Source: an uncultured Clostridia bacterium (GTDB taxonomy: Bacteria; Bacillota; Clostridia; Oscillospirales; Feifaniaceae). Taken from it: DNA of 64,000 nt. Below, piece after piece: positions 1 to 64,000 of this stretch (position 1 is the stretch's first letter; every line of letters begins with the position of its first letter). A model generated the notes under the pieces. That model searched no databases. It was not told the origin of the DNA and saw only the letters and a program-made list of their open reading frames with translations. Position numbers and translations under genes: made by a program. The DNA lies in the NCBI GenBank assembly GCA_944376235.1, contig CALWCA010000011.1:1-64000 (forward strand), in the 5' to 3' direction.

Positions 1-255
1 CCCCAGGAGGGCCGGCCGCTCCAGCCCCCCGCTGTCCAGGAAAGCCAGCAGATCCTCAGCAAATTGGGAGATGGTGAAAGGGGCCGTCCCCCGGGGGGAC
101 TGGCCGTGGCCCCGGGTATCCAGGGCGTAGACCGTGAAGTCCTTGGAGAAGTCCTCCATCTGGTGGGCGAAGTAGGAGCCGTCCTCCCCGTTGCCGTGGA
201 GCAGTACCAGAGGCGGCCCGCTGCCCTGTTTTTGGTAATGAAGCTGGATGTCCAT
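1..255 (-). CDS. alpha/beta hydrolase, N-terminal part (runs off window)
   Basis: The first 85 residues of an alpha/beta hydrolase, cut by the window edge. It has the oxyanion-hole motif HGNG at about residues 20-23 after strand LVLL, and the DTRGHGQS motif near residue 47 typical of the fold. The nucleophile elbow and the rest of the triad lie outside, so substrate cannot be judged. An AGGAGG-type site lies upstream of the ATG. Known mnmG neighbourhoods carry rsmG in this place; here a hydrolase follows instead, next to a duplicated mnmG end, which suggests this DNA was joined to mnmG by a rearrangement (inference). Confidence 0.8.
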   Translation of the reverse strand, partial: MDIQLHYQKQGSGPPLVLLHGNGEDGSYFAHQMEDFSKDFTVYALDTRGHGQSPRGTAPFTISQFAEDLLAFLDSGGLERPALLG

Positions 256-268
256 AAAACCTCCTAAA

Positions 269-338
269 CGCGCCGCCTACGGCGTCAGCCCCGCTCCAGA
301 TAGATCATCAGTGCCGCGATATCCGCCGGGCTGACACC
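269..338 (-). repeat. Second copy of the 3' end of mnmG
   Basis: This 70-bp stretch matches 490-559 at 64 of 70 positions. Positions 338 to 285 read backwards encode the last 17 residues of MnmG plus TGA, giving the same peptide (it ends ALMIYLERG). The four differences inside the coding part are all synonymous third-position changes (GGC/GGT, GAC/GAT, ATT/ATC, GCG/GCA). A copy diverged only at silent sites must once have been part of a working mnmG, so it probably came from a relative through integration or recombination at the gene's 3' end. Confidence 0.85.
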
Positions 339-489
339 CCACGGGACTCCGCCCCGCGGGGGCCCCGCTATTTTTCTTCCTCGGGCGGAGTGAATGGCCC
401 GGGCCACCCTCTCTTGCCGCTTTGCGGCAATTCACCTTGTCGGCCCTGCGGCAAGGTTTTGCTCCGCAAAACCCTTGGACGGCGCTGAC

Positions 490-559
490 CGCGCCGCGTT
501 CGGCGTCAGCCCCGCTCCAGATAGATCATCAGCGCCGCAATGTCCGCCGGGCTGACGCC
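490..559 (-). repeat. Partner copy at the true end of mnmG
   Basis: This is the copy that forms the actual C-terminus and stop of mnmG (stop at 506-508) plus 16 bp beyond it. It is a direct repeat of 269-338. The 151 bp between the two copies hold only short GC-rich hairpins (for example TTGCCGC/GCGGCAA near 414-432) and no gene. Confidence 0.8.
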
Positions 560-2371
560 GGAGATGCGGCTGGCCTGGCCCAGGTTCAGGGGGCGGACGG
601 CCTGGAGTTTCTCCCGGGCCTCCAGCCGCAGCCCCTGGATGGCCGTATAGTCCAGATCCTCCGGCAGGCGGTGGTCCTCCATCTTCTGAAAGTCCGCCAC
701 CTCCTGGAGTTGGCGCTGGATGTACCCCTGGTACTTCACCCGGATCTCCACCTGCTCGGCGATCTCCTCCGGAAGGTCCGGGAAGTCCGGGTCAAACTGC
801 TTCAGGTCGGCGTAGCGGACCTGGGGCCGCCGGAGGAGGGAGAGGAGGGAGGCCCCGTCGCTCACCGGCGCAGTGCCCCGGGCGGCCAGGAAGGCGTTCA
901 ATGCCCCGCTGGGCGGGAGGCCCTTTCCCGCCAGGCGGCGAATCTCCCGCTCCACGGCGGCGTATTTCGCCTCCACCCGCTCCAGGCGCTCCCGGCTCAC
1001 AAGGCCGATGCGGTAGCCGATGGGGCACAGGCGCTCATCGGCGTTGTCCTGGCGCAGCAGCAGGCGGTACTCGCTGCGGCTGGTCATCATGCGGTAGGGC
1101 TCGTCGGTGCCCTTGGTCACGAGGTCGTCGATCAGGGTGCCGATGTAGCTGCTGTCGCGCGAGAGCACGATGGGCGGCCGGCCCTTGATTTTGAGCGCCG
1201 CGTTGATGCCCGCCATCAGGCCCTGCGCCGCCGCCTCCTCGTAGCCCGAGGTGCCGTTGAACTGCCCCGCCCCGTAGAGGCCGGAAAGGTGCTTGAACTC
1301 CAGCGTGGGCAGAAGGTCCAGCGAATCGCAGCAGTCATACTCGATGGCGTAGGCCGTGCGCATCATCTGCACCTTTTCAAAGCCGGGCAGCGTGCGCAGC
1401 ATGGCAAGCTGCACATCCTCGGGCAGCGAGGACGACATGCCCTGCACATACATTTCGTCGGTATTCGCCCCCGTGGGCTCCACAAAGATCTGGTGGGCCG
1501 TCTTGTCGGCAAAGCGCACGACCTTGTCCTCGATGGAGGGACAGTAGCGCGGCCCGACGCCCACGATGGCGCCCCCGTAGAGCGGGGAGCGGTGCAGGTT
1601 CTGACGGATGATCTCATGCGTCTTCTCGTTGGTGTAGGTCAGATAGCAGACCGCCGTGTTGGGCGGCGGGTCGGCCGTCTCAAAGGAGAGCGGCGTGGGA
1701 TGGGGGTCCCCCTCCTGCACCTGCATCTTGGAAAAGTCCAGCGACTGGCGCAGCACGCGCGCCGGCGTTCCGGTCTTGAAGCGGCGCAGGCGCACGCCGT
1801 GCTGCGCAAGGCTTTCGGAAAAGGCGTTTGCCGGGAAGAGCCCGTCGGGCCCGCTCTCGTAGGAGACGTCCCCCAAAAAGACCTTGCCGCCCAGATAGGT
1901 GCCGCAGGCCACAATCACGGCCCGGCACAAGAAGACGGCCCCCGTGCGCAGCAGCACGCCCGACACCGCGCCCCCCTCGGTCAAAAGCTCCACCACCTCG
2001 CCTTGCCGCAGCAGCAGGCCGGGGGTTTTCTCGAGACGGCGCTTCATGCTCTCCTGATAGCGCCGCCTGTCCGACTGGACGCGCGGCGAGTGCAGCGCAG
2101 GGCCCTTTCCCCTGCCCAGCATGCGAAACTGCAGGGTGGTCTCGTCGGCCGCCTTGGCCATCTCGCCGCCCAGCGCGTCGATCTCCCGCACCAGCTGGCC
2201 CTTGGCCGTGCCCCCGATGCAGGGGTTGCAGGGCATGTTGCCCACGCTGTCCAGGTTTAGGGTGAGCAGCGCCACCCTGCACCCCAGACGCGCCGCCGCC
2301 AGCGCCGCCTCAATGCCGGCGTGGCCGGCGCCCACGACGCAGACGTCCACGCTGTCCGCAACAAAGCGCAT
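506..2371 (-). CDS. mnmG: tRNA uridine-5-carboxymethylaminomethyl(34) synthesis enzyme MnmG
   Basis: MnmG (GidA) is the FAD-dependent subunit that works with MnmE to modify U34 of tRNAs. The 621 residues are the family's full length. The N-terminus has the dinucleotide-binding [10 protein letters not shown] motif (residues 14-23), then PCNPCIGG (about 48-55) and the [11 protein letters not shown] segment, all family signatures. Start ATG follows a GAGGAGGGG site. mnmE lies 205 bp upstream on the same strand, but a promoter within that gap suggests separate transcription. The gene's last 54 bp occur again downstream (285-338), and rsmG, the usual next gene, is absent. Confidence 0.98.
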
Positions 2372-2473
2372 GCGCGCCCCCTCCTCTCATGTGAAAATAT
2401 CGCGGCAATCTTTCCGGGGCAAGCTGCCCCAAAAGAGGGAAATCAAATCCGAACCGTAAATAAAAACAACATT

Positions 2474-2503
2474 ATTACAAATGGGAATAAAACTTTTTGT
2501 CAA
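2474..2503 (-). promoter_or_regulatory. Promoter of mnmG
   Basis: On the minus strand TTGACA (2503-2498) is followed after 18 bp by TGTAAT (2479-2474), in the AT-rich gap between mnmE and mnmG. A sigma-A-type promoter here would give mnmG about 100 nt of leader. Confidence 0.65.
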
Positions 2504-2576
2504 AATAGGTAGAAAAAATCCAAAAAGGCGTGAAACATGCGCAAGGTATGCAAACTCCCACGGCCGGGAAACAAAA

Positions 2577-3932
2577 TTATTTTCCCACGCAAAAGCGGGA
2601 GAAGATACTGTCGATCACGTCCTGCGTCACACTTTCGCCGGTGATTTCGCCCAGCGCCTCGATGGCGTCGCGCAGGTCGACCTCGGCGATGTCGGGCTCG
2701 ACGCCCTGCTCGATGGCCTCCCTTGCACGCAGTACGGCCTCCCTTGCGCGCCCCGCCGCCTCGGCGTGGCGCAGCGAGGTCAGCAGCACCTCGTCGGGCG
2801 CCGGGAGGTAGAGCTCGCACAGGCGGCGTTCGAGCTCGGGCAGGCCCTCCCCCGTGGCGGCGCACAGCCGGACGGGAGAGGGGAAGCGTCTTTGCAAGGC
2901 GGACAGCTCCATGCGCTGCGGCAGGTCGGTCTTGTTCAAAATGGCGATGGCCTCGCGCCCTTCGCACAGGGAGAGCACCCTGTCGTCGAGCTCGTCCCAG
3001 GGGCGGGAGGCGTCGAAGACGGCCAGCAGCAGCGAGGCCTCGGCCGCCGCCTGACGGCTGCGCTGCACGCCGATGCGCTCCACCGGGTCGGCCGTGTCGC
3101 GCAGGCCGGCGGTGTCGAGCAGGCGCAGCGCCAGCCCGCCCACCGACACCGTTTCGCTCACCACGTCGCGCGTGGTTCCGGGCAGCTCTGTGACGATGGC
3201 GCGCTCGGAGCCTGCCAGCAGGTTGAGCAGCGAGGATTTTCCCGCGTTGGGCTTGCCGATGATGGCGGTGGGCGCGCCCTCCTTGACCACGCGGCCCCTG
3301 CGGCAGGTGGCCAGCAGGGCGTCAAGCCCCGCCTCGGCCTCGCGCAGGGCGCCGCACAGGGCGGCGGGGTCTGCCTGCACCACGCCCTCGTCGGAAAAGT
3401 CGACATAGGCCAGAATGTCGGCGTCGGCCTTCACCAGCCCGGCGCGCAGCGCCCGGCAGCGCTGCGACAGCGCCCCGCTGGCCTGCGACAGCGCCGCCCG
3501 CGCCGCCGCGCGGCTGTTTGCCGTGATGAGGTCGATGACAGCCTCGCTTTCGGCCAGGTCGAGCTTGCCGTTCAAAAAGGCGCGCCTCGTAAATTCCCCG
3601 GGTCCGGCCTGACGCGCGCCGGCCTCAAGCAGGGCGGCCAGCACGTCGTAGAGCACCACGCGCCCGCCGTGGCAGGAGAATTCGGCCATGTCCTCCCCCG
3701 TGAAGGAGGCGGGAGCAGCCCACAGCGTCAGCACCGCGAGGTCGATGTCGCCCTGTGCGTCAAAGACGTGACCGACGCAGGCGCGGCGCGGCCTAGGCGC
3801 CTTTCCCGACAGGGGCCGAAAGCAGCGCAGGGCCGCCTCGTGCGAGCCGGGGCCAGACAGGCGCACCACGCCGATGGCGGCGTCCTGCAACGCCGTGGAG
3901 ATGGCGGCAATGGGGCGGGGGGACAAGGACAT
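2577..3932 (-). CDS. mnmE: tRNA modification GTPase MnmE
   Basis: MnmE (TrmE) is the GTPase partner of MnmG. The chosen ATG gives 451 residues, the normal size, and follows an AAAGGAGG site; longer in-frame starts lack a site and precede the conserved ISTALQDAAIGVVRLSG start of the folate-binding N-domain. The inserted G domain shows GKPNAGKSS (P-loop), LPGTTRD, DTAGLRDT and NKTD. The protein ends FCVGK, matching the C-terminal Cys-(I/V/L)-Gly-Lys motif with the cysteine needed for modification. A terminator (4064-4099) separates it from jag upstream. Confidence 0.97.
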   Translation of the reverse strand: MSLSPRPIAAISTALQDAAIGVVRLSGPGSHEAALRCFRPLSGKAPRPRRACVGHVFDAQGDIDLAVLTLWAAPASFTGEDMAEFSCHGGRVVLYDVLAALLEAGARQAGPGEFTRRAFLNGKLDLAESEAVIDLITANSRAAARAALSQASGALSQRCRALRAGLVKADADILAYVDFSDEGVVQADPAALCGALREAEAGLDALLATCRRGRVVKEGAPTAIIGKPNAGKSSLLNLLAGSERAIVTELPGTTRDVVSETVSVGGLALRLLDTAGLRDTADPVERIGVQRSRQAAAEASLLLAVFDASRPWDELDDRVLSLCEGREAIAILNKTDLPQRMELSALQRRFPSPVRLCAATGEGLPELERRLCELYLPAPDEVLLTSLRHAEAAGRAREAVLRAREAIEQGVEPDIAEVDLRDAIEALGEITGESVTQDVIDSIFSRFCVGK

Positions 3933-4063
3933 GAAAAAGCCTCCTTTCGAACTTTCGAACAAAGGCCGGCGGCCGCGTCCGATACCATGGCGCGGCTGCG
4001 CCTGCAGCGTCTTGCGGGTCGCGCGCCACGGCGCGGTTAAGCCGGCGCAGGGGCGGCGGACAC

Positions 4064-4099
4064 AAAAAGGGAGGGAATGGGAGCGCGCCCATTCCCTCC
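4064..4099 (-). terminator. Terminator between jag and mnmE
   Basis: A 12-bp stem GGAGGGAATGGG/CCCATTCCCTCC (4099-4088 with 4081-4070) with a short GC loop is followed on the minus strand by TTTTT (4068-4064). It lies about 30 bp past the jag stop, so it ends or attenuates the rpmH-jag transcript before mnmE. Confidence 0.75.
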
Positions 4100-4127
4100 G
4101 GGAGCTTTGGCAGAGAGGGTTCAAAAA

Positions 4128-5258
4128 TTACGGCTGCCCAGGCGCGGAAGAGAGGTCGGAATCGTTTGCCCTGGCCTCCGAAGCGGCTCCGGTATCCAAA
4201 AGAGCCCCGGCTTTGGAAGCGTCCCCGGTGTTTTGGGGGGCTTTGGAGCCCGACGGCCTGCGGCGGCGCCGGCGGCTGCGGCCGCCCGAGCCCGGGGCAC
4301 TGCTGCGCGGGCCGCCCGAGCCTGCGGGGGAAATCACCACTCGGCGGCTGGGCTCATGCCCGATAGAGCCGGTCTCCACACCCTCCACCTCCTGCAGAGC
4401 AGAGTGGATGATACGGCGCTCGTAGGGATTCATGGGCTCAAGCGTCACGCTCTTTTGTGAGCGCAGCACCTTGTCCGCCACCTTGTGGGCCAGCGAGACA
4501 AGCACCTCTTCGCGCTTGGCACGGTAGTTTTCAATGTCGAGCGAGACCTTGGAGAAGCGGTCGTCGGCATGGCCGGCGACAAGGCTTGTCAGGTATTGCA
4601 GGGCGTCCAGCGTCTCGCCCCTGCGCCCAATCAGCAGGCCCATGTTGTCTCCCGAGAGCGAGATGCGCAGCACGGTGCCGTCGCTGCTGGCCGACATTTG
4701 GACCGGCAGCTCCAGAATGGAGAAGATCTCCTGCAAAAAGGCCTCGGCGCGGGTGTCCGACACCGGCTCGAAGGGGCGTGCCGGCTCCTGCTCGCGAACG
4801 GATGCCGGAAGGTCGGCGGCAGGAGGCTCCGCTTTCCGCTGCGCGGCCTGCTGCGGCCGGGATTCTCCCCTGCCGCGCGGCCGCCGCTCCTTTTGGGAGG
4901 AGGGAGCGTCCTGCTGCTTTTGGGCCGGAGCGGCCGCCGCTTCGGCGGGAGCCTGTGCGGCCGGGGCAGAGGGCCTTGCCGTTTTGTCGGGAGCCGCTTC
5001 ACGCGGCGCGGCGGACTGCTGCTTTGGCGCCTGCGGCCTCGGGGGGCGGGGCTGCGGCTTGGGATCAGGCTGCTGCACCTCGTAGGTCAGACGCACCTTG
5101 GCGTCCTGGGCGCCCAGCCCGAAGAGAAAGCCCTTGGAGGGGGTTTGCAGCACCTCCACACTCACGCTGTCGCGGTCGAGCCCCAGCGCGGCGCAGCCGG
5201 CCTCAATGGCCTCGTCAATGGTTTTGCCTGTGGCAATATGTTCCATGGTAACAGTCAT
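4128..5258 (-). CDS. jag: Jag/KhpB RNA-binding protein (SpoIIIJ-associated)
   Basis: Jag (KhpB) is an RNA-binding protein normally encoded next to yidC/spoIIIJ and tied to cell elongation and division in Gram-positives. The 376 residues show a Jag-N domain (about 1-60, with GKTIDEAIEAG), a long Pro/Ala/Gln-rich linker (about 65-170), a KH domain with LLIGRRGETLDALQYL (about 205-225), and an R3H domain with the RxxxH signature in ERRIIHSAL. A basic Arg-rich tail follows. Its ATG overlaps the yidC stop (ATGA), so the two are translationally coupled. Linker and tail are longer than in many homologues. Confidence 0.95.
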   Translation of the reverse strand: MTVTMEHIATGKTIDEAIEAGCAALGLDRDSVSVEVLQTPSKGFLFGLGAQDAKVRLTYEVQQPDPKPQPRPPRPQAPKQQSAAPREAAPDKTARPSAPAAQAPAEAAAAPAQKQQDAPSSQKERRPRGRGESRPQQAAQRKAEPPAADLPASVREQEPARPFEPVSDTRAEAFLQEIFSILELPVQMSASSDGTVLRISLSGDNMGLLIGRRGETLDALQYLTSLVAGHADDRFSKVSLDIENYRAKREEVLVSLAHKVADKVLRSQKSVTLEPMNPYERRIIHSALQEVEGVETGSIGHEPSRRVVISPAGSGGPRSSAPGSGGRSRRRRRRPSGSKAPQNTGDASKAGALLDTGAASEARANDSDLSSAPGQP

Positions 5259-6379
5259 TCGTCTTCGTCGCCTCCTTTTGCAGATTTATCAACCGGAGGC
5301 AAATCGTGGTCGATGGGGTCGGGAATGTGATCCCGGAAGCCCAGCACCTTGGCATAGCTTTTCCTTTTGCGCTCCTTCATGGCCTGCACCTGTGCCTCCA
5401 CCTGCGGGCTCATGGGGGGCGGGCTGGCGGGCTGCGGCTCCTCGGGGGGCTGCTGCCCGGCTTTCAGGCCGCCGAGATTGGCCTTGCGGCGCGCAAGGCG
5501 TTCCTGCTTTGCCAGCTCTTCCTTTGCCTCCTGGGCGGCATAGGCCGCAGCCAGCGTCTTTTTGGGGTTCCAGATGGCGTTGAGCAGCATGTTCTGGAAC
5601 ATCATGAGCAGCGAGGAAAAGCCCCAGTAAAGGCCCATGCCGGACGGCATGGTAAAGGCAATCCAGACAGACACGATGGGCATGGTGAACAGCATCTGGG
5701 TTTGCATTCTCTCGGTGGCCGCCGTGGAGGGCACCGACTTCATCTGGTACCAGGACTGCAAAAAGGCGGTCAGGCCCGAGAAGATAGGCACCAGCAGCAG
5801 CATGTTGAAGGCCAGGCTGGGATGCTCGGCCAGGTTGATGCCCAGGAAGTTATAGCTGAAGGTGCGGATGCCGGGCTCGACAAGGCCCGCGTCGACCATG
5901 GCGGGCAGGTTGGAAAACAGCGCCTCGGCAATGGTGATTTCAGCCGTATACGACACGCGCTCGGCCGTCAGCAAATTGAGCCCCAGCGCAGCGTCGAGCG
6001 CCGAGATCTGGGAGGCGCTCAGCTTGACCACATAGGTGAGCGGCATGCGGATGATCTTGTAGAGGGAAAAGAGAATCGGCAGCTGCACCAGCATGGGCAG
6101 GCAGCCGGCTGCGGCCGAGATGCCGTTTTCCTTATAGAGGTTGCTGACCTCCAGGTTGGCGCGCATCTTGTCGGCGCCGCACTGCTTGCGGATGGCCTCC
6201 TCCTGCGGGCGCACCTTCATCTGATTGATGGTGCTGCGCTGCTGAAGCAGGCCGAGGGGCAGCAAAATGACCTTGATGGCCACGGTGAAGCCCAAAAGGC
6301 CCCAGCCGTAGCTGTTGAATTGATCGATAAACCAGCCCAGGAGCGTCCCGAGCGGGAAATTGAGCAGCCAGTCAGTCAT
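5255..6379 (-). CDS. yidC: Membrane protein insertase YidC
   Basis: YidC/OxaA inserts proteins into the cytoplasmic membrane, alone or with Sec. The 374 residues begin WLLNFPLGTLLGWFIDQF. The first long membrane segment is GWGLLGFTVAIKVILLPL, with the conserved arginine in LLQQRSTINQMK. A cytoplasmic loop contains YKENGISAAAGCLPMLVQLPI, typical of the family. Several further membrane segments follow, then a charged tail from about residue 285, as in Gram-positive forms. The large periplasmic domain of E. coli YidC is missing, as expected. It lies in rpmH-rnpA-yidD-yidC-jag order and overlaps jag by 4 bp. Confidence 0.96.
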   Translation of the reverse strand: MTDWLLNFPLGTLLGWFIDQFNSYGWGLLGFTVAIKVILLPLGLLQQRSTINQMKVRPQEEAIRKQCGADKMRANLEVSNLYKENGISAAAGCLPMLVQLPILFSLYKIIRMPLTYVVKLSASQISALDAALGLNLLTAERVSYTAEITIAEALFSNLPAMVDAGLVEPGIRTFSYNFLGINLAEHPSLAFNMLLLVPIFSGLTAFLQSWYQMKSVPSTAATERMQTQMLFTMPIVSVWIAFTMPSGMGLYWGFSSLLMMFQNMLLNAIWNPKKTLAAAYAAQEAKEELAKQERLARRKANLGGLKAGQQPPEEPQPASPPPMSPQVEAQVQAMKERKRKSYAKVLGFRDHIPDPIDHDLPPVDKSAKGGDEDE

Positions 6380-6427
6380 GAATGTGGATGACCTCCTTAT
6401 CTGGGGGTGTTGTGCCGGCGCAGCCTA

Positions 6428-6643
6428 TCAGGGGACGGGGTCGTAGTAGTCGTGACGGCTGAAGGGATGGCAGCGCAGCAGGCGCCGAAGCGCCAGCCAG
6501 CCGCCCTTCCAGGGGCCGTAGCGCGTGATGGCCTCGACGGCGTAGGCCGAGCAGGTGGGCGTGTAGCGGCAGCAGGGCGGAAAGAGCGGCGAAACAAACC
6601 TCTGATAGCCCCGGATGAGGGCCAGCATCAGAGCGCGGATCAA
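6428..6643 (-). CDS. yidD: Membrane protein insertion efficiency factor YidD
   Basis: A 71-residue YidD. It has the family pattern YQRFVSPLFPPCCRYTPTCS followed by YAVEAITRYGPWKG and ends in a GHDPV-like tail (HDYYDPVP). It helps YidC-dependent insertion at the inner face of the membrane. It starts with TTG overlapping the rnpA stop (TTGA), so it is coupled to rnpA. Confidence 0.93.
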   Translation of the reverse strand: MIRALMLALIRGYQRFVSPLFPPCCRYTPTCSAYAVEAITRYGPWKGGWLALRRLLRCHPFSRHDYYDPVP

Positions 6644-6987
6644 GAAGATTCCCCCTTGTGCAGCAGGCCGGCGCCGCCCAGCAGGCGGGAGAGCGAGGCG
6701 TCCACCGCCTGACGCTTGAGATGGGGCAGGCGGCTTCGCGAAACCAGCACGAAATCAAAGCCTTGGGCAAGCCCGGGCTCGAGAAGACGAAAGCTCTCGC
6801 GCATGAGGCGCTTGGCGCGGTTGCGCGTCACCGCGCCGCCCACCTTCTTTCCGACGGTGAAGCCCACGCGGTTGGCGCCCAGCCTGTTTTTGGCATAGTA
6901 AACGACGATGTTGCGGTCGACAAGACTTTTTCCCCGCTTATAGAGCCGGCGAAAGTCGTTGTTGCGCGTCAGAGGGACGGCTTGCAT
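6640..6987 (-). CDS. rnpA: Ribonuclease P protein component
   Basis: RnpA is the protein subunit of RNase P, which trims the 5' leaders of tRNA precursors. The 115 residues carry the signature ANRVGFTVGKKVGGAVTRNR (about 39-58) followed by AKRLMRE, which contacts the RNA. N-terminal LTRNNDFRRLYKRGKS is also typical. It lies 293 bp downstream of rpmH with a terminator-like hairpin between, so its level relative to L34 is probably set by read-through. Confidence 0.96.
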   Translation of the reverse strand: MQAVPLTRNNDFRRLYKRGKSLVDRNIVVYYAKNRLGANRVGFTVGKKVGGAVTRNRAKRLMRESFRLLEPGLAQGFDFVLVSRSRLPHLKRQAVDASLSRLLGGAGLLHKGESS

Positions 6988-7170
6988 TGGAAAAACCCCT
7001 TTGTCGCGGCCCCCTCATTTCTTTGAAAAAGGGAGCGGCAGGGCCTCTTTCCCTGCCCGACATTTTTTAGAAAGCTGCGCCCGGTTTCGGACAAAAACAG
7101 GGCGGCCCGTTTGCCGTTCCGGCATGAAAAATCCCCTTTTCCAAGCGGGTTGTCCGTCTTTGGGCAAAGC

Positions 7171-7198
7171 AAAAAAAGGCCACATGTTGCAGTGGCCT
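7171..7198 (-). terminator. Attenuator between rpmH and rnpA
   Basis: On the minus strand, stem AGGCCAC (7198-7192) pairs with GTGGCCT (7183-7177) and runs into T7 (7177-7171). It sits about 85 bp past the rpmH stop. This is a compact intrinsic terminator that would make L34 mRNA more abundant than rnpA mRNA. Confidence 0.7.
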
Positions 7199-7280
7199 GA
7201 GGAAAAGCGGACAAGGCAGACCGCCGCACATGAAACTGGTGTCCCCGCACCGGCCGGCCTTTGAAGGGACCGTCCTGCGG

Positions 7281-7415
7281 TCAGGCGGACAGGCGGACTC
7301 TGCCCTTGGCGCGGCGGGCGCTGAGGATACGTCTGCCGTTGCGGGTTCTCATTCTCTTGCGAAAGCCGTGCTCCTTGGCTCTATGACGCTTTTTGGGCTG
7401 ATAGGTTCTCTTCAT
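7281..7415 (-). CDS. rpmH: 50S ribosomal protein L34
   Basis: A 44-residue L34 read directly from the sequence: it starts [18 protein letters not shown], continues [13 protein letters not shown] and ends GRVRLSA. All are invariant L34 features. It is the first gene of the rnpA-yidD-yidC-jag group, under a strong promoter (7547-7576). In most bacteria dnaA is the divergent neighbour; here it is a peptidase gene. Confidence 0.97.
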
Positions 7416-7546
7416 TGTGCGTGCACCTCCTTTTTCAAATTCATATCACGGCGGGCGGGCCGGAGGTTCTCCGGCGCGGTTCGTCTTGCAGATGTCCCGC
7501 CCGCTAAGACGAGTCGGAAAAAAAGCCGTCAAAATCGGCAAAATAC

Positions 7547-7576
7547 ATTATATAAAACTGTTTGGGGGTTTGTCAA
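7547..7576 (-). promoter_or_regulatory. Promoter of rpmH operon
   Basis: TTGACA (7576-7571) and TATAAT (7552-7547) on the minus strand with an 18-bp spacer, both exact consensus hexamers. The transcript would begin about 130 nt before rpmH. No DnaA boxes (TTATNCACA) were seen here, so there is no sign of an origin. Confidence 0.85.
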
Positions 7577-7629
7577 CAAAATATCTCGCAAAACCTGCGG
7601 CTTTTGTGAGCTTTCTCTTTGAAAAGTCC

Positions 7630-7776
7630 CGTGCTGCGGCTTTGGGCGGCGTCCAAAGCCGCAGCACGGCAGGGCCCGCCCCCCTGCGCCGGCAGTCTGC
7701 CGGCGCAGGGGGGCGGGCCCTTGTCCCCGGCTTTTGCAAAGGGACGAAAGCCCTTTTGCAAAAGCCGGGGGACAAG
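7630..7776. repeat. Three consecutive long hairpins
   Basis: Three inverted repeats stand head to tail between the M20 peptidase and the rpmH promoter. (1) 7630-7645 pairs with 7653-7668, 16 bp perfect. (2) 7672-7694 pairs with 7698-7720, 23 bp perfect, loop 3 nt. (3) 7720-7743 pairs with 7751-7776, 24 bp with two bulged bases. The one nearest the peptidase gene may terminate its transcript, although none ends in a strong T run. Arms of the three hairpins are unrelated in sequence. Confidence 0.8.
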
Positions 7777-7794
7777 CTGCAGTGGACGCAGCGG

Positions 7795-9042
7795 TTACTT
7801 GGAGGCAAGAGGCTTTGTCTTGCCTTTAACGCCCGCCATCAGCAGCGCCAGCAGCAGGGTGCCGCCGGTGGCGACATGCCGGTCGGTGTTGTCGTAGTAC
7901 TCGTCGAGGGCGTGGGCGCCGCCGCCCGAGCCGCCGCTTCCGATGCACACCGAGGGGACGCCGGCGTAGATGCCCATGGTGCAGTTGGTGGCGCCGCCCA
8001 CCGAGAAGGTGGGCTCGATGCCGCAGTCCTTGATGACGGCATACAGCGCCTCGACCAGGGGGATGTTGGCCGACTGGGTCACGGCCGGCACGTCGACATA
8101 CTGCTTGGTGTCCCAGGTCACGGTGTCGGCGCCCCAGCGCGCCGTCTCCTCGTCGCAGGCCTCCTGTGCCGCCTGCATAATCTGGTTGTGCAGCGTCTCG
8201 AGGAAGTCCTGACGGTTGGAGCGGTAGTTGATCTTGATTTGGGAATCCGAGGCCACGGCGTTGATGGCCGAATCGTTGCCGGCGTGGAAGTTGGAGACGC
8301 AGTAGATGGTGCCGCTGTCGGGCGGGACCTCGATGGAGGCGATCTTGACCACGCAGCGCGCGGCGGCATACAGAGAGTTGGACACCTTGCCGAAGGCGCC
8401 GGCCGCGTGGCCGCCCTTGGAGTGGAAGTTGATTTCGCAGGTGCGCAGGCCGGTGCCGTTGAAGACGATGTTGCCAAAGCCGCTTCCGTCGATGCTGATG
8501 GAGGCGTCATACGTATTTTCGCTCATGTGCTTTTTCATGCCGCCAAGGGCCCCCATGCCCTCCTCTTCCACGGTGCCCATGAAGAAGAGGTCGCCCTCGG
8601 TCTCGATGTTTCCGGCGTTGAGCGCGCGGATGACGCTGAGGATGGAGGCCATGCCCGAGGTGTCGTCGTTGACGCCGGGCAGATAGACGCGGCTGCCCTC
8701 AAACTTGGGCTCGAGCACGGTGTCGAGCGGGAAAACCGTGTCCATATGGGCTTCCAGGATGACGCGCGGGCCCTTGCCGCTTCCACGGCGCACGCCGATG
8801 GCGTTGCCGAAGCGATCCAGGTGCACGTCTTCCAGGCCGAGCTCCTTGAGATATTCGCAGAAGGCCAGCGCCTTTTCACGCTCGTGAAAGGTGGGGGCGG
8901 GGATTTTCGCCATGGCGATTTGCTGCTCGAGCGTCAGCTCCGAGTCGGTCTTGAGGAAGTCAAGCGACGTTTGGACGCAGGGCAGGGCCTTGAGCTGGGC
9001 AAGGGTTTGCTCCACGGAGGGAGAGACGGTAAAGTTGTCCAT
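7795..9042 (-). CDS. M20 family metallopeptidase
   Basis: A 415-residue cytoplasmic M20/M25/M40 zinc peptidase or amidohydrolase with no signal peptide. The metal-site motifs are present: LEAHMDTVFP (His and Asp, about residues 96-105), the bridging Asp in GVNDDTSG (about 128-135), and the catalytic/ligand glutamates in GTVEEEGMGALGG. A C-terminal GGGAHALDEY supplies the last His. The central lid domain contains FHSKGGHAAG. The pattern resembles PepT-like and aminoacylase-like branches, but specificity cannot be assigned. It has its own promoter (9093-9121). Confidence 0.9.
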   Translation of the reverse strand: MDNFTVSPSVEQTLAQLKALPCVQTSLDFLKTDSELTLEQQIAMAKIPAPTFHEREKALAFCEYLKELGLEDVHLDRFGNAIGVRRGSGKGPRVILEAHMDTVFPLDTVLEPKFEGSRVYLPGVNDDTSGMASILSVIRALNAGNIETEGDLFFMGTVEEEGMGALGGMKKHMSENTYDASISIDGSGFGNIVFNGTGLRTCEINFHSKGGHAAGAFGKVSNSLYAAARCVVKIASIEVPPDSGTIYCVSNFHAGNDSAINAVASDSQIKINYRSNRQDFLETLHNQIMQAAQEACDEETARWGADTVTWDTKQYVDVPAVTQSANIPLVEALYAVIKDCGIEPTFSVGGATNCTMGIYAGVPSVCIGSGGSGGGAHALDEYYDNTDRHVATGGTLLLALLMAGVKGKTKPLASK

Positions 9043-9092
9043 AAGGGGGCCTCCTTTTGCTGAAAATTTTGGAAAAACCGGTTTTTAAAAAC

Positions 9093-9121
9093 ATTATAAT
9101 GCCCCGTCTTGCGCATTGCAA
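9093..9121 (-). promoter_or_regulatory. Promoter of the M20 peptidase gene
   Basis: Minus strand TTGCAA (9121-9116), 17-bp spacer, TATAAT (9098-9093), about 50 bp before the start codon. Confidence 0.75.
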
Positions 9122-9297
9122 GCAAAATGCGCCCCGCAGCAGCGCCGTGCGGCAAAGGGCCTGACAAAACGCCGGGGAGTGCCGGCAGGAGGCCCGTTGC
9201 AAGACAGGGAGGGCGGCCAAAGCGGCGGGGGCGGCTGCGGGAAAAGGGGCCTTCCCGGAGGCTGCGGCGAAGTGCGACACGTTTTTCCTTTTTTGCC

Positions 9298-9327
9298 GCA
9301 CCACTTTTCCCCTGCCGACATAAGATA
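9298..9327 (+). promoter_or_regulatory. Candidate sigma-K (late sporulation) promoter
   Basis: GCACC (9298-9302) is followed after 16 bp by CATAAGATA (9319-9327). Published sigma-K promoters of spore formers have an AC-containing -35 and CATANNNTA at -10 with 16-17 bp between. No sigma-A promoter was found upstream of the cysteine-rich gene at 9441. The match is by eye and short, so chance is possible. Confidence 0.45.
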
Positions 9328-9440
9328 AAGCGGATGGCCCCGATGGGCGGTGTCGCCTGCGGCCACATCCCAATTTTGAAACGTGGCGCGCCAGGCAAGG
9401 CGCCCTGCGCCATGTGATTCTTAGAAATGGAGGAATCCTC

Positions 9441-10880
9441 ATGCGTCTGGAACTGCAATCGGCGCTGTGCGCCGAGCTCACGGAGGCCAATCTGCGCGGG
9501 ATGGCCTTTGACGGCAGTTATTTCTATGTCCCGCTTCCCGCCACAAGACAGGTGCAAAAGCTCGACCGTCAGCTGGGCCTGGTGGCAACCCTGTCGGTCA
9601 ACCGCCGCTATGATCTGCTCTACTGGGACGAAGTTGACCAGGTTTTTTGGGCGGCGTCTGCCGAAGTGCCCCGCACGGTCTTCCGGCTTTCCCCCGCCTT
9701 CGTGCTGCAGGAGACGGTGACGCTGGCAACGGCGTCCTGCGAAAGCACCCCCATCCGCTCGATCGGCGTCAACTGCAGAAGCAACCGCCTGCTCATCACC
9801 ACGCCCTCTTGCGTCAACGAATACGAGAAAAACGGTGCCTTTGTTGCCACGAGGCTGCGCACGGGAACCGGGGTTACGCTGTCTTATGTGCTGACCATGG
9901 CGCCCTACACGCTGATTTCCTACACAAAGAACGGGAGAAACTTTTTGGAGCTCTCCGACGCCTCGGGCAACAACCTGAGCAACATCCGCACGCCGCGCGG
10001 CGTCTTTTTGGGAGCCCTGCTCTTTGATCCCCGCAGCGCCCCCTCCAGGGCGGCTGCCTATATTGCGGCGTGGCGCGGCAGCAAGAGCATGCTCTTCCGC
10101 CAGCCGCTCGGCGTGATTCCCGACGATTGCAACTTCGGCACAGGCGGCGATAGCGATACCGACAATTCCTGCAACTGCAACTGCGGCTGCGGCAATATGG
10201 GAGAAAACAACTGCCATCTGTGCGGCAATGTGGGCGGTGTGAACGGCTGCAATTGCGGCAACTGGAACAACTGCCGTCCCTGCGGCAGCGTGGGCGGCGC
10301 AAACGGCTGGGGCTGCGGCAACTGGAACAACTGCGGCTGCGGCAATGTGGGCGGCGCAAGCGACTGGGGCTGCGGCTGCAATGGGGGCAATTCGCAGGGC
10401 GTCAACCCCTGCGCCTGTGCCTGTGCCTGCTGCAATGCCCTTGCGCAAAGCGGCAACTGCGGCTGCCACAACCATGATTGCTCCTGCGCCGAAGAGGAAG
10501 AAGAGGAGGAGCGCACGCCCTGCCAGAGTGCGGTGGACGCGGCCGACGACATCCTCGGCGCCATCAATCAAATCAATGATGCCCTGGCACAACTGCTCAA
10601 GGAGTGCTGTGACGTCTCCGACGACGAGGAGGACGAGGATGCAGACGGCTGCCATGTGTGCGGCGGACATCGCCGCCCGCATCCCGGCAAGGCCTGCAGC
10701 TTGGGCGGCAACAGGAAAAACCGGCTCCGTGAGCTGGAGCAGCTGCTGCTGTCCCAGATGCAGACCGTGCAGGAAACCGAAAGTCCTGCCGTTGTCGGAG
10801 AGGGGGGAACTCCATGTGCTGCCGCAACCGCAGACCAGAGCCGCAATGCCAGTGCGACAGATCTTGTCTTTGTCGGCTGA
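9441..10880 (+). CDS. Cysteine-rich repeat protein with N-terminal propeller-like domain (candidate spore coat)
   Basis: 479 residues, not assigned to a named family. ATG 9441 is preceded by GGAGG at 8 bp; the earlier in-frame ATG has no site. Residues 1-225 look like a soluble beta-sheet domain with blade-like repeats (YFYVPLPATRQVQKLD, DLLYWDEVDQVFWAAS, YTLISYTKNGRNFLELS). Residues 229-350 are extremely rich in Cys, Gly and Asn with repeats of CGNVGG and CGNWNNC. A run of acidic residues (EEEEEEE) follows, then a short amphipathic helix (DDILGAINQINDALAQLL), a CC pair, another acidic patch and CHVCGGH. No signal peptide is seen, which with the sigma-K-like promoter fits a mother-cell coat or exosporium protein (inference). 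It could instead be a metal-binding protein. Confidence 0.75.
   Translation: MRLELQSALCAELTEANLRGMAFDGSYFYVPLPATRQVQKLDRQLGLVATLSVNRRYDLLYWDEVDQVFWAASAEVPRTVFRLSPAFVLQETVTLATASCESTPIRSIGVNCRSNRLLITTPSCVNEYEKNGAFVATRLRTGTGVTLSYVLTMAPYTLISYTKNGRNFLELSDASGNNLSNIRTPRGVFLGALLFDPRSAPSRAAAYIAAWRGSKSMLFRQPLGVIPDDCNFGTGGDSDTDNSCNCNCGCGNMGENNCHLCGNVGGVNGCNCGNWNNCRPCGSVGGANGWGCGNWNNCGCGNVGGASDWGCGCNGGNSQGVNPCACACACCNALAQSGNCGCHNHDCSCAEEEEEEERTPCQSAVDAADDILGAINQINDALAQLLKECCDVSDDEEDEDADGCHVCGGHRRPHPGKACSLGGNRKNRLRELEQLLLSQMQTVQETESPAVVGEGGTPCAAATADQSRNASATDLVFVG
10221..10387 (+). repeat. Tandem coding repeats, 57-60 bp units
   Basis: Units starting at 10221, 10281 and 10338 encode CG(N/S)VGG followed by (W/C)GCGNWNNC-type residues; the third is partial. 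The nucleotide sequences are close to identical over TGCGGCAACTGGAACAACTG, so the repeat number is likely to vary between strains by slippage or unequal recombination. Confidence 0.8.
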
Positions 10881-11018
10881 TTTGCTGCCTGTGCCTTTGC
10901 AGCAGGGACCGGTGTGAGCTGAGGGGCAGATGCCCGAGATGCCGATGGTAAGCCTGCTGAGCAACAAAAGATTCTGACAGGTGTCTGCGCGGGGGAACTC
11001 CTGTTCTCCCTGCGCGGC

Positions 11019-11064
11019 GGGGGGCGGCCCTGCGCCATGCGGCGCAGGGCCGCCCCCCTTTTGC
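11019..11064 (+). terminator. Terminator after the cysteine-rich gene
   Basis: An 18-bp perfect GC stem (11019-11036 with 11041-11058), loop ATGC, followed by TTTTG. It ends the 9441 transcript before the next promoter. Confidence 0.75.
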
Positions 11065-11138
11065 CCCCCTTTTGCCCGGCGCAGGCAGGAAGGCCGGGCG
11101 GCACAGGCAAAAAGGGCGGCCGCAGGGGAAAATTACGC

Positions 11139-11167
11139 TTTTCGGCGCCCGGGAAGTATGGTATAAT
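11139..11167 (+). promoter_or_regulatory. Promoter of the 11253-12557 gene pair
   Basis: A consensus TATAAT at 11162-11167 preceded by TATGG; the -35 (TTTTCG at 11139, 17 bp away) is poor. The leader would be about 80 nt. Confidence 0.5.
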
Positions 11168-11252
11168 ATTGGTATTATATAGGAAAGGGAGCGCACAGGG
11201 GTGCGCCCCGGGGCAGAGAGTGCGCTGCGGCGACACATGGGGGGAGAAGGCA

Positions 11253-11708
11253 ATGGGACTTGACAAAAAAGACCGCTCGGATTGGATCAAGGCACTGCCC
11301 TTTTTGCTTGTGCTGGGGGTGCTGGTAGGCACGCGGGTTTTTCTTGTCGTGCTGGTGGTCTGCGTCGCCGTCCTGATTGGCTGGATGGTGATGCAGGCGG
11401 GAAAGAAAGACAAGCCTTCCCCGGCTGCAATCCGGGGCAAGAAGGCCTCCCGCCCGTCCACGGCAGCCGCGCCGGACAACCGTCCGCTCATGCCGGTGAC
11501 CATGGATTCCGACCAGCCGCACAGCCACAGCGCCAAGAGCACCTATGACCCCATGACCGGCGAATACCTGTTTCAGGACATCCAGCCCTGCACCTGCCCC
11601 AACTGCGGCTTTGTGACAGACACATCGCACCGCTTTTGCTCGAGGTGCGACACCGACCTCACGCGGCCGCACAGTGGAAAGACCTCATTTTTCAGACGAA
11701 AGGACTGA
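11253..11708 (+). CDS. Membrane protein with C-terminal zinc ribbon
   Basis: 151 residues. ATG 11253 follows GGGGAGAAGG. Residues 15-50 form one long or two short membrane helices (ALPFLLVLGVLVG, VFLVVLVVCVAVLIGWMVM). A Lys/Pro-rich cytoplasmic linker follows. The C-terminus carries CTCPNCGF and FCSRCDTD, a four-cysteine zinc ribbon, and ends in a basic tail. The function is unknown; such proteins are often regulators or assembly factors at the membrane. The next gene starts 6 bp later, so the two form an operon. Confidence 0.8.
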   Translation: MGLDKKDRSDWIKALPFLLVLGVLVGTRVFLVVLVVCVAVLIGWMVMQAGKKDKPSPAAIRGKKASRPSTAAAPDNRPLMPVTMDSDQPHSHSAKSTYDPMTGEYLFQDIQPCTCPNCGFVTDTSHRFCSRCDTDLTRPHSGKTSFFRRKD

Positions 11709-11714
11709 TTTTGC

Positions 11715-12557
11715 ATGGTAGATTCCACCAGGATTTTCACCGACCCCACAGATGTAGAGCCCGGCTTTGAACCCATGATGTATTCCATCCCCTATCCGAG
11801 CGGCGGCGTGAAGGTCAACGGCCTGCTCATGACGGCGGCCGGCCGCGAGCCCAGCCCGCTCGTCGTGCTGCTGCACGGCTTTCCCGGCACCGAGCGCAAC
11901 CTCGACGTGGCGCAGGCGCTGCGCATGGCGGGCTGCCATGTGGCCTTCTTCCACTATCGGGGGGCCTGGGGCAGCCCGGGGTATTTTTCCTTTTCCCATG
12001 TGCTTGAAGATCCGGGCAATGTGATCGACTACTTAAAGAGCCCCGAAGTTGCAAAGCAATATCGTATCGACACCGGCAATATCTTTGTGGTGGGCCACAG
12101 CATGGGCGGCTTTGCCGCGCTGCTGACCGGGGCCGCCAGGGACGATCTGCGCGGCGTGGCCGGCATTGCTCCCTACGACTTCGGCAAGGCCTATCTGGCG
12201 GCCATGGCCGACCCCTCGGGCGCGCAGGCTTATGAGCAGGTGATGGGACAGCCCCTGCCCGAGCTCAAGCTGGAGACGCCCGACGTCCTGCTCAAGGACC
12301 TGGAGGCCCATGCGCAGCAATGGTGCTTTGACAATCAGATTGACCGGCTTGCCGGCAAGAACGTTTTGGTTTTCGGCTTTGACCGGGACGACGCCTCCAC
12401 CATGGACATGCACATTCTCCCCTTCCTTGAAAAGGCGCGCCCCGTGCTGGGGGACAAGCTGCGCTTTGAAAACTACAACACCGACCACTCTTACAACGAC
12501 AAGCGCGTGGCCGTGGCGCGTGCCCTGGCGCAGTGGGTGGAAGACTGCGTGAAGTAG
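11715..12557 (+). CDS. Alpha/beta hydrolase (dienelactone hydrolase/S9-like)
   Basis: 280 residues, cytoplasmic. It has the oxyanion motif LLHGFPGTERN (about 53-63), the nucleophile elbow GHSMGG (about 120-125, Ser nucleophile), a late acid region around FGFDRDDAS, and the catalytic His in NTDHSYND (about 260). This set fits small acyl/peptidyl hydrolases of the family; the substrate is unknown. It is cotranscribed with the zinc-ribbon membrane protein and followed by a strong terminator. Confidence 0.88.
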   Translation: MVDSTRIFTDPTDVEPGFEPMMYSIPYPSGGVKVNGLLMTAAGREPSPLVVLLHGFPGTERNLDVAQALRMAGCHVAFFHYRGAWGSPGYFSFSHVLEDPGNVIDYLKSPEVAKQYRIDTGNIFVVGHSMGGFAALLTGAARDDLRGVAGIAPYDFGKAYLAAMADPSGAQAYEQVMGQPLPELKLETPDVLLKDLEAHAQQWCFDNQIDRLAGKNVLVFGFDRDDASTMDMHILPFLEKARPVLGDKLRFENYNTDHSYNDKRVAVARALAQWVEDCVK

Positions 12558-12599
12558 CGCAAAAAAACTTGCAGCCGCCCCGTGAAGCGGCGGCGCCCT

Positions 12600-12641
12600 G
12601 CCGGGCGGCCCTCCCCAAAAGGGAGGGCCGCCCGGCTTTTT
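12600..12641 (+). terminator. Terminator after the alpha/beta hydrolase
   Basis: A 16-bp perfect stem (12600-12615 with 12621-12636), loop CAAAA, then TTTTT. Confidence 0.92.
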
Positions 12642-12729
12642 AATCCGGAAGGCATCGGGCGGGCGCCGCCGCACAAGGGCCCCGCCTTGGCCTGAGAATA
12701 TTTCTGTGGACGCAGGCGCCTGTCGGTGC

Positions 12730-12756
12730 TATAATAAAAAACAGACGGATTCGTCT
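12730..12756 (+). promoter_or_regulatory. -10 box and candidate operator of the TetR gene
   Basis: TATAAT at 12730-12735 is followed at once by the dyad AGACG-GATT-CGTCT (12743-12756), which would lie over the transcription start. A palindrome at this place in front of a TetR gene suggests self-repression. The -35 is weak. Confidence 0.5.
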
Positions 12757-12813
12757 ATTTTTACCCGGGCCCGCAAGCGACGCCGTTTTTTAAGGGAGAA
12801 AGGGGGAAAAGGC

Positions 12814-13461
12814 ATGGCCAGACAGGCGGAGCGCCGGCAGAACAGCAGGCGGGAGATTTTGTGCGCGGCGATGGAGGAGTTTGGGACACGCGGCTACGGA
12901 GGCGTGAGCATCGAGGGAATCTGCACAAGGCACGGCATTTCCAAGGGAATGATGTATCACTACTACAGTGGCAAGGACGAGCTCTTTTTGGACTGTGTGC
13001 GGCAAGTTTTTGAGGGCTTAAGGGAGTATGTGGAGCGGCAGGCACCCCTGCCGGCGCCGGAGGATGCCCTGACGGCACTGTTTGAGTATTTTATGCTTCG
13101 GGAGGACTTTTTTGAGGGGAAACCCGATGCAAAGCGGGTGTTTGAGCAGGCGGTGTTCAGCCCGACAAAGGTGCTGGAGCGGCAAATCAGCGAGCTGCGC
13201 GCCCCTCTGCGCGAGGCCAACCGGCGGTTTTTCCGGCAGGTGCTGTCCTGTGCGGTGCTGCGTCCGGGGGTGACACCCGGGAGGGCGGCGCGCTACCTGG
13301 AAAGCCTGGACGAGGTTTTCTGGCCCATGATAGTGTGCTGCCGGCAGCCGGGGAGCGGACGGGATTTGGAGGCCGCGCTTGCGGCAAGCTGCGAGCTTTT
13401 GGATATGGCGCTGTTCGGCATTGCCGGCGGGCAGCCGAGCGGGCCGGAGGGTGCGGGGTAA
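12814..13461 (+). CDS. TetR/AcrR family transcriptional regulator
   Basis: 215 residues. ATG 12814 follows AGGGGGAAAAGG; earlier in-frame starts precede the promoter-proximal region and lack conservation. The N-terminal helix-turn-helix is complete: REILCAAMEEFGTRGYGGVS, then IEGICTRHGISKGMMYHYYSGKDELF, the TetR pattern. The C-terminal ligand domain (about 60-215) cannot be matched to an inducer. The secreted peptidase gene lies 83 bp downstream on the same strand and may be its target or operon partner; the -10/dyad upstream suggests autoregulation. Confidence 0.92.
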   Translation: MARQAERRQNSRREILCAAMEEFGTRGYGGVSIEGICTRHGISKGMMYHYYSGKDELFLDCVRQVFEGLREYVERQAPLPAPEDALTALFEYFMLREDFFEGKPDAKRVFEQAVFSPTKVLERQISELRAPLREANRRFFRQVLSCAVLRPGVTPGRAARYLESLDEVFWPMIVCCRQPGSGRDLEAALAASCELLDMALFGIAGGQPSGPEGAG

Positions 13462-13544
13462 GAGAAGGCCCCCCTGCAGGGCGGGAGAGGCTCTGCGGGG
13501 GGCCGGGGGGCAACGGTTTTTTTTATTTGGAGAGGATGAGAGAG

Positions 13545-15914
13545 ATGAAACGATTGGCAGCACTGCTGCTTTGCGGGGCACTCATGCTGCCCCTGACCAC
13601 CGGCGCACAGGGTGCGCAGCAGCAACAGGCACAGGCGGCGTCGGGCGTCAGCCGGGGCCAGGCGGCGCAGATGCTCTATGAGGCGCAGGGAAGCCCTGCC
13701 GTCACGGCGGGCTGTCCTTTTTCCGACGTTTCGGAGGGGCAGCGCGACGCCGTGGCCTGGGCGGCGCAGCAGGGCGCTGTGGCCGGCGTCGGCGAAGGCC
13801 TTTACGCGCCGGAGCGCGCGGTGAGCGGGCAGGAGTTTTGCACGATGCTCTGGCGTCTGGCGGGAAAAGAAGACCTGCCGGGCGGCGCACTGTTTGGGCT
13901 TGAGGGGGCCGGCGACGTCGCCGGCTGGGCCGGGGAGGCCGTCAACTGGGCCCTTCAGACGGGCGTGATGCAGGTGGAAAAAGAAGGCGTGCTGACGCCC
14001 ACGGCCGCCCTAACGCACAGCCTGGCGCAGGACATGCTGCACAGGGCGCAGTCGCTGCCCGACCTGTCGGGCATCCGGGAGGACTTGGCGGCGCTGACGG
14101 CGGCCCAGCGCCCGGTGGGCTCCCAGGGGGAGGCCGACGCGGCAGCCTATCTGGAGCGGCGCTTTTCCGGGATGGGGTACTCGGTCGCGCGGCTGCCCTA
14201 TGCTGACGAGGCGGGCAGGACGGGCAGCACGGTGGTGGCGGTGAAGCCGGCGGCTCAGCCCGGCGCGGACATTCTGGTTCTCTCGGCCCACCACGACAGC
14301 GACCCCACGGCCTACGGGGCAAACGACAACGCCTCGGGCGTCGTCGCCCTGCTGTATGCGGCGCAGGCGCTGCGGGAGCTGCCCACGGACACGGAAATCC
14401 GCTTTATCAGCTTCACCGACGAAGAAAACGGGAAGAAGGGCTCCGCCGCCTATCTCGCCTCCCTGGACGAGGAGGAGCGCAGCCGCATCGTCGGGGATAT
14501 CCAGTTTGACATGCTGGGCGGGCTGGGCACCCGGGGCACGGGGGTGTATACGATGGACGGCCAGCAAAACTGGCTGAGCGACCTGCTGCAGGGCAAAGAC
14601 TCCGCCCTGAGCCTGTCGGCCGAGACGGCCAGCGACCACGCCTCCTTCCAGATGGCCGGCATCCCCTCGGCGCTGCTCATGCAAAACGGGAGGGGCTACC
14701 TCTACCACTCGGCCGCCGACACCATGCAAAATCTCAACCTCTATGCCATTGCCGGCGCCGCAGAGACGGTGCTGGAGGCCGTGCGCGAGGTTGCGGACGA
14801 AACAACCCCTTCCTACCGGGAGCTGGCCGCCCAGCAGGGGGAGGGGTATACCTACCGGCAGACACGGCAGAGCAAAATCCTCTTTGGCAGCTCAAGGGAG
14901 GAGGTTTGCGCGGCAATCGGCGCCACGGGAGAGCTGGCCGACAGCTACGAGGTTACGGGCAACGGCTGGGTTGATCGCTACGAGACCTACCGCTACCGTA
15001 TGCGCTGGTTTGACATCGAGACCCCCATCTGCACCGATTACCACTACCGCAACGGGTTTTTGGAAAATGTCGAGCTGCGGCTGCAGGAGACCGGCTGCAC
15101 CGTTGAGGAGGTGTATGAGGGCATGTTGGCCATGTACGGCGCGCCGTATCGGGAAGAGGAGGGCCGCGTTGAATGGCTTGACGAGGTCTACGGAAAATAC
15201 CTCACCCTGAACCGGGAGGAGGCTGCCGTCACGGTCAGCAATTACTCGGTAGGCATCACCAACGTGCTGGCCTCCTACCCTGTGCAGCAGGGGCAGGCAG
15301 AGATTGAGGATGCCCGGGACAAGGCGGTGTGGGACTACCTCTGCAGGATTTTGCCGGTGCAGGCCAGGCAGAAAATTGCGCAGTTTGACCTCTTTACCGA
15401 CGGCTTTGGCAACATCCTGGCCTACACCACTCCCCTGCAGGAAGACGGTGTGACCGACAACACCCGCTTTTGCATCACCGTCGACTACTACGACGTCTAT
15501 GACGAAGCCGGAAACCCGAGGGACTGGAGCAAGCTGACCTACACCATCCTGCACGAATACGGGCATGTGCTGCTCGAGGACGAGACTCAAATTGACCTGA
15601 GCGTGGGCCAGAACACCCATGATGTCGCAGGCTTTATCCCGGGCTCCTTTCGCATGACGTTTTACGAGACGTTTTGGAAGGAGTTGGGTGACAGTGCCGT
15701 GGCGGATTATGAGCAAAACCCCACGCACTACGTCAGCCGCTATGGGGCAAACTATTTCCACGAGGACATCGCCGACACCTTTGCGGTGTTTGTGCTGGGG
15801 CAGTTCCCGCAGGGGGACACGGTGGCGCAGGACAAGCTGCGGTTTTTCTTTGCCGACGAGAACATGGCGGCGCTGCGCAGCGCCATCCGGCAAAACCTTG
15901 GATTGTCCCAGTGA
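13545..15914 (+). CDS. Secreted SLH-M28 peptidase with a second HExxH metalloprotease-like domain
   Basis: 789 residues. ATG 13545 is 9 bp from GGAGAGG; the ATG at 13536 is too close. A signal peptide (MKRLAALLLCGALMLPLTT) precedes two degenerate SLH-like segments (about 32-160). An M28 domain (about 165-415) has all zinc ligands: HHDSD (about 249), ANDNASG, FTDEENGKKG, QFDMLGG and YLYHSAADT. Residues about 430-630 are uncharacterised. A C-terminal domain has TILHEYGHVLLE (HExxH about 669-673) and FHEDIADTFAVF, a plausible downstream Glu ligand, as in gluzincins. Two separate zinc-peptidase sites in one chain is unusual. It is probably cell-wall attached and degrades external peptides (inference). 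Confidence 0.88.
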   Translation: MKRLAALLLCGALMLPLTTGAQGAQQQQAQAASGVSRGQAAQMLYEAQGSPAVTAGCPFSDVSEGQRDAVAWAAQQGAVAGVGEGLYAPERAVSGQEFCTMLWRLAGKEDLPGGALFGLEGAGDVAGWAGEAVNWALQTGVMQVEKEGVLTPTAALTHSLAQDMLHRAQSLPDLSGIREDLAALTAAQRPVGSQGEADAAAYLERRFSGMGYSVARLPYADEAGRTGSTVVAVKPAAQPGADILVLSAHHDSDPTAYGANDNASGVVALLYAAQALRELPTDTEIRFISFTDEENGKKGSAAYLASLDEEERSRIVGDIQFDMLGGLGTRGTGVYTMDGQQNWLSDLLQGKDSALSLSAETASDHASFQMAGIPSALLMQNGRGYLYHSAADTMQNLNLYAIAGAAETVLEAVREVADETTPSYRELAAQQGEGYTYRQTRQSKILFGSSREEVCAAIGATGELADSYEVTGNGWVDRYETYRYRMRWFDIETPICTDYHYRNGFLENVELRLQETGCTVEEVYEGMLAMYGAPYREEEGRVEWLDEVYGKYLTLNREEAAVTVSNYSVGITNVLASYPVQQGQAEIEDARDKAVWDYLCRILPVQARQKIAQFDLFTDGFGNILAYTTPLQEDGVTDNTRFCITVDYYDVYDEAGNPRDWSKLTYTILHEYGHVLLEDETQIDLSVGQNTHDVAGFIPGSFRMTFYETFWKELGDSAVADYEQNPTHYVSRYGANYFHEDIADTFAVFVLGQFPQGDTVAQDKLRFFFADENMAALRSAIRQNLGLSQ

Positions 15915-15969
15915 GAGAGGCTCCTTTTCGCGGCTTGGGCATAAGGCCCCCGCCGCTTAAGGTGGAAAA

Positions 15970-16009
15970 CAAAAAACCGGGGCAGACGGATGTTGCCGTC
16001 TGCCCCGGT
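15970..16009 (-). terminator. Terminator of tRNA-Arg
   Basis: A 14-bp perfect stem (15976-15989 with 15996-16009) followed on the minus strand by TTTTTTG. It lies 1 bp beyond the tRNA CCA end and faces the 13545-15914 gene, so it may also stop convergent transcription. Confidence 0.9.
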
Positions 16010-16010
16010 G

Positions 16011-16087
16011 TGGCGCGCCTGAAGGGACTCGAACCCCTGACCTACTGGTTCGTAGCCAGTCACTCTATCCAGCTGAGCTACAGGCGC
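16011..16087 (-). tRNA. tRNA-Arg (anticodon ACG)
   Basis: A full cloverleaf on the minus strand: acceptor GCGCCTG pairs with CAGGCGC, D arm GCTC...GAGT, anticodon stem ACTGG/CCAGT around loop CTACGAA (anticodon ACG, read as ICG), T arm with GGTTCGAGTCC, discriminator G, and encoded CCA. 77 nt. Confidence 0.97.
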
Positions 16088-16135
16088 ATGCAGCCCTGAC
16101 GCCGCCGCATGCAGCGTTTTCCAGATGCAAAATGA

Positions 16136-16164
16136 ATCATACCACATCACAGGTCAAAATGCAA
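16136..16164 (-). promoter_or_regulatory. Promoter of tRNA-Arg
   Basis: Minus strand TTGCAT (16164-16159), 17 bp, TATGAT (16141-16136) preceded by TGG (extended -10). Confidence 0.7.
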
Positions 16165-16323
16165 CCCTTTTTTCACCTCTTTGTGCGAAAAGGGCACATC
16201 CCCTGCCCCGCCCCGGGCGGGCAGGGGATGTATGGGGAGAAAAGAGGGCGCCCCGCCGGCCGGCGGGGGGAGGCGCGCTGCGGCGTGCCTGCGCGGCGCG
16301 GCGCGGGGCTTGGAAAGAACAGG

Positions 16324-16366
16324 AAAAGTTGACCAAAAGTTGACAGAAACAAGGGAAAAATTGACA
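16324..16366 (+). promoter_or_regulatory. Phased AAAAGTTGAC repeats upstream of the atp operon
   Basis: AAAAGTTGACC (16324), AAAAGTTGACA (16335) and AAAAATTGACA (16356) are direct repeats starting 11 and 21 bp apart, that is on one face of the helix. None has a matching -10 at 16-18 bp, so they look more like regulator sites than -35 boxes. The rest of 16165-16323 holds only a GC hairpin (16198-16209 with 16219-16230) and no gene. Confidence 0.5.
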
Positions 16367-16417
16367 GGCAGGGGGCCTTGCCGGCGACGGGCGGGAACCT
16401 GCCTGCGGCGTGCGTCC

Positions 16418-16453
16418 AAATCGTATCAAGATGAAATTTATGTAATACGATTT
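16418..16453. repeat. 9-bp inverted repeat in the atp upstream region
   Basis: AAATCGTAT (16418-16426) and ATACGATTT (16445-16453) are perfect inverted copies separated by 18 bp of AT-rich DNA that includes TATGTAAT. This could be an operator around a weak promoter. Confidence 0.45.
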
Positions 16454-16560
16454 TCCAAAGACGCCCGGAAAAATCCCGAAGTTGCCTAAAAAATGAGAGA
16501 ATGGAGACAGGAAAGTTAGTGACAATTGGGGTTGATTTTTTTTAAGAAAGGGAGTAGATT

Positions 16561-16596
16561 GGACATGAAACCGCAAATCAATGCGGTTTTTCTGTC
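16561..16596 (+). terminator. Candidate attenuator in the atp leader
   Basis: AAACCGCA (16568-16575) pairs with TGCGGTTT (16582-16589) and is followed by TTTC, with an outer GGAC/GTCC pairing (16561-16564 with 16593-16596). It lies about 35 bp before the first atp gene and could trim operon expression. Confidence 0.45.
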
Positions 16597-16628
16597 CGCA
16601 GAGAATCAAGCAGGGGGGATGAAACGAA

Positions 16629-16898
16629 ATGGCTTGTTGTCTGCTCGGCGTGCTTGGGGGGCTTCTTCAGGCACGCCTGCTGGCCGCTTTCACGAGGGCT
16701 GTGACAAGCAATCAGCTTGACACGCGCGCCGTGGCACGCGGCGTTTTGGAGACTTTTCTGCCGCTTTTGCTGCTGCTGCCGGTGGCAATTTTTGCGCCTT
16801 CGCAGCTGCCCTGGGCGGGCGGCGGTATGGTGACGGCACTGTTGTTGGGAACAGGGGTCTGTCTGATGCGGAAGAAGGGGGCGCGTCCCGATGTTTGA
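16629..16898 (+). CDS. Small membrane protein at head of atp operon (AtpI-like by position)
   Basis: 89 residues with two to three hydrophobic segments (CCLLGVLGGLL, LPLLLLLPVAIFAP, GGGMVTALLLGTGVCLM). It stands where atpI stands in many atp operons and overlaps atpB by 8 bp. AtpI proteins vary widely in sequence, so the assignment is by position, size and topology only; a role in c-ring assembly is inferred from that. The start follows a G6 run that can serve as ribosome site. Confidence 0.6.
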   Translation: MACCLLGVLGGLLQARLLAAFTRAVTSNQLDTRAVARGVLETFLPLLLLLPVAIFAPSQLPWAGGGMVTALLLGTGVCLMRKKGARPDV

Positions 16899-17787
16899 TA
16901 AAGTTTTATTTGCGGTTTCGGGGGCACTGGCGCTGGCGCTCTTTTTGTGGCGCCGGGCGGCGCTGCAGAAGCTGACGCAGGCCGGGGCACCCGAGAAAAA
17001 AGTGAAAAAGACCCGCCGCACCTTTGCCGTGCTGCTCACGGTGGCGCTCTATGAATTTGCCGCCAAGGGCGTTACGCTGGTGTTCGGCCCCAGCAGGGAG
17101 ATGGCTTTTGAGGTGGAGCTGTGGCCCGAGCGCATCGAGGTGATGGGCATGAGCCTCTCCACCACGGTGATTTTGTCGTGGTGCGTCATGGCCTTTCTGG
17201 TGGGCATTGCCATTGTGCTGCGGCTGACGGTGCTGCGCCGCATGCAGGACCCGCCCCGGGGGACGCAAAACGTTCTGGAAATCATGGTCGAGGCGGCCGA
17301 GCAGTACACGGGCTCGCGCGTTGAGGGCTTTGGCACCGATTTGAGTGCGTATATTTTCACGGTGGTCGCCTTTCTGGTCGGCTGTGCGGTCCTGGAGCTG
17401 TTCGGGCTGCATGCGCCGACTGCCGATATCACGATGACCTTTGCACTGGCCTTCGTGACCTTTTTGCTCATCAACTGGTGCGGCATCCGCCGCAAGGGCG
17501 TGCTGGGCCGCATCAAGAGCCTGGCACAGCCGACGCCGGTGGTTTTCCCCATCCGCGTCATCAGCGACTGCGCCGTCCCGGTTTCCATGGCCTGCCGACT
17601 GTTTGGCAACATGCTCGGCGGCATGATTGTCATGGATTTGATTTACAAATCCCTTGGCAACGGGGCCATCGGCATTCCCAGCGTGGTGGGGCTGTATTTC
17701 AACGTGTTCCACCCCCTCATCCAGGCCTTTATTTTCATCACGCTGACGCTGACCTTCATCAACGAGGCCACCGAAGAACAAGAATAA
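16891..17787 (+). CDS. atpB: ATP synthase Fo subunit a
   Basis: Subunit a forms the ion half-channels beside the c-ring. 298 residues, about 60-70 longer than common forms because of an N-terminal extra membrane segment and a basic stretch (KKVKKTRRTF). The essential arginine is in MACRLFGNMLGG (about residue 235), and the last helix region VFHPLIQAFIFITLTLTFI matches the family. It is followed by atpE after 39 bp with an AAGGAGG site. Confidence 0.93.
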   Translation: MFDKVLFAVSGALALALFLWRRAALQKLTQAGAPEKKVKKTRRTFAVLLTVALYEFAAKGVTLVFGPSREMAFEVELWPERIEVMGMSLSTTVILSWCVMAFLVGIAIVLRLTVLRRMQDPPRGTQNVLEIMVEAAEQYTGSRVEGFGTDLSAYIFTVVAFLVGCAVLELFGLHAPTADITMTFALAFVTFLLINWCGIRRKGVLGRIKSLAQPTPVVFPIRVISDCAVPVSMACRLFGNMLGGMIVMDLIYKSLGNGAIGIPSVVGLYFNVFHPLIQAFIFITLTLTFINEATEEQE

Positions 17788-17826
17788 CCAAAAAATTTTT
17801 ATAGAGACACTAAGGAGGAGTTCGTC

Positions 17827-18045
17827 ATGAACATTGCACTTGGAGCTGCACTTTGCCTATTATCCTGTGCGGCGAGCGGATTTGCCATGGGTATGGCCAC
17901 CGGAAAGGCGGTCGACGCCGTTGCCCGCCAGCCGGAGGCGTCGGGAAAAATCAATTCCATTTTGCTCATGGGCCTTGCACTGACCGAATCGACGGCCATT
18001 TACGGCTTTGTCACGGCGCTTATCATGATTTTCACCATGAAATAA
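17827..18045 (+). CDS. atpE: ATP synthase Fo subunit c
   Basis: A 72-residue two-helix c subunit, one protomer of the rotor ring. The loop VARQPEASGK is typical. The ion-binding glutamate is E54 in LTESTAIYGF. The ES-T-Y context resembles sodium-type c subunits, but the position of the sodium-ligand glutamine on helix 1 is Met21 (MGMATGKAV), so proton coupling seems more likely (inference). RBS TAAGGAGG is strong, which suits the high copy number of c. Confidence 0.95.
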   Translation: MNIALGAALCLLSCAASGFAMGMATGKAVDAVARQPEASGKINSILLMGLALTESTAIYGFVTALIMIFTMK

Positions 18046-18078
18046 GTCTGCAACTGCAACAACGGGAGGCGATATAGT

Positions 18079-18561
18079 ATGGAGATTTATCCGCTTGACA
18101 TCGTCATTCATATTATCAACATCGCCGTGCTCTACTTCCTGCTGCGCATGCTGCTCTACCGGCCAATCAGCAACTACCTGCAGGCCCGCAGCGCCCGCAT
18201 AGAGGGAGAGCTGGCCAAGGCACAGCAGACGCTCGAGCAGGCGGAGCAGACAAAGCAGCAGCTTGACCAGCGTCTGGCGGCGGCTGAGGAGGAGGCGCGC
18301 GCCATTGTGCGCCGGCAGGAGGAAAAGGCGGCCGAGGAATCGGCGCGCCTGCTTGACGATGCACGCAAGGGAGCCGATGAGATTATGGCGGCCGCCGCAG
18401 GGCGCATTGCCCAGGAGAAGGCGCACGCCATGAGCTCCATGAGGGAAGAGACGGCGCAGCTTGCCACGGAGATTGCCGCAAGGATTTTGCGGCGCGAGGT
18501 TTCGCTCGAGGACAACCGCGCCGTTGTGAGCAATTTTTTCAGTGAGATGGAGAAGCAATGA
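18079..18561 (+). CDS. atpF: ATP synthase Fo subunit b
   Basis: 160 residues: one N-terminal membrane helix (IHIINIAVLYFLLRMLLY), then a long Ala/Glu/Gln-rich coiled coil to the end, the peripheral stalk. The conserved RPISNYLQAR lies just after the membrane. Its stop overlaps the start of the delta-alpha fusion (ATGA). In other ATP synthases the b C-terminus binds the delta C-terminal domain, and that domain is exactly the part kept in the next gene. Confidence 0.93.
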   Translation: MEIYPLDIVIHIINIAVLYFLLRMLLYRPISNYLQARSARIEGELAKAQQTLEQAEQTKQQLDQRLAAAEEEARAIVRRQEEKAAEESARLLDDARKGADEIMAAAAGRIAQEKAHAMSSMREETAQLATEIAARILRREVSLEDNRAVVSNFFSEMEKQ

Positions 18562-20304
18562 ACAAACCGATACTCAGGGTTGCGCCGCCGTATGACGAGA
18601 GCGAAATCCGCTCCATCACACAGGGATTTGAGGCGCTCTTTGGAAAAAAGCTGGATTTTGAAGTGGTGCCCGACGAGTCGCTGCTGGGCGGCTTTGTGGC
18701 GCGCATCGGAAACCGCGTGTTCGACGCCAGCCTTTCGCTCTCCCCCTTTCGGGAGGACAAGGTGCTGTCGGCGCGCGACATGGATTTTTTGGAGGACGAG
18801 GAGCCCGAGCTCGAGTCGGTCAGCGACTTTTTGCGTCGGCGCATCGAGCAGGCCGATCTCTCGCCCGACATTTACGAGTCGGGCAGCGTAAAAAGCTGCG
18901 CCGACGGCATCGTGCAGATTGACGGTCTGCCCCACAGCCGCTACGGCGAGCTGCTCTCCTTTGAGGGGGGCATTGTCGGGCTGGCGCTCGATTTGCGCTT
19001 AGACGGCGTGGGCGCCGTTTTGCTGGGCGGCGAGAGCGTGCTGCCTGGAACCCAGGTGCGCGGCACGGGGCATGTGGCCGACATCTGTGTGGGAGAGGAG
19101 CTGCTGGGCCGCGTGATCGACCCCATCGGGCGCGCCCTGGACGGCAAGGCGCTCAACGCCGCGCAGTTTCGCCCCATCGAATGCCCCGCCCCCTCCATCA
19201 TGCACCGCGCGGCGGTCAACACGCCGCTTGAGACTGGCATTCTGGCCGTCGACAGCATGATTCCCATTGGGAGAGGGCAAAGGGAGCTCATCATCGGAGA
19301 CCGGCAGACCGGGAAGACCTCCATTGCGCTGTCGGCCATTTTGAATCAAAAAGGAAAGGGCGTACTGTGCGTCTACTGCGCCGTGGGGCAGAAGGCCTCG
19401 AGCGTGGCGGGCGTGGTGCACACGCTCGAGCAGGCGGGGGCGCTGTCCAACACGGTAGTTGTGTCGGCCAGTGCTGCCGACTCGGCCGCCATGCAGTATA
19501 TTGCGCCCTACGCCGCCTGCTCGATTGCCGAGCACTTCATGCTGCAGGGGCGCGACGTGCTCATTGTCTACGACGATCTGTCCAAGCACGCCGTGGCCTA
19601 CCGGGCCATGTCGCTGCTGCTGCGCCGCCCGTCGGGCCGTGAGGCCTACCCCGGCGACGTGTTTTATCTGCACAGCCGCCTGCTGGAGCGGGCGGCAAAG
19701 CTCTCCCCTGCCCTGGGCGGCGGCTCCATGACGGCGCTGCCCATCGTGGAGACGCTGGCCGGCGACATCTCGGCCTACATCCCCACCAACGTCATTTCGA
19801 TCACCGACGGACAGATTTATCTGGAGAGCGAGCTCTTCAACGCCGGCGTGCGCCCCGCTATCAACGTGGGCCTTTCGGTGTCGCGCGTGGGCCGCTCTGC
19901 CCAAACCAAGGCCATGAAGCAGGTGTCGGGAAGCCTGCGCCTGTCGGTGGCGCAATACCGCGACATGGCGGTCTTTGCCCAGTTTGGCGCCGACATCGAC
20001 GCCGCCACGGCGCAGATGCTGCGCGACGGCGAGCGCCTGACCGAGCTGCTCAAGCAGCCCCAGGAGGAGCTGCTTCCCCTGTCGCGCCAGGTCTGCCTGC
20101 TGCTGGCCGCCGAAAACGGCGTGTTTTCCGAAACGCCCATTTCCCAGGTGGCGCAGCGTCGGGCGGCGCTGCTCTCGGCGCTGGCCGCCGAGGAGGGCTC
20201 CACGCTGCGCGCCGTCGACAGCACCGGTGCTCTGACGCAGGCGCAGCAGGAGTCTCTCGTGGCCTGCATGGAGCGCTTCAAGGCGCGAAAGGACGGTGAG
20301 GGCG

Positions 20305-20321
<17 letters not shown>
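18558..20321 (+). CDS. atpA: ATP synthase delta C-terminal domain fused to subunit alpha
   Basis: 587 residues, about 85 more than usual alpha. Residues 1-70 match the C-terminal domain of delta (AtpH): KKLDFEVVPDESLLGGFVAR and IGNRVFDASL parallel the SLLGG-RIGD-VIDGS pattern. No delta N-terminal domain is present here or as a separate gene. A short acidic linker (about 75-88) leads into a normal alpha N-terminus (LRRRIEQADL), then the beta-barrel, the P-loop GDRQTGKTS (about 243-251) and the DDLSKHAVAYR and VGRSAQTKAMK motifs. The reading frame is continuous with no separate start or site between the two parts. So the delta function, linking b to the top of F1, is probably carried on alpha itself. 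Confidence 0.93.
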
Positions 20322-22567
<2,246 letters not shown>

Positions 22568-22568
<1 letters not shown>

Positions 22569-22984
22569 TGGGGGCGACCTATTCTCTGGAAATTCTCACG
22601 CCCGAGCGCCAGTTTTTTCAAGGGCAGGTGCAGGCGCTCACCATCCCAGCTCCCGACGGGGAGCTCACCGTGCTGGCGGGGCATGCGCCGCTCATCGTGC
22701 CGCTTGTAGTTGGCGTGCTGCGCATCAAGCAGGAGGACTCCTGGAAGGAGGCCTTCACCTCGGAGGGCTTTATGGAGGTGCGGGAAAACAGCGTGCTGGT
22801 TTTTGCGCAGGCCTGCGAATGGCCGCAGGAGATCGACGCCCGGCGCGCACAGGCGGCCGAGCGCCGTGCGGCGGAGCGGCTGCGGCAAAAGCGCAGCATG
22901 AGTGAATACAAGCAGTCCAAAATCGCCCTGGCCCGCGCCATGGCACGGCTGCGGGTCAGCCAGACCCAGTCAAAATATCATTAA
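22568..22984 (+). CDS. atpC: ATP synthase F1 subunit epsilon
   Basis: 138 residues. The N-terminal beta-sandwich (LEILTPERQFFQGQVQAL, PAPDGELTVLAGHAPL) is canonical. The C-terminal helices, which inhibit ATP hydrolysis in other species, are present but strongly basic (AAERLRQKRSMSEYKQSK). Last gene of the operon, followed by a 40-bp palindrome. Confidence 0.93.
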
Positions 22985-22990
22985 GCCGCA

Positions 22991-23030
22991 GGCGGGGGCC
23001 CTTTTTCCCATGGGAAAAAGGGCCCCCGCC
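22991..23030 (+). terminator. Perfect 40-bp palindrome after atpC (terminator)
   Basis: 22991-23010 is exactly the reverse complement of 23011-23030, with no loop bases. It starts 6 bp past the atpC stop and is followed by TTTGCCCTTT. Most likely it ends the atp transcript. Confidence 0.75.
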
Positions 23031-23107
23031 TTTGCCCTTTGGGGGGGCCAGGGGAGCCCCCTCCCCTCCCCCGGCCTCCCAAAGGACCTTGCCCGGGCCG
23101 GCGCGAT

Positions 23108-23137
23108 TTGACAAGTCGCAATCGAACCCGGTATACT
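23108..23137 (+). promoter_or_regulatory. Promoter of the GH3 gene
   Basis: TTGACA (23108-23113), 18 bp, TATACT (23132-23137). The about 170-nt leader contains a 10-bp hairpin CCCAAAGCCC/GGGCTTTGGG (23268-23290). Confidence 0.75.
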
Positions 23138-23315
23138 GGGCAAGGAAAACGACGGGCCTTCTGAGCTTTTCTGCGGCGCTTGCCGCCCTTGCGGGGGCGC
23201 AGGTTTTGGAGGGGTGCTGCGGGCGGCAGGGGCCTTTTCTTTTGAGGGGAGAGGGTGCGGCGCTTTGCCCAAAGCCCGCAGGGCTTTGGGGGCCGCCGGG
23301 AAGGGAGAAAAGTCT

Positions 23316-24548
23316 ATGGCAAAGTGGAAAAGACAAGCCGCGCTGCTGTGCCTTGCGGCCTGCCTGGCCTGCGGCGGCGCAAAAGCGCCGCCGCGCCAGG
23401 CGCAAAGCGCCGCGCCGGCCCTGCCCTGCGCCGTGGGCGCCGCCTTCGCCGCGCAGCAAAGCCCTCTGACGCACAGGCTTTTGGAGAAGAGCGGCACGCG
23501 GCCGCCCCTTTCGCACAGGGAGGCCTATGTCCCGCTCTCCCCGGGGCAAAAGGCGGAGCGCTGGCTTGCTGTTTTGAGCCCCGCGCAAAAGGTGGGGCAG
23601 CTTTTGCTGGTGCGCTTTCCCCTTTCGGGGGCGCAGGAGCTGGCGCAGGAGGTGCAGCCGGGCGGGTATCTGCTGTTTGCAAGGGATGTGGCCCGGCAGA
23701 CACCCGACAGCCTGCGGGAGCTGCTGGAGAGCTGCCAGAGCGGGGTGCTGGTGCCCATGCTGACGGGCGTTGACGAGGAGGGCGGGACCGTGGTGCGCAT
23801 CAGCGCCTTTGCACAGTACCGCGAGAGCCCCTTCCCCTCTCCGAGGGAGCTGATGGAAGAAGGGGGCTCCGAGGCCGCCGCGCGCGACGCCGGGGAAAAG
23901 GCGGCGCTGCTGCTGTCGCTTGGCATCAACCTCAATCTCGGCCCGGTGTGCGACATCGCCGACGACCCTGACGCCTTTTTGTACGCCCGCTCTGCGGGAG
24001 ATAATGCAGAGACAGTGAGCGAATTTGTGCGCGCCGTGGTGACGGCAAGCCGGCAGCAGGGCCTTGGCTGCGCGCTCAAGCATTTCCCGGGCTATGGCAA
24101 CAATGCCGACACCCATGTGGGAGAGGCGGTCGACCGCCGTCCGCTCGAGGCCTTTGAGAGCCGGGATTTTTTGCCCTTTGAGGCCGGCATTGCCGCCGGG
24201 GCGGGCGCCGTGATGGTGTCGCACAACACGATGTGCTGTGTGGACGAAACGCTGCCCGCCTCGCTCTCGCCCGCCGTACACGCCCTGCTGCGCGGGGAGC
24301 TCGGGTTTGACGGAGTGGTCATCAGCGACGATCTGGACATGGCGGCCGTGGCGCAGGGCGCCGACCAGGGAGAGCTTGCGGTCGCGGCGCTGCTGGCCGG
24401 CAACGACTTGCTGTGTACCGGCAGCCCCCTTGAGGCCTCGCAGGCGCTGCTGCGGGCGCTGGAGGAGGGGCGCCTGTCCCGCGAGAGGCTGGACCAATCG
24501 GTGTTTCGCATCCTGCTTTGGAAGGCGTCGCTCGGGCTGCTCCCGTGA
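23316..24548 (+). CDS. GH3 family beta-N-acetylhexosaminidase-like lipoprotein
   Basis: 410 residues. ATG 23316 follows AAGGGAG. A lipoprotein signal (LLCLAACLACGG) places it on the outer face of the membrane. The GH3 barrel has GVDEEGGTVVRI, KHFPGYGNNADTHVG (about 255-269) and the nucleophile Asp in VISDDLDM (about 337). NagZ-type enzymes usually read KHFPGHGDT; here the His of GHG is Tyr while a later D-T-H is kept. It probably removes GlcNAc from peptidoglycan or glycans outside the cell; phosphorylase activity, known in this family, is an alternative. Confidence 0.88.
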   Translation: MAKWKRQAALLCLAACLACGGAKAPPRQAQSAAPALPCAVGAAFAAQQSPLTHRLLEKSGTRPPLSHREAYVPLSPGQKAERWLAVLSPAQKVGQLLLVRFPLSGAQELAQEVQPGGYLLFARDVARQTPDSLRELLESCQSGVLVPMLTGVDEEGGTVVRISAFAQYRESPFPSPRELMEEGGSEAAARDAGEKAALLLSLGINLNLGPVCDIADDPDAFLYARSAGDNAETVSEFVRAVVTASRQQGLGCALKHFPGYGNNADTHVGEAVDRRPLEAFESRDFLPFEAGIAAGAGAVMVSHNTMCCVDETLPASLSPAVHALLRGELGFDGVVISDDLDMAAVAQGADQGELAVAALLAGNDLLCTGSPLEASQALLRALEEGRLSRERLDQSVFRILLWKASLGLLP

Positions 24549-24573
24549 GAGGTGCCAGCCCAGGCCCTTCCGC

Positions 24574-24637
24574 AAGGCTTTGAAAGAAGGCGCGCGTCTT
24601 TTTTAAGACGCGCGCCTTCTTGTGCAAAGCCTTTTTT
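24574..24637. terminator. Bidirectional terminator between convergent genes
   Basis: Inner 16-bp stem (24585-24600 with 24605-24620) and outer stem AAGGCTTT/AAAGCCTT (24574-24581 with 24626-24633) ending in T6. It lies between the GH3 gene and the convergent aldehyde dehydrogenase gene. Confidence 0.88.
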
Positions 24638-24673
24638 ATAAGGACAAGCCCCTTCTGCCGGCGGGCCACGCCC

Positions 24674-26032
24674 TTATCGCAGGGCCCTGCGGACAAGGAA
24701 GTCCTTGACCGGGGAATAGGGCTGATAGCGTAGTGGCAAATCCAGCCGCGAGCCCCGCACAAGCGACTGAGGCCGGGAAAAGGCCTCAAAGCCGGCGGCG
24801 CCGTGGTAGCTGCCCATGCCGCTTGCCCCCACCCCGCCAAAGGGCAGCGAGGGGGAGACCAGGTGCATGACAGTGTCGTTGACGCAGCCGCCGCCAAAGC
24901 GCAGCGCCGCCGTCATGCGGGCGACCTGCCCGCTGTCTTGGGAAAAGAGGTAAAAGGCGAGCGGCGCCGGACGGGACGAGATAAAATCGAGCGCCTCGCG
25001 CTCTCCCTCACAGGACAGCACCGGCAAAACGGGGCCGAAGATTTCCTCCTGCATAAGGGGGGAGGCGGGATCCGGCTCGTCGACCAGCGTGGGGGACAGC
25101 CGCAGCCCCTTCCACAGGCCGCCGTACACCACCCTCTGCCCCTCCAGCAGCCCGGCCAGGCGGCGGGCGTGCCGGTCGTTGACAATGCGCGGATAGCCGG
25201 AAGGAAAGGGGCTGCCGCCTGTCTGACGCTCAAACTCCCGCTCGAGCAGCGTCATCAGGCGCGCCTTGATGCTGCGGTGGGCCAGCACATAGTCGGGGGC
25301 CACGCAGGTCTGTCCGGCGCACAGCAGCTTGCCGAAGACGATGCGGCGCGCGGCAAGGGGCAAATCCGCGCTCTTGTCGACATAGACGGGGCTCTTCCCT
25401 CCCAGCTCAAGCACCGTCGGGGTGAGGTGCTGCGCCGCCTTTTCCAGCACCAGGCGGCCCACTGTCTCTCCCCCGGTGAAGAAAATCATGTCGTAGGCCT
25501 GTTCCAGCAGGGCGGCGTTTTGCTCCCTGCCCCCCTGCACAACCGCAGCCAGGCGGCTGTCAAAGGTCTGCTCTATCAGGCGGGCCAGCAGCGCTGAGCT
25601 GGCGGGAGCGTAAGCCGAGGGCTTGAGGATGGCGGTGTTTCCCGCCGCCAGGGCGCTGGCAAGGGGCTGAAGCGTCAGCAAAAAGGGATAGTTCCAGGGG
25701 CTGAGAATGAGCGTGACGCCAAAGGGCACGCGCATCACCTGCGAGCGGGCGGGAAAAAGGGCGGGCGGCGTTTTGACGCGCTTTGGCGCCGCCAGGGAGG
25801 GCAGCCTGCGCAGCAGGAAGGAGAGCTCCTGCAGCACAAGGCCGGTTTCGGTGAGATAGGCCTCGCTTTTGGATTTGCCAAGGTCGAGGAAAAGCGCGTG
25901 GGCAATGTCGTCCTGATGCAGCGCAACGGTGCGCCGCAGCGCCAGCAGGGCCTGCTGCCTGGCGGCTAAGGGTTTTGTGGCGCCGCTTTGAAAGTAGGTA
26001 CGCTGAGCGTCAAGCAGGGAGCAAAGCTCCAT
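24674..26032 (-). CDS. Aldehyde dehydrogenase (class 3-like)
   Basis: 452 residues, NAD(P)-dependent oxidation of aldehydes. ATG 26032 is 8 bp from GGAGG. The catalytic Glu is in LELGGKSP (about 208) and the catalytic Cys in CAGQTCVAPDY (about 241), numbers very close to class 3 ALDH enzymes. SPWNYPF and SLPFGGVGASGMGSYHG are also class 3 features. No C-terminal membrane anchor is seen; the end is basic. It probably detoxifies medium- or long-chain aldehydes (inference). Confidence 0.93.
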   Translation of the reverse strand: MELCSLLDAQRTYFQSGATKPLAARQQALLALRRTVALHQDDIAHALFLDLGKSKSEAYLTETGLVLQELSFLLRRLPSLAAPKRVKTPPALFPARSQVMRVPFGVTLILSPWNYPFLLTLQPLASALAAGNTAILKPSAYAPASSALLARLIEQTFDSRLAAVVQGGREQNAALLEQAYDMIFFTGGETVGRLVLEKAAQHLTPTVLELGGKSPVYVDKSADLPLAARRIVFGKLLCAGQTCVAPDYVLAHRSIKARLMTLLEREFERQTGGSPFPSGYPRIVNDRHARRLAGLLEGQRVVYGGLWKGLRLSPTLVDEPDPASPLMQEEIFGPVLPVLSCEGEREALDFISSRPAPLAFYLFSQDSGQVARMTAALRFGGGCVNDTVMHLVSPSLPFGGVGASGMGSYHGAAGFEAFSRPQSLVRGSRLDLPLRYQPYSPVKDFLVRRALR

Positions 26033-26214
26033 AAAAACCACCTCCTTGAGAAAATGGAAGGACCCTTTTCCACGGAGAAGGCCGTGGACGGCCCTTGGGC
26101 AGGGATACGGGGCTGCTGCGGCCGGGTGCAGGGGGACGGGCGCGGGCCGCAGGGGGGAAAAGGCGCGCGGTGACCGGATGCGCCGCGCTGCAAAACGCCG
26201 GGGGCTCGCGGGAC

Positions 26215-26250
26215 AAAAAACGCGCAGGCATGACCCATGCCTGCGCGTTT
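26215..26250 (-). terminator. Terminator of the G5/3D gene
   Basis: A 15-bp perfect stem (26250-26236 with 26232-26218), loop of 3, followed on the minus strand by T6. The remaining 26033-26214, upstream of the aldehyde dehydrogenase, shows no clear promoter. Confidence 0.88.
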
Positions 26251-26314
26251 GAAGCGGTTGCTGCGGAATGCGCCGGCATACGGGAGCCGGAGCCCCTTTG
26301 CCGGAAAGCTTTTG

Positions 26315-27322
26315 CTAGTCGGCCAGCACATAGACCGTAACCTTGCGGCGGCCAAACGAGATGGCCTCGTCATAGGTCTCAAAGAAGAGGTCGATGCGGT
26401 TGCCCTTGATGGCGCCACCCGTGTCCTCGGCCACGGCAAAGCCGTAGCATTCCGATCCGTCGGGATAGGTGATATACAGACGGCTGCCCAGAGGGATGAC
26501 CTTGGGGTCGACCGCGACATAGCCCACCTGCACGGCCTTGCCCGAGGCCGTCACATCGCCCCAGTGGCCGCTTTCCCCATAGGTGTAGGCGGTGGCGGTC
26601 ATATCAAGCACATAGGAATACCGGGTGGCGGCCGAACGCGAGGTGGCCACCGTGCCGCCCACGCCGTAGGCGACCACGGCGGTCACGGGCTCCTTGACGA
26701 CCTCTTCGGACAACACCACGCTTTCCACCAGCGTGTCGCCCAGATAGCGGTTTTCCCGGATGGTGCGCAGCAGGCCCTCTTGCCCGGGCGTGCGCTCCAC
26801 GAAGGTGCCCTCCGGCACGGAGGTGGAGGCCACGCGCTGCACCTGGAAGGGTAGGGCGCTTTCCACGACCTCGGTCTCCCGGCGCATGCGGGTCAGGCGG
26901 ATTTCTGCTTCGTCGGTCAGCAGTGTGTCAAAGGGCAGGTTGGCGGCGTCGCCCTCGCGGATCTCCACGCCCGCCTGCTCAAGCAGGGCGCCCACCGAGG
27001 CGCCGTAGGTGCGCACGACCACGCTGCGGCCGTCTGCCACGACGGTGACGGGGAATTTGCGATGGATAAGAATGTTCAGCAGTCTGTTGCTGCTTTCGGT
27101 AAGCTCCACAAGATCGTCAGCCTGCGGGACAAAGGCGCTGTTTTGCGCGATGACCAGAGGGTCGGCGCTCACGGTGGGGACAACGTCGCTCTCATCGCCC
27201 AGCCACAGCGTTGCGGACTTGGTTTGCAGGGCCAGCGTCAGCAGAACAGATACCGTTACAACGGCCAGCGTCACAGGGGCAAAATGCCTTGCGCGCTGCA
27301 AAAAAGAATGTTTGTCAGTCAA
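26315..27322 (-). CDS. G5 and 3D domain protein (YabE/resuscitation-factor-like)
   Basis: 335 residues. One N-terminal membrane or signal segment (FAPVTLAVVTVSVLLTLAL), then DUF348-like repeats (about 85-185), a G5 domain (EEVVKEPVTAVVAYG region) and a C-terminal 3D domain with three conserved aspartates in MTATAYT, VAVDPKVIPLGSRLYI and AEDTGGAIKGNRIDLFF. The 3D fold is that of lytic transglycosylases acting on peptidoglycan, and YabE-type proteins take part in cell-wall turnover. A TTG start at 27322 is preferred because GGAGG is 7 bp away, while the ATG at 27328 is only 1 bp from it. A -10-like TACAAT lies at 27432-27427. Confidence 0.92.
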   Translation of the reverse strand: MTDKHSFLQRARHFAPVTLAVVTVSVLLTLALQTKSATLWLGDESDVVPTVSADPLVIAQNSAFVPQADDLVELTESSNRLLNILIHRKFPVTVVADGRSVVVRTYGASVGALLEQAGVEIREGDAANLPFDTLLTDEAEIRLTRMRRETEVVESALPFQVQRVASTSVPEGTFVERTPGQEGLLRTIRENRYLGDTLVESVVLSEEVVKEPVTAVVAYGVGGTVATSRSAATRYSYVLDMTATAYTYGESGHWGDVTASGKAVQVGYVAVDPKVIPLGSRLYITYPDGSECYGFAVAEDTGGAIKGNRIDLFFETYDEAISFGRRKVTVYVLAD

Positions 27323-27560
27323 AACCATACCTCCGTTAGTTTCAATGGGAAAGAGCGGGCGGCACGGGGTCGCGTGCCGGGCGCCTTCCTTGGACACCTC
27401 TGTCCGCAGAGGGGGCTCTTTACCACATTGTACCCTCTTTCGGTGTGGAAAAAACGGAAAGTGCGAGAGGGATTTGTAAATTTATCCGTTGTTTTTTCTG
27501 AAAAAGATTCAAAAACGGACAAATTGAGGGGATTTGCGACGTCAAAATGCGCCGCCTTGC

Positions 27561-27602
27561 AAAAGAAAAGAGAAAGGGGTGCTGCTTTGCGCCCCTTTCT
27601 CT
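27561..27602 (-). terminator. Terminator of rpsI
   Basis: An 11-bp stem AGAGAAAGGGG/CCCCTTTCTCT (27602-27592 with 27579-27569) followed on the minus strand by TTTCTTTT. It ends the rplM-rpsI transcript. Confidence 0.85.
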
Positions 27603-27669
27603 CAAAAAACATAAATGGTGAAATCCTGCGGTGTGCCAGGGGCATATTCGGGCAGCGTCTTGCGCGGCG

Positions 27670-28068
27670 TTATCTCTTGGAGAACTGGGGCGCGCGGCGG
27701 GCAGCCTTGAGGCCGTACTTCTTTCTTTCCTTCATGCGGGGGTCACGGGTGAGGAAGCCGGCCGCCTTGAGGATGGGACGGTATTCGTCGCTGACCTGCA
27801 GCAGGGCGCGGGACAGCCCGTGACGGATGGCGCCGGCCTGACCCGACACGCCGCCGCCGCCCACCTTGACAATGAGGTCGAATTTGCCCAGCGTCTCGGT
27901 GGCCTCCAGGGGCTGGCGCACAATGAGCTTGAGGGTCTCAAGGCCGAAATAATCGTCGATATCACGGCCGTTGATGGTGATTGCGCCGGTGCCGGGCAGG
28001 ATGCGCACGCGGGCGACAGAGCTCTTGCGGCGGCCGGTACCGTAGAAATAAGGCTTGGTATCGTACAT
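27670..28068 (-). CDS. rpsI: 30S ribosomal protein S9
   Basis: 132 residues. [20 protein letters not shown] at the start, [21 protein letters not shown] in the middle and the tRNA-contacting C-terminus PQFSKR are diagnostic. It follows rplM with one base between stop and start, the usual L13-S9 pair. Confidence 0.98.
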
Positions 28069-28069
28069 C

Positions 28070-28507
28070 TTACTTCACTCCTCCTTCAATGACCTCGGGC
28101 TTTTGCGCGGCATGGGGATGCTCGGCGCCGACATAGACTTTCAGACGCTTGAGGCTGTTGCGGCCGATGCTGTTTTTGGGCAGCATGCCCTTGACGGCCA
28201 GCATGACGGCCTGCTGCGGACGCTTGCTCATGAGGGTCTTGTACTGAACCTCCTTGAGGCCGCCCACATAGCCGGAGTGGGTGCGGTAATACTTTTGGGT
28301 GAGCTTGTTGCCGGTCAGCACGACCTTGTCGGCATTGACGACGATGACGAAATCGCCGCAGTCGACATGGGGCGTATAGTCGACCTTGTGCTTGCCGTTC
28401 AGGATGGCGGCAACGTCGGCAGCGAGACGGCCCAGGGATTTGCCCTGCGCGTCGACGACATACCACTTGCGCTCAACAGTGGCGGCATTGGCCATAAACG
28501 TGGACAT
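28070..28507 (-). CDS. rplM: 50S ribosomal protein L13
   Basis: 145 residues. [32 protein letters not shown] and the [18 protein letters not shown] segment identify L13. ATG 28507 is 10 bp from GGAGG. The gene has a long structured leader (28535-28636) and a consensus promoter, consistent with autogenous control as known for L13 leaders in other Firmicutes. Confidence 0.97.
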
Positions 28508-28534
28508 GAGAGTGTTTCCTCCTTATATCATGGT

Positions 28535-28636
28535 CACGAAAGACGAGTCCACAGCCAAACCACCGTCAAATCCGCGAAGCGGGCCGTACTTGGATGGCGA
28601 TGTCGGAGCCTTGGCTATGGACTTGGCTTTTTCGTG
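28535..28636 (-). ncRNA. Candidate L13 leader (autoregulatory mRNA structure)
   Basis: In the rplM 5' UTR, 28622-28611 pairs with 28558-28547 (GTCCA-AGCCAA type, one mismatch in 12), with an outer pairing of CACGAAAAA and CTTTCGTG (28636-28627 with 28542-28535). Rfam describes an L13 leader in low-GC Gram-positives; whether this is the same fold needs a covariance-model search. Confidence 0.5.
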
Positions 28637-28681
28637 CCGGCTGCCGCAGGGCGCAGCGAACCCCTAAAATGCGGCTTTTTT

Positions 28682-28710
28682 ATTATATCGGGCTCGAGGG
28701 AAGTTGTCAA
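28682..28710 (-). promoter_or_regulatory. Promoter of rplM-rpsI
   Basis: Minus strand TTGACA (28710-28705), exactly 17 bp, TATAAT (28687-28682): a perfect consensus promoter, as expected for ribosomal protein genes. Confidence 0.93.
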
Positions 28711-28782
28711 GGGAAAAATGCCGATTTTTCAAAATAGATCACCGAAGCTCCTGTTTTCTTTCGTTTTTGGGCTTTTCCGGCC

Positions 28783-28811
28783 TTGGCTGCCCTGCCTGGA
28801 TATGGTATACT
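28783..28811 (+). promoter_or_regulatory. Promoter of the TtcA-like gene
   Basis: TTGGCT (28783-28788), 17 bp, TATACT (28806-28811) with TGG just before (extended -10). Confidence 0.65.
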
Positions 28812-28849
28812 GAATCCCACTGATTGTTACAGGAATGGGAGGGCTTGCC

Positions 28850-29584
28850 TTGCGCCAGCTTCAAAGCCTGATGCGCCGCGCCGTTGCCGATTACGATATG
28901 ATTGCCCCGGGAGACCGCATCGCGGTGGGCCTGTCGGGAGGGAAGGACTCGCTGGCGCTGCTCGACGGCCTTGCGGCGCTGCGCCGCTATTACCCCGCGC
29001 CCTTTTCGCTTTGCGCCGTCACGCTGGACCTGGGCTTTGGGAAGGAGGCGGACTTTTCGGCCGTCGAGGCCTTTTGCGCAGCGCGCGGCGTGCCCTTTGT
29101 GCTGCGGCGTACGCAGATTGCCGAGATTGTCTTTGACGTCAGGAGGGAAAAAAACCCCTGCTCGCTGTGCGCCAAGATGCGGCGGGGGGCGCTGCACGGG
29201 CTGGCGGTGCAGCAGGGCTGCAACAAGCTGGCGCTGGGCCATCATTTTGACGACGCCGTGGAGACCCTGTTTCTCAATTTGTTTTACGAGGGCAGGCTGG
29301 GCTGCTTTTCCCCCGTCACCTGGCTTTCGAGGGCGCAGCTCACCACCATCCGCCCCATGATTTATGTGGAGGAGCGCGACATCCGGGCGCTGGTCAAAAG
29401 GGAGGGCTACCCCGTCTACCGCAACCCCTGCTGTGCCGACGGCAACACCAAGCGGCAGGAAATCAAGGAGCTTTTGGAGAGGCTCGAGCGGGAAAACCCC
29501 GGCCTGCGGCTGCGCGCTATGGGGGCGCTCCAGCGTGCCGGGCTGGACGGCTGGCACCAGCCGCAGCTTGGCAGGAAGGTGTAG
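28850..29584 (+). CDS. TtcA-like ATP-pyrophosphatase (tRNA 2-thiolation family)
   Basis: 244 residues from a TTG start 8 bp after GGGAGG; the ATG at 28835 overlaps that site and would add five residues absent from homologues. The PP-loop motif SGGKDS is at about 30-35. A CSLC pair (about 104-107) and a later Cys in RNPCCADGN are positioned like the three cysteines that bind the [4Fe-4S] cluster of TtcA. LGHHFDDAVETLFLN is typical. TtcA makes 2-thiocytidine at tRNA position 32; many Firmicutes have paralogues of unknown substrate, so the family, not the reaction, is certain. Confidence 0.85.
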   Translation: MRQLQSLMRRAVADYDMIAPGDRIAVGLSGGKDSLALLDGLAALRRYYPAPFSLCAVTLDLGFGKEADFSAVEAFCAARGVPFVLRRTQIAEIVFDVRREKNPCSLCAKMRRGALHGLAVQQGCNKLALGHHFDDAVETLFLNLFYEGRLGCFSPVTWLSRAQLTTIRPMIYVEERDIRALVKREGYPVYRNPCCADGNTKRQEIKELLERLERENPGLRLRAMGALQRAGLDGWHQPQLGRKV

Positions 29585-29665
29585 CCTTGAGCGGGCTTTT
29601 CTGCCGCAGGAAAGAAGGAAAAGGGCGCAGGGAAGATGGATACAGGAAGGAGCGGTGCAAAAGGG

Positions 29666-30463
29666 ATGACAAAGCAGGAGGTGCTGCACCTGGCCATGCG
29701 CCAGTCGGCCGCAGACTGTGGCTGTTCGGTGCGGGATTTTGAAGCGCAGGGCCCCGTGGTGGTGCTCTCTGGGAAGCATGGGGACGTCAGGGCCGATTTG
29801 GAGCCCCCCTTTGACTGCCGGATGGTATCCTACGGCAACAATGTGGTGGCCTGCGTGAGGCAGGAGCTGCGGGAGCCGGTGCGGCGGTATCTGCATCGGT
29901 TTGAAGCGGCGCACTGCTTCGAGCCGCCCAATCTGCATGTGCTGGAGCATACGCTGCGGCAGCACGGGCTTGCGGTTTGCTTTGTGGGCGAGTATTTCCT
30001 GCCCGACCCGTCGAGGCTGGAGGCCCTTGCCTGCTCCGATGAGCTTCGCCTGCTCTTGCCGCCGGATTTTTCCGGGCTCTATGGGGATGCGCGGTGGGGC
30101 AACGCCCTGTGCGAAACGAGACGGCAGATGGACATGCTGGCGGTGGGAGCCTACCGGGAGGACGTGCTGGTGGGATTGGCCGGAGCCTCTGCCGACGGGG
30201 CAACGCTGTGGCAAATCGGCGTGGACGTGCTGCCCGCCTTTCGGCGGCAGGGAATTGCGGCCGCACTGACCGCACGTCTGGCCAGGGAGATTTTGAGCCT
30301 TGGCAAACTCCCCTTTTACGGCGCCGCATGGTCCAACCTGCCATCGGTGCGAAATGCGCTGCGCTGCGGCTTTTTTCCCGCGTGGGTGGAGCTGACCGGG
30401 GGGCCTGTGGAATTTGTGAACGCCTGCAACGGCCAAAGGCGGCCTGCCGGCTGCGGCGGCTGA
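29666..30463 (+). CDS. GNAT family N-acetyltransferase
   Basis: 265 residues from ATG 29666; an ATG 10 codons earlier is possible and the ribosome site does not decide. The N-terminal half (about 1-130) is a domain seen in some GNATs without known role (KQEVLHLAMRQSAADCGCSV). The C-terminal half is the acetyl-CoA fold: LVGLAGAS, IGVDVLPAFRRQGIAAALTA (the Q/RxxGxG/A motif) and the late NLPSVRNALRCGF strand-helix. The acceptor is unknown. It lies 81 bp after the TtcA-like gene and may be cotranscribed. Confidence 0.85.
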   Translation: MTKQEVLHLAMRQSAADCGCSVRDFEAQGPVVVLSGKHGDVRADLEPPFDCRMVSYGNNVVACVRQELREPVRRYLHRFEAAHCFEPPNLHVLEHTLRQHGLAVCFVGEYFLPDPSRLEALACSDELRLLLPPDFSGLYGDARWGNALCETRRQMDMLAVGAYREDVLVGLAGASADGATLWQIGVDVLPAFRRQGIAAALTARLAREILSLGKLPFYGAAWSNLPSVRNALRCGFFPAWVELTGGPVEFVNACNGQRRPAGCGG

Positions 30464-30484
30464 GGGGGCTTTGACCGGCAGTTG

Positions 30485-30514
30485 TTGCAATGGGGGCCGG
30501 GTCTGTGATATGAT
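30485..30514 (+). promoter_or_regulatory. Promoter of the coiled-coil membrane protein gene
   Basis: TTGCAA (30485-30490), 18 bp, TATGAT (30509-30514). Confidence 0.55.
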
Positions 30515-30600
30515 AGCGGACAAGGGCTCTGCGCACCGGCTGACCGGGGGCGCGCTGAAAAAATGACGGCAAACAAGCCGCACAAAGGAGTTTTTCAGAC

Positions 30601-31116
30601 ATGTCGGGGAACAAAAAGAAATTTCAGCTTCGCTGGATTGTGGGGCTGCTGCTGGTGGCGGCCTTCGAATTTTACACCTGGCGCAACGGCAGGTCGGTAG
30701 ACGATTACGGAAATGTGGGCCCGCTCGACGCGGTCAGCATGCTCATGATGCTGGTGGCGAGCAGCGTTGTGGTGTTCGGCATCATTTTTCTGGTCACGAC
30801 CATTCAGAAGGCGCTGGCCGATAAGCGCCGGGAGGAGGCCGAGCTGGCCGCCGCGGCGCAGGCGCTCGAGGAGGTCGAGCAGACGCTCGAAGAGCTCGAG
30901 CAGGCGGTTGAGCAGGGAATCGGAGCGGGAGAGCTTCGCGAGAGAATCGACGAGGCCCAGGAGGCTGTCGACGAGGCCCAGGAGGCTGTGGAAGACGCGC
31001 AGGACGTTGTTGGAGAGGCTCTCGAGCAGCTTGAGCGGCTTGTCCCCGGCGACGACGACGAGGACGAAGAAGACGACGAGCAAGACAAGGACGACGACAG
31101 GGAGCCGCAGCGATAG
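30601..31116 (+). CDS. Membrane protein with coiled coil and acidic tail, function unknown
   Basis: 171 residues, not recognised. Two membrane helices (WIVGLLLVAAFEFYTW and MLMMLVASSVVVFGIIFLV) are followed by a long cytoplasmic coiled coil of Glu/Ala/Gln (about 72-145) with an internal repeat (IDEAQEAVDEAQEAVEDAQ) and a very acidic C-terminus (DDDEDEEDDEQDKDDD). A small membrane-anchored scaffold or spacer is one possibility. RBS AAAGGAG. Confidence 0.75.
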   Translation: MSGNKKKFQLRWIVGLLLVAAFEFYTWRNGRSVDDYGNVGPLDAVSMLMMLVASSVVVFGIIFLVTTIQKALADKRREEAELAAAAQALEEVEQTLEELEQAVEQGIGAGELRERIDEAQEAVDEAQEAVEDAQDVVGEALEQLERLVPGDDDEDEEDDEQDKDDDREPQR

Positions 31117-31140
31117 GGCCTGTCTCCCGGCGGGGGCGCA

Positions 31141-31332
31141 GTGCTGGGGCAAAAAACCCTGTGCGGCGTTCTGCGCCCCGGCGCGTTTTGCAGCAGGGGT
31201 GTTTTTTCGCTGCTGCGGGCCTTCCCCGGGAGAGTCTGGGGCAAGGCGGCCGGTTTTCTCAAAAAGCCCTTGAAGGGGCTTTGGGCGATCTTCAAAAAGG
31301 GCCATAGCGGCAGCCGGCATTTCAAAAAATGA
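31141..31332 (+). CDS. Possible small basic peptide
   Basis: A GTG-start frame of 63 codons after a GGCGGGGG run. The product is strongly cationic with an amphipathic end (FLKKPLKGLWAIFKKG). It lies 24 bp past the coiled-coil gene whose acidic tail is the opposite in charge. No family is recognised and GC-rich DNA often has such open frames, so this is weak. Confidence 0.25.
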   Translation: MLGQKTLCGVLRPGAFCSRGVFSLLRAFPGRVWGKAAGFLKKPLKGLWAIFKKGHSGSRHFKK

Positions 31333-31345
31333 AGGCAAATCAAAT

Positions 31346-31382
31346 TAAAAACAGGCAGGGCGGGTGATCCCGTCCTGCCTGT
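31346..31382 (-). terminator. Terminator of the zinc-ribbon/PriA-like gene
   Basis: Minus strand stem AACAGGCAGGACGG/CCGCCCTGCCTGTT (one wobble) followed by TTTTAATTTG. It stands about 125 bp after the gene at 31506. Confidence 0.7.
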
Positions 31383-31505
31383 TGTGCAATATGGGGCGCC
31401 GGGCGCCGCGTCAGGGCGCAGGGCGGTTTTGTGCGGGGGGGTGCGCCGACTTAGGGGGCCGCAAGAGAGTTTCCCTGTTTTGGTGCGGCACCGGGACGGG
31501 GAGGA

Positions 31506-32972
31506 TCACACGGCCCCTTCTTCAGACGGCTCGGGCGCTTCCGTGATGCGCAGCAGCGTTTTTGTCTGTTCCGGCGGCCAGGGGGCCGTCTGACGGGTGC
31601 AGTCGGTGACCGAGAGCACCTGCCCGCGCCGGGGCTGATTGCCTTTGCCGAAAGGGACCTCGACCCAGTCGCCCGCCTTCGGGGACAGCTCCCCGGCCAG
31701 GTAGGCGTAGCTTTTGGCAAGGCCCGGCAGTTGAACCGTGCAGTAGCGAAAGGCCGTCCCGTCGTCGGATGGGGCGCCTGCGCCCGGCGGGCACGCGTCG
31801 GCCGGGCGGCGCGGCGCGGGACGGCCGGCCTCGGGCGAGAGAGCCAGCCTCAGGCGGTTCTCCCATGGGCTGGTGAGGCAGGGGTTTTCCAGGGCCAGCT
31901 CAAGACAGTGCTGCCCCAGCTCCGTTTGGCCAAACCTCTTGCAGATTTCCAGGAGGTGCCGTTGCAGGTTTTCCACACAGGCGCTTTGAAAAAGCAGCTT
32001 GGCAAAGGAGTCGTCCTGCAGCTCAAGGAAAAAGGCATCCGCCGTGTCGGACGTGAGGCCGTCGAGCGCGTCCAAATCCCGCAGCAGCATGCTTGCCGCC
32101 CGGGGATTGTCCTTCAGGCAGGGTGCGGCGGCCTCCAGCAGGGTGCGCCACATCAGGATCCCCTTGGGCAGGTCGCGGAACATCACGTCATCCAGGATGT
32201 CCTCCCAGCCTTGGTCGGCCAGCTCCTCAAGGGAGTAGCCGGCGATTTCCTCCGGGAACTCCGTCACAAGGAGATCCCGGCAGAGGTCCTCCTGATCGGG
32301 GAATTCTCCGCGCGCCAGCAGCCGCCTTGCCCGCGCCCTGTCGGGATACCGCACGATCTGTGTCTTCCAGTAGAGAAAAAATGTGTCAGCCAGCATGTTG
32401 CGGCGCCGCTGCAGGTCCTCCCCATCCTTTTCACTGAAATAGGCATAGGCGCAGGCCAGACTGTAAAAAAGCTCATCCAGCGCCTCCGGCACATGGCCGT
32501 AGTATTGCGCGGGCGTCAAAGAGAAGAGGAGCTGCAGCCAAAACATGCCGCAAAACGTCTTGGAGAGCTTTGCCTGCCGTGCGTACAGGAGACCCGGGGC
32601 CTTGGAGCCGACGGCCGGGTTGGTGAGACGATAGGTGCGGAGATCCCGCGTTTTTTTCAAAAAGGCCCGGAGCTCCAAGGCTTTCCGGGGGTCGGGAGGC
32701 TCGCCCCGGCGCCGGATGGCGGCGGAAACCTGGTAGAGCATCGCCTTGGCCAAAAGGGGGCGCATTACGGTGGCGCGGCGGGGGCACAATGCTGCCAGGC
32801 TGGCTTTCAGGCTGTTCCAGACATCGGAAAAGTCTACAAAAAAGAGAAAGGAGAGCTCGACGGTCCGGGGAGAATCCTCGGAAGAGTAGCAGCTTCCAAA
32901 GTCTCCGCAGTATCCGCATTCCCAAGAGGTACCGTGCCGCATCACGGGACTTCCGCAGTTTGGACAGTACAT
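31506..32972 (-). CDS. Zinc-ribbon protein with PriA 3'BD-like C-terminal domain, function unknown
   Basis: 488 residues, cytoplasmic, start after AAAGGAGG. The N-terminus has CPNC and CGYC (Cys 3, 6, 19, 22), a zinc ribbon. A helical middle (about 45-390) has no recognised family and is rich in Leu and Trp. The last 75 residues (VQLPGLAKSYAYLAGEL, then GDWVEVPFGKGNQPRRGQVL) resemble the N-terminal 3'-end-binding domain of primosomal helicase PriA (its xDYxVP...GxxVxVPFG pattern). The similarity is by eye. The helicase part of PriA is absent, so this could bind nucleic acid ends or use the fold for another purpose. Confidence 0.75.
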   Translation of the reverse strand: MYCPNCGSPVMRHGTSWECGYCGDFGSCYSSEDSPRTVELSFLFFVDFSDVWNSLKASLAALCPRRATVMRPLLAKAMLYQVSAAIRRRGEPPDPRKALELRAFLKKTRDLRTYRLTNPAVGSKAPGLLYARQAKLSKTFCGMFWLQLLFSLTPAQYYGHVPEALDELFYSLACAYAYFSEKDGEDLQRRRNMLADTFFLYWKTQIVRYPDRARARRLLARGEFPDQEDLCRDLLVTEFPEEIAGYSLEELADQGWEDILDDVMFRDLPKGILMWRTLLEAAAPCLKDNPRAASMLLRDLDALDGLTSDTADAFFLELQDDSFAKLLFQSACVENLQRHLLEICKRFGQTELGQHCLELALENPCLTSPWENRLRLALSPEAGRPAPRRPADACPPGAGAPSDDGTAFRYCTVQLPGLAKSYAYLAGELSPKAGDWVEVPFGKGNQPRRGQVLSVTDCTRQTAPWPPEQTKTLLRITEAPEPSEEGAV

Positions 32973-33376
32973 GAAGTTTCCTCCTTTCCGGATTTTTGCC
33001 TTTTTCTCAGTTTAACAAAATCCCCGGCAAGGGGCAAGCAAAAAGAAGATGCGCGCCGCCCTTTTTGCCGCTTGCCGGGCGCGGGACGCCGCAGGCCAAG
33101 GCCCGGGGCATTGGGAGGGAACTGCGCCGGCAGCGCGGGGGCAATCGGCAGCCCGGGCAGGAAAAGACAAAGAAGAGGCGCAGAAAACCGAAACGCAGGC
33201 GCCCTGCTCCGGACAAAAGAAGGCCGCAAACCCGCGCCGGCGGCGGGCTTGCCGCGCAGGGCGGCGGAGCGGGCAAAAAAGCGGCCGGAATCTAATTTTG
33301 ATTGAAATATGGCAGGTTTCGTGCAAAATGACGAAAGCCGCAGGGAAAATTTCGTGTTTTTTGGAATGTTGTCCTC
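32973..33376. other. No gene seen
   Basis: Between the divergent 31506-32972 gene and the promoter at 33377. Only the ribosome site of the minus-strand gene (32980-32990) and GC-rich or purine-rich DNA are visible. No convincing promoter for the minus-strand gene was found. Confidence 0.5.
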
Positions 33377-33406
33377 TTGACAGCCTGCCCCGGAAGCGGG
33401 TAGAAT
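33377..33406 (+). promoter_or_regulatory. Promoter of the 33510 gene
   Basis: TTGACA (33377-33382), 18 bp, TAGAAT (33401-33406). The roughly 95-nt leader contains a small hairpin GGGTG/CACCC near 33430-33445. Confidence 0.7.
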
Positions 33407-33509
33407 AACACCAATCCCAGCAGGGCAAGGGTGTTGAAGCACCCTGCATCGTCCCGGCAGGGATTTGACAGAAATTCCGCAAATTCCAAAGGAAAAGGAG
33501 GCCTGTGTC

Positions 33510-33809
33510 ATGACTGCAGCAACCGCGACAGCTCAATTCACCTGTACACAGGCCAAGTGCGCGTATGCGTCCAAATGCGATGCAGCGTCTTTTGGCATGT
33601 CTTCCTTTTCTTCGTTTGTCAATCTAATGATGGGAGATACCGCGCTTGCGGTATCTCTTTTTGTTTTGATTGCCTGGATTGCCTGCGTTATTTTTGTCGC
33701 TGTACCCGTAGCGATGATGATTTTGGCAAGCGCCATCGCGATTATTCTGGGGCTTCGGGGCCCCGATTCAGCCAAACGGCGAACACAAGCCATGCCGAAA
33801 CTCCCGTGA
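33510..33809 (+). CDS. Small membrane protein with N-terminal cysteines
   Basis: 99 residues; ATG 33510 lies 8 bp after AAAAGGAGG. The N-terminus contains CTQAKCAYASKC, three cysteines with 4- and 5-residue gaps. Two hydrophobic segments (ALAVSLFVLIAWIACVIFVA and VAMMILASAIAIILGL) follow and a short basic tail. No family is recognised. A strong terminator-like hairpin (33634-33662) lies inside the coding region, which is odd and could truncate the mRNA. Confidence 0.65.
   Translation: MTAATATAQFTCTQAKCAYASKCDAASFGMSSFSSFVNLMMGDTALAVSLFVLIAWIACVIFVAVPVAMMILASAIAIILGLRGPDSAKRRTQAMPKLP
33634..33662 (+). terminator. Terminator-like hairpin inside a gene
   Basis: A 10-bp perfect stem GAGATACCGC/GCGGTATCTC (33634-33643 with 33648-33657), tetraloop GCTT, followed by T5 and GTTTTG. 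By sequence this is a textbook intrinsic terminator, yet it lies in the middle of the 33510-33809 frame. Confidence 0.6.
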
Positions 33810-33823
33810 AAAAGGGATTTTTG

Positions 33824-33863
33824 CAGCGGCCTCGCTCGTTTGGCGGGGCCGCTGTTTTGTTTT
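33824..33863 (+). terminator. Terminator after the 33510 gene
   Basis: A 12-bp stem (33824-33835 with 33843-33854, one wobble) followed by TTTTGTTTT. Confidence 0.85.
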
Positions 33864-33984
33864 GCAGGGCGGGCCGCCAAACCGGAGCATTTGACCTTGT
33901 TTCCCCGCCGGCGGAGCCGGCTATCATAAAGAAAGACACAAAAAACGGGGGGAAATCCCCCAGAAAAAAAGGAGAGAAAAACCC

Positions 33985-35235
33985 ATGAAAAAGTTTCTTT
34001 GCATCCTGATGGCTCTCTTCATGCTGATGGGCGTTGCCGCCTGCAACAGCACCGAAGAGAACAACGGGGAAGAGAACAACGGCGAAGTCAATGGCGAGAC
34101 CAATGGCGAAACCACCGGCGAGACCATCAAGATCGGCCTCAACTACGAGCTGTCGGGCGGCACGGCTACCTATGGACAGAGCTCGGTTGACGGCATCGAG
34201 CTGGCCGTCAAGGAAATCAACGAGGCCGGCGGCGTGAACGGCAAGCAGGTTGAGCTTGTCAAGTACGACAACAAGTCCGACGCTTCCGAGGCCTTCACCC
34301 TGGCCACCAAGCTCATGACCAGCGACGGCGTCGTGGCCGTGCTTGGACCGGCCACCACCGGCAACTTCAAGGCCGTTATCCCGGTTGCCGAGCAGAACAA
34401 GATTCCGGTTGCCTCCGGCTCCGCCACCGGCGACGATGTCACCGTTGAGTTCAACGAGGACGGCGAAGTCGAGTACGACGAGAACGGCAAGCCCACCACC
34501 CTCAAGGAATATGCCTTCCGCATCTGCTTTAACGATTCCTTCCAGGGAACCGCCATGGCCAAGTTTGCGGCCAACAACCTCAACGCCACCAAGGCCGTCG
34601 TGATTGCCGACAACTCCAGCGACTACGGCAAGGGCCTGGCCAAGGCGTTTATCGAGACCTTCACCGAGGGCGGCGGCACCATCGTGTCCGAGGAGTCCTA
34701 CGTTGCCAAGGATACCGACTTCAGCGCCACCATCACCAAGCTGACCGGTATGGATTTCGACGTCATCTTCATCCCCGGCTACTATGAGGAAGTCGGCCTG
34801 ATCATCAAGACCGCCCGTGCCCAGGGTATCGACTGCCCCATCCTGGGAGCCGACGGTTTTGACTCCCCCGAGCTCATCAACCTGGCTGGTGCCGACGCGC
34901 TCAACAACGTTTACTTCTGCAACCACTACTCCTCTCTGAGCGAGGATCCCACCGTCACCTCCTTCATCGAGGCCTTCAAGGCGGAGTACGATGCTGAGCC
35001 CGATGCCTTCAACGCGCTGGGCTACGACCTTGCCAAGTTCGTGTGCGACGCCATCGGCCGTGCCGACGAGCTGACCGGCGAGGCGGTCAAGACCGCTCTG
35101 GAGAACACCGAGAACTTCACCGGCGTCACCGGCAGCTTCACCATCGACGAGTGCCACAACCCCGTCAAGTCCCTGGTTGTCATCAGCCTGGAGAACGGCG
35201 TGCAGGCCAGCGCCACCAACGTGTCGCTCGACTAA
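33985..35235 (+). CDS. livK: Branched-chain amino acid ABC transporter, substrate-binding lipoprotein
   Basis: 416 residues, type I periplasmic-binding fold (Leu/Ile/Val-binding). The lipobox is MGVAAC (Cys 20), followed by an Asn/Glu/Gly-rich tether (about 21-45) of repeats of NGE. The ligand domain starts IKIGLNYELSGGTATYGQSS and includes VVAVLGPATTGN, FRICFNDSFQGTAMAKF and GADGFDSPELI. First gene of the liv cluster. It is separated from livH by 364 bp with two strong hairpins, which would keep this high-copy receptor more abundant than the permease. Confidence 0.95.
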   Translation: MKKFLCILMALFMLMGVAACNSTEENNGEENNGEVNGETNGETTGETIKIGLNYELSGGTATYGQSSVDGIELAVKEINEAGGVNGKQVELVKYDNKSDASEAFTLATKLMTSDGVVAVLGPATTGNFKAVIPVAEQNKIPVASGSATGDDVTVEFNEDGEVEYDENGKPTTLKEYAFRICFNDSFQGTAMAKFAANNLNATKAVVIADNSSDYGKGLAKAFIETFTEGGGTIVSEESYVAKDTDFSATITKLTGMDFDVIFIPGYYEEVGLIIKTARAQGIDCPILGADGFDSPELINLAGADALNNVYFCNHYSSLSEDPTVTSFIEAFKAEYDAEPDAFNALGYDLAKFVCDAIGRADELTGEAVKTALENTENFTGVTGSFTIDECHNPVKSLVVISLENGVQASATNVSLD

Positions 35236-35301
35236 GTCGCTTTTCTGCCCAAAAGCAGGCGACGCTGTCTGAAAACGGTTGACCTGTCCGGTAAGGGACA
35301 G

Positions 35302-35413
35302 CCCCGCAGGGATGCAGCAGACGCTGCATCCCTGCGGGGCACAGCCTGTTCCCACGGGGCACGGGAAAGGGCGCAAAAGAGGATGCTTTTGCAGCACTTG
35401 CGCCTTTTCCCGT
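35302..35413 (+). repeat. Two strong hairpins between livK and livH
   Basis: (1) 35302-35318 pairs with 35323-35339: 17 bp perfect, loop AGAC. (2) 35361-35376 pairs with 35398-35413: 16 bp with one wobble, with an inner CAAAAG/CTTTTG pairing in its loop. Neither has a T tail. They probably stabilise the livK mRNA 3' end or limit read-through. Confidence 0.75.
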
Positions 35414-35599
35414 TTCCCGCAGGGAGAACTTTGTCAGACGCTCGGAAAAGGTCTGCCGGCTCCCCTGCTTGCCGGTCAGAAAAACGAAGGGCACATCTGG
35501 ACGGTGCCGGCCCCGCGCCTGCGCAAGGCGGGGCAGCCGCTTGCGGTGCCCCGGGGCCCGTGCGGGGCCCTGCAATCCTTTAAGAAAGGACGGATTATT

Positions 35600-36484
35600 T
35601 TGGAAGTCTTCCTTCAGCAGCTGGTCAACGGCGTGTCGCTTGGCAGCATCTATGCGCTGGTGGCGCTGGGCTATACCATGGTCTACGGCATCATCAAGCT
35701 CATCAACTTCGCCCACTGCGACATTTACATGATTGGCGCTTATATCGGTTACTACTGCATGACCTATTTTGGCCTTTCGTTTTTCCCCTCCCTGCTGGTG
35801 GCCATGACAGGGTGCATGGTGCTTGGGGTGCTCATTGAAAAGATTGCCTACAAGCCCCTGCGCAACGCCGCCCGCATCTCGCTGCTCATCACGGCCATCG
35901 GCATGTCCCTTTTCCTGGAATACGGAACCATGTTTCTGGTGTCGGCCAAGGTCCGCACCTATCCCGCCATGACGGGCTTCATGGCCAAGACCTTCCATAT
36001 TGGCAACGTGCTCGTCACCATGCAGCAGATCGTGATTTTGGCCACCACTATTGCCCTCATGATCGCGCTGCAGTACATCGTCAAATACACGCGCGCCGGC
36101 AAGGCCATGCGCGCCGTTTCGCTGGACAAGGATGCGGCACAGCTCATGGGCATTGACGTCAACACCACCATCTCGATCACCTTTGCCATCGGCTCTGCGC
36201 TGGCGGGCGCCGCCGGCGTGCTGGTGGGTGTTTACTACAACACCATCAACCCGCTCATGGGCGTCACGCCCGGCCTCAAGGCCTTTGTTGCGGCCGTGTT
36301 CGGCGGCATCGGCCTGATCCCCGGCGCCATGGTGGGCGGCTACTTCATCGGCATTGTGGAGGTTCTGGTGTCGGGCTACGGCAACTCGATGTACCGCGAC
36401 GCCGTGGTGTTTGCCATTTTGATTTTGATTTTGATTCTCAAGCCGGCAGGCCTGCTTGGGAAGAATGTGGGAGAGAAGGTGTGA
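35600..36484 (+). CDS. livH: Branched-chain amino acid ABC transporter permease LivH
   Basis: 294 residues, about eight membrane helices. A TTG start at 35600 is 9 bp after AAAGGA and begins EVFLQQLVNGVSLGSIYALV, the standard LivH N-terminus; upstream codons fall in the hairpin region. ALGYTMVYGIIKLINFAHCD and the cytoplasmic EAA-like loop RAGKAMRAVSLDKDAAQLMG are diagnostic. The stop overlaps the following gene region. Confidence 0.95.
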   Translation: MEVFLQQLVNGVSLGSIYALVALGYTMVYGIIKLINFAHCDIYMIGAYIGYYCMTYFGLSFFPSLLVAMTGCMVLGVLIEKIAYKPLRNAARISLLITAIGMSLFLEYGTMFLVSAKVRTYPAMTGFMAKTFHIGNVLVTMQQIVILATTIALMIALQYIVKYTRAGKAMRAVSLDKDAAQLMGIDVNTTISITFAIGSALAGAAGVLVGVYYNTINPLMGVTPGLKAFVAAVFGGIGLIPGAMVGGYFIGIVEVLVSGYGNSMYRDAVVFAILILILILKPAGLLGKNVGEKV

Positions 36485-36489
36485 CGAAA

Positions 36490-37452
36490 ATGAAGAAGAG
36501 AAAAAACCTTCCCCTCATCATTACCCTGGCCGTCACCTATGTCGCCGTGTGGGCGCTGCAGGCGACCGGTATCGTCAACGACTATTCCTTTGCCGTCATC
36601 GTGACCATCGGCATCAACATTATTTTGGCGACCTCACTCAACCTGGTCACGGGCTTTACCGGGCAGTTTTCCCTCGGGCATGCGGGCTTCATGTCGATCG
36701 GGGCATACACCTGCGCGCTCATCACCCAAAAGAATCCCACAATCCCCGGCTTTTTGCTGGGGGTTGCGGCGGGAGCCACGGCGGCCGCCCTGGTGGGCGT
36801 TTTGGTGGGCCTGCCCACGCTGCGCCTGCGCGGGGACTACCTGGCCATTGCCACGCTGGGCATGGCCGAGATCATCCGCGTGGTTTTCCTGAATCTCGAA
36901 ATCACAAACGGAGCTGCGGGCCTTTCCTTTTTGCCGCAGTTTGTCAACTGGAACTGGCTCTTTCTTTTCACGGCGGGCACCCTTGTCCTGCTGCGCAACT
37001 TCCTCAACTCCTCGCCGGGGCGCGCCTGCATTTCGGTGCGTGAGGATGAGATCGCGGCGGAATCCATGGGCGTCAACACGACAAAATACAAGGTGACGGC
37101 CTTTTCCATGGGCGCCTTTTTTGCCGGCGTTGCCGGAGCGCTCTACACCTCGTATTTCTTTTTCATCAAGCCCGACCTGTTCAACTTCAACAAGTCCATC
37201 GACATTTTGGTGATCGTGGTTTTGGGAGGCATGGGCAGCCTTTCGGGCTCGGTGATTGCCGCCGTGCTGCTGCAGCTCATTTCGACCTGGCTGGCCGCCT
37301 TTCCCGAAGTTCGGATGGTTCTCTATGCGGCCATGCTGGTGGCCATCATGCTCTTCCGTCCGCAGGGGCTGCTGGGTTCCACCGAGGTGTCGGCCGTGAT
37401 TTCCCGCCGGCTGTCCAAAATCGGACGGCGGGCAAAGGAAGAGGAGGTGTGA
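36490..37452 (+). CDS. livM: Branched-chain amino acid ABC transporter permease LivM
   Basis: 320 residues. ATG 36490 is chosen; a GTG at 36481 lies too near the GAGAGAAGG site. LATSLNLVTGFTGQFSLGHAG and the loop GRACISVREDEIAAESMGVN are LivM signatures. Partner of LivH in the membrane channel. Confidence 0.95.
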   Translation: MKKRKNLPLIITLAVTYVAVWALQATGIVNDYSFAVIVTIGINIILATSLNLVTGFTGQFSLGHAGFMSIGAYTCALITQKNPTIPGFLLGVAAGATAAALVGVLVGLPTLRLRGDYLAIATLGMAEIIRVVFLNLEITNGAAGLSFLPQFVNWNWLFLFTAGTLVLLRNFLNSSPGRACISVREDEIAAESMGVNTTKYKVTAFSMGAFFAGVAGALYTSYFFFIKPDLFNFNKSIDILVIVVLGGMGSLSGSVIAAVLLQLISTWLAAFPEVRMVLYAAMLVAIMLFRPQGLLGSTEVSAVISRRLSKIGRRAKEEEV

Positions 37453-37456
37453 GGGC

Positions 37457-38242
37457 GTGCCAATCCTGAACGTAGAAAATCTGACCAAGACCTTTGGCGG
37501 CCTGACCGCCGTTTCGGGAGTTAACCTGACGCTGGAATCGGGCGAGCTGGTGGGCCTGATCGGGCCTAACGGCGCGGGGAAGACCACGGTTTTCAACCTG
37601 CTGACCGGCGTCTATCACCCCACGCGCGGCAGCGTGACGCTTGACCGGGGCCACGGGGCGGTGTCGCTGGTAGGCAAAAAGCCCTACAATATCTGTAAAG
37701 AGGGCGTGGCGCGTACCTTTCAGAACATCCGGCTCTTCCGCAGCCTCACGGTGCTCGACAATGTGCGCATTGCCATGCATCAAAACGTACGCTACGGCAT
37801 TGCGGGCGGGCTTTTTCACATGGGAAGCTACAAAAAAGAGGAACAGGCGCTGCTTGAAAAGGCACAGAGCCTGCTGTCTATGTTGGGGCTGGCCGAAAAA
37901 AGCGATGAGCTTGCCGCCAACCTCTCCTATGGGGAGCAGCGTCATCTGGAAATCGCCCGTGCGCTGGCCACCGACCCCGCCCTGCTGCTGCTTGATGAGC
38001 CGGCCGCCGGCATGAATCCCGCAGAAACGGCGCAGCTGACCTCCTTTATCGCGCAGATCCGCCGGGATTTCGGCCTCACCATCCTGCTCATCGAGCACGA
38101 TATGTCGCTGGTCATGACCATTTGCGAGCGCATCTATGTGCTGGACTATGGCACCGTCATTGCGGCGGGGACGCCGGGTGAGATCAAAACCGACAAACGG
38201 GTCATTGAGGCCTATCTGGGGGAGGACATGGGAAATGCTTGA
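37457..38242 (+). CDS. livG: Branched-chain amino acid ABC transporter ATP-binding protein LivG
   Basis: 261 residues from a GTG start. Walker A GPNGAGKTT (about 37-45), the LivG-specific GVARTFQNIRLFRSLTVLDN, signature NLSYGEQRHLEIARAL and Walker B LLLLDEPAAGMNP. It overlaps livF by 8 bp. Confidence 0.96.
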   Translation: MPILNVENLTKTFGGLTAVSGVNLTLESGELVGLIGPNGAGKTTVFNLLTGVYHPTRGSVTLDRGHGAVSLVGKKPYNICKEGVARTFQNIRLFRSLTVLDNVRIAMHQNVRYGIAGGLFHMGSYKKEEQALLEKAQSLLSMLGLAEKSDELAANLSYGEQRHLEIARALATDPALLLLDEPAAGMNPAETAQLTSFIAQIRRDFGLTILLIEHDMSLVMTICERIYVLDYGTVIAAGTPGEIKTDKRVIEAYLGEDMGNA

Positions 38243-38942
38243 ACTGAGGGACCTCAATGTCCACTATGATATGATTCACGCCATCAAGGGCATTTCGCTC
38301 ACGGTGGAAAAGGGCGAGATCGTCACCCTGATTGGCGCCAACGGCGCCGGAAAGACCACCACGCTGCGCACCATTGCAGGCCTCAAGAAGCCGACGTCGG
38401 GCTCGGTCTGGCTCAACGGCCAGGACATCACCGAGACCACGCCGCGCCAGCGCGTGCAGATGGGAGCCGCGATGGTGCCCGAGGGCAGGCACGTCTTTTC
38501 CGAGATGACGGTGCAGGAAAATCTGGAGCTGGGCGCCTATCTGCGCCGCGACAAAGAAGGGATCGCACAGGATATGGAAATGGTGTGCGGCTACTTCCCC
38601 ATTCTCAAGAGCAGGCGCAAGCAGACTGCCGGGACCCTGTCGGGCGGCGAGCAGCAGATGCTGGCCATGGCCAGGGCGCTCATGAGCAGGCCGGAGATCC
38701 TCTTTCTCGACGAGCCCTCCATGGGGCTTTCCCCCTTGCTCGTTTCGGAAATTTTTGCTATAATAAAGACCATCAATAACGCCGGAACCACCATCTTGCT
38801 GGTGGAGCAAAACGCCGGAATGGCGCTTTCGGTGGCAAACCGCGCCTATGTTATGGAGACCGGCAGCATCGTATTGTCGGGCACGGGTGCGGAATTGATG
38901 GAGAGCGATGAGATCCGTAAGGCTTATTTAGGAGGTTCGTGA
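38235..38942 (+). CDS. livF: Branched-chain amino acid ABC transporter ATP-binding protein LivF
   Basis: 235 residues. Walker A GANGAGKTTTL, LivF-type VPEGRHVFSEMTVQENLELG, signature TLSGGEQQMLAMARAL and Walker B EILFLDEPSMGLSP. Its ATG overlaps the end of livG. The stop shares a base with the next gene's ATG, so the CBS-ACT protein is translated from the same mRNA. Confidence 0.96.
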   Translation: MLELRDLNVHYDMIHAIKGISLTVEKGEIVTLIGANGAGKTTTLRTIAGLKKPTSGSVWLNGQDITETTPRQRVQMGAAMVPEGRHVFSEMTVQENLELGAYLRRDKEGIAQDMEMVCGYFPILKSRRKQTAGTLSGGEQQMLAMARALMSRPEILFLDEPSMGLSPLLVSEIFAIIKTINNAGTTILLVEQNAGMALSVANRAYVMETGSIVLSGTGAELMESDEIRKAYLGGS

Positions 38943-39586
38943 TGTTTGTACGCAATCGTATGACCACCAAGGTGGTCACCGTAGCCCCTGATCAGACCAT
39001 CCCCGACGCACAGGGCATTCTCACGCTTTACAACCTCAAGCACCTTCCCGTGGTCGACGGAGAGCGCGTTGTAGGCGTGCTCTCGCGTGTGGATGTGGCA
39101 AAGGCTTCCCCCTCCACAGCCTCCACGCTGGATGCGGGCGAGCTGAGCTATCTGCTTGCCAAGATCAAGGTGCGCGATATCATGTCCAAAAAGCTCATCA
39201 CTGCCACGCCAAACATGCTGCTGGAGGAAGCGGCAACTCTCATGCGGGCGAGCAGGGTGTCTTTTTTGCCGGTGGTGGAAGGGGAACGTCTGGTGGGCGT
39301 GATCACCGAGAGCAACGTGTTTGACGCGTTCATCGAGATTTTGGGCTTTAAGGACAAGGGCACGCGCCTGACCATCGAGGTCGAGGATTCGGGCCCCGGG
39401 ATTCTGTCGGCCGTGGCAGGGGTGTTCGCCTCCTGCGGCGTGTCCATCCGCAGCAACGCGCTGTATCATCTGCCAGACAACCGCGCGGCCATGGTCTTCG
39501 GCACCGAGCTGGAGGATACCACCGAGCTCGAAGCGGCTCTGCAGGCGGCGGGCTATCCTGTCTATTGGAAGCTCAAAAACGAGTAG
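38942..39586 (+). CDS. CBS-pair and ACT domain protein (AcuB-like), probable liv regulator
   Basis: 214 residues. ATG 38942 lies 6 bp from AGGAGG. Two CBS domains (about 7-60 and 75-130; FVRNRMTTKVVTVAPDQTI and RDIMSKKLITATPNMLLEEA) precede an ACT domain (about 140-214; LTIEVEDSGPGILSAVAGVF). CBS pairs bind adenine nucleotides and ACT domains bind amino acids. AcuB has the same layout. Being the last gene of the liv operon, it may sense branched-chain amino acid and adenylate levels (inference). There is no catalytic or DNA-binding domain. Confidence 0.9.
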   Translation: MFVRNRMTTKVVTVAPDQTIPDAQGILTLYNLKHLPVVDGERVVGVLSRVDVAKASPSTASTLDAGELSYLLAKIKVRDIMSKKLITATPNMLLEEAATLMRASRVSFLPVVEGERLVGVITESNVFDAFIEILGFKDKGTRLTIEVEDSGPGILSAVAGVFASCGVSIRSNALYHLPDNRAAMVFGTELEDTTELEAALQAAGYPVYWKLKNE

Positions 39587-39631
39587 CTGCGGGCGGCATG
39601 CCCCCCCTTTGGCCCTTTTTCACAAAAGAGA

Positions 39632-39664
39632 AATCCGGCTCTTTGGAAAAGAGCCGGATTTTTT
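39632..39664 (+). terminator. Terminator of the liv operon
   Basis: A 12-bp stem AATCCGGCTCTT/AAGAGCCGGATT (39632-39643 with 39649-39660) followed by T6. Confidence 0.93.
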
Positions 39665-40170
39665 GCGCCCAAATGCTCTTCCGCCGCAAAAAGGAGCGCC
39701 CCATGAAAAGCCGGGCAAGGCGCGGCGGGCTTTGGCAGGGCAGGAAAAACCAAGCAGCTTTTGCACAGGGTGCAGCGCAAAATCCAATGTCGGCGCACCA
39801 AGGGGAGCATTTGAAATAAAGAAAAGTGCGGTGTTTGCCGTGCCTGAGCGCTCAAAGCCCGGCGTCCGCAGAAGGCCCGGACTGACGGCCCCGCGCGAGG
39901 GCGGCCCTTGGCCGCAAGGCCAAAGCAAAGAGAAGGGGGAAAAGAAGCAAGCCCGGCATGGCGCTCCAATGGAAGGAGGCCCTGCGCCGACGGGAAAGGC
40001 CTCTCCCCTCTTTGTTTTGGGCCGGTTTTCCCCCTGTGGGGGAAAACCCCTCGCGCGGGGCCGTGCGGGGTGCGTTTCGGGCTGGGCTGCCGGAATGCAG
40101 GCGGGAGCCGGGTCGAAAAGGGGAAAGCCGGGGCAAGGGCAAATCCTGCCGGGATCTGTGAGGCCAGAGG
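39665..40170. other. No gene seen
   Basis: About 500 bp between the liv terminator and the end of the purine operon. It is GC-rich, purine-biased DNA with a few short inverted repeats (for example GGTTTTCCCCC/GGGGGAAAACC near 40023-40049). No frame has a good ribosome site or recognisable product. Confidence 0.5.
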
Positions 40171-40260
40171 AAAAAGAAGGAGGCCGTGGGGGCAGGTTTT
40201 CAGCCTGCCCCCACGGCCTCCTCCTTTTGCTGCGCTGCCCGCAGGCAGCGCAGCTTTTTT
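40171..40260. terminator. Double hairpin terminator after glyA
   Basis: Hairpin A (40179-40196 with 40204-40221, 18 bp) runs on the minus strand into TTCTTTTT and would end the purine operon mRNA. Hairpin B (40229-40239 with 40244-40254, 11 bp) is followed on the plus strand by T6 and would block transcription from the other side. Confidence 0.85.
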
Positions 40261-40270
40261 GGGGGATGGA

Positions 40271-41515
40271 TTATTCGTAGATGGGGAAGCGGGCGCACAG
40301 CGCCGTCACTTCCTGACGGATGGACTCGCAGTTGCCCTCAAAGTCGCGGGCAACGCGGCCCAGCATGGAGGCAACCTGCTTCATCTCCTCCTCCTTGAAG
40401 CCACGACTTGTGACGGCAGGGGTGCCGACGCGGATGCCGCTTGTCACGGTGGGCTTTTGCGGGTCGTGGGGGATGGAGTTTTTGTTGGCGGTGATATAGA
40501 CCTCGTCGAGCATTTTCTCCATGGCCTTGCCCGTGATATCAAAGGGGCGCAGGTCCACCAGCATCAGATGGTTGTCGGTGCCGCCCGACACCAGGCGGAA
40601 TCCCTCGGCCAGCAGGCCCTCGGCCAGTGCCTTGGCGTTTTTGACCACCTGCTCCTGATAGCTCTTGAACTCGGGCTTGAGCGCCTCTCCAAAGCAGACG
40701 GCCTTGGCGGCGATGGTGTGCATGAGGGGGCCGCCCTGGGTGCCGGGGAAGACGGCCTTGTCGATTTGCTTGGCAAGCGACTCCTTGCACAGGATGAGGC
40801 CGCCACGGGGCCCGCGCAGCGTCTTGTGGGTGGTGCTGGTCACGACGTCGGCATAGGGGACGGGGTTTTCGTGCAGCCCGGCGGCCACGAGGCCGGCGAT
40901 GTGGGCCATGTCCACCATGAGGTAGGCGCCGCAGCTGTCGGCAATCTGGCGGAAGCGTTTGAAGTCGATGGCACGGGGATAGGCCGAGGCGCCGGCCACG
41001 ATGAGCTTGGGATGGTGCTTTTTGGCCAGGGCCTCCACCTCGTCGTAGTCGATGCACTCGGTGGCGTCGTCCAGCCCGTAGGAGACGATTTTGAAGTAGC
41101 TGCCCGAGATATTGACGGGGCTGCCGTGGGAAAGATGGCCGCCGTGGTTGAGGCTCATGCCCAGCACGGTGTCGCCCGGCTCGAGCAGGGCGAAGAAAAC
41201 GGCCAGGTTGGCGTTGGCGCCGCTGTGGGGCTGAACGTTGGCGTGGTCGGCGCCAAAGAGCTTGCAGGCGCGCTCGCGGGCGATGCGCTCGGTGACGTCG
41301 ATCTCCTCGCAGCCGCCATAGTAGCGCTTGCCGGGATAGCCCTCGGCGTACTTGTTGGTCAGGCAGGTGCCCATGGTGATCATCACGGGCTCGCTGACAA
41401 TGTTTTCCGAGGCGATGAGCTCGATGTTGCGCTTTTGACGCGCGAGCTCGGATTCAATGGTGGCCCCGACTTCGGGATCATGCTGATTGATAAAATCCAT
41501 AATCTGTCGAATCAT
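40271..41515 (-). CDS. glyA: Serine hydroxymethyltransferase
   Basis: 414 residues, PLP enzyme interconverting serine and glycine and making 5,10-methylene-THF. ATG 41515 lies after AAAGGAGAGG and yields the standard length. [24 protein letters not shown], the PLP-lysine motif [16 protein letters not shown] and [16 protein letters not shown] are all present. As the last gene of the purine operon it supplies glycine for PurD and, with FolD, formyl-THF for PurN and PurH. Confidence 0.97.
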
Positions 41516-41535
41516 TTGTCTGTCCCTCTCCTTTG

Positions 41536-42384
41536 TCAAATCTGAGCCGCGCGCTCGGCGGCCTCGATGGTATTTTCCATGAGCATGATGATGGTCATGG
41601 GGCCCACCCCGCCGGGAACCGGCGAGATGGCGCTGGCCTTGGCCTGCACTTCGTCGAAGAGAACGTCTCCCAAAAGGCCGTCGGGCGTGCGGTTGATGCC
41701 CACGTCGATGACAACGGCGCCCTCCTTGACAAAGTCTCCGGTGATGAGCTGCGGCTTTCCGACGGCGGCAACCAGCACGTCGGCCTGCCGGGTGATGTCG
41801 CGCAGGTTTTGGGTGCGGCTGTGGCAGACGGTCACGGTGGCGTCCTGCGAGAGCAGCAGCAGGGACACCGGCTTGCCCACGATCATGCTGCGGCCCACCA
41901 CAACGGCGTGCTTGCCGCATAGGGAGATGCCGGCGCTTTCCATCAGCCGCAAAATGCCCTTTGGCGTGCAGGGTACAAAGCCCGGCTCGCCCTTGAGCAG
42001 CGCGCCGAGGCTTTCGCTGCAAAACCCGTCCACATCCTTTTTGGGGTCGATGCGCGCCGTCACGGCGTCCTCTTGGATGTGGGGCGGCAGGGGAAGCTGC
42101 ACCAAAATGCCGTGCAGGGCCGGGTCGCCGTTCATCTCGTCAATGCGGGCGAGAAGCTGCTCCTGCGTGGTGTCCTCGGGCAGATGCAGCACGACAGAGT
42201 GCATGCCAAGGCGCTCGCACATGCGGGCCTTGTTTCTCACATAGACCTCGCTTGCCGCATCGTCGCCCACGCGGATGACGCCAAGCCCCGGTGTGACGCC
42301 GCGCGCCTTGAGAGCTCCCACGCGGGCTTTGAGCTCTTCCCGCAGCGAGGCGGAAAGTTTTTTTCCGTCGAGTAAAATGGCCAT
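41536..42384 (-). CDS. folD: Bifunctional methylene-THF dehydrogenase/methenyl-THF cyclohydrolase
   Basis: 282 residues. ATG 42384 follows GGGAGGAAG and shares one base with the purL stop (TAATG). The catalytic Tyr-Lys pair is in [29 protein letters not shown], the NADP-site [14 protein letters not shown] and the C-terminal [18 protein letters not shown] are FolD signatures. It links glyA's product to 10-formyl-THF. Confidence 0.96.
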
Positions 42385-45300
42385 TATCTTCCTCCCAGGT
42401 ATGCGACCGCCGAGCGGAAGAGACCCATGTCGTAGCGGCCGGGCACGTTTTTGTAAAGGCCGGGGCCGATGCGCTCCACATGGGCCATTTTGCCCAGCAC
42501 ACGTCCGTCGGGAGAGGTGATGCACTCCACGGCGGCGGCGCTGCCGTTGGGGTTGTGGGCGATGTCCATGGTGGGATTTCCGTCAAGGTCGACATACTGC
42601 AATGCAATCTGTCCGTTTTTGGCCAGCCGCTCCACGGTGGCCTCGTCTGCCCAGAAGCGGCCTTCGCCGTGGGCAATGGGGGTGGTGTAGACCTCTCCCA
42701 CCCTGGTCTGCGACATCCAGGGGGAGAGCGTGGAGGCCACGCGGGTGCGCACCATGCGCGACTGCAGGCGGCCGATGGTGTTGAAGGTCAGCGTGGGGCA
42801 GCTCTCGTCGGTGTCGACGATTTTTCCGAAGGGAACCAGCCCCAGCTTGATGAGGGCCTGGAAGCCGTTGCAGATGCCGCACATGAGGCCGTCGCGCTGC
42901 TCGAGCAGTGCGGTGGTCTCCTCTTTGACGCGGGCGTTACGGAAGAAGGCGGTGATAAACTTGGCCGAGCCGTCGGGCTCGTCGCCGCCCGAAAAGCCGC
43001 CGGGGATGACAACCGCATGGCTTTGCCGCAGGGCCGCCGCAAAGGCGTCGATGCTCTCGGAGATGTCGGCGGAGGTCAGGTTGCGGATGACGAAGATGTC
43101 GGCCTCGCCCCCCGCCAGCTCCACGGCCTTGGCCGTGTCGTATTCGCAGTTGGTGCCGGGAAAGACCGGGATGAGGAACCTGGGCTTTTGGGTGAGCACG
43201 GCGGGAGCGCGCTTTGCGGTGCCCTCAAAGGAGAAGGCCGGCACCGTTTGCTGCTCCATGTCCACGCTTCTCGGGAAGAGGGGGGCCAGCTTGGCCTCCG
43301 AGATGCGCAGCAGCTCGGAGAGCTCCACCGTCTCGCCCCCAAAGGTGAGAACGGGCTGCTGCGTGACAACGCCCAGGGGAAGGCCGGCCTGCACCGTCTC
43401 GTCGGCAAGCTCGAGCACAAAGGCGCCGTAGGCATAGGAGAACAAATCGTGAAGCGAAACGCCCTTGTCGAAGGCAAGGCCGAGGTTGTTGCCAAAGCCC
43501 ATCTTCATCACGGCCTCGGCCACCCCGCCAAAGCCCGGGGTGTAGGCGGCGCAGGCGCAGCCGCTGTGCAGCAGCTTTGCCACGGTTTCAAAGTTTTTGA
43601 GCAGGGAGTTTGCCGTCGGCAGGCCGTCGGCATCGGTCTCGGGACGCAGCAGCACCACCCGGTGTCCCGCCTGCTTGAATTCGGGCGAAACAACGTGGGC
43701 CACCGGCTCGACCGTGACGGCAAAGGAGATGAGCGTGGGCGGCACATGGATGTCCTCAAAGCTGCCGCTCATGGAGTCCTTGCCGCCGATGGAGGCAAGA
43801 CGCAGCTCCTTTTGGGCCTTGTAGGCGCCCAGCAGGGCGGCCAGAGGCTTGCCCCAGCGTGACGGCTCGTGGCCCAGCTTTTCAAAATACTCCTGGAAGG
43901 AGAGGTAGGTGTCGGCAAGGCCCGCGCCCGAGGCCACCAGCTTGGAGACCGACTCCACCACGGCGAGATAGGCGCCGTGAAAGGGGCTTTTTTCCGACAC
44001 ATGGGGGTTAAAGCCCCACGACATGAGCGAGCAGGTCAGGGCGTCGCCCTTTTCGCGCGAAATCTTGTGGGCCATGGCCTGAATGGGGGTGCGCTGATAG
44101 ATGCCGCCGTAGGGCATGAGCACGGTGCCCGCCCCGATGTTGCAGTCAAAGCGCTCGGCCATGCCCTGCTTGGAGCAGACGTTGAGGTCGTCGGCCAGAC
44201 GGCGCATGCCGCCGGCAAAGTCGCCGGGGATTTCCCGGGCAAAGGGCTTTGGCGCGGCGGGAGAGGCCGTGGTGTGCTTGGAGGCCCCGTTGCAGGAGAG
44301 GAACTCGCGCGACAGGTCGACAATCACGTCGCCGTTCCAGGTCATGGTCACGCGCGGGTCGGCCTTGACGTGGGCCACCACGGTGGCCTCGAGGTTTTCG
44401 GCATGGGCTAAGGCGAGGAATTTGTCCACGTCGCCTGCCGCCACCACAACGGCCATGCGCTCCTGCGACTCGCTGATGGCAAGCTCGGTGCCGTCGAGCC
44501 CCTCATACTTCTTGGGCACGGCAGACAGGTCGATGCGCAGGCCGTCGGCCAGCTCGCCGATGGCCACCGAAACGCCGCCTGCGCCAAAGTCGTTGCAGCG
44601 CTTGATGAGGCGGGAGGCCTCAGGGTTGCGGAAGAGGCGCTGAATTTTGCGCTCCTCAGGGGCGTTGCCCTTCTGCACCTCGGCGCCGCAGGTCTCCAGC
44701 GAGGAGACGGTGTGCGACTTGGAGGAGCCGGTGGCGCCGCCGCAGCCGTCGCGCCCGGTGCGTCCGCCCAGCAAAATCACGGCGTCGCCCGGGGCCGGCT
44801 TTTCGCGCCGCACGTTGCCGGCAGGCGCCGCCGCAATCACGGCGCCCACCTCCATGCGCTTGGCCTCGTAGCCGGGGTGGTAGACCTCGTCCACCAGGCC
44901 GGTGGTCAGGCCGATCTGATTGCCGTAGGAGCTGTATCCCGCCGCCGCATCCATCACGATTTTGCGCTGCGGCAGCTTGCCGGGCAGTGTTTCGGAGAGC
45001 GGCTTGAGGGGGTCGGCGGCGCCGGTCAGGCGCATGGCGGCATAGACGTAGGCGCGTCCGCTCAAGGGGTCGCGGATGGCGCCGCCCACGCAGGTGGCCG
45101 CCCCGCCGAAGGGCTCGATTTCGGTGGGATGGTTGTGGGTCTCGTTTTTGAAGAGCAGCAGCCAGGGCTCGTCGCCCTGCTCGGTCTGCACGGTGATTTT
45201 GACGGTGCAGGCGTTGACCTCCTCCGACTCGTCAAGGCCGGGCAGGGCCCCCTCCTTTTTGAGGGAGCGCGCCGCGATGGTGGCAAGGTCCATCAGGCAG

Positions 45301-46073
45301 ACAGGCTTTGTCACGCCGAGGGCCGCTCTGGTCTGCAGATAGTCCTCATAGGTTCTCTGCAGCAGGGGGTCTTCAAAGGAGACCTCGTCGATCACGGTGC
45401 CGAAGGTGGTGTGCCGGCAGTGGTCGGACCAATAGGTGTCGATCATGCGCAGCTCGGTCAGCGTGGGGTCGCGGCCCTCTTTGGAGAAGTAGTCAAGGCA
45501 GACGTCGAGGTCGGCCTCGTCCATGGCAAGGCCGTAGTCGGCCAGAAAGGCGGCCTTGTCCTTCATGGTGCGAAAGCCCTCGAGCACCGGCACGCGGGAG
45601 GGGACGTCAAAGCTCTGGGCCAGCGTGTCGTAGGGGGCAAGCTGGGCCTCGCGCGCCTCCACGGGGTTGATGAGGTGGGCCTTGATGCGCGAGACGTCCT
45701 GCTCGCTCAGCTTTCCCGTGAGCAGGTAGACGCGGGCGGTGCGCACGGCGGGCCGCTCGCACTGGGCGAGAATCTGGATGCACTGCGCGGCCGAGTCGGC
45801 GCGCTGGTCGAACTGGCCGGGCAGGTATTCAACGGCAAAGGCCGCATCGGCCTTCGGCAGATCGTCGTAGGTGAGGTCGAGCTGCGGCTCCGAGAAGATG
45901 GTGGTGCGGCAGGCTTCAAAGAGCGTCTCGTCAAGCCCTTCCACATCATAGCGGTTGAGCAGGCGCAGCCCCTCGAGAGACTCAATGCCGAGCAGGGTGC
46001 GAAGGTCGGAGAGAAGGGCTCTGGCCTCCCCAGCCAGGGGCGCTTTCTTTTCCACATAAAGACGTGTCACCAT
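42384..46073 (-). CDS. purL: Phosphoribosylformylglycinamidine synthase, single-chain
   Basis: FGAM synthase converts FGAR, glutamine and ATP to FGAM. The 1229 residues are the long form: an N-terminal PurS-like part, a linker with DTYWSDHCRHTTF, two AIR-synthetase-like halves (KNETHNHPTEIEPFGGAAT, GGRTGRDGCGGATGSSKSH, GGKDSMSGSFED) and a C-terminal glutaminase (from about 960) with FPGTNCEYDTAKA, nucleophile region MCGICNGFQALIKLG and the His-Glu pair in PIAHGEGRF. It overlaps purD by 7 bp and folD by 1 bp. Confidence 0.97.
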   Translation of the reverse strand: MVTRLYVEKKAPLAGEARALLSDLRTLLGIESLEGLRLLNRYDVEGLDETLFEACRTTIFSEPQLDLTYDDLPKADAAFAVEYLPGQFDQRADSAAQCIQILAQCERPAVRTARVYLLTGKLSEQDVSRIKAHLINPVEAREAQLAPYDTLAQSFDVPSRVPVLEGFRTMKDKAAFLADYGLAMDEADLDVCLDYFSKEGRDPTLTELRMIDTYWSDHCRHTTFGTVIDEVSFEDPLLQRTYEDYLQTRAALGVTKPVCLMDLATIAARSLKKEGALPGLDESEEVNACTVKITVQTEQGDEPWLLLFKNETHNHPTEIEPFGGAATCVGGAIRDPLSGRAYVYAAMRLTGAADPLKPLSETLPGKLPQRKIVMDAAAGYSSYGNQIGLTTGLVDEVYHPGYEAKRMEVGAVIAAAPAGNVRREKPAPGDAVILLGGRTGRDGCGGATGSSKSHTVSSLETCGAEVQKGNAPEERKIQRLFRNPEASRLIKRCNDFGAGGVSVAIGELADGLRIDLSAVPKKYEGLDGTELAISESQERMAVVVAAGDVDKFLALAHAENLEATVVAHVKADPRVTMTWNGDVIVDLSREFLSCNGASKHTTASPAAPKPFAREIPGDFAGGMRRLADDLNVCSKQGMAERFDCNIGAGTVLMPYGGIYQRTPIQAMAHKISREKGDALTCSLMSWGFNPHVSEKSPFHGAYLAVVESVSKLVASGAGLADTYLSFQEYFEKLGHEPSRWGKPLAALLGAYKAQKELRLASIGGKDSMSGSFEDIHVPPTLISFAVTVEPVAHVVSPEFKQAGHRVVLLRPETDADGLPTANSLLKNFETVAKLLHSGCACAAYTPGFGGVAEAVMKMGFGNNLGLAFDKGVSLHDLFSYAYGAFVLELADETVQAGLPLGVVTQQPVLTFGGETVELSELLRISEAKLAPLFPRSVDMEQQTVPAFSFEGTAKRAPAVLTQKPRFLIPVFPGTNCEYDTAKAVELAGGEADIFVIRNLTSADISESIDAFAAALRQSHAVVIPGGFSGGDEPDGSAKFITAFFRNARVKEETTALLEQRDGLMCGICNGFQALIKLGLVPFGKIVDTDESCPTLTFNTIGRLQSRMVRTRVASTLSPWMSQTRVGEVYTTPIAHGEGRFWADEATVERLAKNGQIALQYVDLDGNPTMDIAHNPNGSAAAVECITSPDGRVLGKMAHVERIGPGLYKNVPGRYDMGLFRSAVAYLGGR

Positions 46074-47353
46074 GGCGTTGCTCCTCCTTTTGTGGCCGCA
46101 AGGGCGCGTGCGCCGATGTCCTTGCGGCAGTACTTGTTGTCAAAGGCGACGTCCTGCGCCGCCTGATAGGCAAGGTCGACGGCCTCCCCGAGCGTATCTG
46201 CCAGGGCGCTCACGCCAACGACGCGGCCGCCCGAGGTCATAAGGCGCCCCCCTTCCAGCTTTGCGCCGGCCACAAAGACCGACACATCCTTGCGCGGGGC
46301 GGGAAGGAGGAGGGGGAAGCCGGTCTGGTATTTCCCCGGGTAGCCCTGGGAGGCCAGCACCACGCAGCAGCAGGCCCTGTCGGAAAAGCGCACCGGCACA
46401 TCGGCCAGGCGGCCCTCGGCGGTGGCCTCCATGATGTCGAGCAGGTCGCCCTCCAGCAGGGGCAGCACGGCCTGGGTTTCGGGGTCGCCGAAGCGGCAGT
46501 TGTATTCGATCACGCGCGGCCCCTGCCGGGTCAGCATGAGGCCGAAATAGAGGCAGCCTCGGAAGGGACGGCCCTCGGCGGCCATGGCCTCGATGGTGGG
46601 CCGGAAGATGGTGTCCATGCACTGGCCGGCGACTTCCGGCGTGTAAAAGGGATTGGGAGCGACAACGCCCATGCCGCCCGTGTTGGGGCCAAGGTCGCCG
46701 TCCAGCGCTCTCTTGTGGTCCATGGCGCTGACCATGGGCACCACGGTCTTGCCGTCGGCAAAGGCCAGCACCGACACCTCGGGGCCCTCGAGCATCTCCT
46801 CGATGAGGATGCGCGCGCCGCTCTCGCCGAACACCCGCTCCCCCATCATGGCGTGCACGGCGGCCTTGGCCTCCTCCCTCGTGTAGGCCAGCGTCACCCC
46901 CTTGCCCAGCGCCAGGCCGTCGGCCTTGATGACGGTGGGGATGGGGGCGGTGTCCAGATAGGCAAGCGCCTGCGCCTCGTCGTCAAAGACCTCGAAGGCG
47001 GCGGTGGGAATGCCGTATTTCTTCATGAGCCGCTTGGCAAACACCTTGCTGCTCTCGATTTCGGCAGCCTTTTTGTCGGGGCCAAAGCAGGCGATGCCGG
47101 CCTGCCTGAGCGCGTCGACGGCGCCCAGCGCCAGAGGGTCGTCGGGCGCAACCACCACGAAGTCGATGCCCTTTTCTTTGGCAAAGGCCACCATGGCGTC
47201 GATGTCCTTTGCCCCGATGGGCACAAGGGTGGCGTCGGATGCCATGCCGCCGTTGCCGGGCAGCGCATAGAGCTGCGACACGCGGGGGCTTTGCCGCAGC
47301 TTCTGGACGATGGCGTGCTCGCGCCCGCCGCCGCCCACTACCAGAACTTTCAT
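46067..47353 (-). CDS. purD: Phosphoribosylamine--glycine ligase
   Basis: 428 residues, ATP-grasp enzyme joining glycine to phosphoribosylamine. VLVVGGGGREHAI at the start, VIKADGLALGKGV, GDLGPNTGGMGVVAP and EYNCRFGDPETQAVLP are signatures. This product step depends on PurF's unstable product, so the two being in one operon is expected. Confidence 0.97.
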   Translation of the reverse strand: MKVLVVGGGGREHAIVQKLRQSPRVSQLYALPGNGGMASDATLVPIGAKDIDAMVAFAKEKGIDFVVVAPDDPLALGAVDALRQAGIACFGPDKKAAEIESSKVFAKRLMKKYGIPTAAFEVFDDEAQALAYLDTAPIPTVIKADGLALGKGVTLAYTREEAKAAVHAMMGERVFGESGARILIEEMLEGPEVSVLAFADGKTVVPMVSAMDHKRALDGDLGPNTGGMGVVAPNPFYTPEVAGQCMDTIFRPTIEAMAAEGRPFRGCLYFGLMLTRQGPRVIEYNCRFGDPETQAVLPLLEGDLLDIMEATAEGRLADVPVRFSDRACCCVVLASQGYPGKYQTGFPLLLPAPRKDVSVFVAGAKLEGGRLMTSGGRVVGVSALADTLGEAVDLAYQAAQDVAFDNKYCRKDIGARALAATKGGATPW

Positions 47354-47554
47354 GAAAACCGCACCTCGCTTTTGCTGTCAAAGGGGGGTGGATGCCTCAG
47401 GCAGGCGGCCCGGCCGTGCGGCCGGACGGCCTGCCCAAGGCCGAAAATCAGGCCCGGAAGTCCCCCTTACACCCTTGCGGGGAAAAAGGGCGCGTCTCCC
47501 CTGCCCTCTTTTTGGAGGCGGGGCGGCGGGGAAAGAGCTGCCGGGACGGGGTCA

Positions 47555-48739
47555 TCAATGGTGGAACAGGCGCGCGCCCGTGAAGGCCATGGCAATGCCG
47601 TATTTGTCGCAGCATTCGATCACGGCGTCGTCGCGCACCGAGCCGCCGGGCTGGGCGATGTAGGACACGCCCGACAGGTGGGCGCGCTCGATGTTGTCCG
47701 AGAAGGGGAAGAAGGCGTCGCTGCCCAGCGACACGCCGGTGACGGCGTCAAGGCAGTCCCTGATCTGCGCCTCGCTCAGGGGTTCGGGACGGGACTTGAA
47801 GTATTTTTGCCATACGCCGGGCGCGCAGACATCCTCCTCGGTCTTGTTGATGTAGCGGTCGATGGCGTTGTCGCGTTCGGCGCGGGGCAGGTCGTCCAAA
47901 AAGGGCAGCGAGAGCACCGCGTCGCTCTGGCGCAGGTGCCAGGTGTCGGCCTTGCCGCCGGCAAGGCGGGTGCAGTGGATGCGCGACTGCTGCCCGGCGC
48001 CCACGCCGATGGCCTGTCCGTCCACGGCGTAGCACACCGAGTTGGACTGGGTGTATTTGAGCGTGATGAGCGCCACGATGAGGTCGCGCTTTGCGCTCTC
48101 GGGCAGCTCCTTGCATTTGGTGGGCATGTTTTCAAACAGCGCCGGCGTGATTTCAAAGTTGTTGCGCCCCTGCTCAAAGGTGATGCCGAAAACCTGCTTG
48201 CGCTCGATGGGCGCCGGCACGTAGGAGGGGTCGATCTGAACCACGTTGTAGGCGCCGCCGCGCTTGCTGCGCAGCAGCTCAAGCGCCTCGGGCGTGTAGC
48301 CGGGGGCAATCACGCCGTCCGACACCTCGCGCTTGATGAGTTTTGCCGTGGTCAGGTCGCACACGTCGGACAGCGCCACCCAGTCTCCAAAGGAGCTCAT
48401 GCGGTCGGTGCCGCGTGCACGGGCGTAGGCACAGGCGAGGGGCGAGAGGTCGAGGCCCTTGACGGTGTCGACAAAAAAGGCCTTTTTCTGGCGCTCGGAG
48501 AGCGGCAGGCCCACGGCGCCCGACGTGGGGCTGACATGCTTGAAGGAGGCCGCTGCCGGCAGGCCGATGGCCGCCTTGAGCTCGGAAACCATCTGCCAGC
48601 TGTTGAAGGCGTCGAGGAAATTGATGAAGCCGGGGCGGCCCGACAGCACCTCAATGGGCAGCTCGCCGCCGTCCTCCATGAAGATGCGGGCCGGCTTCTG
48701 GTAGGGGTTGCAGCCGTATTTGAGCAAAAATTCTTTCAT
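47555..48739 (-). CDS. purH: AICAR transformylase (stand-alone PurH C-terminal domain)
   Basis: 394 residues, the formyltransferase half of PurH only. LKYGCNPYQKPA, FINFLDAFNSWQMV, AAASFKHVSPTSGAVG (Lys-His of the active site) and SLGSDAFFPFSDNIERA identify it. The IMP cyclohydrolase domain (MGS-like N-terminal part) of bifunctional PurH is missing; that activity is supplied by the PurO-type gene just upstream (3 bp gap). Confidence 0.93.
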   Translation of the reverse strand: MKEFLLKYGCNPYQKPARIFMEDGGELPIEVLSGRPGFINFLDAFNSWQMVSELKAAIGLPAAASFKHVSPTSGAVGLPLSERQKKAFFVDTVKGLDLSPLACAYARARGTDRMSSFGDWVALSDVCDLTTAKLIKREVSDGVIAPGYTPEALELLRSKRGGAYNVVQIDPSYVPAPIERKQVFGITFEQGRNNFEITPALFENMPTKCKELPESAKRDLIVALITLKYTQSNSVCYAVDGQAIGVGAGQQSRIHCTRLAGGKADTWHLRQSDAVLSLPFLDDLPRAERDNAIDRYINKTEEDVCAPGVWQKYFKSRPEPLSEAQIRDCLDAVTGVSLGSDAFFPFSDNIERAHLSGVSYIAQPGGSVRDDAVIECCDKYGIAMAFTGARLFHH

Positions 48740-48742
48740 GGA

Positions 48743-49471
48743 TTAAAGCACAGCTCCTTTTTCCAGGTTTTTGTTGCGCAGACGCTGCTCGAAGCGTCGG
48801 GTCTCAAGATTGGTGAAGCGCACAAACAGCGAGACCTTGTTGTCGGGGTTTAGGCTGCTCCACACCGTGTCGGTGAGGGTGTCGATGTCGCCGGGGAGGG
48901 CGACGCGCTTCGGCTCGCCTGCAAAACTTGGGATGGGCGTCCCGTCGCACACATAGGTGTGCAGCAGGTGGCCTGTGCCGGGGTGGCCGGGGTATTCAAA
49001 AAACTGACGCGCGCAGTTTGAGCCCTCGGGGTCGTTTGCCTTGAGAATCGAGAGCTTGTAGCTGCCGTCGGGAGAGAGCAGCCCCGAGATGCGGGGGGTG
49101 AAGTTGGGGGCGTCGGGCTCAAACTCCCGCGTGCGAAGCGCGGCGGCAAAGCTCTGCCCGCGCAGAAGAAACTCGCAGATGGTGTCGGTCTGGTCCCCGT
49201 TTGTCACCACCAGCCCCCTGCCCGCCTCGCGGACGGGGTGATAGATGATAAGGCTGGGGTCGGAGAGCTTTGCGGGGTCGAAGGCCTCGGTGCGGATGCC
49301 GTCGGGCTCCTCGACAAAAATGCGGTTGCGGCTGTTGACGCTGCGGCCCATGATAAAGTACACGGCCACCGAGCACACGCCGTCGGGCGTCATGCCCAGC
49401 ACGATGCCGCGCCCCGGATAGGAATTTTCCTCCAGCAGCCCGGCCAAAGACAAAGTTTCATAGCCCTTCAT
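48743..49471 (-). CDS. purO: IMP cyclohydrolase, PurO type
   Basis: 242 residues. ATG 49471 (KGYETLSLAGLLEENSYPGR) is preferred, with GGGAG upstream; a second ATG lies 6 codons earlier. NSYPGRGIVLGMTPDG, YFIMGRSVNSRNRIF, ITNGDQTD-like VVTNGDQTD and SNCARQFFEYPGHPGTGHLLHTY resemble the archaeal PurO family, an alternative enzyme for the last step to IMP. Several Clostridia pair such a gene with a lone AICAR transformylase, as here. Confidence 0.85.
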   Translation of the reverse strand: MKGYETLSLAGLLEENSYPGRGIVLGMTPDGVCSVAVYFIMGRSVNSRNRIFVEEPDGIRTEAFDPAKLSDPSLIIYHPVREAGRGLVVTNGDQTDTICEFLLRGQSFAAALRTREFEPDAPNFTPRISGLLSPDGSYKLSILKANDPEGSNCARQFFEYPGHPGTGHLLHTYVCDGTPIPSFAGEPKRVALPGDIDTLTDTVWSSLNPDNKVSLFVRFTNLETRRFEQRLRNKNLEKGAVL

Positions 49472-49618
49472 GGCAGCACCATCTCCCATCGTCCAAGTGT
49501 TGTATTTGCCGCTGGGGCTCCCTTGCGGCATTTTTTAAGAAAAGGCGGTCACAAGCAGCGCCGCATGCGGCAGGTGCCCTGCCCGGCGCAAAGGCGCGGC
49601 GGCCTTTTGCAGGCGGCT

Positions 49619-50239
49619 TTAGGGGCGGCCGCCGTCCGCCCTGCCGGCCAGCTCCTCACACAGGGCCTGCACGGCCTGGGGCAGCAAGATCCACTCCGCC
49701 TGCTCCATCACGCGGCGCTGAAGGGTCTCGGGCGTGTCGTCCTCGCGCACCTCCACGGCGCGCTGCAGCAGGATCTTCCCGCCGTCGGGGATTTCGTTGA
49801 CCAGGTGTACGGTGGCGCCCGTCACTTTCACGCCTCTGGCAAGGGCGGCCTCGTGCACGGCAAGGCCGTAGAACCCGCGCCCGCCGAAGGCGGGCAGCAG
49901 CGAGGGGTGGACGTTGACGATGCGCCCCTCATAGCGCGCGATAAAGTCGGGGCTCAGGATGCACAAAAAGCCGGCCAGCACCACGAGGTCGATGCCGTGG
50001 GCGGCAAGGGTGTCCAGCAGCTCGCGCTCAAAGTCGCCGGCGCTGCGGCCCTTGCGCGGCACCACCACGGCCGGCACGCCGGCAGCCCTCGCCCGCTCCA
50101 GGGCGTAGACCCCGGGCCTGCTCGAGACCACCAGCGCAATGTCGCCGCTGCTGAGGGCGCCGGCGCGCGCCGCGTCGAGCAGGGCCTGCAAATTGGTGCC
50201 CCCGCCCGACACCAGCACGGCAATCTTGGGTCTTAACAC
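49619..50239 (-). CDS. purN: Phosphoribosylglycinamide formyltransferase
   Basis: 206 residues from a GTG start overlapping the end of pur[38 protein letters not shown], the catalytic Asn-His-Asp set in [12 protein letters not shown] and [17 protein letters not shown] is PurN-like, using 10-formyl-THF. In the second motif the usual VDEGxDxGPI reads [10 protein letters not shown], so the conserved Asp (VD to VN) is replaced and the last Asp (of PDGG) is kept. Confidence 0.92.
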
Positions 50240-51273
50240 AAAATCACGCCCCCGTCTCCCTTCACAAGCTCTCCTGCGACATAGGCTGCAACGCCCTGCG
50301 CGCGCAGAATCTCAAGGGCGCGGTCGGCCTGCTGCCTGGCGACCACAACCGTCATGCCCACGCCCATGTTGAAGGTGTTGAACATGTCGCGCTCGGGGAT
50401 GTTTCCCTCTTTTTGCAGCAGGGGGAAGATGGGCGGTGTGACAAGGCCGGCCTTGTCGATTTTTGCGGCAAGGGTGGAGGGCAGGCCGCGCGGGATGTTT
50501 TCGAAAAAGCCTCCGCCCGTGATGTGGCAGACGCTCTTGACCTCCACGGCCTCAAAGAGGGCCAGCACGGGCTTGACATAGATGGCGGTGGGGGTGAGCA
50601 GCGTCTCCCCCAGCGAGCGGCCCTCCAGCTCGTCGAGCGGCTTTGTCAGGTCGCGGTGCTCCACGTCGAACACGCGGCGCACCAGCGAAAAGCCGTTGGA
50701 GTGCAGGCCGCTCGAGGGCAGCGCAATCAGCACGTCCCCCTCGCAGGCGCGCTGCTTGTCGGGCAGGCGCTCCCTGTCTGCAAGGCCGACGGCAAAGCCG
50801 GCCAGGTCGTATTCGTCTTCGGGATAAAAGCCGGGCATTTCGGCCGTCTCACCGCCGATTAAGGCGGCGCCGGCCTGCACGCAGCCCTCGGCCACGCCGG
50901 CCACGATGCGCTCGATGCGCTCGGGCAGGTTTTTGCCGCAGGCGATATAGTCGAGGAAAAAGAGCGGCCGCGCCCCGCAGCACACGATGTCGTTGACGCA
51001 CATGGCCACGCAGTCGATGCCCACGGTGTCGTGGCGGTCGAGCAAAAAGGCCAGCTTGAGCTTGGTGCCCACGCCGTCGGTGCCGCTCACCAGGACGGGG
51101 GACTTGATGCCCGTCAAATCGGGGCAAAAGAGGCCGCCGAACCCGCCGACATCGCCCACGACGCCGGGGGTGACGGTGCGCCCGATGTGGCGCTTCATGA
51201 GCTCCACCGCGCGATAGCCCGCCGTAATGTCCACACCGGCGGCGGCATAGCTGTCGGATTTCGATTGGTTCAT
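50233..51273 (-). CDS. purM: Phosphoribosylformylglycinamidine cyclo-ligase
   Basis: AIR synthetase, 346 residues from ATG 51273 (AAAGGAG at 11 bp). [56 protein letters not shown] and [13 protein letters not shown] are canonical. It overlaps purN by 7 bp. Confidence 0.97.
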
Positions 51274-51281
51274 GGCGAAGG

Positions 51282-52700
51282 TTACTCCTTTCCGCTCCAG
51301 CAATAGGTGCAAAGGCAGTGCTCGGGCAGGCCGATGGCCTTGATGAGGTTGGGCAGGGTCTGAAATTCCAGGGTGGCAAAGCGCAGCTTGGCACAGATGG
51401 CCTTGCGCATGGCCCTGCCGCGCTCGCTCTCGCCGTCGCCGTACTCCTCGGCGTGGCGGTGGCCCTCCTTGCCCTCAAACTCCTCCATGGTGCGCCGGGT
51501 GATGAGGTCCATGTCGGAGGTGCTGCGTGAGAAGTTGAGGAACTTGCAGCCGTACATCACGGGCGGGCAGGCCGAGCGCATGTGCAGCTCCTTTGCCCCG
51601 TTTTCATAGAGGAAGTTGACCGTTTCACGCAGCTGGGTGCCGCGCACGATGCTGTCGTCGACAAAGAGCAGCCGCTTGTCCTCAATGAGCTGGTGCACGG
51701 GGATGAGCTTCATCTTGGCCACCTGGTTGCGCACGATCTGGGAGGCCGACATGAAGCTGCGCGGCCAGGTGGGCGTGTATTTGACAAAGGGGCGCGCATA
51801 GGGCACGCCGCTCTCGTTGGCAAAGCCGATGGCGTGGGGCACGCCCGAGTCGGGCACGCCGCACACATAGTCGATGGGGGGCAGGCCGCGGCCGGCAATT
51901 TCCGCCGCCGCCAGCAGCTTGCCGTTTTGGTTGCGCATGACCTCCACGTTGACGCCCTCGTAGCAGGAGTTGGGATAGCCATAGTAATTCCACAGGAAAG
52001 AGCACACCCGCAGCGTGTCTCCCGGCGGGCTGAGCTGCTCCACTCCCTCGGCCGTCACGCGCACGATTTCGCCGGGGCCCAGCTCGCGCAGGTCCCGGTA
52101 GCCGAGCTTCTGGTAGGCAAAGGATTCAAAGGAGACGCAGTGGCCGTCCTCGTTTTGTCCCAGCAGAACCGGCAGGCGGCCCACGCGGTCGCGCGCCGCA
52201 ATGATGCCGCTTTCAGTGAGAATGAGGATGGAGGCCGTTCCCTCAATCACGCTCTGGGCATAGCGGATGCCGTCTTCAAAGGTGTCCTCGCAGTCGATGA
52301 GAGCGGCGACCAGCTCGGTGGAGTTGATGCGCCCGCCGGTCATGGCGTCAAAATGGGCGCCGCGCTGCAGCAGCGTTTTTGCAAGCTGCTCGAGGTTGTT
52401 GATGATGCCGATGGTGCTGATGGCGTAAACGCCCAGGTGCGAGTGGATGAGCATGGGCTGCGGGTCGGTGTCGCTGATGCAGCCGATGCAGGCATTGCCC
52501 TTCATCTCGGCAATGTCGCTCTCGAATTTTGTCCGAAAGGGGCTGTTTTCAATGTTGTGAATATACCTCTGAAAGCCAAGGTCGGGCGAAATACAGGCCA
52601 TGCCGCCCCGGCGGATGCCCAGGTGCGAATGGTAGTCGGTCCCGAAAAAGACGTCTAAAATACAGTCGCGCTTTGAAATCGCTCCAAAAAATCCACCCAA
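51282..52700 (-). CDS. purF: PurF-family amidophosphoribosyltransferase lacking the N-terminal cysteine
   Basis: 472 residues from TTG 52700, exactly 7 bp after GGAGG. The protein begins Met-Gly-Gly-Phe-Phe-Gly, whereas active glutamine-dependent PurF begins Cys-Gly-(V/I)-Phe-Gly after processing. A GTG further upstream would add a Thr-Cys, but it has no ribosome site and places Cys off register. The rest looks functional: [12 protein letters not shown], the PRPP loop [14 protein letters not shown] (about 345) and C-terminal cysteines CLCTYC that may bind an Fe-S cluster. It is the only purF in the operon, so either it uses free ammonia or a partner, or another purF exists elsewhere. Confidence 0.88.
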
Positions 52701-52783
52701 AACAAATCCTCCGCAAGTCACGCCGGCACGGACGCCCCCAAAGGGGCCCCCGTGCCGGTCTGTTGTTCAAAAAGAAGCTCTTT

Positions 52784-53461
52784 TTATGCAAAGAAGAGCC
52801 GGGAAAGCTCCATGGGCTCGATATACTGCCCATCCTTGTAGACGCGCATGTTGCCGGAGGCAATCTCGTCAATCAGGATGACCTCGTCGCCGCTATAGCC
52901 GAACTCAAACTTGATGTCGTAAAGGGTGAGGCCCTTTTGCGCCAAATCGTCGGCCACGACGCCGGTGATTTTCTGGGTCATGTCCTTGATGGCGTCATAC
53001 TGCGCCGGCGTCATAACGCCCAGCACCTCAAGCCCGTCCCGGGTCACGAGCGGATCGCCCTTGGCGTCGTCCTTGAAGGTCATCTCCACATAGGCGGGCA
53101 GGGGCGCGCCCTCCTCGATATAGTCCCCGTAACGGCGGAAGAAGCTGCCCACGGCGCGGTGGCGGCAGATGACCTCAAGCCCCTTGCCAAACACCTTGGC
53201 CGGCAGCACCTCCATGGTGGTGTCGGCGAGATTTGCCTTGACATAGTGGGTCTTGATTCCGGCTGCCTTGAGCTTTTCGAAGAAGCACACCGACATGCGC
53301 AAGTTGACGTCTCCAACCCCCGCGATGCTCAGCCCGACGGTGTTTGCCCCGGGGTCGAACACGCCGTTTTCTCCCGTCACGTCGTCTTTGAACTTGAGCA
53401 GGTAGTTGCCGTTGTCCAGCGCGAAAACATCTTTGGTTTTTCCGGTGTAAATGAGCTTCAT
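52784..53461 (-). CDS. purC: SAICAR synthase
   Basis: 225 residues. [14 protein letters not shown] (ATP site), [30 protein letters not shown]-like region and [20 protein letters not shown] are PurC features (ATP-dependent joining of aspartate to CAIR). Start ATG after AGGAGG. It lies between purE and purF. Confidence 0.95.
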
Positions 53462-53565
53462 ATGCCGTTTCCTCCTGCGGTTAAAATATATCGGTTACAT
53501 TCGGGGAATGGGGGTTCGCACAATCAAGGGGGTGGCCGGGGGCCTTTTGCGGCGGCCGAGTTTTT

Positions 53566-54063
53566 TTACCGGCCCGAAAGGCGCTGCGACAGCGCCGCGT
53601 CCTTTTCGAGCACCGTTTGGCTTTCGGCCTTCCTGCGGGCCTCGAGACGCTGCGCCAGCGCCTCGTCCTCGAGCGCCAAAATCTGCGCAGACAACAAAGC
53701 GGCATTGACTGCCCCGTCGATGGCCACCGTTGCCACGGGGATTCCCGCAGGCATCTGCACGGTGGAAAGGAGGGCGTCCATGCCGTCTAGCGTTGAAGAT
53801 TTGATTGGAATGCCGACAACCGGCAGCGTGGTACAGGCGGCCAGTGATCCGGCCAGATGAGCCGCCTTGCCGGCGGCCGCAATCAAAACGCCAAAGCCGT
53901 TTTCTTTGGCTGAAAGAGCAAAGCTTCTCGCCTGCTCGGGGGTGCGGTGGGCTGAATAGACATGGGCCTCAAAGGGCACCTCGAGCTCCGAAAGCGTGTC
54001 GAGGGCCTTCTGCACCACCGGCAGATCGCTGTCGCTTCCCATGATGACTCCGACTTTCTTCAT
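53566..54063 (-). CDS. purE: N5-CAIR mutase, class I PurE
   Basis: 165 residues. [17 protein letters not shown], the active-site [15 protein letters not shown] and [20 protein letters not shown] fit class I PurE, except that the usual AGxAAHLPGxxA has Ala for Pro. No purK is present in the window, so CAIR would form from N5-CAIR made elsewhere or directly from CO2. First gene of the operon under the ZTP riboswitch. Confidence 0.95.
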
Positions 54064-54113
54064 ATCCGTTTCCTCCTCGTGTCAGTCTGGCTGACGGCCC
54101 GGCATGTCCGCCA

Positions 54114-54165
54114 AAAGGAAAAAGAAAAAGGCAGTCCTGCCTTGTATCATCACAACAGAACTGCC
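54114..54165 (-). terminator. Riboswitch-controlled terminator of the purine operon
   Basis: Minus strand: GGCAGTTCTG... (54165-54156) pairs with ...CAGGACTGCC (54139-54130), followed by TTTTTCTTTTTCC. The 5' arm takes up the last bases of the ZTP aptamer (54162-54165), so folding of one excludes the other. Confidence 0.88.
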
Positions 54166-54238
54166 CAGACGGTCGGCCTACAATAGTTTCTTGCTCCCAT
54201 GTGGTTCAAGCCCACTTCCATCCGTCAGTCACAAAAAA
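54162..54238 (-). ncRNA. ZTP (pfl) riboswitch upstream of purE
   Basis: Read on the minus strand, 54238-54162 has the two conserved blocks of the pfl/ZTP motif: TGTGACTGACGGATGG ... GTGGGCTTGAACCACATG GGAGC, and after a variable loop GCCGACCGTCTGGGCA. ZTP riboswitches sense ZTP/ZMP, which build up when 10-formyl-THF is short, and turn on purine and one-carbon genes. The overlap with the following terminator indicates an ON switch by antitermination. Genes downstream (purH, folD, glyA) are exactly those expected. Confidence 0.92.
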
Positions 54239-54261
54239 CCGTTATTTGTCACATCGCTTTC

Positions 54262-54290
54262 AGTATATCTGTTTAAAAGCCGCCCGTCAA
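54262..54290 (-). promoter_or_regulatory. Promoter of the purine operon
   Basis: Minus strand TTGACG (54290-54285), 17 bp, TATACT (54267-54262), some 20 bp before the riboswitch. Confidence 0.88.
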
Positions 54291-54407
54291 GGCTCGGCGC
54301 CGGCCGCCCGCACAAATTCTGCGAAGTGCCTAATTTCCCGCCCCGGCGCAGGGGGTTCCATGGTGGATTTGTGGGAAGCGCGCCAAAAAAGGAGCAGGGA
54401 AAGAAAG

Positions 54408-54465
54408 AAGACGAAAAAACAACGGGGCGCGCCCGCTCTTCTTTTTCAAAGAGCGGGCGCGCCCC
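54408..54465 (-). terminator. Terminator of the first SLH gene
   Basis: A 17-bp perfect stem (54465-54449 with 54440-54424), loop of 8, then GTTGTTTTTTCG on the minus strand. It lies about 70 bp after the SLH gene. Confidence 0.92.
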
Positions 54466-54536
54466 TCTGGCGCATCCCGAACCGCTTTCCTCACGGGAAA
54501 GGGCGGGCTTTTTCCGTTTGAAAGGGGAAACAGGGG

Positions 54537-57500
54537 TCAGCCCTGCTCCACGCTGCAAAAGCGCATGAGCATGGCGGCAAATTCGCTGCGCAGCGCGCCG
54601 TCCTGCGGGGCAAGAAGGCCGTTGTCCCGGCCGGTGACAATGCCCTCTCCACAGGCCCACTGAAGGGCGGAGACGGCATACTCCGAAACCGAGAAGGCGT
54701 CTGCATAGGAGAGGATATTGGTGTCCTCGCCCACCGACACGTCATAGCCCTGGCTGACGGCGTAGCGGTAGAGCATGGCGGCAAGCTGCTCGCGCGTGAC
54801 AAGGTCGTTGGGGCCGAAGCTGCTGTCGTCATAGCCCGTGACAACGCCCTCGCTGGCGGCCCAGCGCACGGCCTCGGAATACCACAGCCCCTCGTCCACG
54901 TCGTCAAAGGTCATGGCGTAGTTGACAACGGGCTCTTCGGCCATGCGCCACAGCACGGTCACGATCATGGCGCGGGTGGTGGTGAGATCGGGCGAGAAGA
55001 GGGTGTCGGAGGTGCCCTGCAGCAGGCCGTTTTCAAAGACGTAGCGCACGGCGTCAAAATACCAGGCGGCCTCGTCCACATCGTCAAAGGGGTTGTCCCA
55101 GGCGCTTGCGCCGCCGTCGTCCGGGACGAAGCTGACCGAAATGGTGTGGGCCTTCGAGACGTCGCGCAGGGTGTAGGAGGTCACGCTGCCCACAGACACG
55201 CCGTCCACCAGCACGTCGTCCACCACATAGCCCTCGTCGGGCGTGATGGCAAAGGTCAGGTCGTCGCCCTTGTCGACCGAGGTCTTGCCGGAGGGCGAGA
55301 CGCTGCCGCCCTCTCCGGCCGAGGCCGAAACGGTATACGAGGGGGTGACCGTGCCGGAGGGAGCGCCGCCGCTCGAACGGCGGGTGAGGGAGGCTGTGGC
55401 CTCAACGGTGAGGTCTCCCGCTTCGCCGGCAAACAGCGCGGACCACAGCGCCTCGCTCAGCGTCTCAAAGCACTCGTCGCCGGTCTTGTCAAAGAGCCAG
55501 CCCCGGAAGAGATAGCCGGTTTTGGAGGCCTCGGGCAGTGCGCTGCCGATGTCGGCGACGCCGTAGGTCTGCTGGGGCACGTCGTTGTCAAAGGTCACGG
55601 TCAGGCTGCGCGTGTCTGCGGGGGTCAGCGTCAGGGTGCCGGCGCCCTTGGCCACGACGACCGAGGCGACGTCCACGCCCTGCTGCTGCTGCACCAGGGC
55701 GTCGTAGCAGGCCTCGCTGCCGTCGGCGCTGCGCAGATGGAAGACCGAAAGGCCTTCTTGCGCAAGGGCATCCGGCAGGGGCAGCGACAGGGTGAGCGAG
55801 GCCGACACCGCCAGGGGCTCGTCCCCGAGCGGCACGGCGTTGAGGCCGCTCTCGGGGTCGCCTTCGGTGCGGATGCCGTCCGCCGTCTGCGCGGTGGAGA
55901 CAACGGTTTTGACCTTGAAGTCAAGCGCAAGGGTGAGCGACGACAGCGCCCCTTCCGACAGCTCCAGGTCGGTGAGCTTCACGTTGAGATAGGGCAGCAC
56001 GAAGAGCGTGGCGGGGGTTTGCTCCGAAACCTCCACGCCGGCCGCCTCCAGCTTGCCCAGGGCTTCCTGCAGATCGACGGTATCGGCCACGCTGCCGGCC
56101 GCGCCGACCAGGCCGCTTGCGGAGAGTGCCGGAGCGGTGCCGCCGTCAGGCAGCAGCAGGGCGGCGGCTTCGTCAAGGGCATCGCTTTCCTGCTGGGTCA
56201 GCTCGCGTGCGGGCTCAACCGCCACAACCGGCGCACCGTCGCTCACGACGACGTTTTCAACGCTCTGCCGAACCCCGAAGAAGCCCTCCTGCTCGGCAGG
56301 CACAGCCATGAGCGACTCGTCGAGATAGGCGGTGGGGTCGGAGGAGAATTCGCCGCCCGTCACAAACTGCTTGTTCTCGATATCCGGTGCCTGCTCCTTG
56401 AGGTAGCAGACCACGGCCTGCGCCTTCTGGCTGGACAGGAGGCCTCCCGAAATTTCGGCGGACGGCGCCCCGCCGGGGTAGTCGCAGGCTTCGAGGACAA
56501 CGGCGTCGCCGGTGCTAACGTAGCCGCTTGACTCATGAGTGTAGGGCGTCCTGGCGCCGGTGGCGGAAATCTCGCCGCCTTTCACCACCAGATGGCCCGA
56601 CTTCATGACAATGCCGGTCGAGCCCGTGATGAGCCCGCCTTCCACCGTCAGCGTGCCGGACTGGGGGTGGTAGATGCCGGCCTTGTCGGAGAGGACCCTG
56701 GCGCCCTCCTTGATGACGATGATGCTGTTTTGGGTGGTGGAGCCGTTGCCCTGAATGGAGGTGTTGGAGGTGCCGGTGGTGTCGATGGTGCCAAAGAGCT
56801 CAAGGCTGGGAAAGGTGCCGACCAGGAGCACGGAATTTCCCGCAACCGTGAAATCGCTTTCAATGACAATGCGGGAGCCGGTGCTGGAAGCATCCGTCGC
56901 AATGGCGGCAAGGGATCTGGAGTCGGCCTCCAGCCTGCCGTTGCGCAGGGTCAGGGTTTTGTTTGACAGGAGCAGGAAGGCCGGGCTGGTGGTCAGGGCG
57001 TCATAGCGATAGGTGTGGCCGTTCAGATCCAGCGTCAGGGTGTCGGCGTCGCCGGTGTGCAGGCCGTAGCTGATGGATTTTTGGGTCTCATAGTCGTCAT
57101 AGAAGGTGACGGTGCTGCCCTCTTGGGTCCGGGCGTCGGAAATGGCCGTGGCGATGCTCGAGTACTCCAGAACCTCGCCGGTTGACAGCGTGACGGTTGC
57201 CTTGACGCCCGACTGGTCCAGACGGCACTGATAGAGGCCGTTTTCCTCAGACAGGCGGAAGGTGCTGTCAAAGGGCGCAACCGAAAAGCCCGAGACGTCG
57301 CCCTCGCCCGTCACCGTGACGTCAGCCAGCTTGAGCGGCAGGGTTCCCGACAGCGACGCGCCCTGCGCCACTGTGATGCCCAGCGAAGCGGCGGGGTGGT
57401 TGCTGCTGCCGAAGGAGGCCCCTTCCGGGAAGGTGCAGGCGACGTCCTTGAGAACGGTCAGCTGCGCGCCATCCGGCATGAGGCCGGCCTGCTGGAGAGT

Positions 57501-58412
57501 ATACAGGTCGGCAGCGACAGCCTGCCCGTCAGGGTCGGTTCCCTCCAGCAGGTAGAAGGTCTGGCCGTCGAAGTCCGACTGGATGGCGGCGTCGGGAGTG
57601 CCGCTCACCACCTGCATGACAAGCGCGCCCTCACGCAGCGTGTGGCACAGCAGGGCGTCATCGTCCAGCAGGGCGGTGTCGGCCTGCGGGTCCCAGTTGT
57701 GGAAGACGCCGCCCGAAATGACAAGGGTGCCGCTATCGACGTCGTCGAGGATGGACTTGGAGGCCGCCTTTTCCACGACCAAAAATTCCCCGCCTGAAAT
57801 TACGGCCTCCACAGGCCGGCTAGAGGAGGACTTGTAGCGAATGACGTCGCCGTCCTGGGAAATCAGGCGGGCGTCCTGCACCTCCAGCTTGGCAGGGTAG
57901 GTATCGCTTACGGCGTTGTGCAGATAGGCAACGACCGAGGTGGAATAGGTGGATAGGTTCTCGAGCGTCACGCCGTTTTTGAGGGTGACGGAGCCGGCAG
58001 CGACGGCAGAGGGCTTGATGTAGAGCACGCTGCAGGCCTTGTCCTCCAGCGTGTTGACCATGCTGCCGCCGCCCACGCTGTCGACAATGTCCACATGGCA
58101 GCCCACCGCCTGGAACACGCCTGTTTGGGTGCCCTGGAAGGCGCCCGAGAGCGTGCAGCCGCCAAGGTCAAAGGTGAGGTCGCGGGTTATCGAGACCGAT
58201 TTTTCAACCGTCACGTTGGACAGCAGCTTGATGGTGACCGGCCCGTCGGGCAGGGCCTCCACGGCCGCAACTGCCTCTTCCAGCGTCTCATACTGGCTGT
58301 CGCCCACAATTTCGGCTTCGTAGACGGGTTCGGCCAGCGTGCCGAGCGAGAGGGGCCCTGCGGCCAGGCACAGGCACAGGAGCATGGCAAGAAGTCGCTT
58401 TGCCGATGTCAT
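54537..58412 (-). CDS. Secreted SLH-domain protein with beta-helix region
   Basis: 1291 residues from ATG 58412 (AAAGG at 9 bp; the ATG at 58421 is too close). A signal peptide (AKRLLAMLLCLCLAAGPLSL) precedes a long region (about 35-640) of short beta-strand repeats (VTIKLLSNVTVEKSVSIT, DLTFDLGGCTLSG, LTLRNGRLEADS) like a right-handed beta-helix. A mixed linker follows, then an InlB-type repeat (VTFDNDVPQQTYG, about 938), a bacterial Ig-like/BR repeat (YTVSASAGEGGSVSPSG, about 1027) and three SLH domains (about 1105-1291; AAWYFDAVRYVFENGLLQG is the first). SLH domains bind pyruvylated wall polymer, so it is a surface adhesin or glycan-binding protein (inference). It shares its layout with the next SLH gene. 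Confidence 0.9.
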   Translation of the reverse strand: MTSAKRLLAMLLCLCLAAGPLSLGTLAEPVYEAEIVGDSQYETLEEAVAAVEALPDGPVTIKLLSNVTVEKSVSITRDLTFDLGGCTLSGAFQGTQTGVFQAVGCHVDIVDSVGGGSMVNTLEDKACSVLYIKPSAVAAGSVTLKNGVTLENLSTYSTSVVAYLHNAVSDTYPAKLEVQDARLISQDGDVIRYKSSSSRPVEAVISGGEFLVVEKAASKSILDDVDSGTLVISGGVFHNWDPQADTALLDDDALLCHTLREGALVMQVVSGTPDAAIQSDFDGQTFYLLEGTDPDGQAVAADLYTLQQAGLMPDGAQLTVLKDVACTFPEGASFGSSNHPAASLGITVAQGASLSGTLPLKLADVTVTGEGDVSGFSVAPFDSTFRLSEENGLYQCRLDQSGVKATVTLSTGEVLEYSSIATAISDARTQEGSTVTFYDDYETQKSISYGLHTGDADTLTLDLNGHTYRYDALTTSPAFLLLSNKTLTLRNGRLEADSRSLAAIATDASSTGSRIVIESDFTVAGNSVLLVGTFPSLELFGTIDTTGTSNTSIQGNGSTTQNSIIVIKEGARVLSDKAGIYHPQSGTLTVEGGLITGSTGIVMKSGHLVVKGGEISATGARTPYTHESSGYVSTGDAVVLEACDYPGGAPSAEISGGLLSSQKAQAVVCYLKEQAPDIENKQFVTGGEFSSDPTAYLDESLMAVPAEQEGFFGVRQSVENVVVSDGAPVVAVEPARELTQQESDALDEAAALLLPDGGTAPALSASGLVGAAGSVADTVDLQEALGKLEAAGVEVSEQTPATLFVLPYLNVKLTDLELSEGALSSLTLALDFKVKTVVSTAQTADGIRTEGDPESGLNAVPLGDEPLAVSASLTLSLPLPDALAQEGLSVFHLRSADGSEACYDALVQQQQGVDVASVVVAKGAGTLTLTPADTRSLTVTFDNDVPQQTYGVADIGSALPEASKTGYLFRGWLFDKTGDECFETLSEALWSALFAGEAGDLTVEATASLTRRSSGGAPSGTVTPSYTVSASAGEGGSVSPSGKTSVDKGDDLTFAITPDEGYVVDDVLVDGVSVGSVTSYTLRDVSKAHTISVSFVPDDGGASAWDNPFDDVDEAAWYFDAVRYVFENGLLQGTSDTLFSPDLTTTRAMIVTVLWRMAEEPVVNYAMTFDDVDEGLWYSEAVRWAASEGVVTGYDDSSFGPNDLVTREQLAAMLYRYAVSQGYDVSVGEDTNILSYADAFSVSEYAVSALQWACGEGIVTGRDNGLLAPQDGALRSEFAAMLMRFCSVEQG

Positions 58413-58551
58413 GAGGGTCATCCTTTCTTTGTAAAGTCCCGCCCTTCGGGGCAGGCGCTCCGATATTTTATGTAAGCCGAGAGGCGGTCTGCCTCTCAGG
58501 GGAAAACGCGCCAAAGCCGCCTCAGGCGGCCGCTTTTTGCCAAAGAGTTAT

Positions 58552-58560
58552 CCCCCCCCC
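58552..58560. repeat. C9 tract upstream of first SLH gene
   Basis: Nine C residues, about 140 bp before the SLH start codon. A second run of nine C lies at 58912-58920. Runs this long are hot spots for slipped-strand length change. Confidence 0.7.
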
Positions 58561-58809
58561 TGGCCCTGTATGGGCATTCAACATGCGCGAAATGCCAGTC
58601 CATCTTTTCATTCATGGGAAAGAATTTGCTGCCATGCGGGCGCTCCCGGGGAGCCTCTGCTTCCCGAGGAGCTGCGGCAGCCCTGTTCCCGAGCTTCTGG
58701 CTTGACGGCAAGCGCCAATGCGGGAACCACATCTTTTGGAAATTTTGGCGCAAGCGGCGGTGTGCGGCCCTTCGCGCCCTTTGGGCGGCGACGCAAGCCT
58801 GCGGCAAGA

Positions 58810-59094
58810 AAAAAACACGGCCTGTTCCAAGGGCCGTGTCAAAAGGCTCGCGCAGGGGTTTTGAAAAACCTTGCCCTGTTTGGCCGGCCGGCGGGATTGA
58901 TCAGGCAGACGCCCCCCCCCGCGCCCTTGCCGGCCCCAAAAGCCTGCAACGCCGTAGCGCTTGGGATAAAAGCGGGGAAATGGCTCAAAAATGCGACGCA
59001 GGAAGGTCATAGGTTGAGCAGGTCATCGCGATAAAGGCAAAAGAAAACGACAAATAATTTGTGGTATTATACCATAACAGCCCCTGAAAAACAA
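58810..59094 (-). ncRNA. Candidate small RNA or long leader between the SLH genes
   Basis: On the minus strand, TTGTTT (59094-59089), 17 bp and TATAAT (59071-59066) form a promoter. About 230 nt on, a stem ACACGGCCCT/AGGCCGTGT (58838-58829 with 58826-58817) followed by T7 forms a terminator. Nothing between has a good ribosome site; one frame (58612-59010 on the minus strand) starts MTFLRRIFEPFPRFYPKRYG but breaks up in low-complexity sequence at the C9 tract (58912-58920). It could be an sRNA, an attenuated leader of the SLH gene, or a decayed gene. Confidence 0.35.
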
Positions 59095-59157
59095 GCGACA
59101 GAAAAGAAATCCCCCGCAAACACCATGCAAGGGGCGCCGGCAGGGGCCGGACAAGAG

Positions 59158-59193
59158 AAAAAGGCGGATGCCCTCTTGGGCATCCGCCTTTTT
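59158..59193 (-). terminator. Terminator of the second SLH gene
   Basis: A 16-bp perfect stem (59193-59178 with 59173-59158), loop AAGA on the minus strand, the arm itself ending in T5. It lies 23 bp after the stop. Confidence 0.9.
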
Positions 59194-59215
59194 GCAAATG
59201 CGGCGGGGGACTTGC

Positions 59216-62200
59216 CTATTTGACAAAGCCCTGGCAGAAGTTCATAAACATCTGCGCCGACTCGGCACGGGTTGCCAGAGCGTCGGGGCTGAGCAGGGCA
59301 TGGGTTCTGCCGGTGATGACCCCGGCGTCGCAGGCCCACTCCATCGCCTTGAGAGCATAGTCGCTGACCTCGGAGGCGTCGTCATACTGCGAGATGCCGG
59401 CGTCGTCGCTCACCGAGACGTCGTAACCCTTGTAGGCGGCGTAGCGGTAGAGGATGGCGGCAAACTGCTCGCGCGTGATGGGGTCTTCGGGGCCGAAGGT
59501 GCCGTCGCCGTAGCCCTCGACGATGCCGTGCTGGGCGGCCCAGGCAACGGCGTTGGCGTAGTAGGCGCCGGAAGAGACGTCGTCAAAGGGGGTGCCGGAC
59601 GCGGCAGGCTCGCCCGCCAGACGGTGCAGCATGGTGACGATCATGCCGCGCGTGGTGGTGAGGTCGGGGCTGAAGGTGTCGGACGAGGTGCCGTTCATGA
59701 GCCCCTCGGTCACGGCAAAGACCACGGCGTCATAGTACCAGGCGCCCTCGTCCACATCGGTGAAGGGCAGCTCCACGCCCTCGGCAAAGGAGGCCTCCAC
59801 CGTCACGGACGAAGCGGGCATTTTGAAGGTATATTTTCCGCCGCCCTGGGCACCCAGGCTGAGCTGCTTGCCGGTGGAGTTGTTGGTGACGGTCAGCTCG
59901 TCGAGGCGGTAGCCCTGCGCGGCGCTCACCGTGAGCGTCACGGTGTCGTCTTCGGAGGCGCGCTCGCGGCTGGAAGAGACGCTGCCGTTTTCAGCCTGCT
60001 TCACCGTGATGGCATAGGTGGTGTCGGAGGGCGAGGAGGGGGCGGGGCCGCCGCCGGAGGACGCATTCCTCCACCGGGCGGTCAGGGCCAGCTCGAGGGG
60101 CGCCCCGTTGGCGATGTCGATGGTCTTGGAGAAGAGCTCCCCTTCGGCGGTCTCCCATCCGCTCAGGCGCTTCCCGGTCAGGGTGACCGAAGGCAGCTCG
60201 GCCGTATCGCCCTGTGCCGCAAAGATATCCTCGGGGTCAGGCGTTCCGCCGTTTGCGTCAAAGGTCAGGTGCGTCACGGTGAGAGAAAGGGAATTGACGG
60301 GGGTCTCCGAGAGAACCTCGCCCACCACGGGGTACAGGGAGAACGTATAGGTCCCGGGAGCAAGCTCCTCAGTGGCGTTCGAGGCTCCGGCGCCGGGGTC
60401 AAAGTCAAAATAGATAACGCCGGAATTGTCGCCGGCTGCGATGTCTTCCTGATAGACCACAGTGCCCCCTGCATCCGTGACGCGCAGCTTGAAGGCGTTG
60501 TCGCCCGTGCGCTTGGTCAGAGCGGCATACATGGTCATGTCGGAGCAGTCGCCCTCGAAGGCGACGCCCTCGGGCAGGGCCAGCCCGCCCGTCAGCAGCG
60601 CCTCGATGGCGGCGTTTGCATCGTCGGCATTCATCTTGAAGCCGACGGTCGACAGCGCGACGGCGTCGGCCTCATACATGGCGTTTAAGGCCTCCGTCAG
60701 GATGGCTGCAACGGCTTCGGGGGTCTGCGCCGCCTCAAGGGCGCTCACAGCCTTCTCATAGGCCGACTGGGGCAGCACTTTGCCCTCGTCCGGCTGGTCG
60801 AGCATGGCCTTGACGTCCTCTTTCAGCGAGCGCAGGAGAGCCTCTTTCTGAGCGGCCAGCGTCTCGCTCCACAGATCGTCGGTCGACCAGTCGAGCCCCT
60901 CCCCGGCGGCTTCGATGGCAGCCCTTGCCTCGGCCACTTTTTCGCCATAGTTCAGCTGGTCAAGGGGGTCTTGTGCAAAGGGTGCCGCAAAGGCATCGAA
61001 ATCGTCCAGGGCCTCCTGCTTGGAGAAGAGGGTCAGCGTGCGCAAATCGTTGGAGTCCCCGGAGCTGTCGCAAAGGGCGATCACATAGTCGCCTGCGGCG
61101 AGGGGCAGGTAACCGTCCGGGCTGCCGGGGGTTCCGACGTGGTCTTCCCGGTTAAAGGTGAAGTAGACCAGCGAGGCGTTGGTGACGGTATTTTCCGGAG
61201 GCTCAACTTCAAACCAGTTAAGGGAGGCGTCCTCCGGGGGAAGGATCCACAGGGTGTAGGCAAAGGGAGCGCCGGTTCCCCGGATCCCGACATACATGGT
61301 CTGGTTGTCGCAGTCGGTAATGGAGAGGCTGGCGTCGCCGGCAAAGGGACGGGCCAGCTCCTCCCAGAGCTCGGAAATCACTTGGTTGGCGGTCTCCCCT
61401 TTGTCCTCAAAGCCCGCGAAGGCGAGAGTGGGCAGTCCGCCGTTGAGAATGCGATAGGTGGAAAAGTGGCCCACGTCAAAGGAGAGCGTCCCATCGGCCC
61501 AGGACGAGTCCAGCTTATCGTAACCGTAAAAACTACTCTCATCCAGACGTTTTTCAGGGTTGAGGTAGTAGACGACAGGGGTCAGCCTGCCCTCCGGCTC
61601 AGGCCACGGAAGCGTCACGGTGACAACCCCCTGCGGCTGCTGCTCGGCGGTGAAAACAGCCTCGTCCGAGGCCACTGCCAACAGCTCCAGGGTGTCGCCG
61701 TCCAGGCTCCAAATCAGCAGCAGCTCAGAGAACTCGGGATCTTGCGCCAGCGCGCATTCCTGCAGGGAGGCGACGGCCTGCGCGTCAAAGCCAAGAGAGC
61801 CCAGGGAGTCAGGGTTGCTCTGGAAAACGATGCGCTTTCCACTGTCTTCCAGGCTGGCCAGGGCCTCGGCCGAAAGGACAATTTCGGCCGTGGACACATC
61901 GCCAGCCACCGACAGGTCAAACGTGATGCCGTCCTGCTCCACCGTGACGCCCTCGCCGGGCTGGCTCAGGTCGCTGCCCTCAATGGCGGCGGTCACGGTG
62001 CCATCCTCCAGAGAGGGGGTGACGGTCACGGGGCTTTGCGGCAGCGCTACGTCGGGCAAAATGGCCTCGTAGACCACATCGTCCATGACAAGGCCTTCCT
62101 CATCCATCCACTGGACGCGCACCCAGGTATTGGGCTGCTGCGCGGAGGCGTCAAAGTAGAAGGCGATGCCGCTGCCCCCCTCTTCCGTGACGTTGCTCTC

Positions 62201-63040
62201 CAGGGGAGTACTCGACAGGTTGGCGTCGTCATAGGCAGTCTGCTTGTCGGGGCCGACCGCCACCTTGGGGCCGCCCACAGACCCCTCCGGGGCCACGATG
62301 GCAAAGCCGACCCAGCAGCCCTCTTGGCCATTGGCGTTGGTGTGGCTGACAAGGCCCTCGGCCGAAATGGTCACGGGCACACGGCCCTTTGTAAAGCCGG
62401 CTGGCGAAACCGAATAGCTTTCATACAATTCATCGTCGGGAATGGGGTCTTGCTGGGCGGCGTCGTGCAGAATGGCGGGCTCAACCGGCCAGATGCTGCG
62501 GGGCTCGACAGCCGACATATCCATGTAGTAGACGGTGTCCTCCCCGATCGCGGCCCCTTCCCCGTCGAGCCAGCGCACACGCGCCCAGGTCTTGGGGTCG
62601 GAATCGCCGGGGTCGGAATAAAAGGCGATGCCGTCGTCCCCGTCGGAGGTGACGGCCGGCTCCAGCGCCGAGGGAGAGCTCAGATTGTCTTCCCCGACCT
62701 TGCTCTGCTCGGCCGAGAAGGCATACTGAACCTGCTGTGCGCCTTCGGGAGCCGCCAGCGCAAAGCCGACCCAGTAGCCCAGCCCCTCGGAGGGAGATGC
62801 GCCGTAATGGGGCTTGAGCCCCGTCGCCTTAATGGTGACGGTCACAACGTCGTCTTCCCCGGTTTGGGTCGTGACCAAATAAGAGCCCTCGTCATAGAGG
62901 TACTTTGCCGCCATGCCGGCTCTCGCGTCATTCAGAGGGGCGGGCAGCGGCGTATTCGGCTTTGCGGCCAGGGCCCAGGTGGGAAGAAGGGTCAGCACCA
63001 TGCCCAGGACGAGCAGGGCTGACAAAAGACGTTTCTTCAT
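59216..63040 (-). CDS. Secreted SLH-domain protein with tandem beta-sandwich repeats
   Basis: 1274 residues from ATG 63040 (GGAGG at 10 bp). Signal peptide (MKKRLLSALLVLGMVLTLLP, ending near TWALA). Two homologous repeats of about 115 residues (about 63-175 and 222-335) share YWVGFALAAPEG / CWVGFAIVAPEG and WARVRWLDGEG / WVRVQWMDEEG. A long middle part with further beta domains and helical segments follows. Near the end are an InlB-type repeat (LTFDANGGTPDPED, about 925), a BR repeat (YAITVKQAENGSVSSS, about 1007) and three SLH domains (about 1090-1274). Function unknown; probably wall-bound and exposed. Confidence 0.9.
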   Translation of the reverse strand: MKKRLLSALLVLGMVLTLLPTWALAAKPNTPLPAPLNDARAGMAAKYLYDEGSYLVTTQTGEDDVVTVTIKATGLKPHYGASPSEGLGYWVGFALAAPEGAQQVQYAFSAEQSKVGEDNLSSPSALEPAVTSDGDDGIAFYSDPGDSDPKTWARVRWLDGEGAAIGEDTVYYMDMSAVEPRSIWPVEPAILHDAAQQDPIPDDELYESYSVSPAGFTKGRVPVTISAEGLVSHTNANGQEGCWVGFAIVAPEGSVGGPKVAVGPDKQTAYDDANLSSTPLESNVTEEGGSGIAFYFDASAQQPNTWVRVQWMDEEGLVMDDVVYEAILPDVALPQSPVTVTPSLEDGTVTAAIEGSDLSQPGEGVTVEQDGITFDLSVAGDVSTAEIVLSAEALASLEDSGKRIVFQSNPDSLGSLGFDAQAVASLQECALAQDPEFSELLLIWSLDGDTLELLAVASDEAVFTAEQQPQGVVTVTLPWPEPEGRLTPVVYYLNPEKRLDESSFYGYDKLDSSWADGTLSFDVGHFSTYRILNGGLPTLAFAGFEDKGETANQVISELWEELARPFAGDASLSITDCDNQTMYVGIRGTGAPFAYTLWILPPEDASLNWFEVEPPENTVTNASLVYFTFNREDHVGTPGSPDGYLPLAAGDYVIALCDSSGDSNDLRTLTLFSKQEALDDFDAFAAPFAQDPLDQLNYGEKVAEARAAIEAAGEGLDWSTDDLWSETLAAQKEALLRSLKEDVKAMLDQPDEGKVLPQSAYEKAVSALEAAQTPEAVAAILTEALNAMYEADAVALSTVGFKMNADDANAAIEALLTGGLALPEGVAFEGDCSDMTMYAALTKRTGDNAFKLRVTDAGGTVVYQEDIAAGDNSGVIYFDFDPGAGASNATEELAPGTYTFSLYPVVGEVLSETPVNSLSLTVTHLTFDANGGTPDPEDIFAAQGDTAELPSVTLTGKRLSGWETAEGELFSKTIDIANGAPLELALTARWRNASSGGGPAPSSPSDTTYAITVKQAENGSVSSSRERASEDDTVTLTVSAAQGYRLDELTVTNNSTGKQLSLGAQGGGKYTFKMPASSVTVEASFAEGVELPFTDVDEGAWYYDAVVFAVTEGLMNGTSSDTFSPDLTTTRGMIVTMLHRLAGEPAASGTPFDDVSSGAYYANAVAWAAQHGIVEGYGDGTFGPEDPITREQFAAILYRYAAYKGYDVSVSDDAGISQYDDASEVSDYALKAMEWACDAGVITGRTHALLSPDALATRAESAQMFMNFCQGFVK

Positions 63041-63209
63041 GGCAGGAATCCTCCTTAATGAAATAATAGTGTCTGCAAGGTGAGAGGACAGACGGTGCAG
63101 CTTCCATCCCTCCTTTCGCTGCGGCAAGGGGCTGCTGCCGGACAGAGCCCCGTGCGGAGAAGATGCGCCACGGAAAAGAGAGCATCTTCCATTCGTGCAA
63201 TGTACTTAC

Positions 63210-63238
63210 AGAGTACCATTGACAAAAGAAAAACTCAA
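63210..63238 (-). promoter_or_regulatory. Promoter of the second SLH gene
   Basis: Minus strand TTGAGT (63238-63233), 17 bp, TACTCT (63215-63210), about 170 bp before the start codon. The remaining 63239-63520 is AT-richer and shows nothing else clear. Confidence 0.5.
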
Positions 63239-63524
63239 CGTTTTTTGGCATTTTGGACAAAGAAAAGTTCTGGAAACGCCGTGAAGCTCGGATTGGACGG
63301 AGTGGAGCGGAAAGGGCGTTTTTGACCGGAGCACACAAAAAGAAAGGTCGCAGCCGTCGAAAAGAATAGAACAGGCGGAAATGAGGAAAAAGAAGGAGGC
63401 AGCCCAGCAAGAAAGACGAAAAATATTTGGAAAAGCGGAATAATCTGCCTTGCAGAAGCGTATCCTGTGACCATACCGTCCTTGTCCGGCGGGCAGAGGG
63501 CCCGTGCCTCGGCGGAAAGGGGGG

Positions 63525-63553
63525 TTGACAGAAGGCAAGAGCTATGGTATAGT
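63525..63553 (+). promoter_or_regulatory. Promoter of tRNA-fMet
   Basis: TTGACA (63525-63530), 17 bp, TATAGT (63548-63553) with TGG just before. About 28 bp before the tRNA. Confidence 0.88.
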
Positions 63554-63581
63554 AATCCATGCAATAAAAATATCGCGATAT

Positions 63582-63659
<78 letters not shown>

Positions 63660-63661
63660 CG

Positions 63662-63700
63662 AGAAACAGCCGTCCAAAGGGACGGCTGTTTCTTTGTTTG
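63662..63700 (+). terminator. Terminator of tRNA-fMet
   Basis: A 14-bp perfect stem (63662-63675 with 63680-63693), loop AAAG, then TTGTTTG. Confidence 0.9.
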
Positions 63701-63732
63701 CTGGGAAGGGCGGGGGCTGAGGCTCCGGGGCC

Positions 63733-63752
63733 GGGTTATGAGGCCGACGAGC
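63733..63752 (-). repeat. Inverted partial copy of the tRNA-fMet anticodon arm
   Basis: These 20 bp are the reverse complement of 63604-63623 (D-arm end, anticodon stem and loop) with one mismatch (19/20). It stands between the tRNA and the second copy of its 3' half, so the spacer itself derives partly from tRNA-fMet. Confidence 0.75.
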
Positions 63753-63876
63753 GGGCTCGTTGGGCAAAAAATCCGACCGCCGCCGGCGGCGGGTGCAGGG
63801 AGGATTTTTTGGCGCAGCGGTCGGCAAAGCCAAGGCGGCGCCGACCGCCGCCGGCTGAGCCGGGCACCGCAAGAGG

Positions 63877-63915
63877 CCCGAAGGTCGTAGGTTCAAATCC
63901 TGCCTCCGCAACCAA
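63877..63915 (+). repeat. Direct repeat, copy 2 (tRNA 3' half without its 5' half)
   Basis: Exact copy of 63621-63659. No acceptor 5' strand, D arm or anticodon precedes it, so it is not a working tRNA. It marks the other end of a 217-bp spacer. Confidence 0.9.
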
Positions 63916-63919
63916 AAAA

Positions 63920-63952
63920 ATCCCCCGGCCGGCCCGGCCGGGGGATTTTTTT
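63920..63952 (+). terminator. Terminator after the tRNA 3'-half copy
   Basis: A 13-bp perfect stem (63920-63932 with 63934-63946) followed by T6. The last 48 bp of the window show nothing else. Confidence 0.85.
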
Positions 63953-64000
63953 GCTTTTGGGCGTCTGGAGCGGGAGTGTGCCCCCCGGTGCAGGCCGGGA

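Follow-up and report, generated by a model that had tools for sequence, protein, structure and literature searches.

A ZTP riboswitch ahead of a purine operon in a Clostridia genome without detectable PurA, PurB, or HisF, and a variant PurC as a candidate direct source of ZMP

The window analyzed here is a 64,000-nucleotide stretch of contig CALWCA010000011.1 (assembly GCA_944376235.1) from an uncultured Clostridia bacterium of the family Feifaniaceae. Its minus strand carries an element that is almost certainly a ZMP/ZTP riboswitch, judging from its sequence, followed by an operon in the order purE, purC, purF, purM, purN, PF07826 IMP cyclohydrolase, AICAR transformylase, purD, purL, folD, and glyA. 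The features, all on the minus strand, are listed in the direction of transcription.

54262 to 54290, minus strand: sigma-70-like promoter site just upstream of the aptamer, TTGACG-17-TATACT (10/12 consensus matches, weak evidence alone)
54156 to 54242, minus strand: predicted ZMP/ZTP riboswitch aptamer, RF01750 (55.5 bits), with pseudoknot GACGG/CCGUC (found in 35/35 sites)
54118 to 54166, minus strand: predicted intrinsic terminator with T tract; the 3' strand of aptamer P3 serves as its 5' arm (folding and 35-site comparison)
53566 to 54063, minus strand: purE (TIGR01162, 198 bits, above cut-off)
52784 to 53461, minus strand: purC variant, here called PurC2, 225 amino acids (TIGR00081, 108 bits, cut-off 189.9; PF01259, 134.5 bits)
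51282 to 52700, minus strand: purF variant, here called PurF2, with a probable TTG start (TIGR01134, 168 bits, below the cut-off of 350)
50233 to 51273, minus strand: purM (profile match)
49619 to 50239, minus strand: purN (profile match)
48743 to 49531, minus strand: stand-alone IMP cyclohydrolase, "PurO" (PF07826, 198.6 bits)
47555 to 48739, minus strand: stand-alone AICAR formyltransferase, the ZMP consumer (NF005492, 652.7 bits)
46067 to 47353, minus strand: purD (profile match)
42384 to 46073, minus strand: purL, single-chain FGAM synthase (TIGR01857, 1734.9 bits)
41536 to 42384, minus strand: folD (profile match)
40271 to 41515, minus strand: glyA, serine hydroxymethyltransferase (profile match)
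40177 to 40223, minus strand: operon-end T-tailed terminator with a 20-bp stem (hairpin 3' of glyA)

A covariance search, which the sequence-only reading had proposed as a check on its assignment to the ZTP class, matched RF01750 at 54242-54156 on the minus strand with 55.5 bits against a gathering score of 39 (E = 2.6e-6), covering all 86 model positions and thus upholding that assignment. The span reported earlier, 54114-54238, comprises nearly the whole match plus the terminator; it is the only RF01750 match found in the source genome, and transcription probably starts near 54255. The 3' strand of P3 (GGGC) opens a 13-bp terminator stem (approximately 54166-54129) that has two extra pairs above an interior break and is followed by a T-rich tract, as expected from the earlier claim that the last bases of the aptamer form the 5' arm of a T-tailed terminator. 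The terminator fold has a free energy of −21.1 kcal/mol (z = −4.4), and none of 200 shuffled sequences was equally stable. We compared 35 aptamers with their flanks (L001 to L035), including that of the window. All five pairs of the pseudoknot, formed by J1/2 and L3, are intact in 35/35 sites, and in all 35 the P3 3' strand also begins a T-tailed hairpin 3' of the aptamer. Pseudoknot pair 18-95 covaries (A-U in 29 sites, G-C in 6), a change to which the Rfam model assigns no score; the window has the A-U pair, in contrast to the G-C of the Rfam consensus letters. RF01750 is present in 5/8 genomes of the family and 170/295 genomes of the order. Taken alone, the window riboswitch adds one more ordinary example to a known class.

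A shortage of 10-formyl-tetrahydrofolate (THF) causes ZMP to pile up, so that a switch turned on by ZMP would raise expression of AICAR transformylase and of the one-carbon suppliers FolD and GlyA. Binding of ZMP or ZTP would hold P3 and the pseudoknot together and keep the terminator from invading P3, allowing RNA polymerase to read through into the eleven purine and one-carbon genes. We take the window element to be such an ON switch, acting by terminator prevention, because its layout is shared with the pfl riboswitch of Clostridium beijerinckii, for which PMC10085676 shows ligand-gated strand displacement as an ON switch, with the same overlap of aptamer and terminator; the two have in common the aptamer, the H-type pseudoknot, the P3 strand that also belongs to the T-tailed terminator, and downstream purine and folate genes.

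Profile matches confirmed all eleven genes, from purE to glyA, downstream of the riboswitch. The earlier description of the set as covering purine synthesis and formyl-THF supply stands in part: folD and glyA lie in the operon, but fhs is on another contig. Unlike bifunctional PurH, which combines both activities in one chain, AICAR transformylase and IMP cyclohydrolase are encoded here by two genes. Intergenic gaps range from −7 to 201 bases; the widest (47354-47554, minus strand, 201 bases), between the AICAR transformylase gene and purD, contains a long GC-rich hairpin and a GGGC...GCCCTTTTT stretch, possibly an internal attenuator.

PurB usually catalyzes the ZMP-forming step, and HisF is the other known source of ZMP. 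We found no match to the PurB profile TIGR00928 in the source genome, a draft estimated to be 92.7% complete; PF00206, which covers the whole lyase superfamily, returned nothing at E values up to 10, and PurA was likewise absent by profile search, although each of these profiles was positive in 14/14 control genomes. A divergent PurB was therefore rejected on the strength of both empty searches. HisF was not found in the source genome either: the sole weak match, at 24 bits, lies in a PyrD-like protein, recognized by eye and discarded as a ZMP source. Thus, the sequence-only reading's statement that the riboswitch monitors a ZMP pool produced by its own operon is unsupported as worded, since purB is not in the operon and neither PurB, its lyase superfamily, nor HisF was found in the genome. 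The operon does encode the ZMP consumer, AICAR transformylase; in contrast to known pfl systems, this genome keeps a ZMP consumer and a ZMP switch without any detected known ZMP-forming enzyme.

Related genomes show the same pattern. PurB was absent from 4/4 genomes of the genus and from G005, and present in G001 and G006; PurA was absent from the same 4/4 genomes, and G001 and G006 were the only positive ones in the family. The only, low TIGR00928 match in G007 (75% complete) is ArgH, at 655 bits. Among the low, lyase-level matches, the two ORFs checked as possible PurBs (L040 and L042) both proved to be ArgH (655 and 657 bits). Another member of the genus, G003 (98% complete), has no match for PurC, PurA, PurB, or the ZTP riboswitch, and is possibly a purine auxotroph.

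We searched 295 genomes of the order for purB, purA, and the window PurC, counting purB as present if the best match had E < 1e-50. By PurC class, 84 genomes carry type A (approximately 55 to 100% identity to the window PurC), 16 carry type B (40 to 44%), 164 carry a canonical PurC, and 31 have none. PurA and PurB are both missing from 61/84 type-A and 10/16 type-B genomes, versus 1/164 canonical genomes, and from 9/31 genomes without PurC. This anti-correlation persists in the 226 better genomes (≥90% complete and ≤5% contaminated), for which the corresponding numbers are 41/60, 5/10, 0/136, and 5/20. For loss of PurB, type A versus canonical, the odds ratio is 63 (p = 2e-31) across all genomes and 71 (p = 6e-23) in the better set (41/60 versus 4/136), with genomes treated as independent, which they are not: the counts are of genomes rather than independent events, and many are draft metagenome-assembled genomes. 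PurA is retained in the four near-complete canonical genomes that seem to have lost PurB. One genome, G283 (best purB E = 2e-46), was counted as lacking purB and may carry a broken copy. The 61 type-A genomes without either gene span 17 families and 36 genera, and single genera hold both states, as in g22: G024 has a canonical PurC and both genes, whereas G063, G141, G153, and G164 have type A and neither gene.

PurB occurs alongside type A in 22/84 genomes, 12 of which have a second PurC match; the other 10 show PurC2 only, so PurC2 may make SAICAR in some genomes. In three type-A genomes with purB (G091, G112, and G265), a second, canonical purC lies ≤5 kb from purA and purB, and canonical purC adjoins purA and purB in 11 measured genomes, chosen as examples, three of which also carry PurC2. 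The riboswitch is commoner with type A (66/84) than with canonical PurC (81/164; p = 1e-5). At the level of individual loci, 52 had purE and room upstream, 28 of them uninformative as to PurC type because purC was not on the fetched contig; the ZTP motif was present in 9/17 type-A loci, using one exact motif that misses variants.

PurC2 misses the curated purC cut-off (TIGR00081) and still falls within the SAICAR synthetase Pfam family (PF01259). Its AlphaFold model (pLDDT, 90.2) has the SAICAR synthetase fold (EC 6.3.2.6): it superposes on Escherichia coli PurC (2gqr) with Z = 26.6 and 1.7 Å over 212 residues, and its best Foldseek match is 4fe2. The least certain part of the model is the inserted loop described below. 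We aligned distinct PurC sequences of type A (n = 55), type B (n = 10, from the 10/16 type-B ORFs read), and the canonical class (n = 14, from loci recruited by AICARFT or ZTP searches, hence not a balanced sample). Residues for ATP, Mg, and CAIR are retained in PurC2. In human PAICS, the aspartate carboxylates are contacted by Lys228, Arg232, Thr40, and Lys191, as described in PMC9376930; we mapped these onto the bacterial proteins ourselves, by residue identity or motif and by spacing. The equivalents of Lys228 and Arg232 are the Lys and Arg of the C-terminal DKDRFR motif of canonical PurC. The former is Lys in all canonical sequences but Leu in all of type A and Cys in all of type B; the latter is Arg in all canonical sequences and deleted in all of types A and B. 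Two of the four aspartate contacts are thus gone in 65/65 PurC2 sequences, while the Thr40 and Lys191 equivalents are retained. PurC2 further differs from SAICAR synthetase in a change of SPD to ASG (type A), in an insert, FDPGxNxVG, beside the Thr40 loop (types A and B), and in its distribution, most of the genomes that carry it having neither PurA nor PurB. A quick tree of 65 sequences placed types A and B together on one side of a supported long branch from the canonical class, with a program warning about long branches. Across the loci compared, in-operon purC2 is 75 to 86% identical, and purE and purN there are mostly 50 to 75% identical; purE, purC, and purF are intact and conserved in both the window operon and that of L044.

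Truncated PurCs have been described in archaea. The coding sequences of TK0432, TGAM_1268, and Mlab_0676, like that of PurC2, stop before the equivalent of E. coli Arg215, which the authors of PMC3261824 count as a CAIR contact. These archaeal proteins occur where purB is present: according to that account, each purine-making archaeon surveyed has one purB, and the Thermococci carry another purC besides. Mlab_0676 has no other PurC beside it in its organism, and the authors saw in this a hint that a truncated protein may still make SAICAR; where they discuss these proteins, direct AICAR synthesis is not claimed. In contrast, no PurB partner for PurC2 was found in the source genome or in 4/4 genomes of its genus.

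The third gene of the operon is also unusual. PurF2 resembles amidophosphoribosyltransferase PurF in domain order and place in the pathway, but it lacks the Cys1 nucleophile of the canonical ECGVFG start: in the window, the probable TTG start lies seven bases after GGAGG and yields the N terminus GGFFG. The cysteine is missing in 15/15 PurF2-type loci with PurC2 and kept in 6/6 loci with canonical PurC and canonical-class PurF. Two other PurC2 loci (L064 and L098) have a canonical-class PurF with its own loss of the cysteine (MAVFG). The link is not strict: G007 has PurC2, no PurB, and a PurF with Cys (L004); at L115, PurF2 accompanies a canonical PurC; and for 20 PurF2 loci the contig carries no purC. 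At L092, where purC is not on the locus, a canonical-class PurF starting MGVFGIIG appears to be a further case of cysteine loss. Since E. coli PurF without its Cys loses glutamine use and keeps ammonia use (reported in PMC3261824), PurF2 is probably ammonia dependent.

Our preferred explanation, which we favor by a little, combines the ON switch with ZMP supplied by PurC2 instead of PurB. Like a SAICAR synthetase, PurC2 would use ATP to activate CAIR, but the attacking group would be ammonia (or some other small nitrogen donor) rather than aspartate, so that AICAR (ZMP) forms in a single step. PurF2, which lacks the cysteine needed for glutamine use, would also draw on ammonia. In the mechanism calculated for human PAICS in PMC9376930, phosphorylation of CAIR precedes attack by the amine and no protein residue acts as a catalyst, so replacing aspartate with ammonia would need no new chemistry. 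If PurC2 makes AICAR from CAIR, PurB is unnecessary for IMP; with adenine nucleotides from salvage, PurA and PurB would both be dispensable and could be lost together. Direct synthesis would account for the loss of both genes together, for the absent aspartate contacts, for purC-purA-purB behaving as a block, and for the persistence of an intact operon under ZTP control. It would also mean that the riboswitch senses the product of its own operon, in which case the earlier statement about the ZMP pool may be true after all. PurB-independent ZMP synthesis by PurC2, argued from sequence comparisons, has about an even chance of being correct, perhaps marginally better; for the specific activity of a CAIR:ammonia ligase, we regard the balance as even.

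The main competing explanation is that PurC2 is still a SAICAR synthetase, binding aspartate in some other way, and that an unrecognized lyase outside the PurB/fumarase superfamily frees AICAR. The conserved fold and catalytic residues speak for it, as does the archaeon with purB whose only PurC is truncated (PMC3261824), but it leaves two of four aspartate contacts missing in every PurC2 sequence of both types, and a replacement lyase would not call for the loss of PurA. Nor does the window operon offer a lyase candidate, because every gene is assigned and no gap exceeds 201 bases. On balance we consider this unlikely, though a serious contender. A variant of direct synthesis, in which glutamine, by way of a partner glutaminase, would supply the nitrogen instead of free ammonia, rests on the same data as our preferred explanation; the operon, however, holds no unassigned glutaminase gene and PurF2 lacks its own Cys, making this version quite improbable.

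We likewise give little credence to the idea that PurB and PurA are present and were missed through assembly gaps or strong divergence. The genomes are drafts, including the window's own, and the 4/136 near-complete canonical genomes that lack PurB and keep PurA provide a rough rate of chance loss; yet PurB loss tracks PurC type in near-complete genomes, both profiles detected their targets in every control, and TIGR00928 is sensitive enough to pick up ArgH in relatives, as in G007. It is similarly improbable that the de novo route is broken at SAICAR, with ZMP or AICA riboside imported or salvaged and the operon serving post-ZMP steps or decaying. That no known ZMP source was found in the source genome fits such a break, but the window and L044 operons both retain purE, purC, and purF in intact, conserved form, PurC2 is among the best-conserved proteins of the operon, and G003, which lacks a PurC match, also lacks a match to the riboswitch, as if the set were dropped when unused.

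If direct synthesis by PurC2 is correct, this protein would mark out a branch of de novo purine synthesis in Clostridia of gut and rumen that does without PurB, purC-purA-purB would be an aspartate-dependent module gained or lost as a block, and the ZTP riboswitch, by responding to what an enzyme of its own operon makes, would gain a directly testable role in a pathway without its textbook ligand source. We found no description of a PurB-free or ammonia-dependent step from CAIR to AICAR in open-license PMC papers. In a 2024 review, PurB counts among the steps of the pathway and is its one enzyme that E. coli cannot do without even on rich medium. If widespread, a bypass would alter how the pathway is modeled for gut and rumen bacteria, in which gap filling would wrongly add PurB or call the organisms purine auxotrophs.

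The flanks of the operon hold several other features. Directly upstream of the riboswitch lie the genes for two proteins of approximately 1,300 amino acids (54537-58514 and 59216-63127, both minus strand). Both proteins carry three SLH domains at the C terminus, and a strong terminator at 54465-54424 lies between these genes and the riboswitch. Convergent with the purine operon, livHMGF branched-chain amino acid transporter genes followed by a gene for a CBS-ACT domain protein occupy 35279-39586 on the plus strand. There are tRNA genes at 16014-16087 (minus strand) and 63582-63655 (plus strand), the latter preceded by an 11/12 promoter match at 63525-63553.
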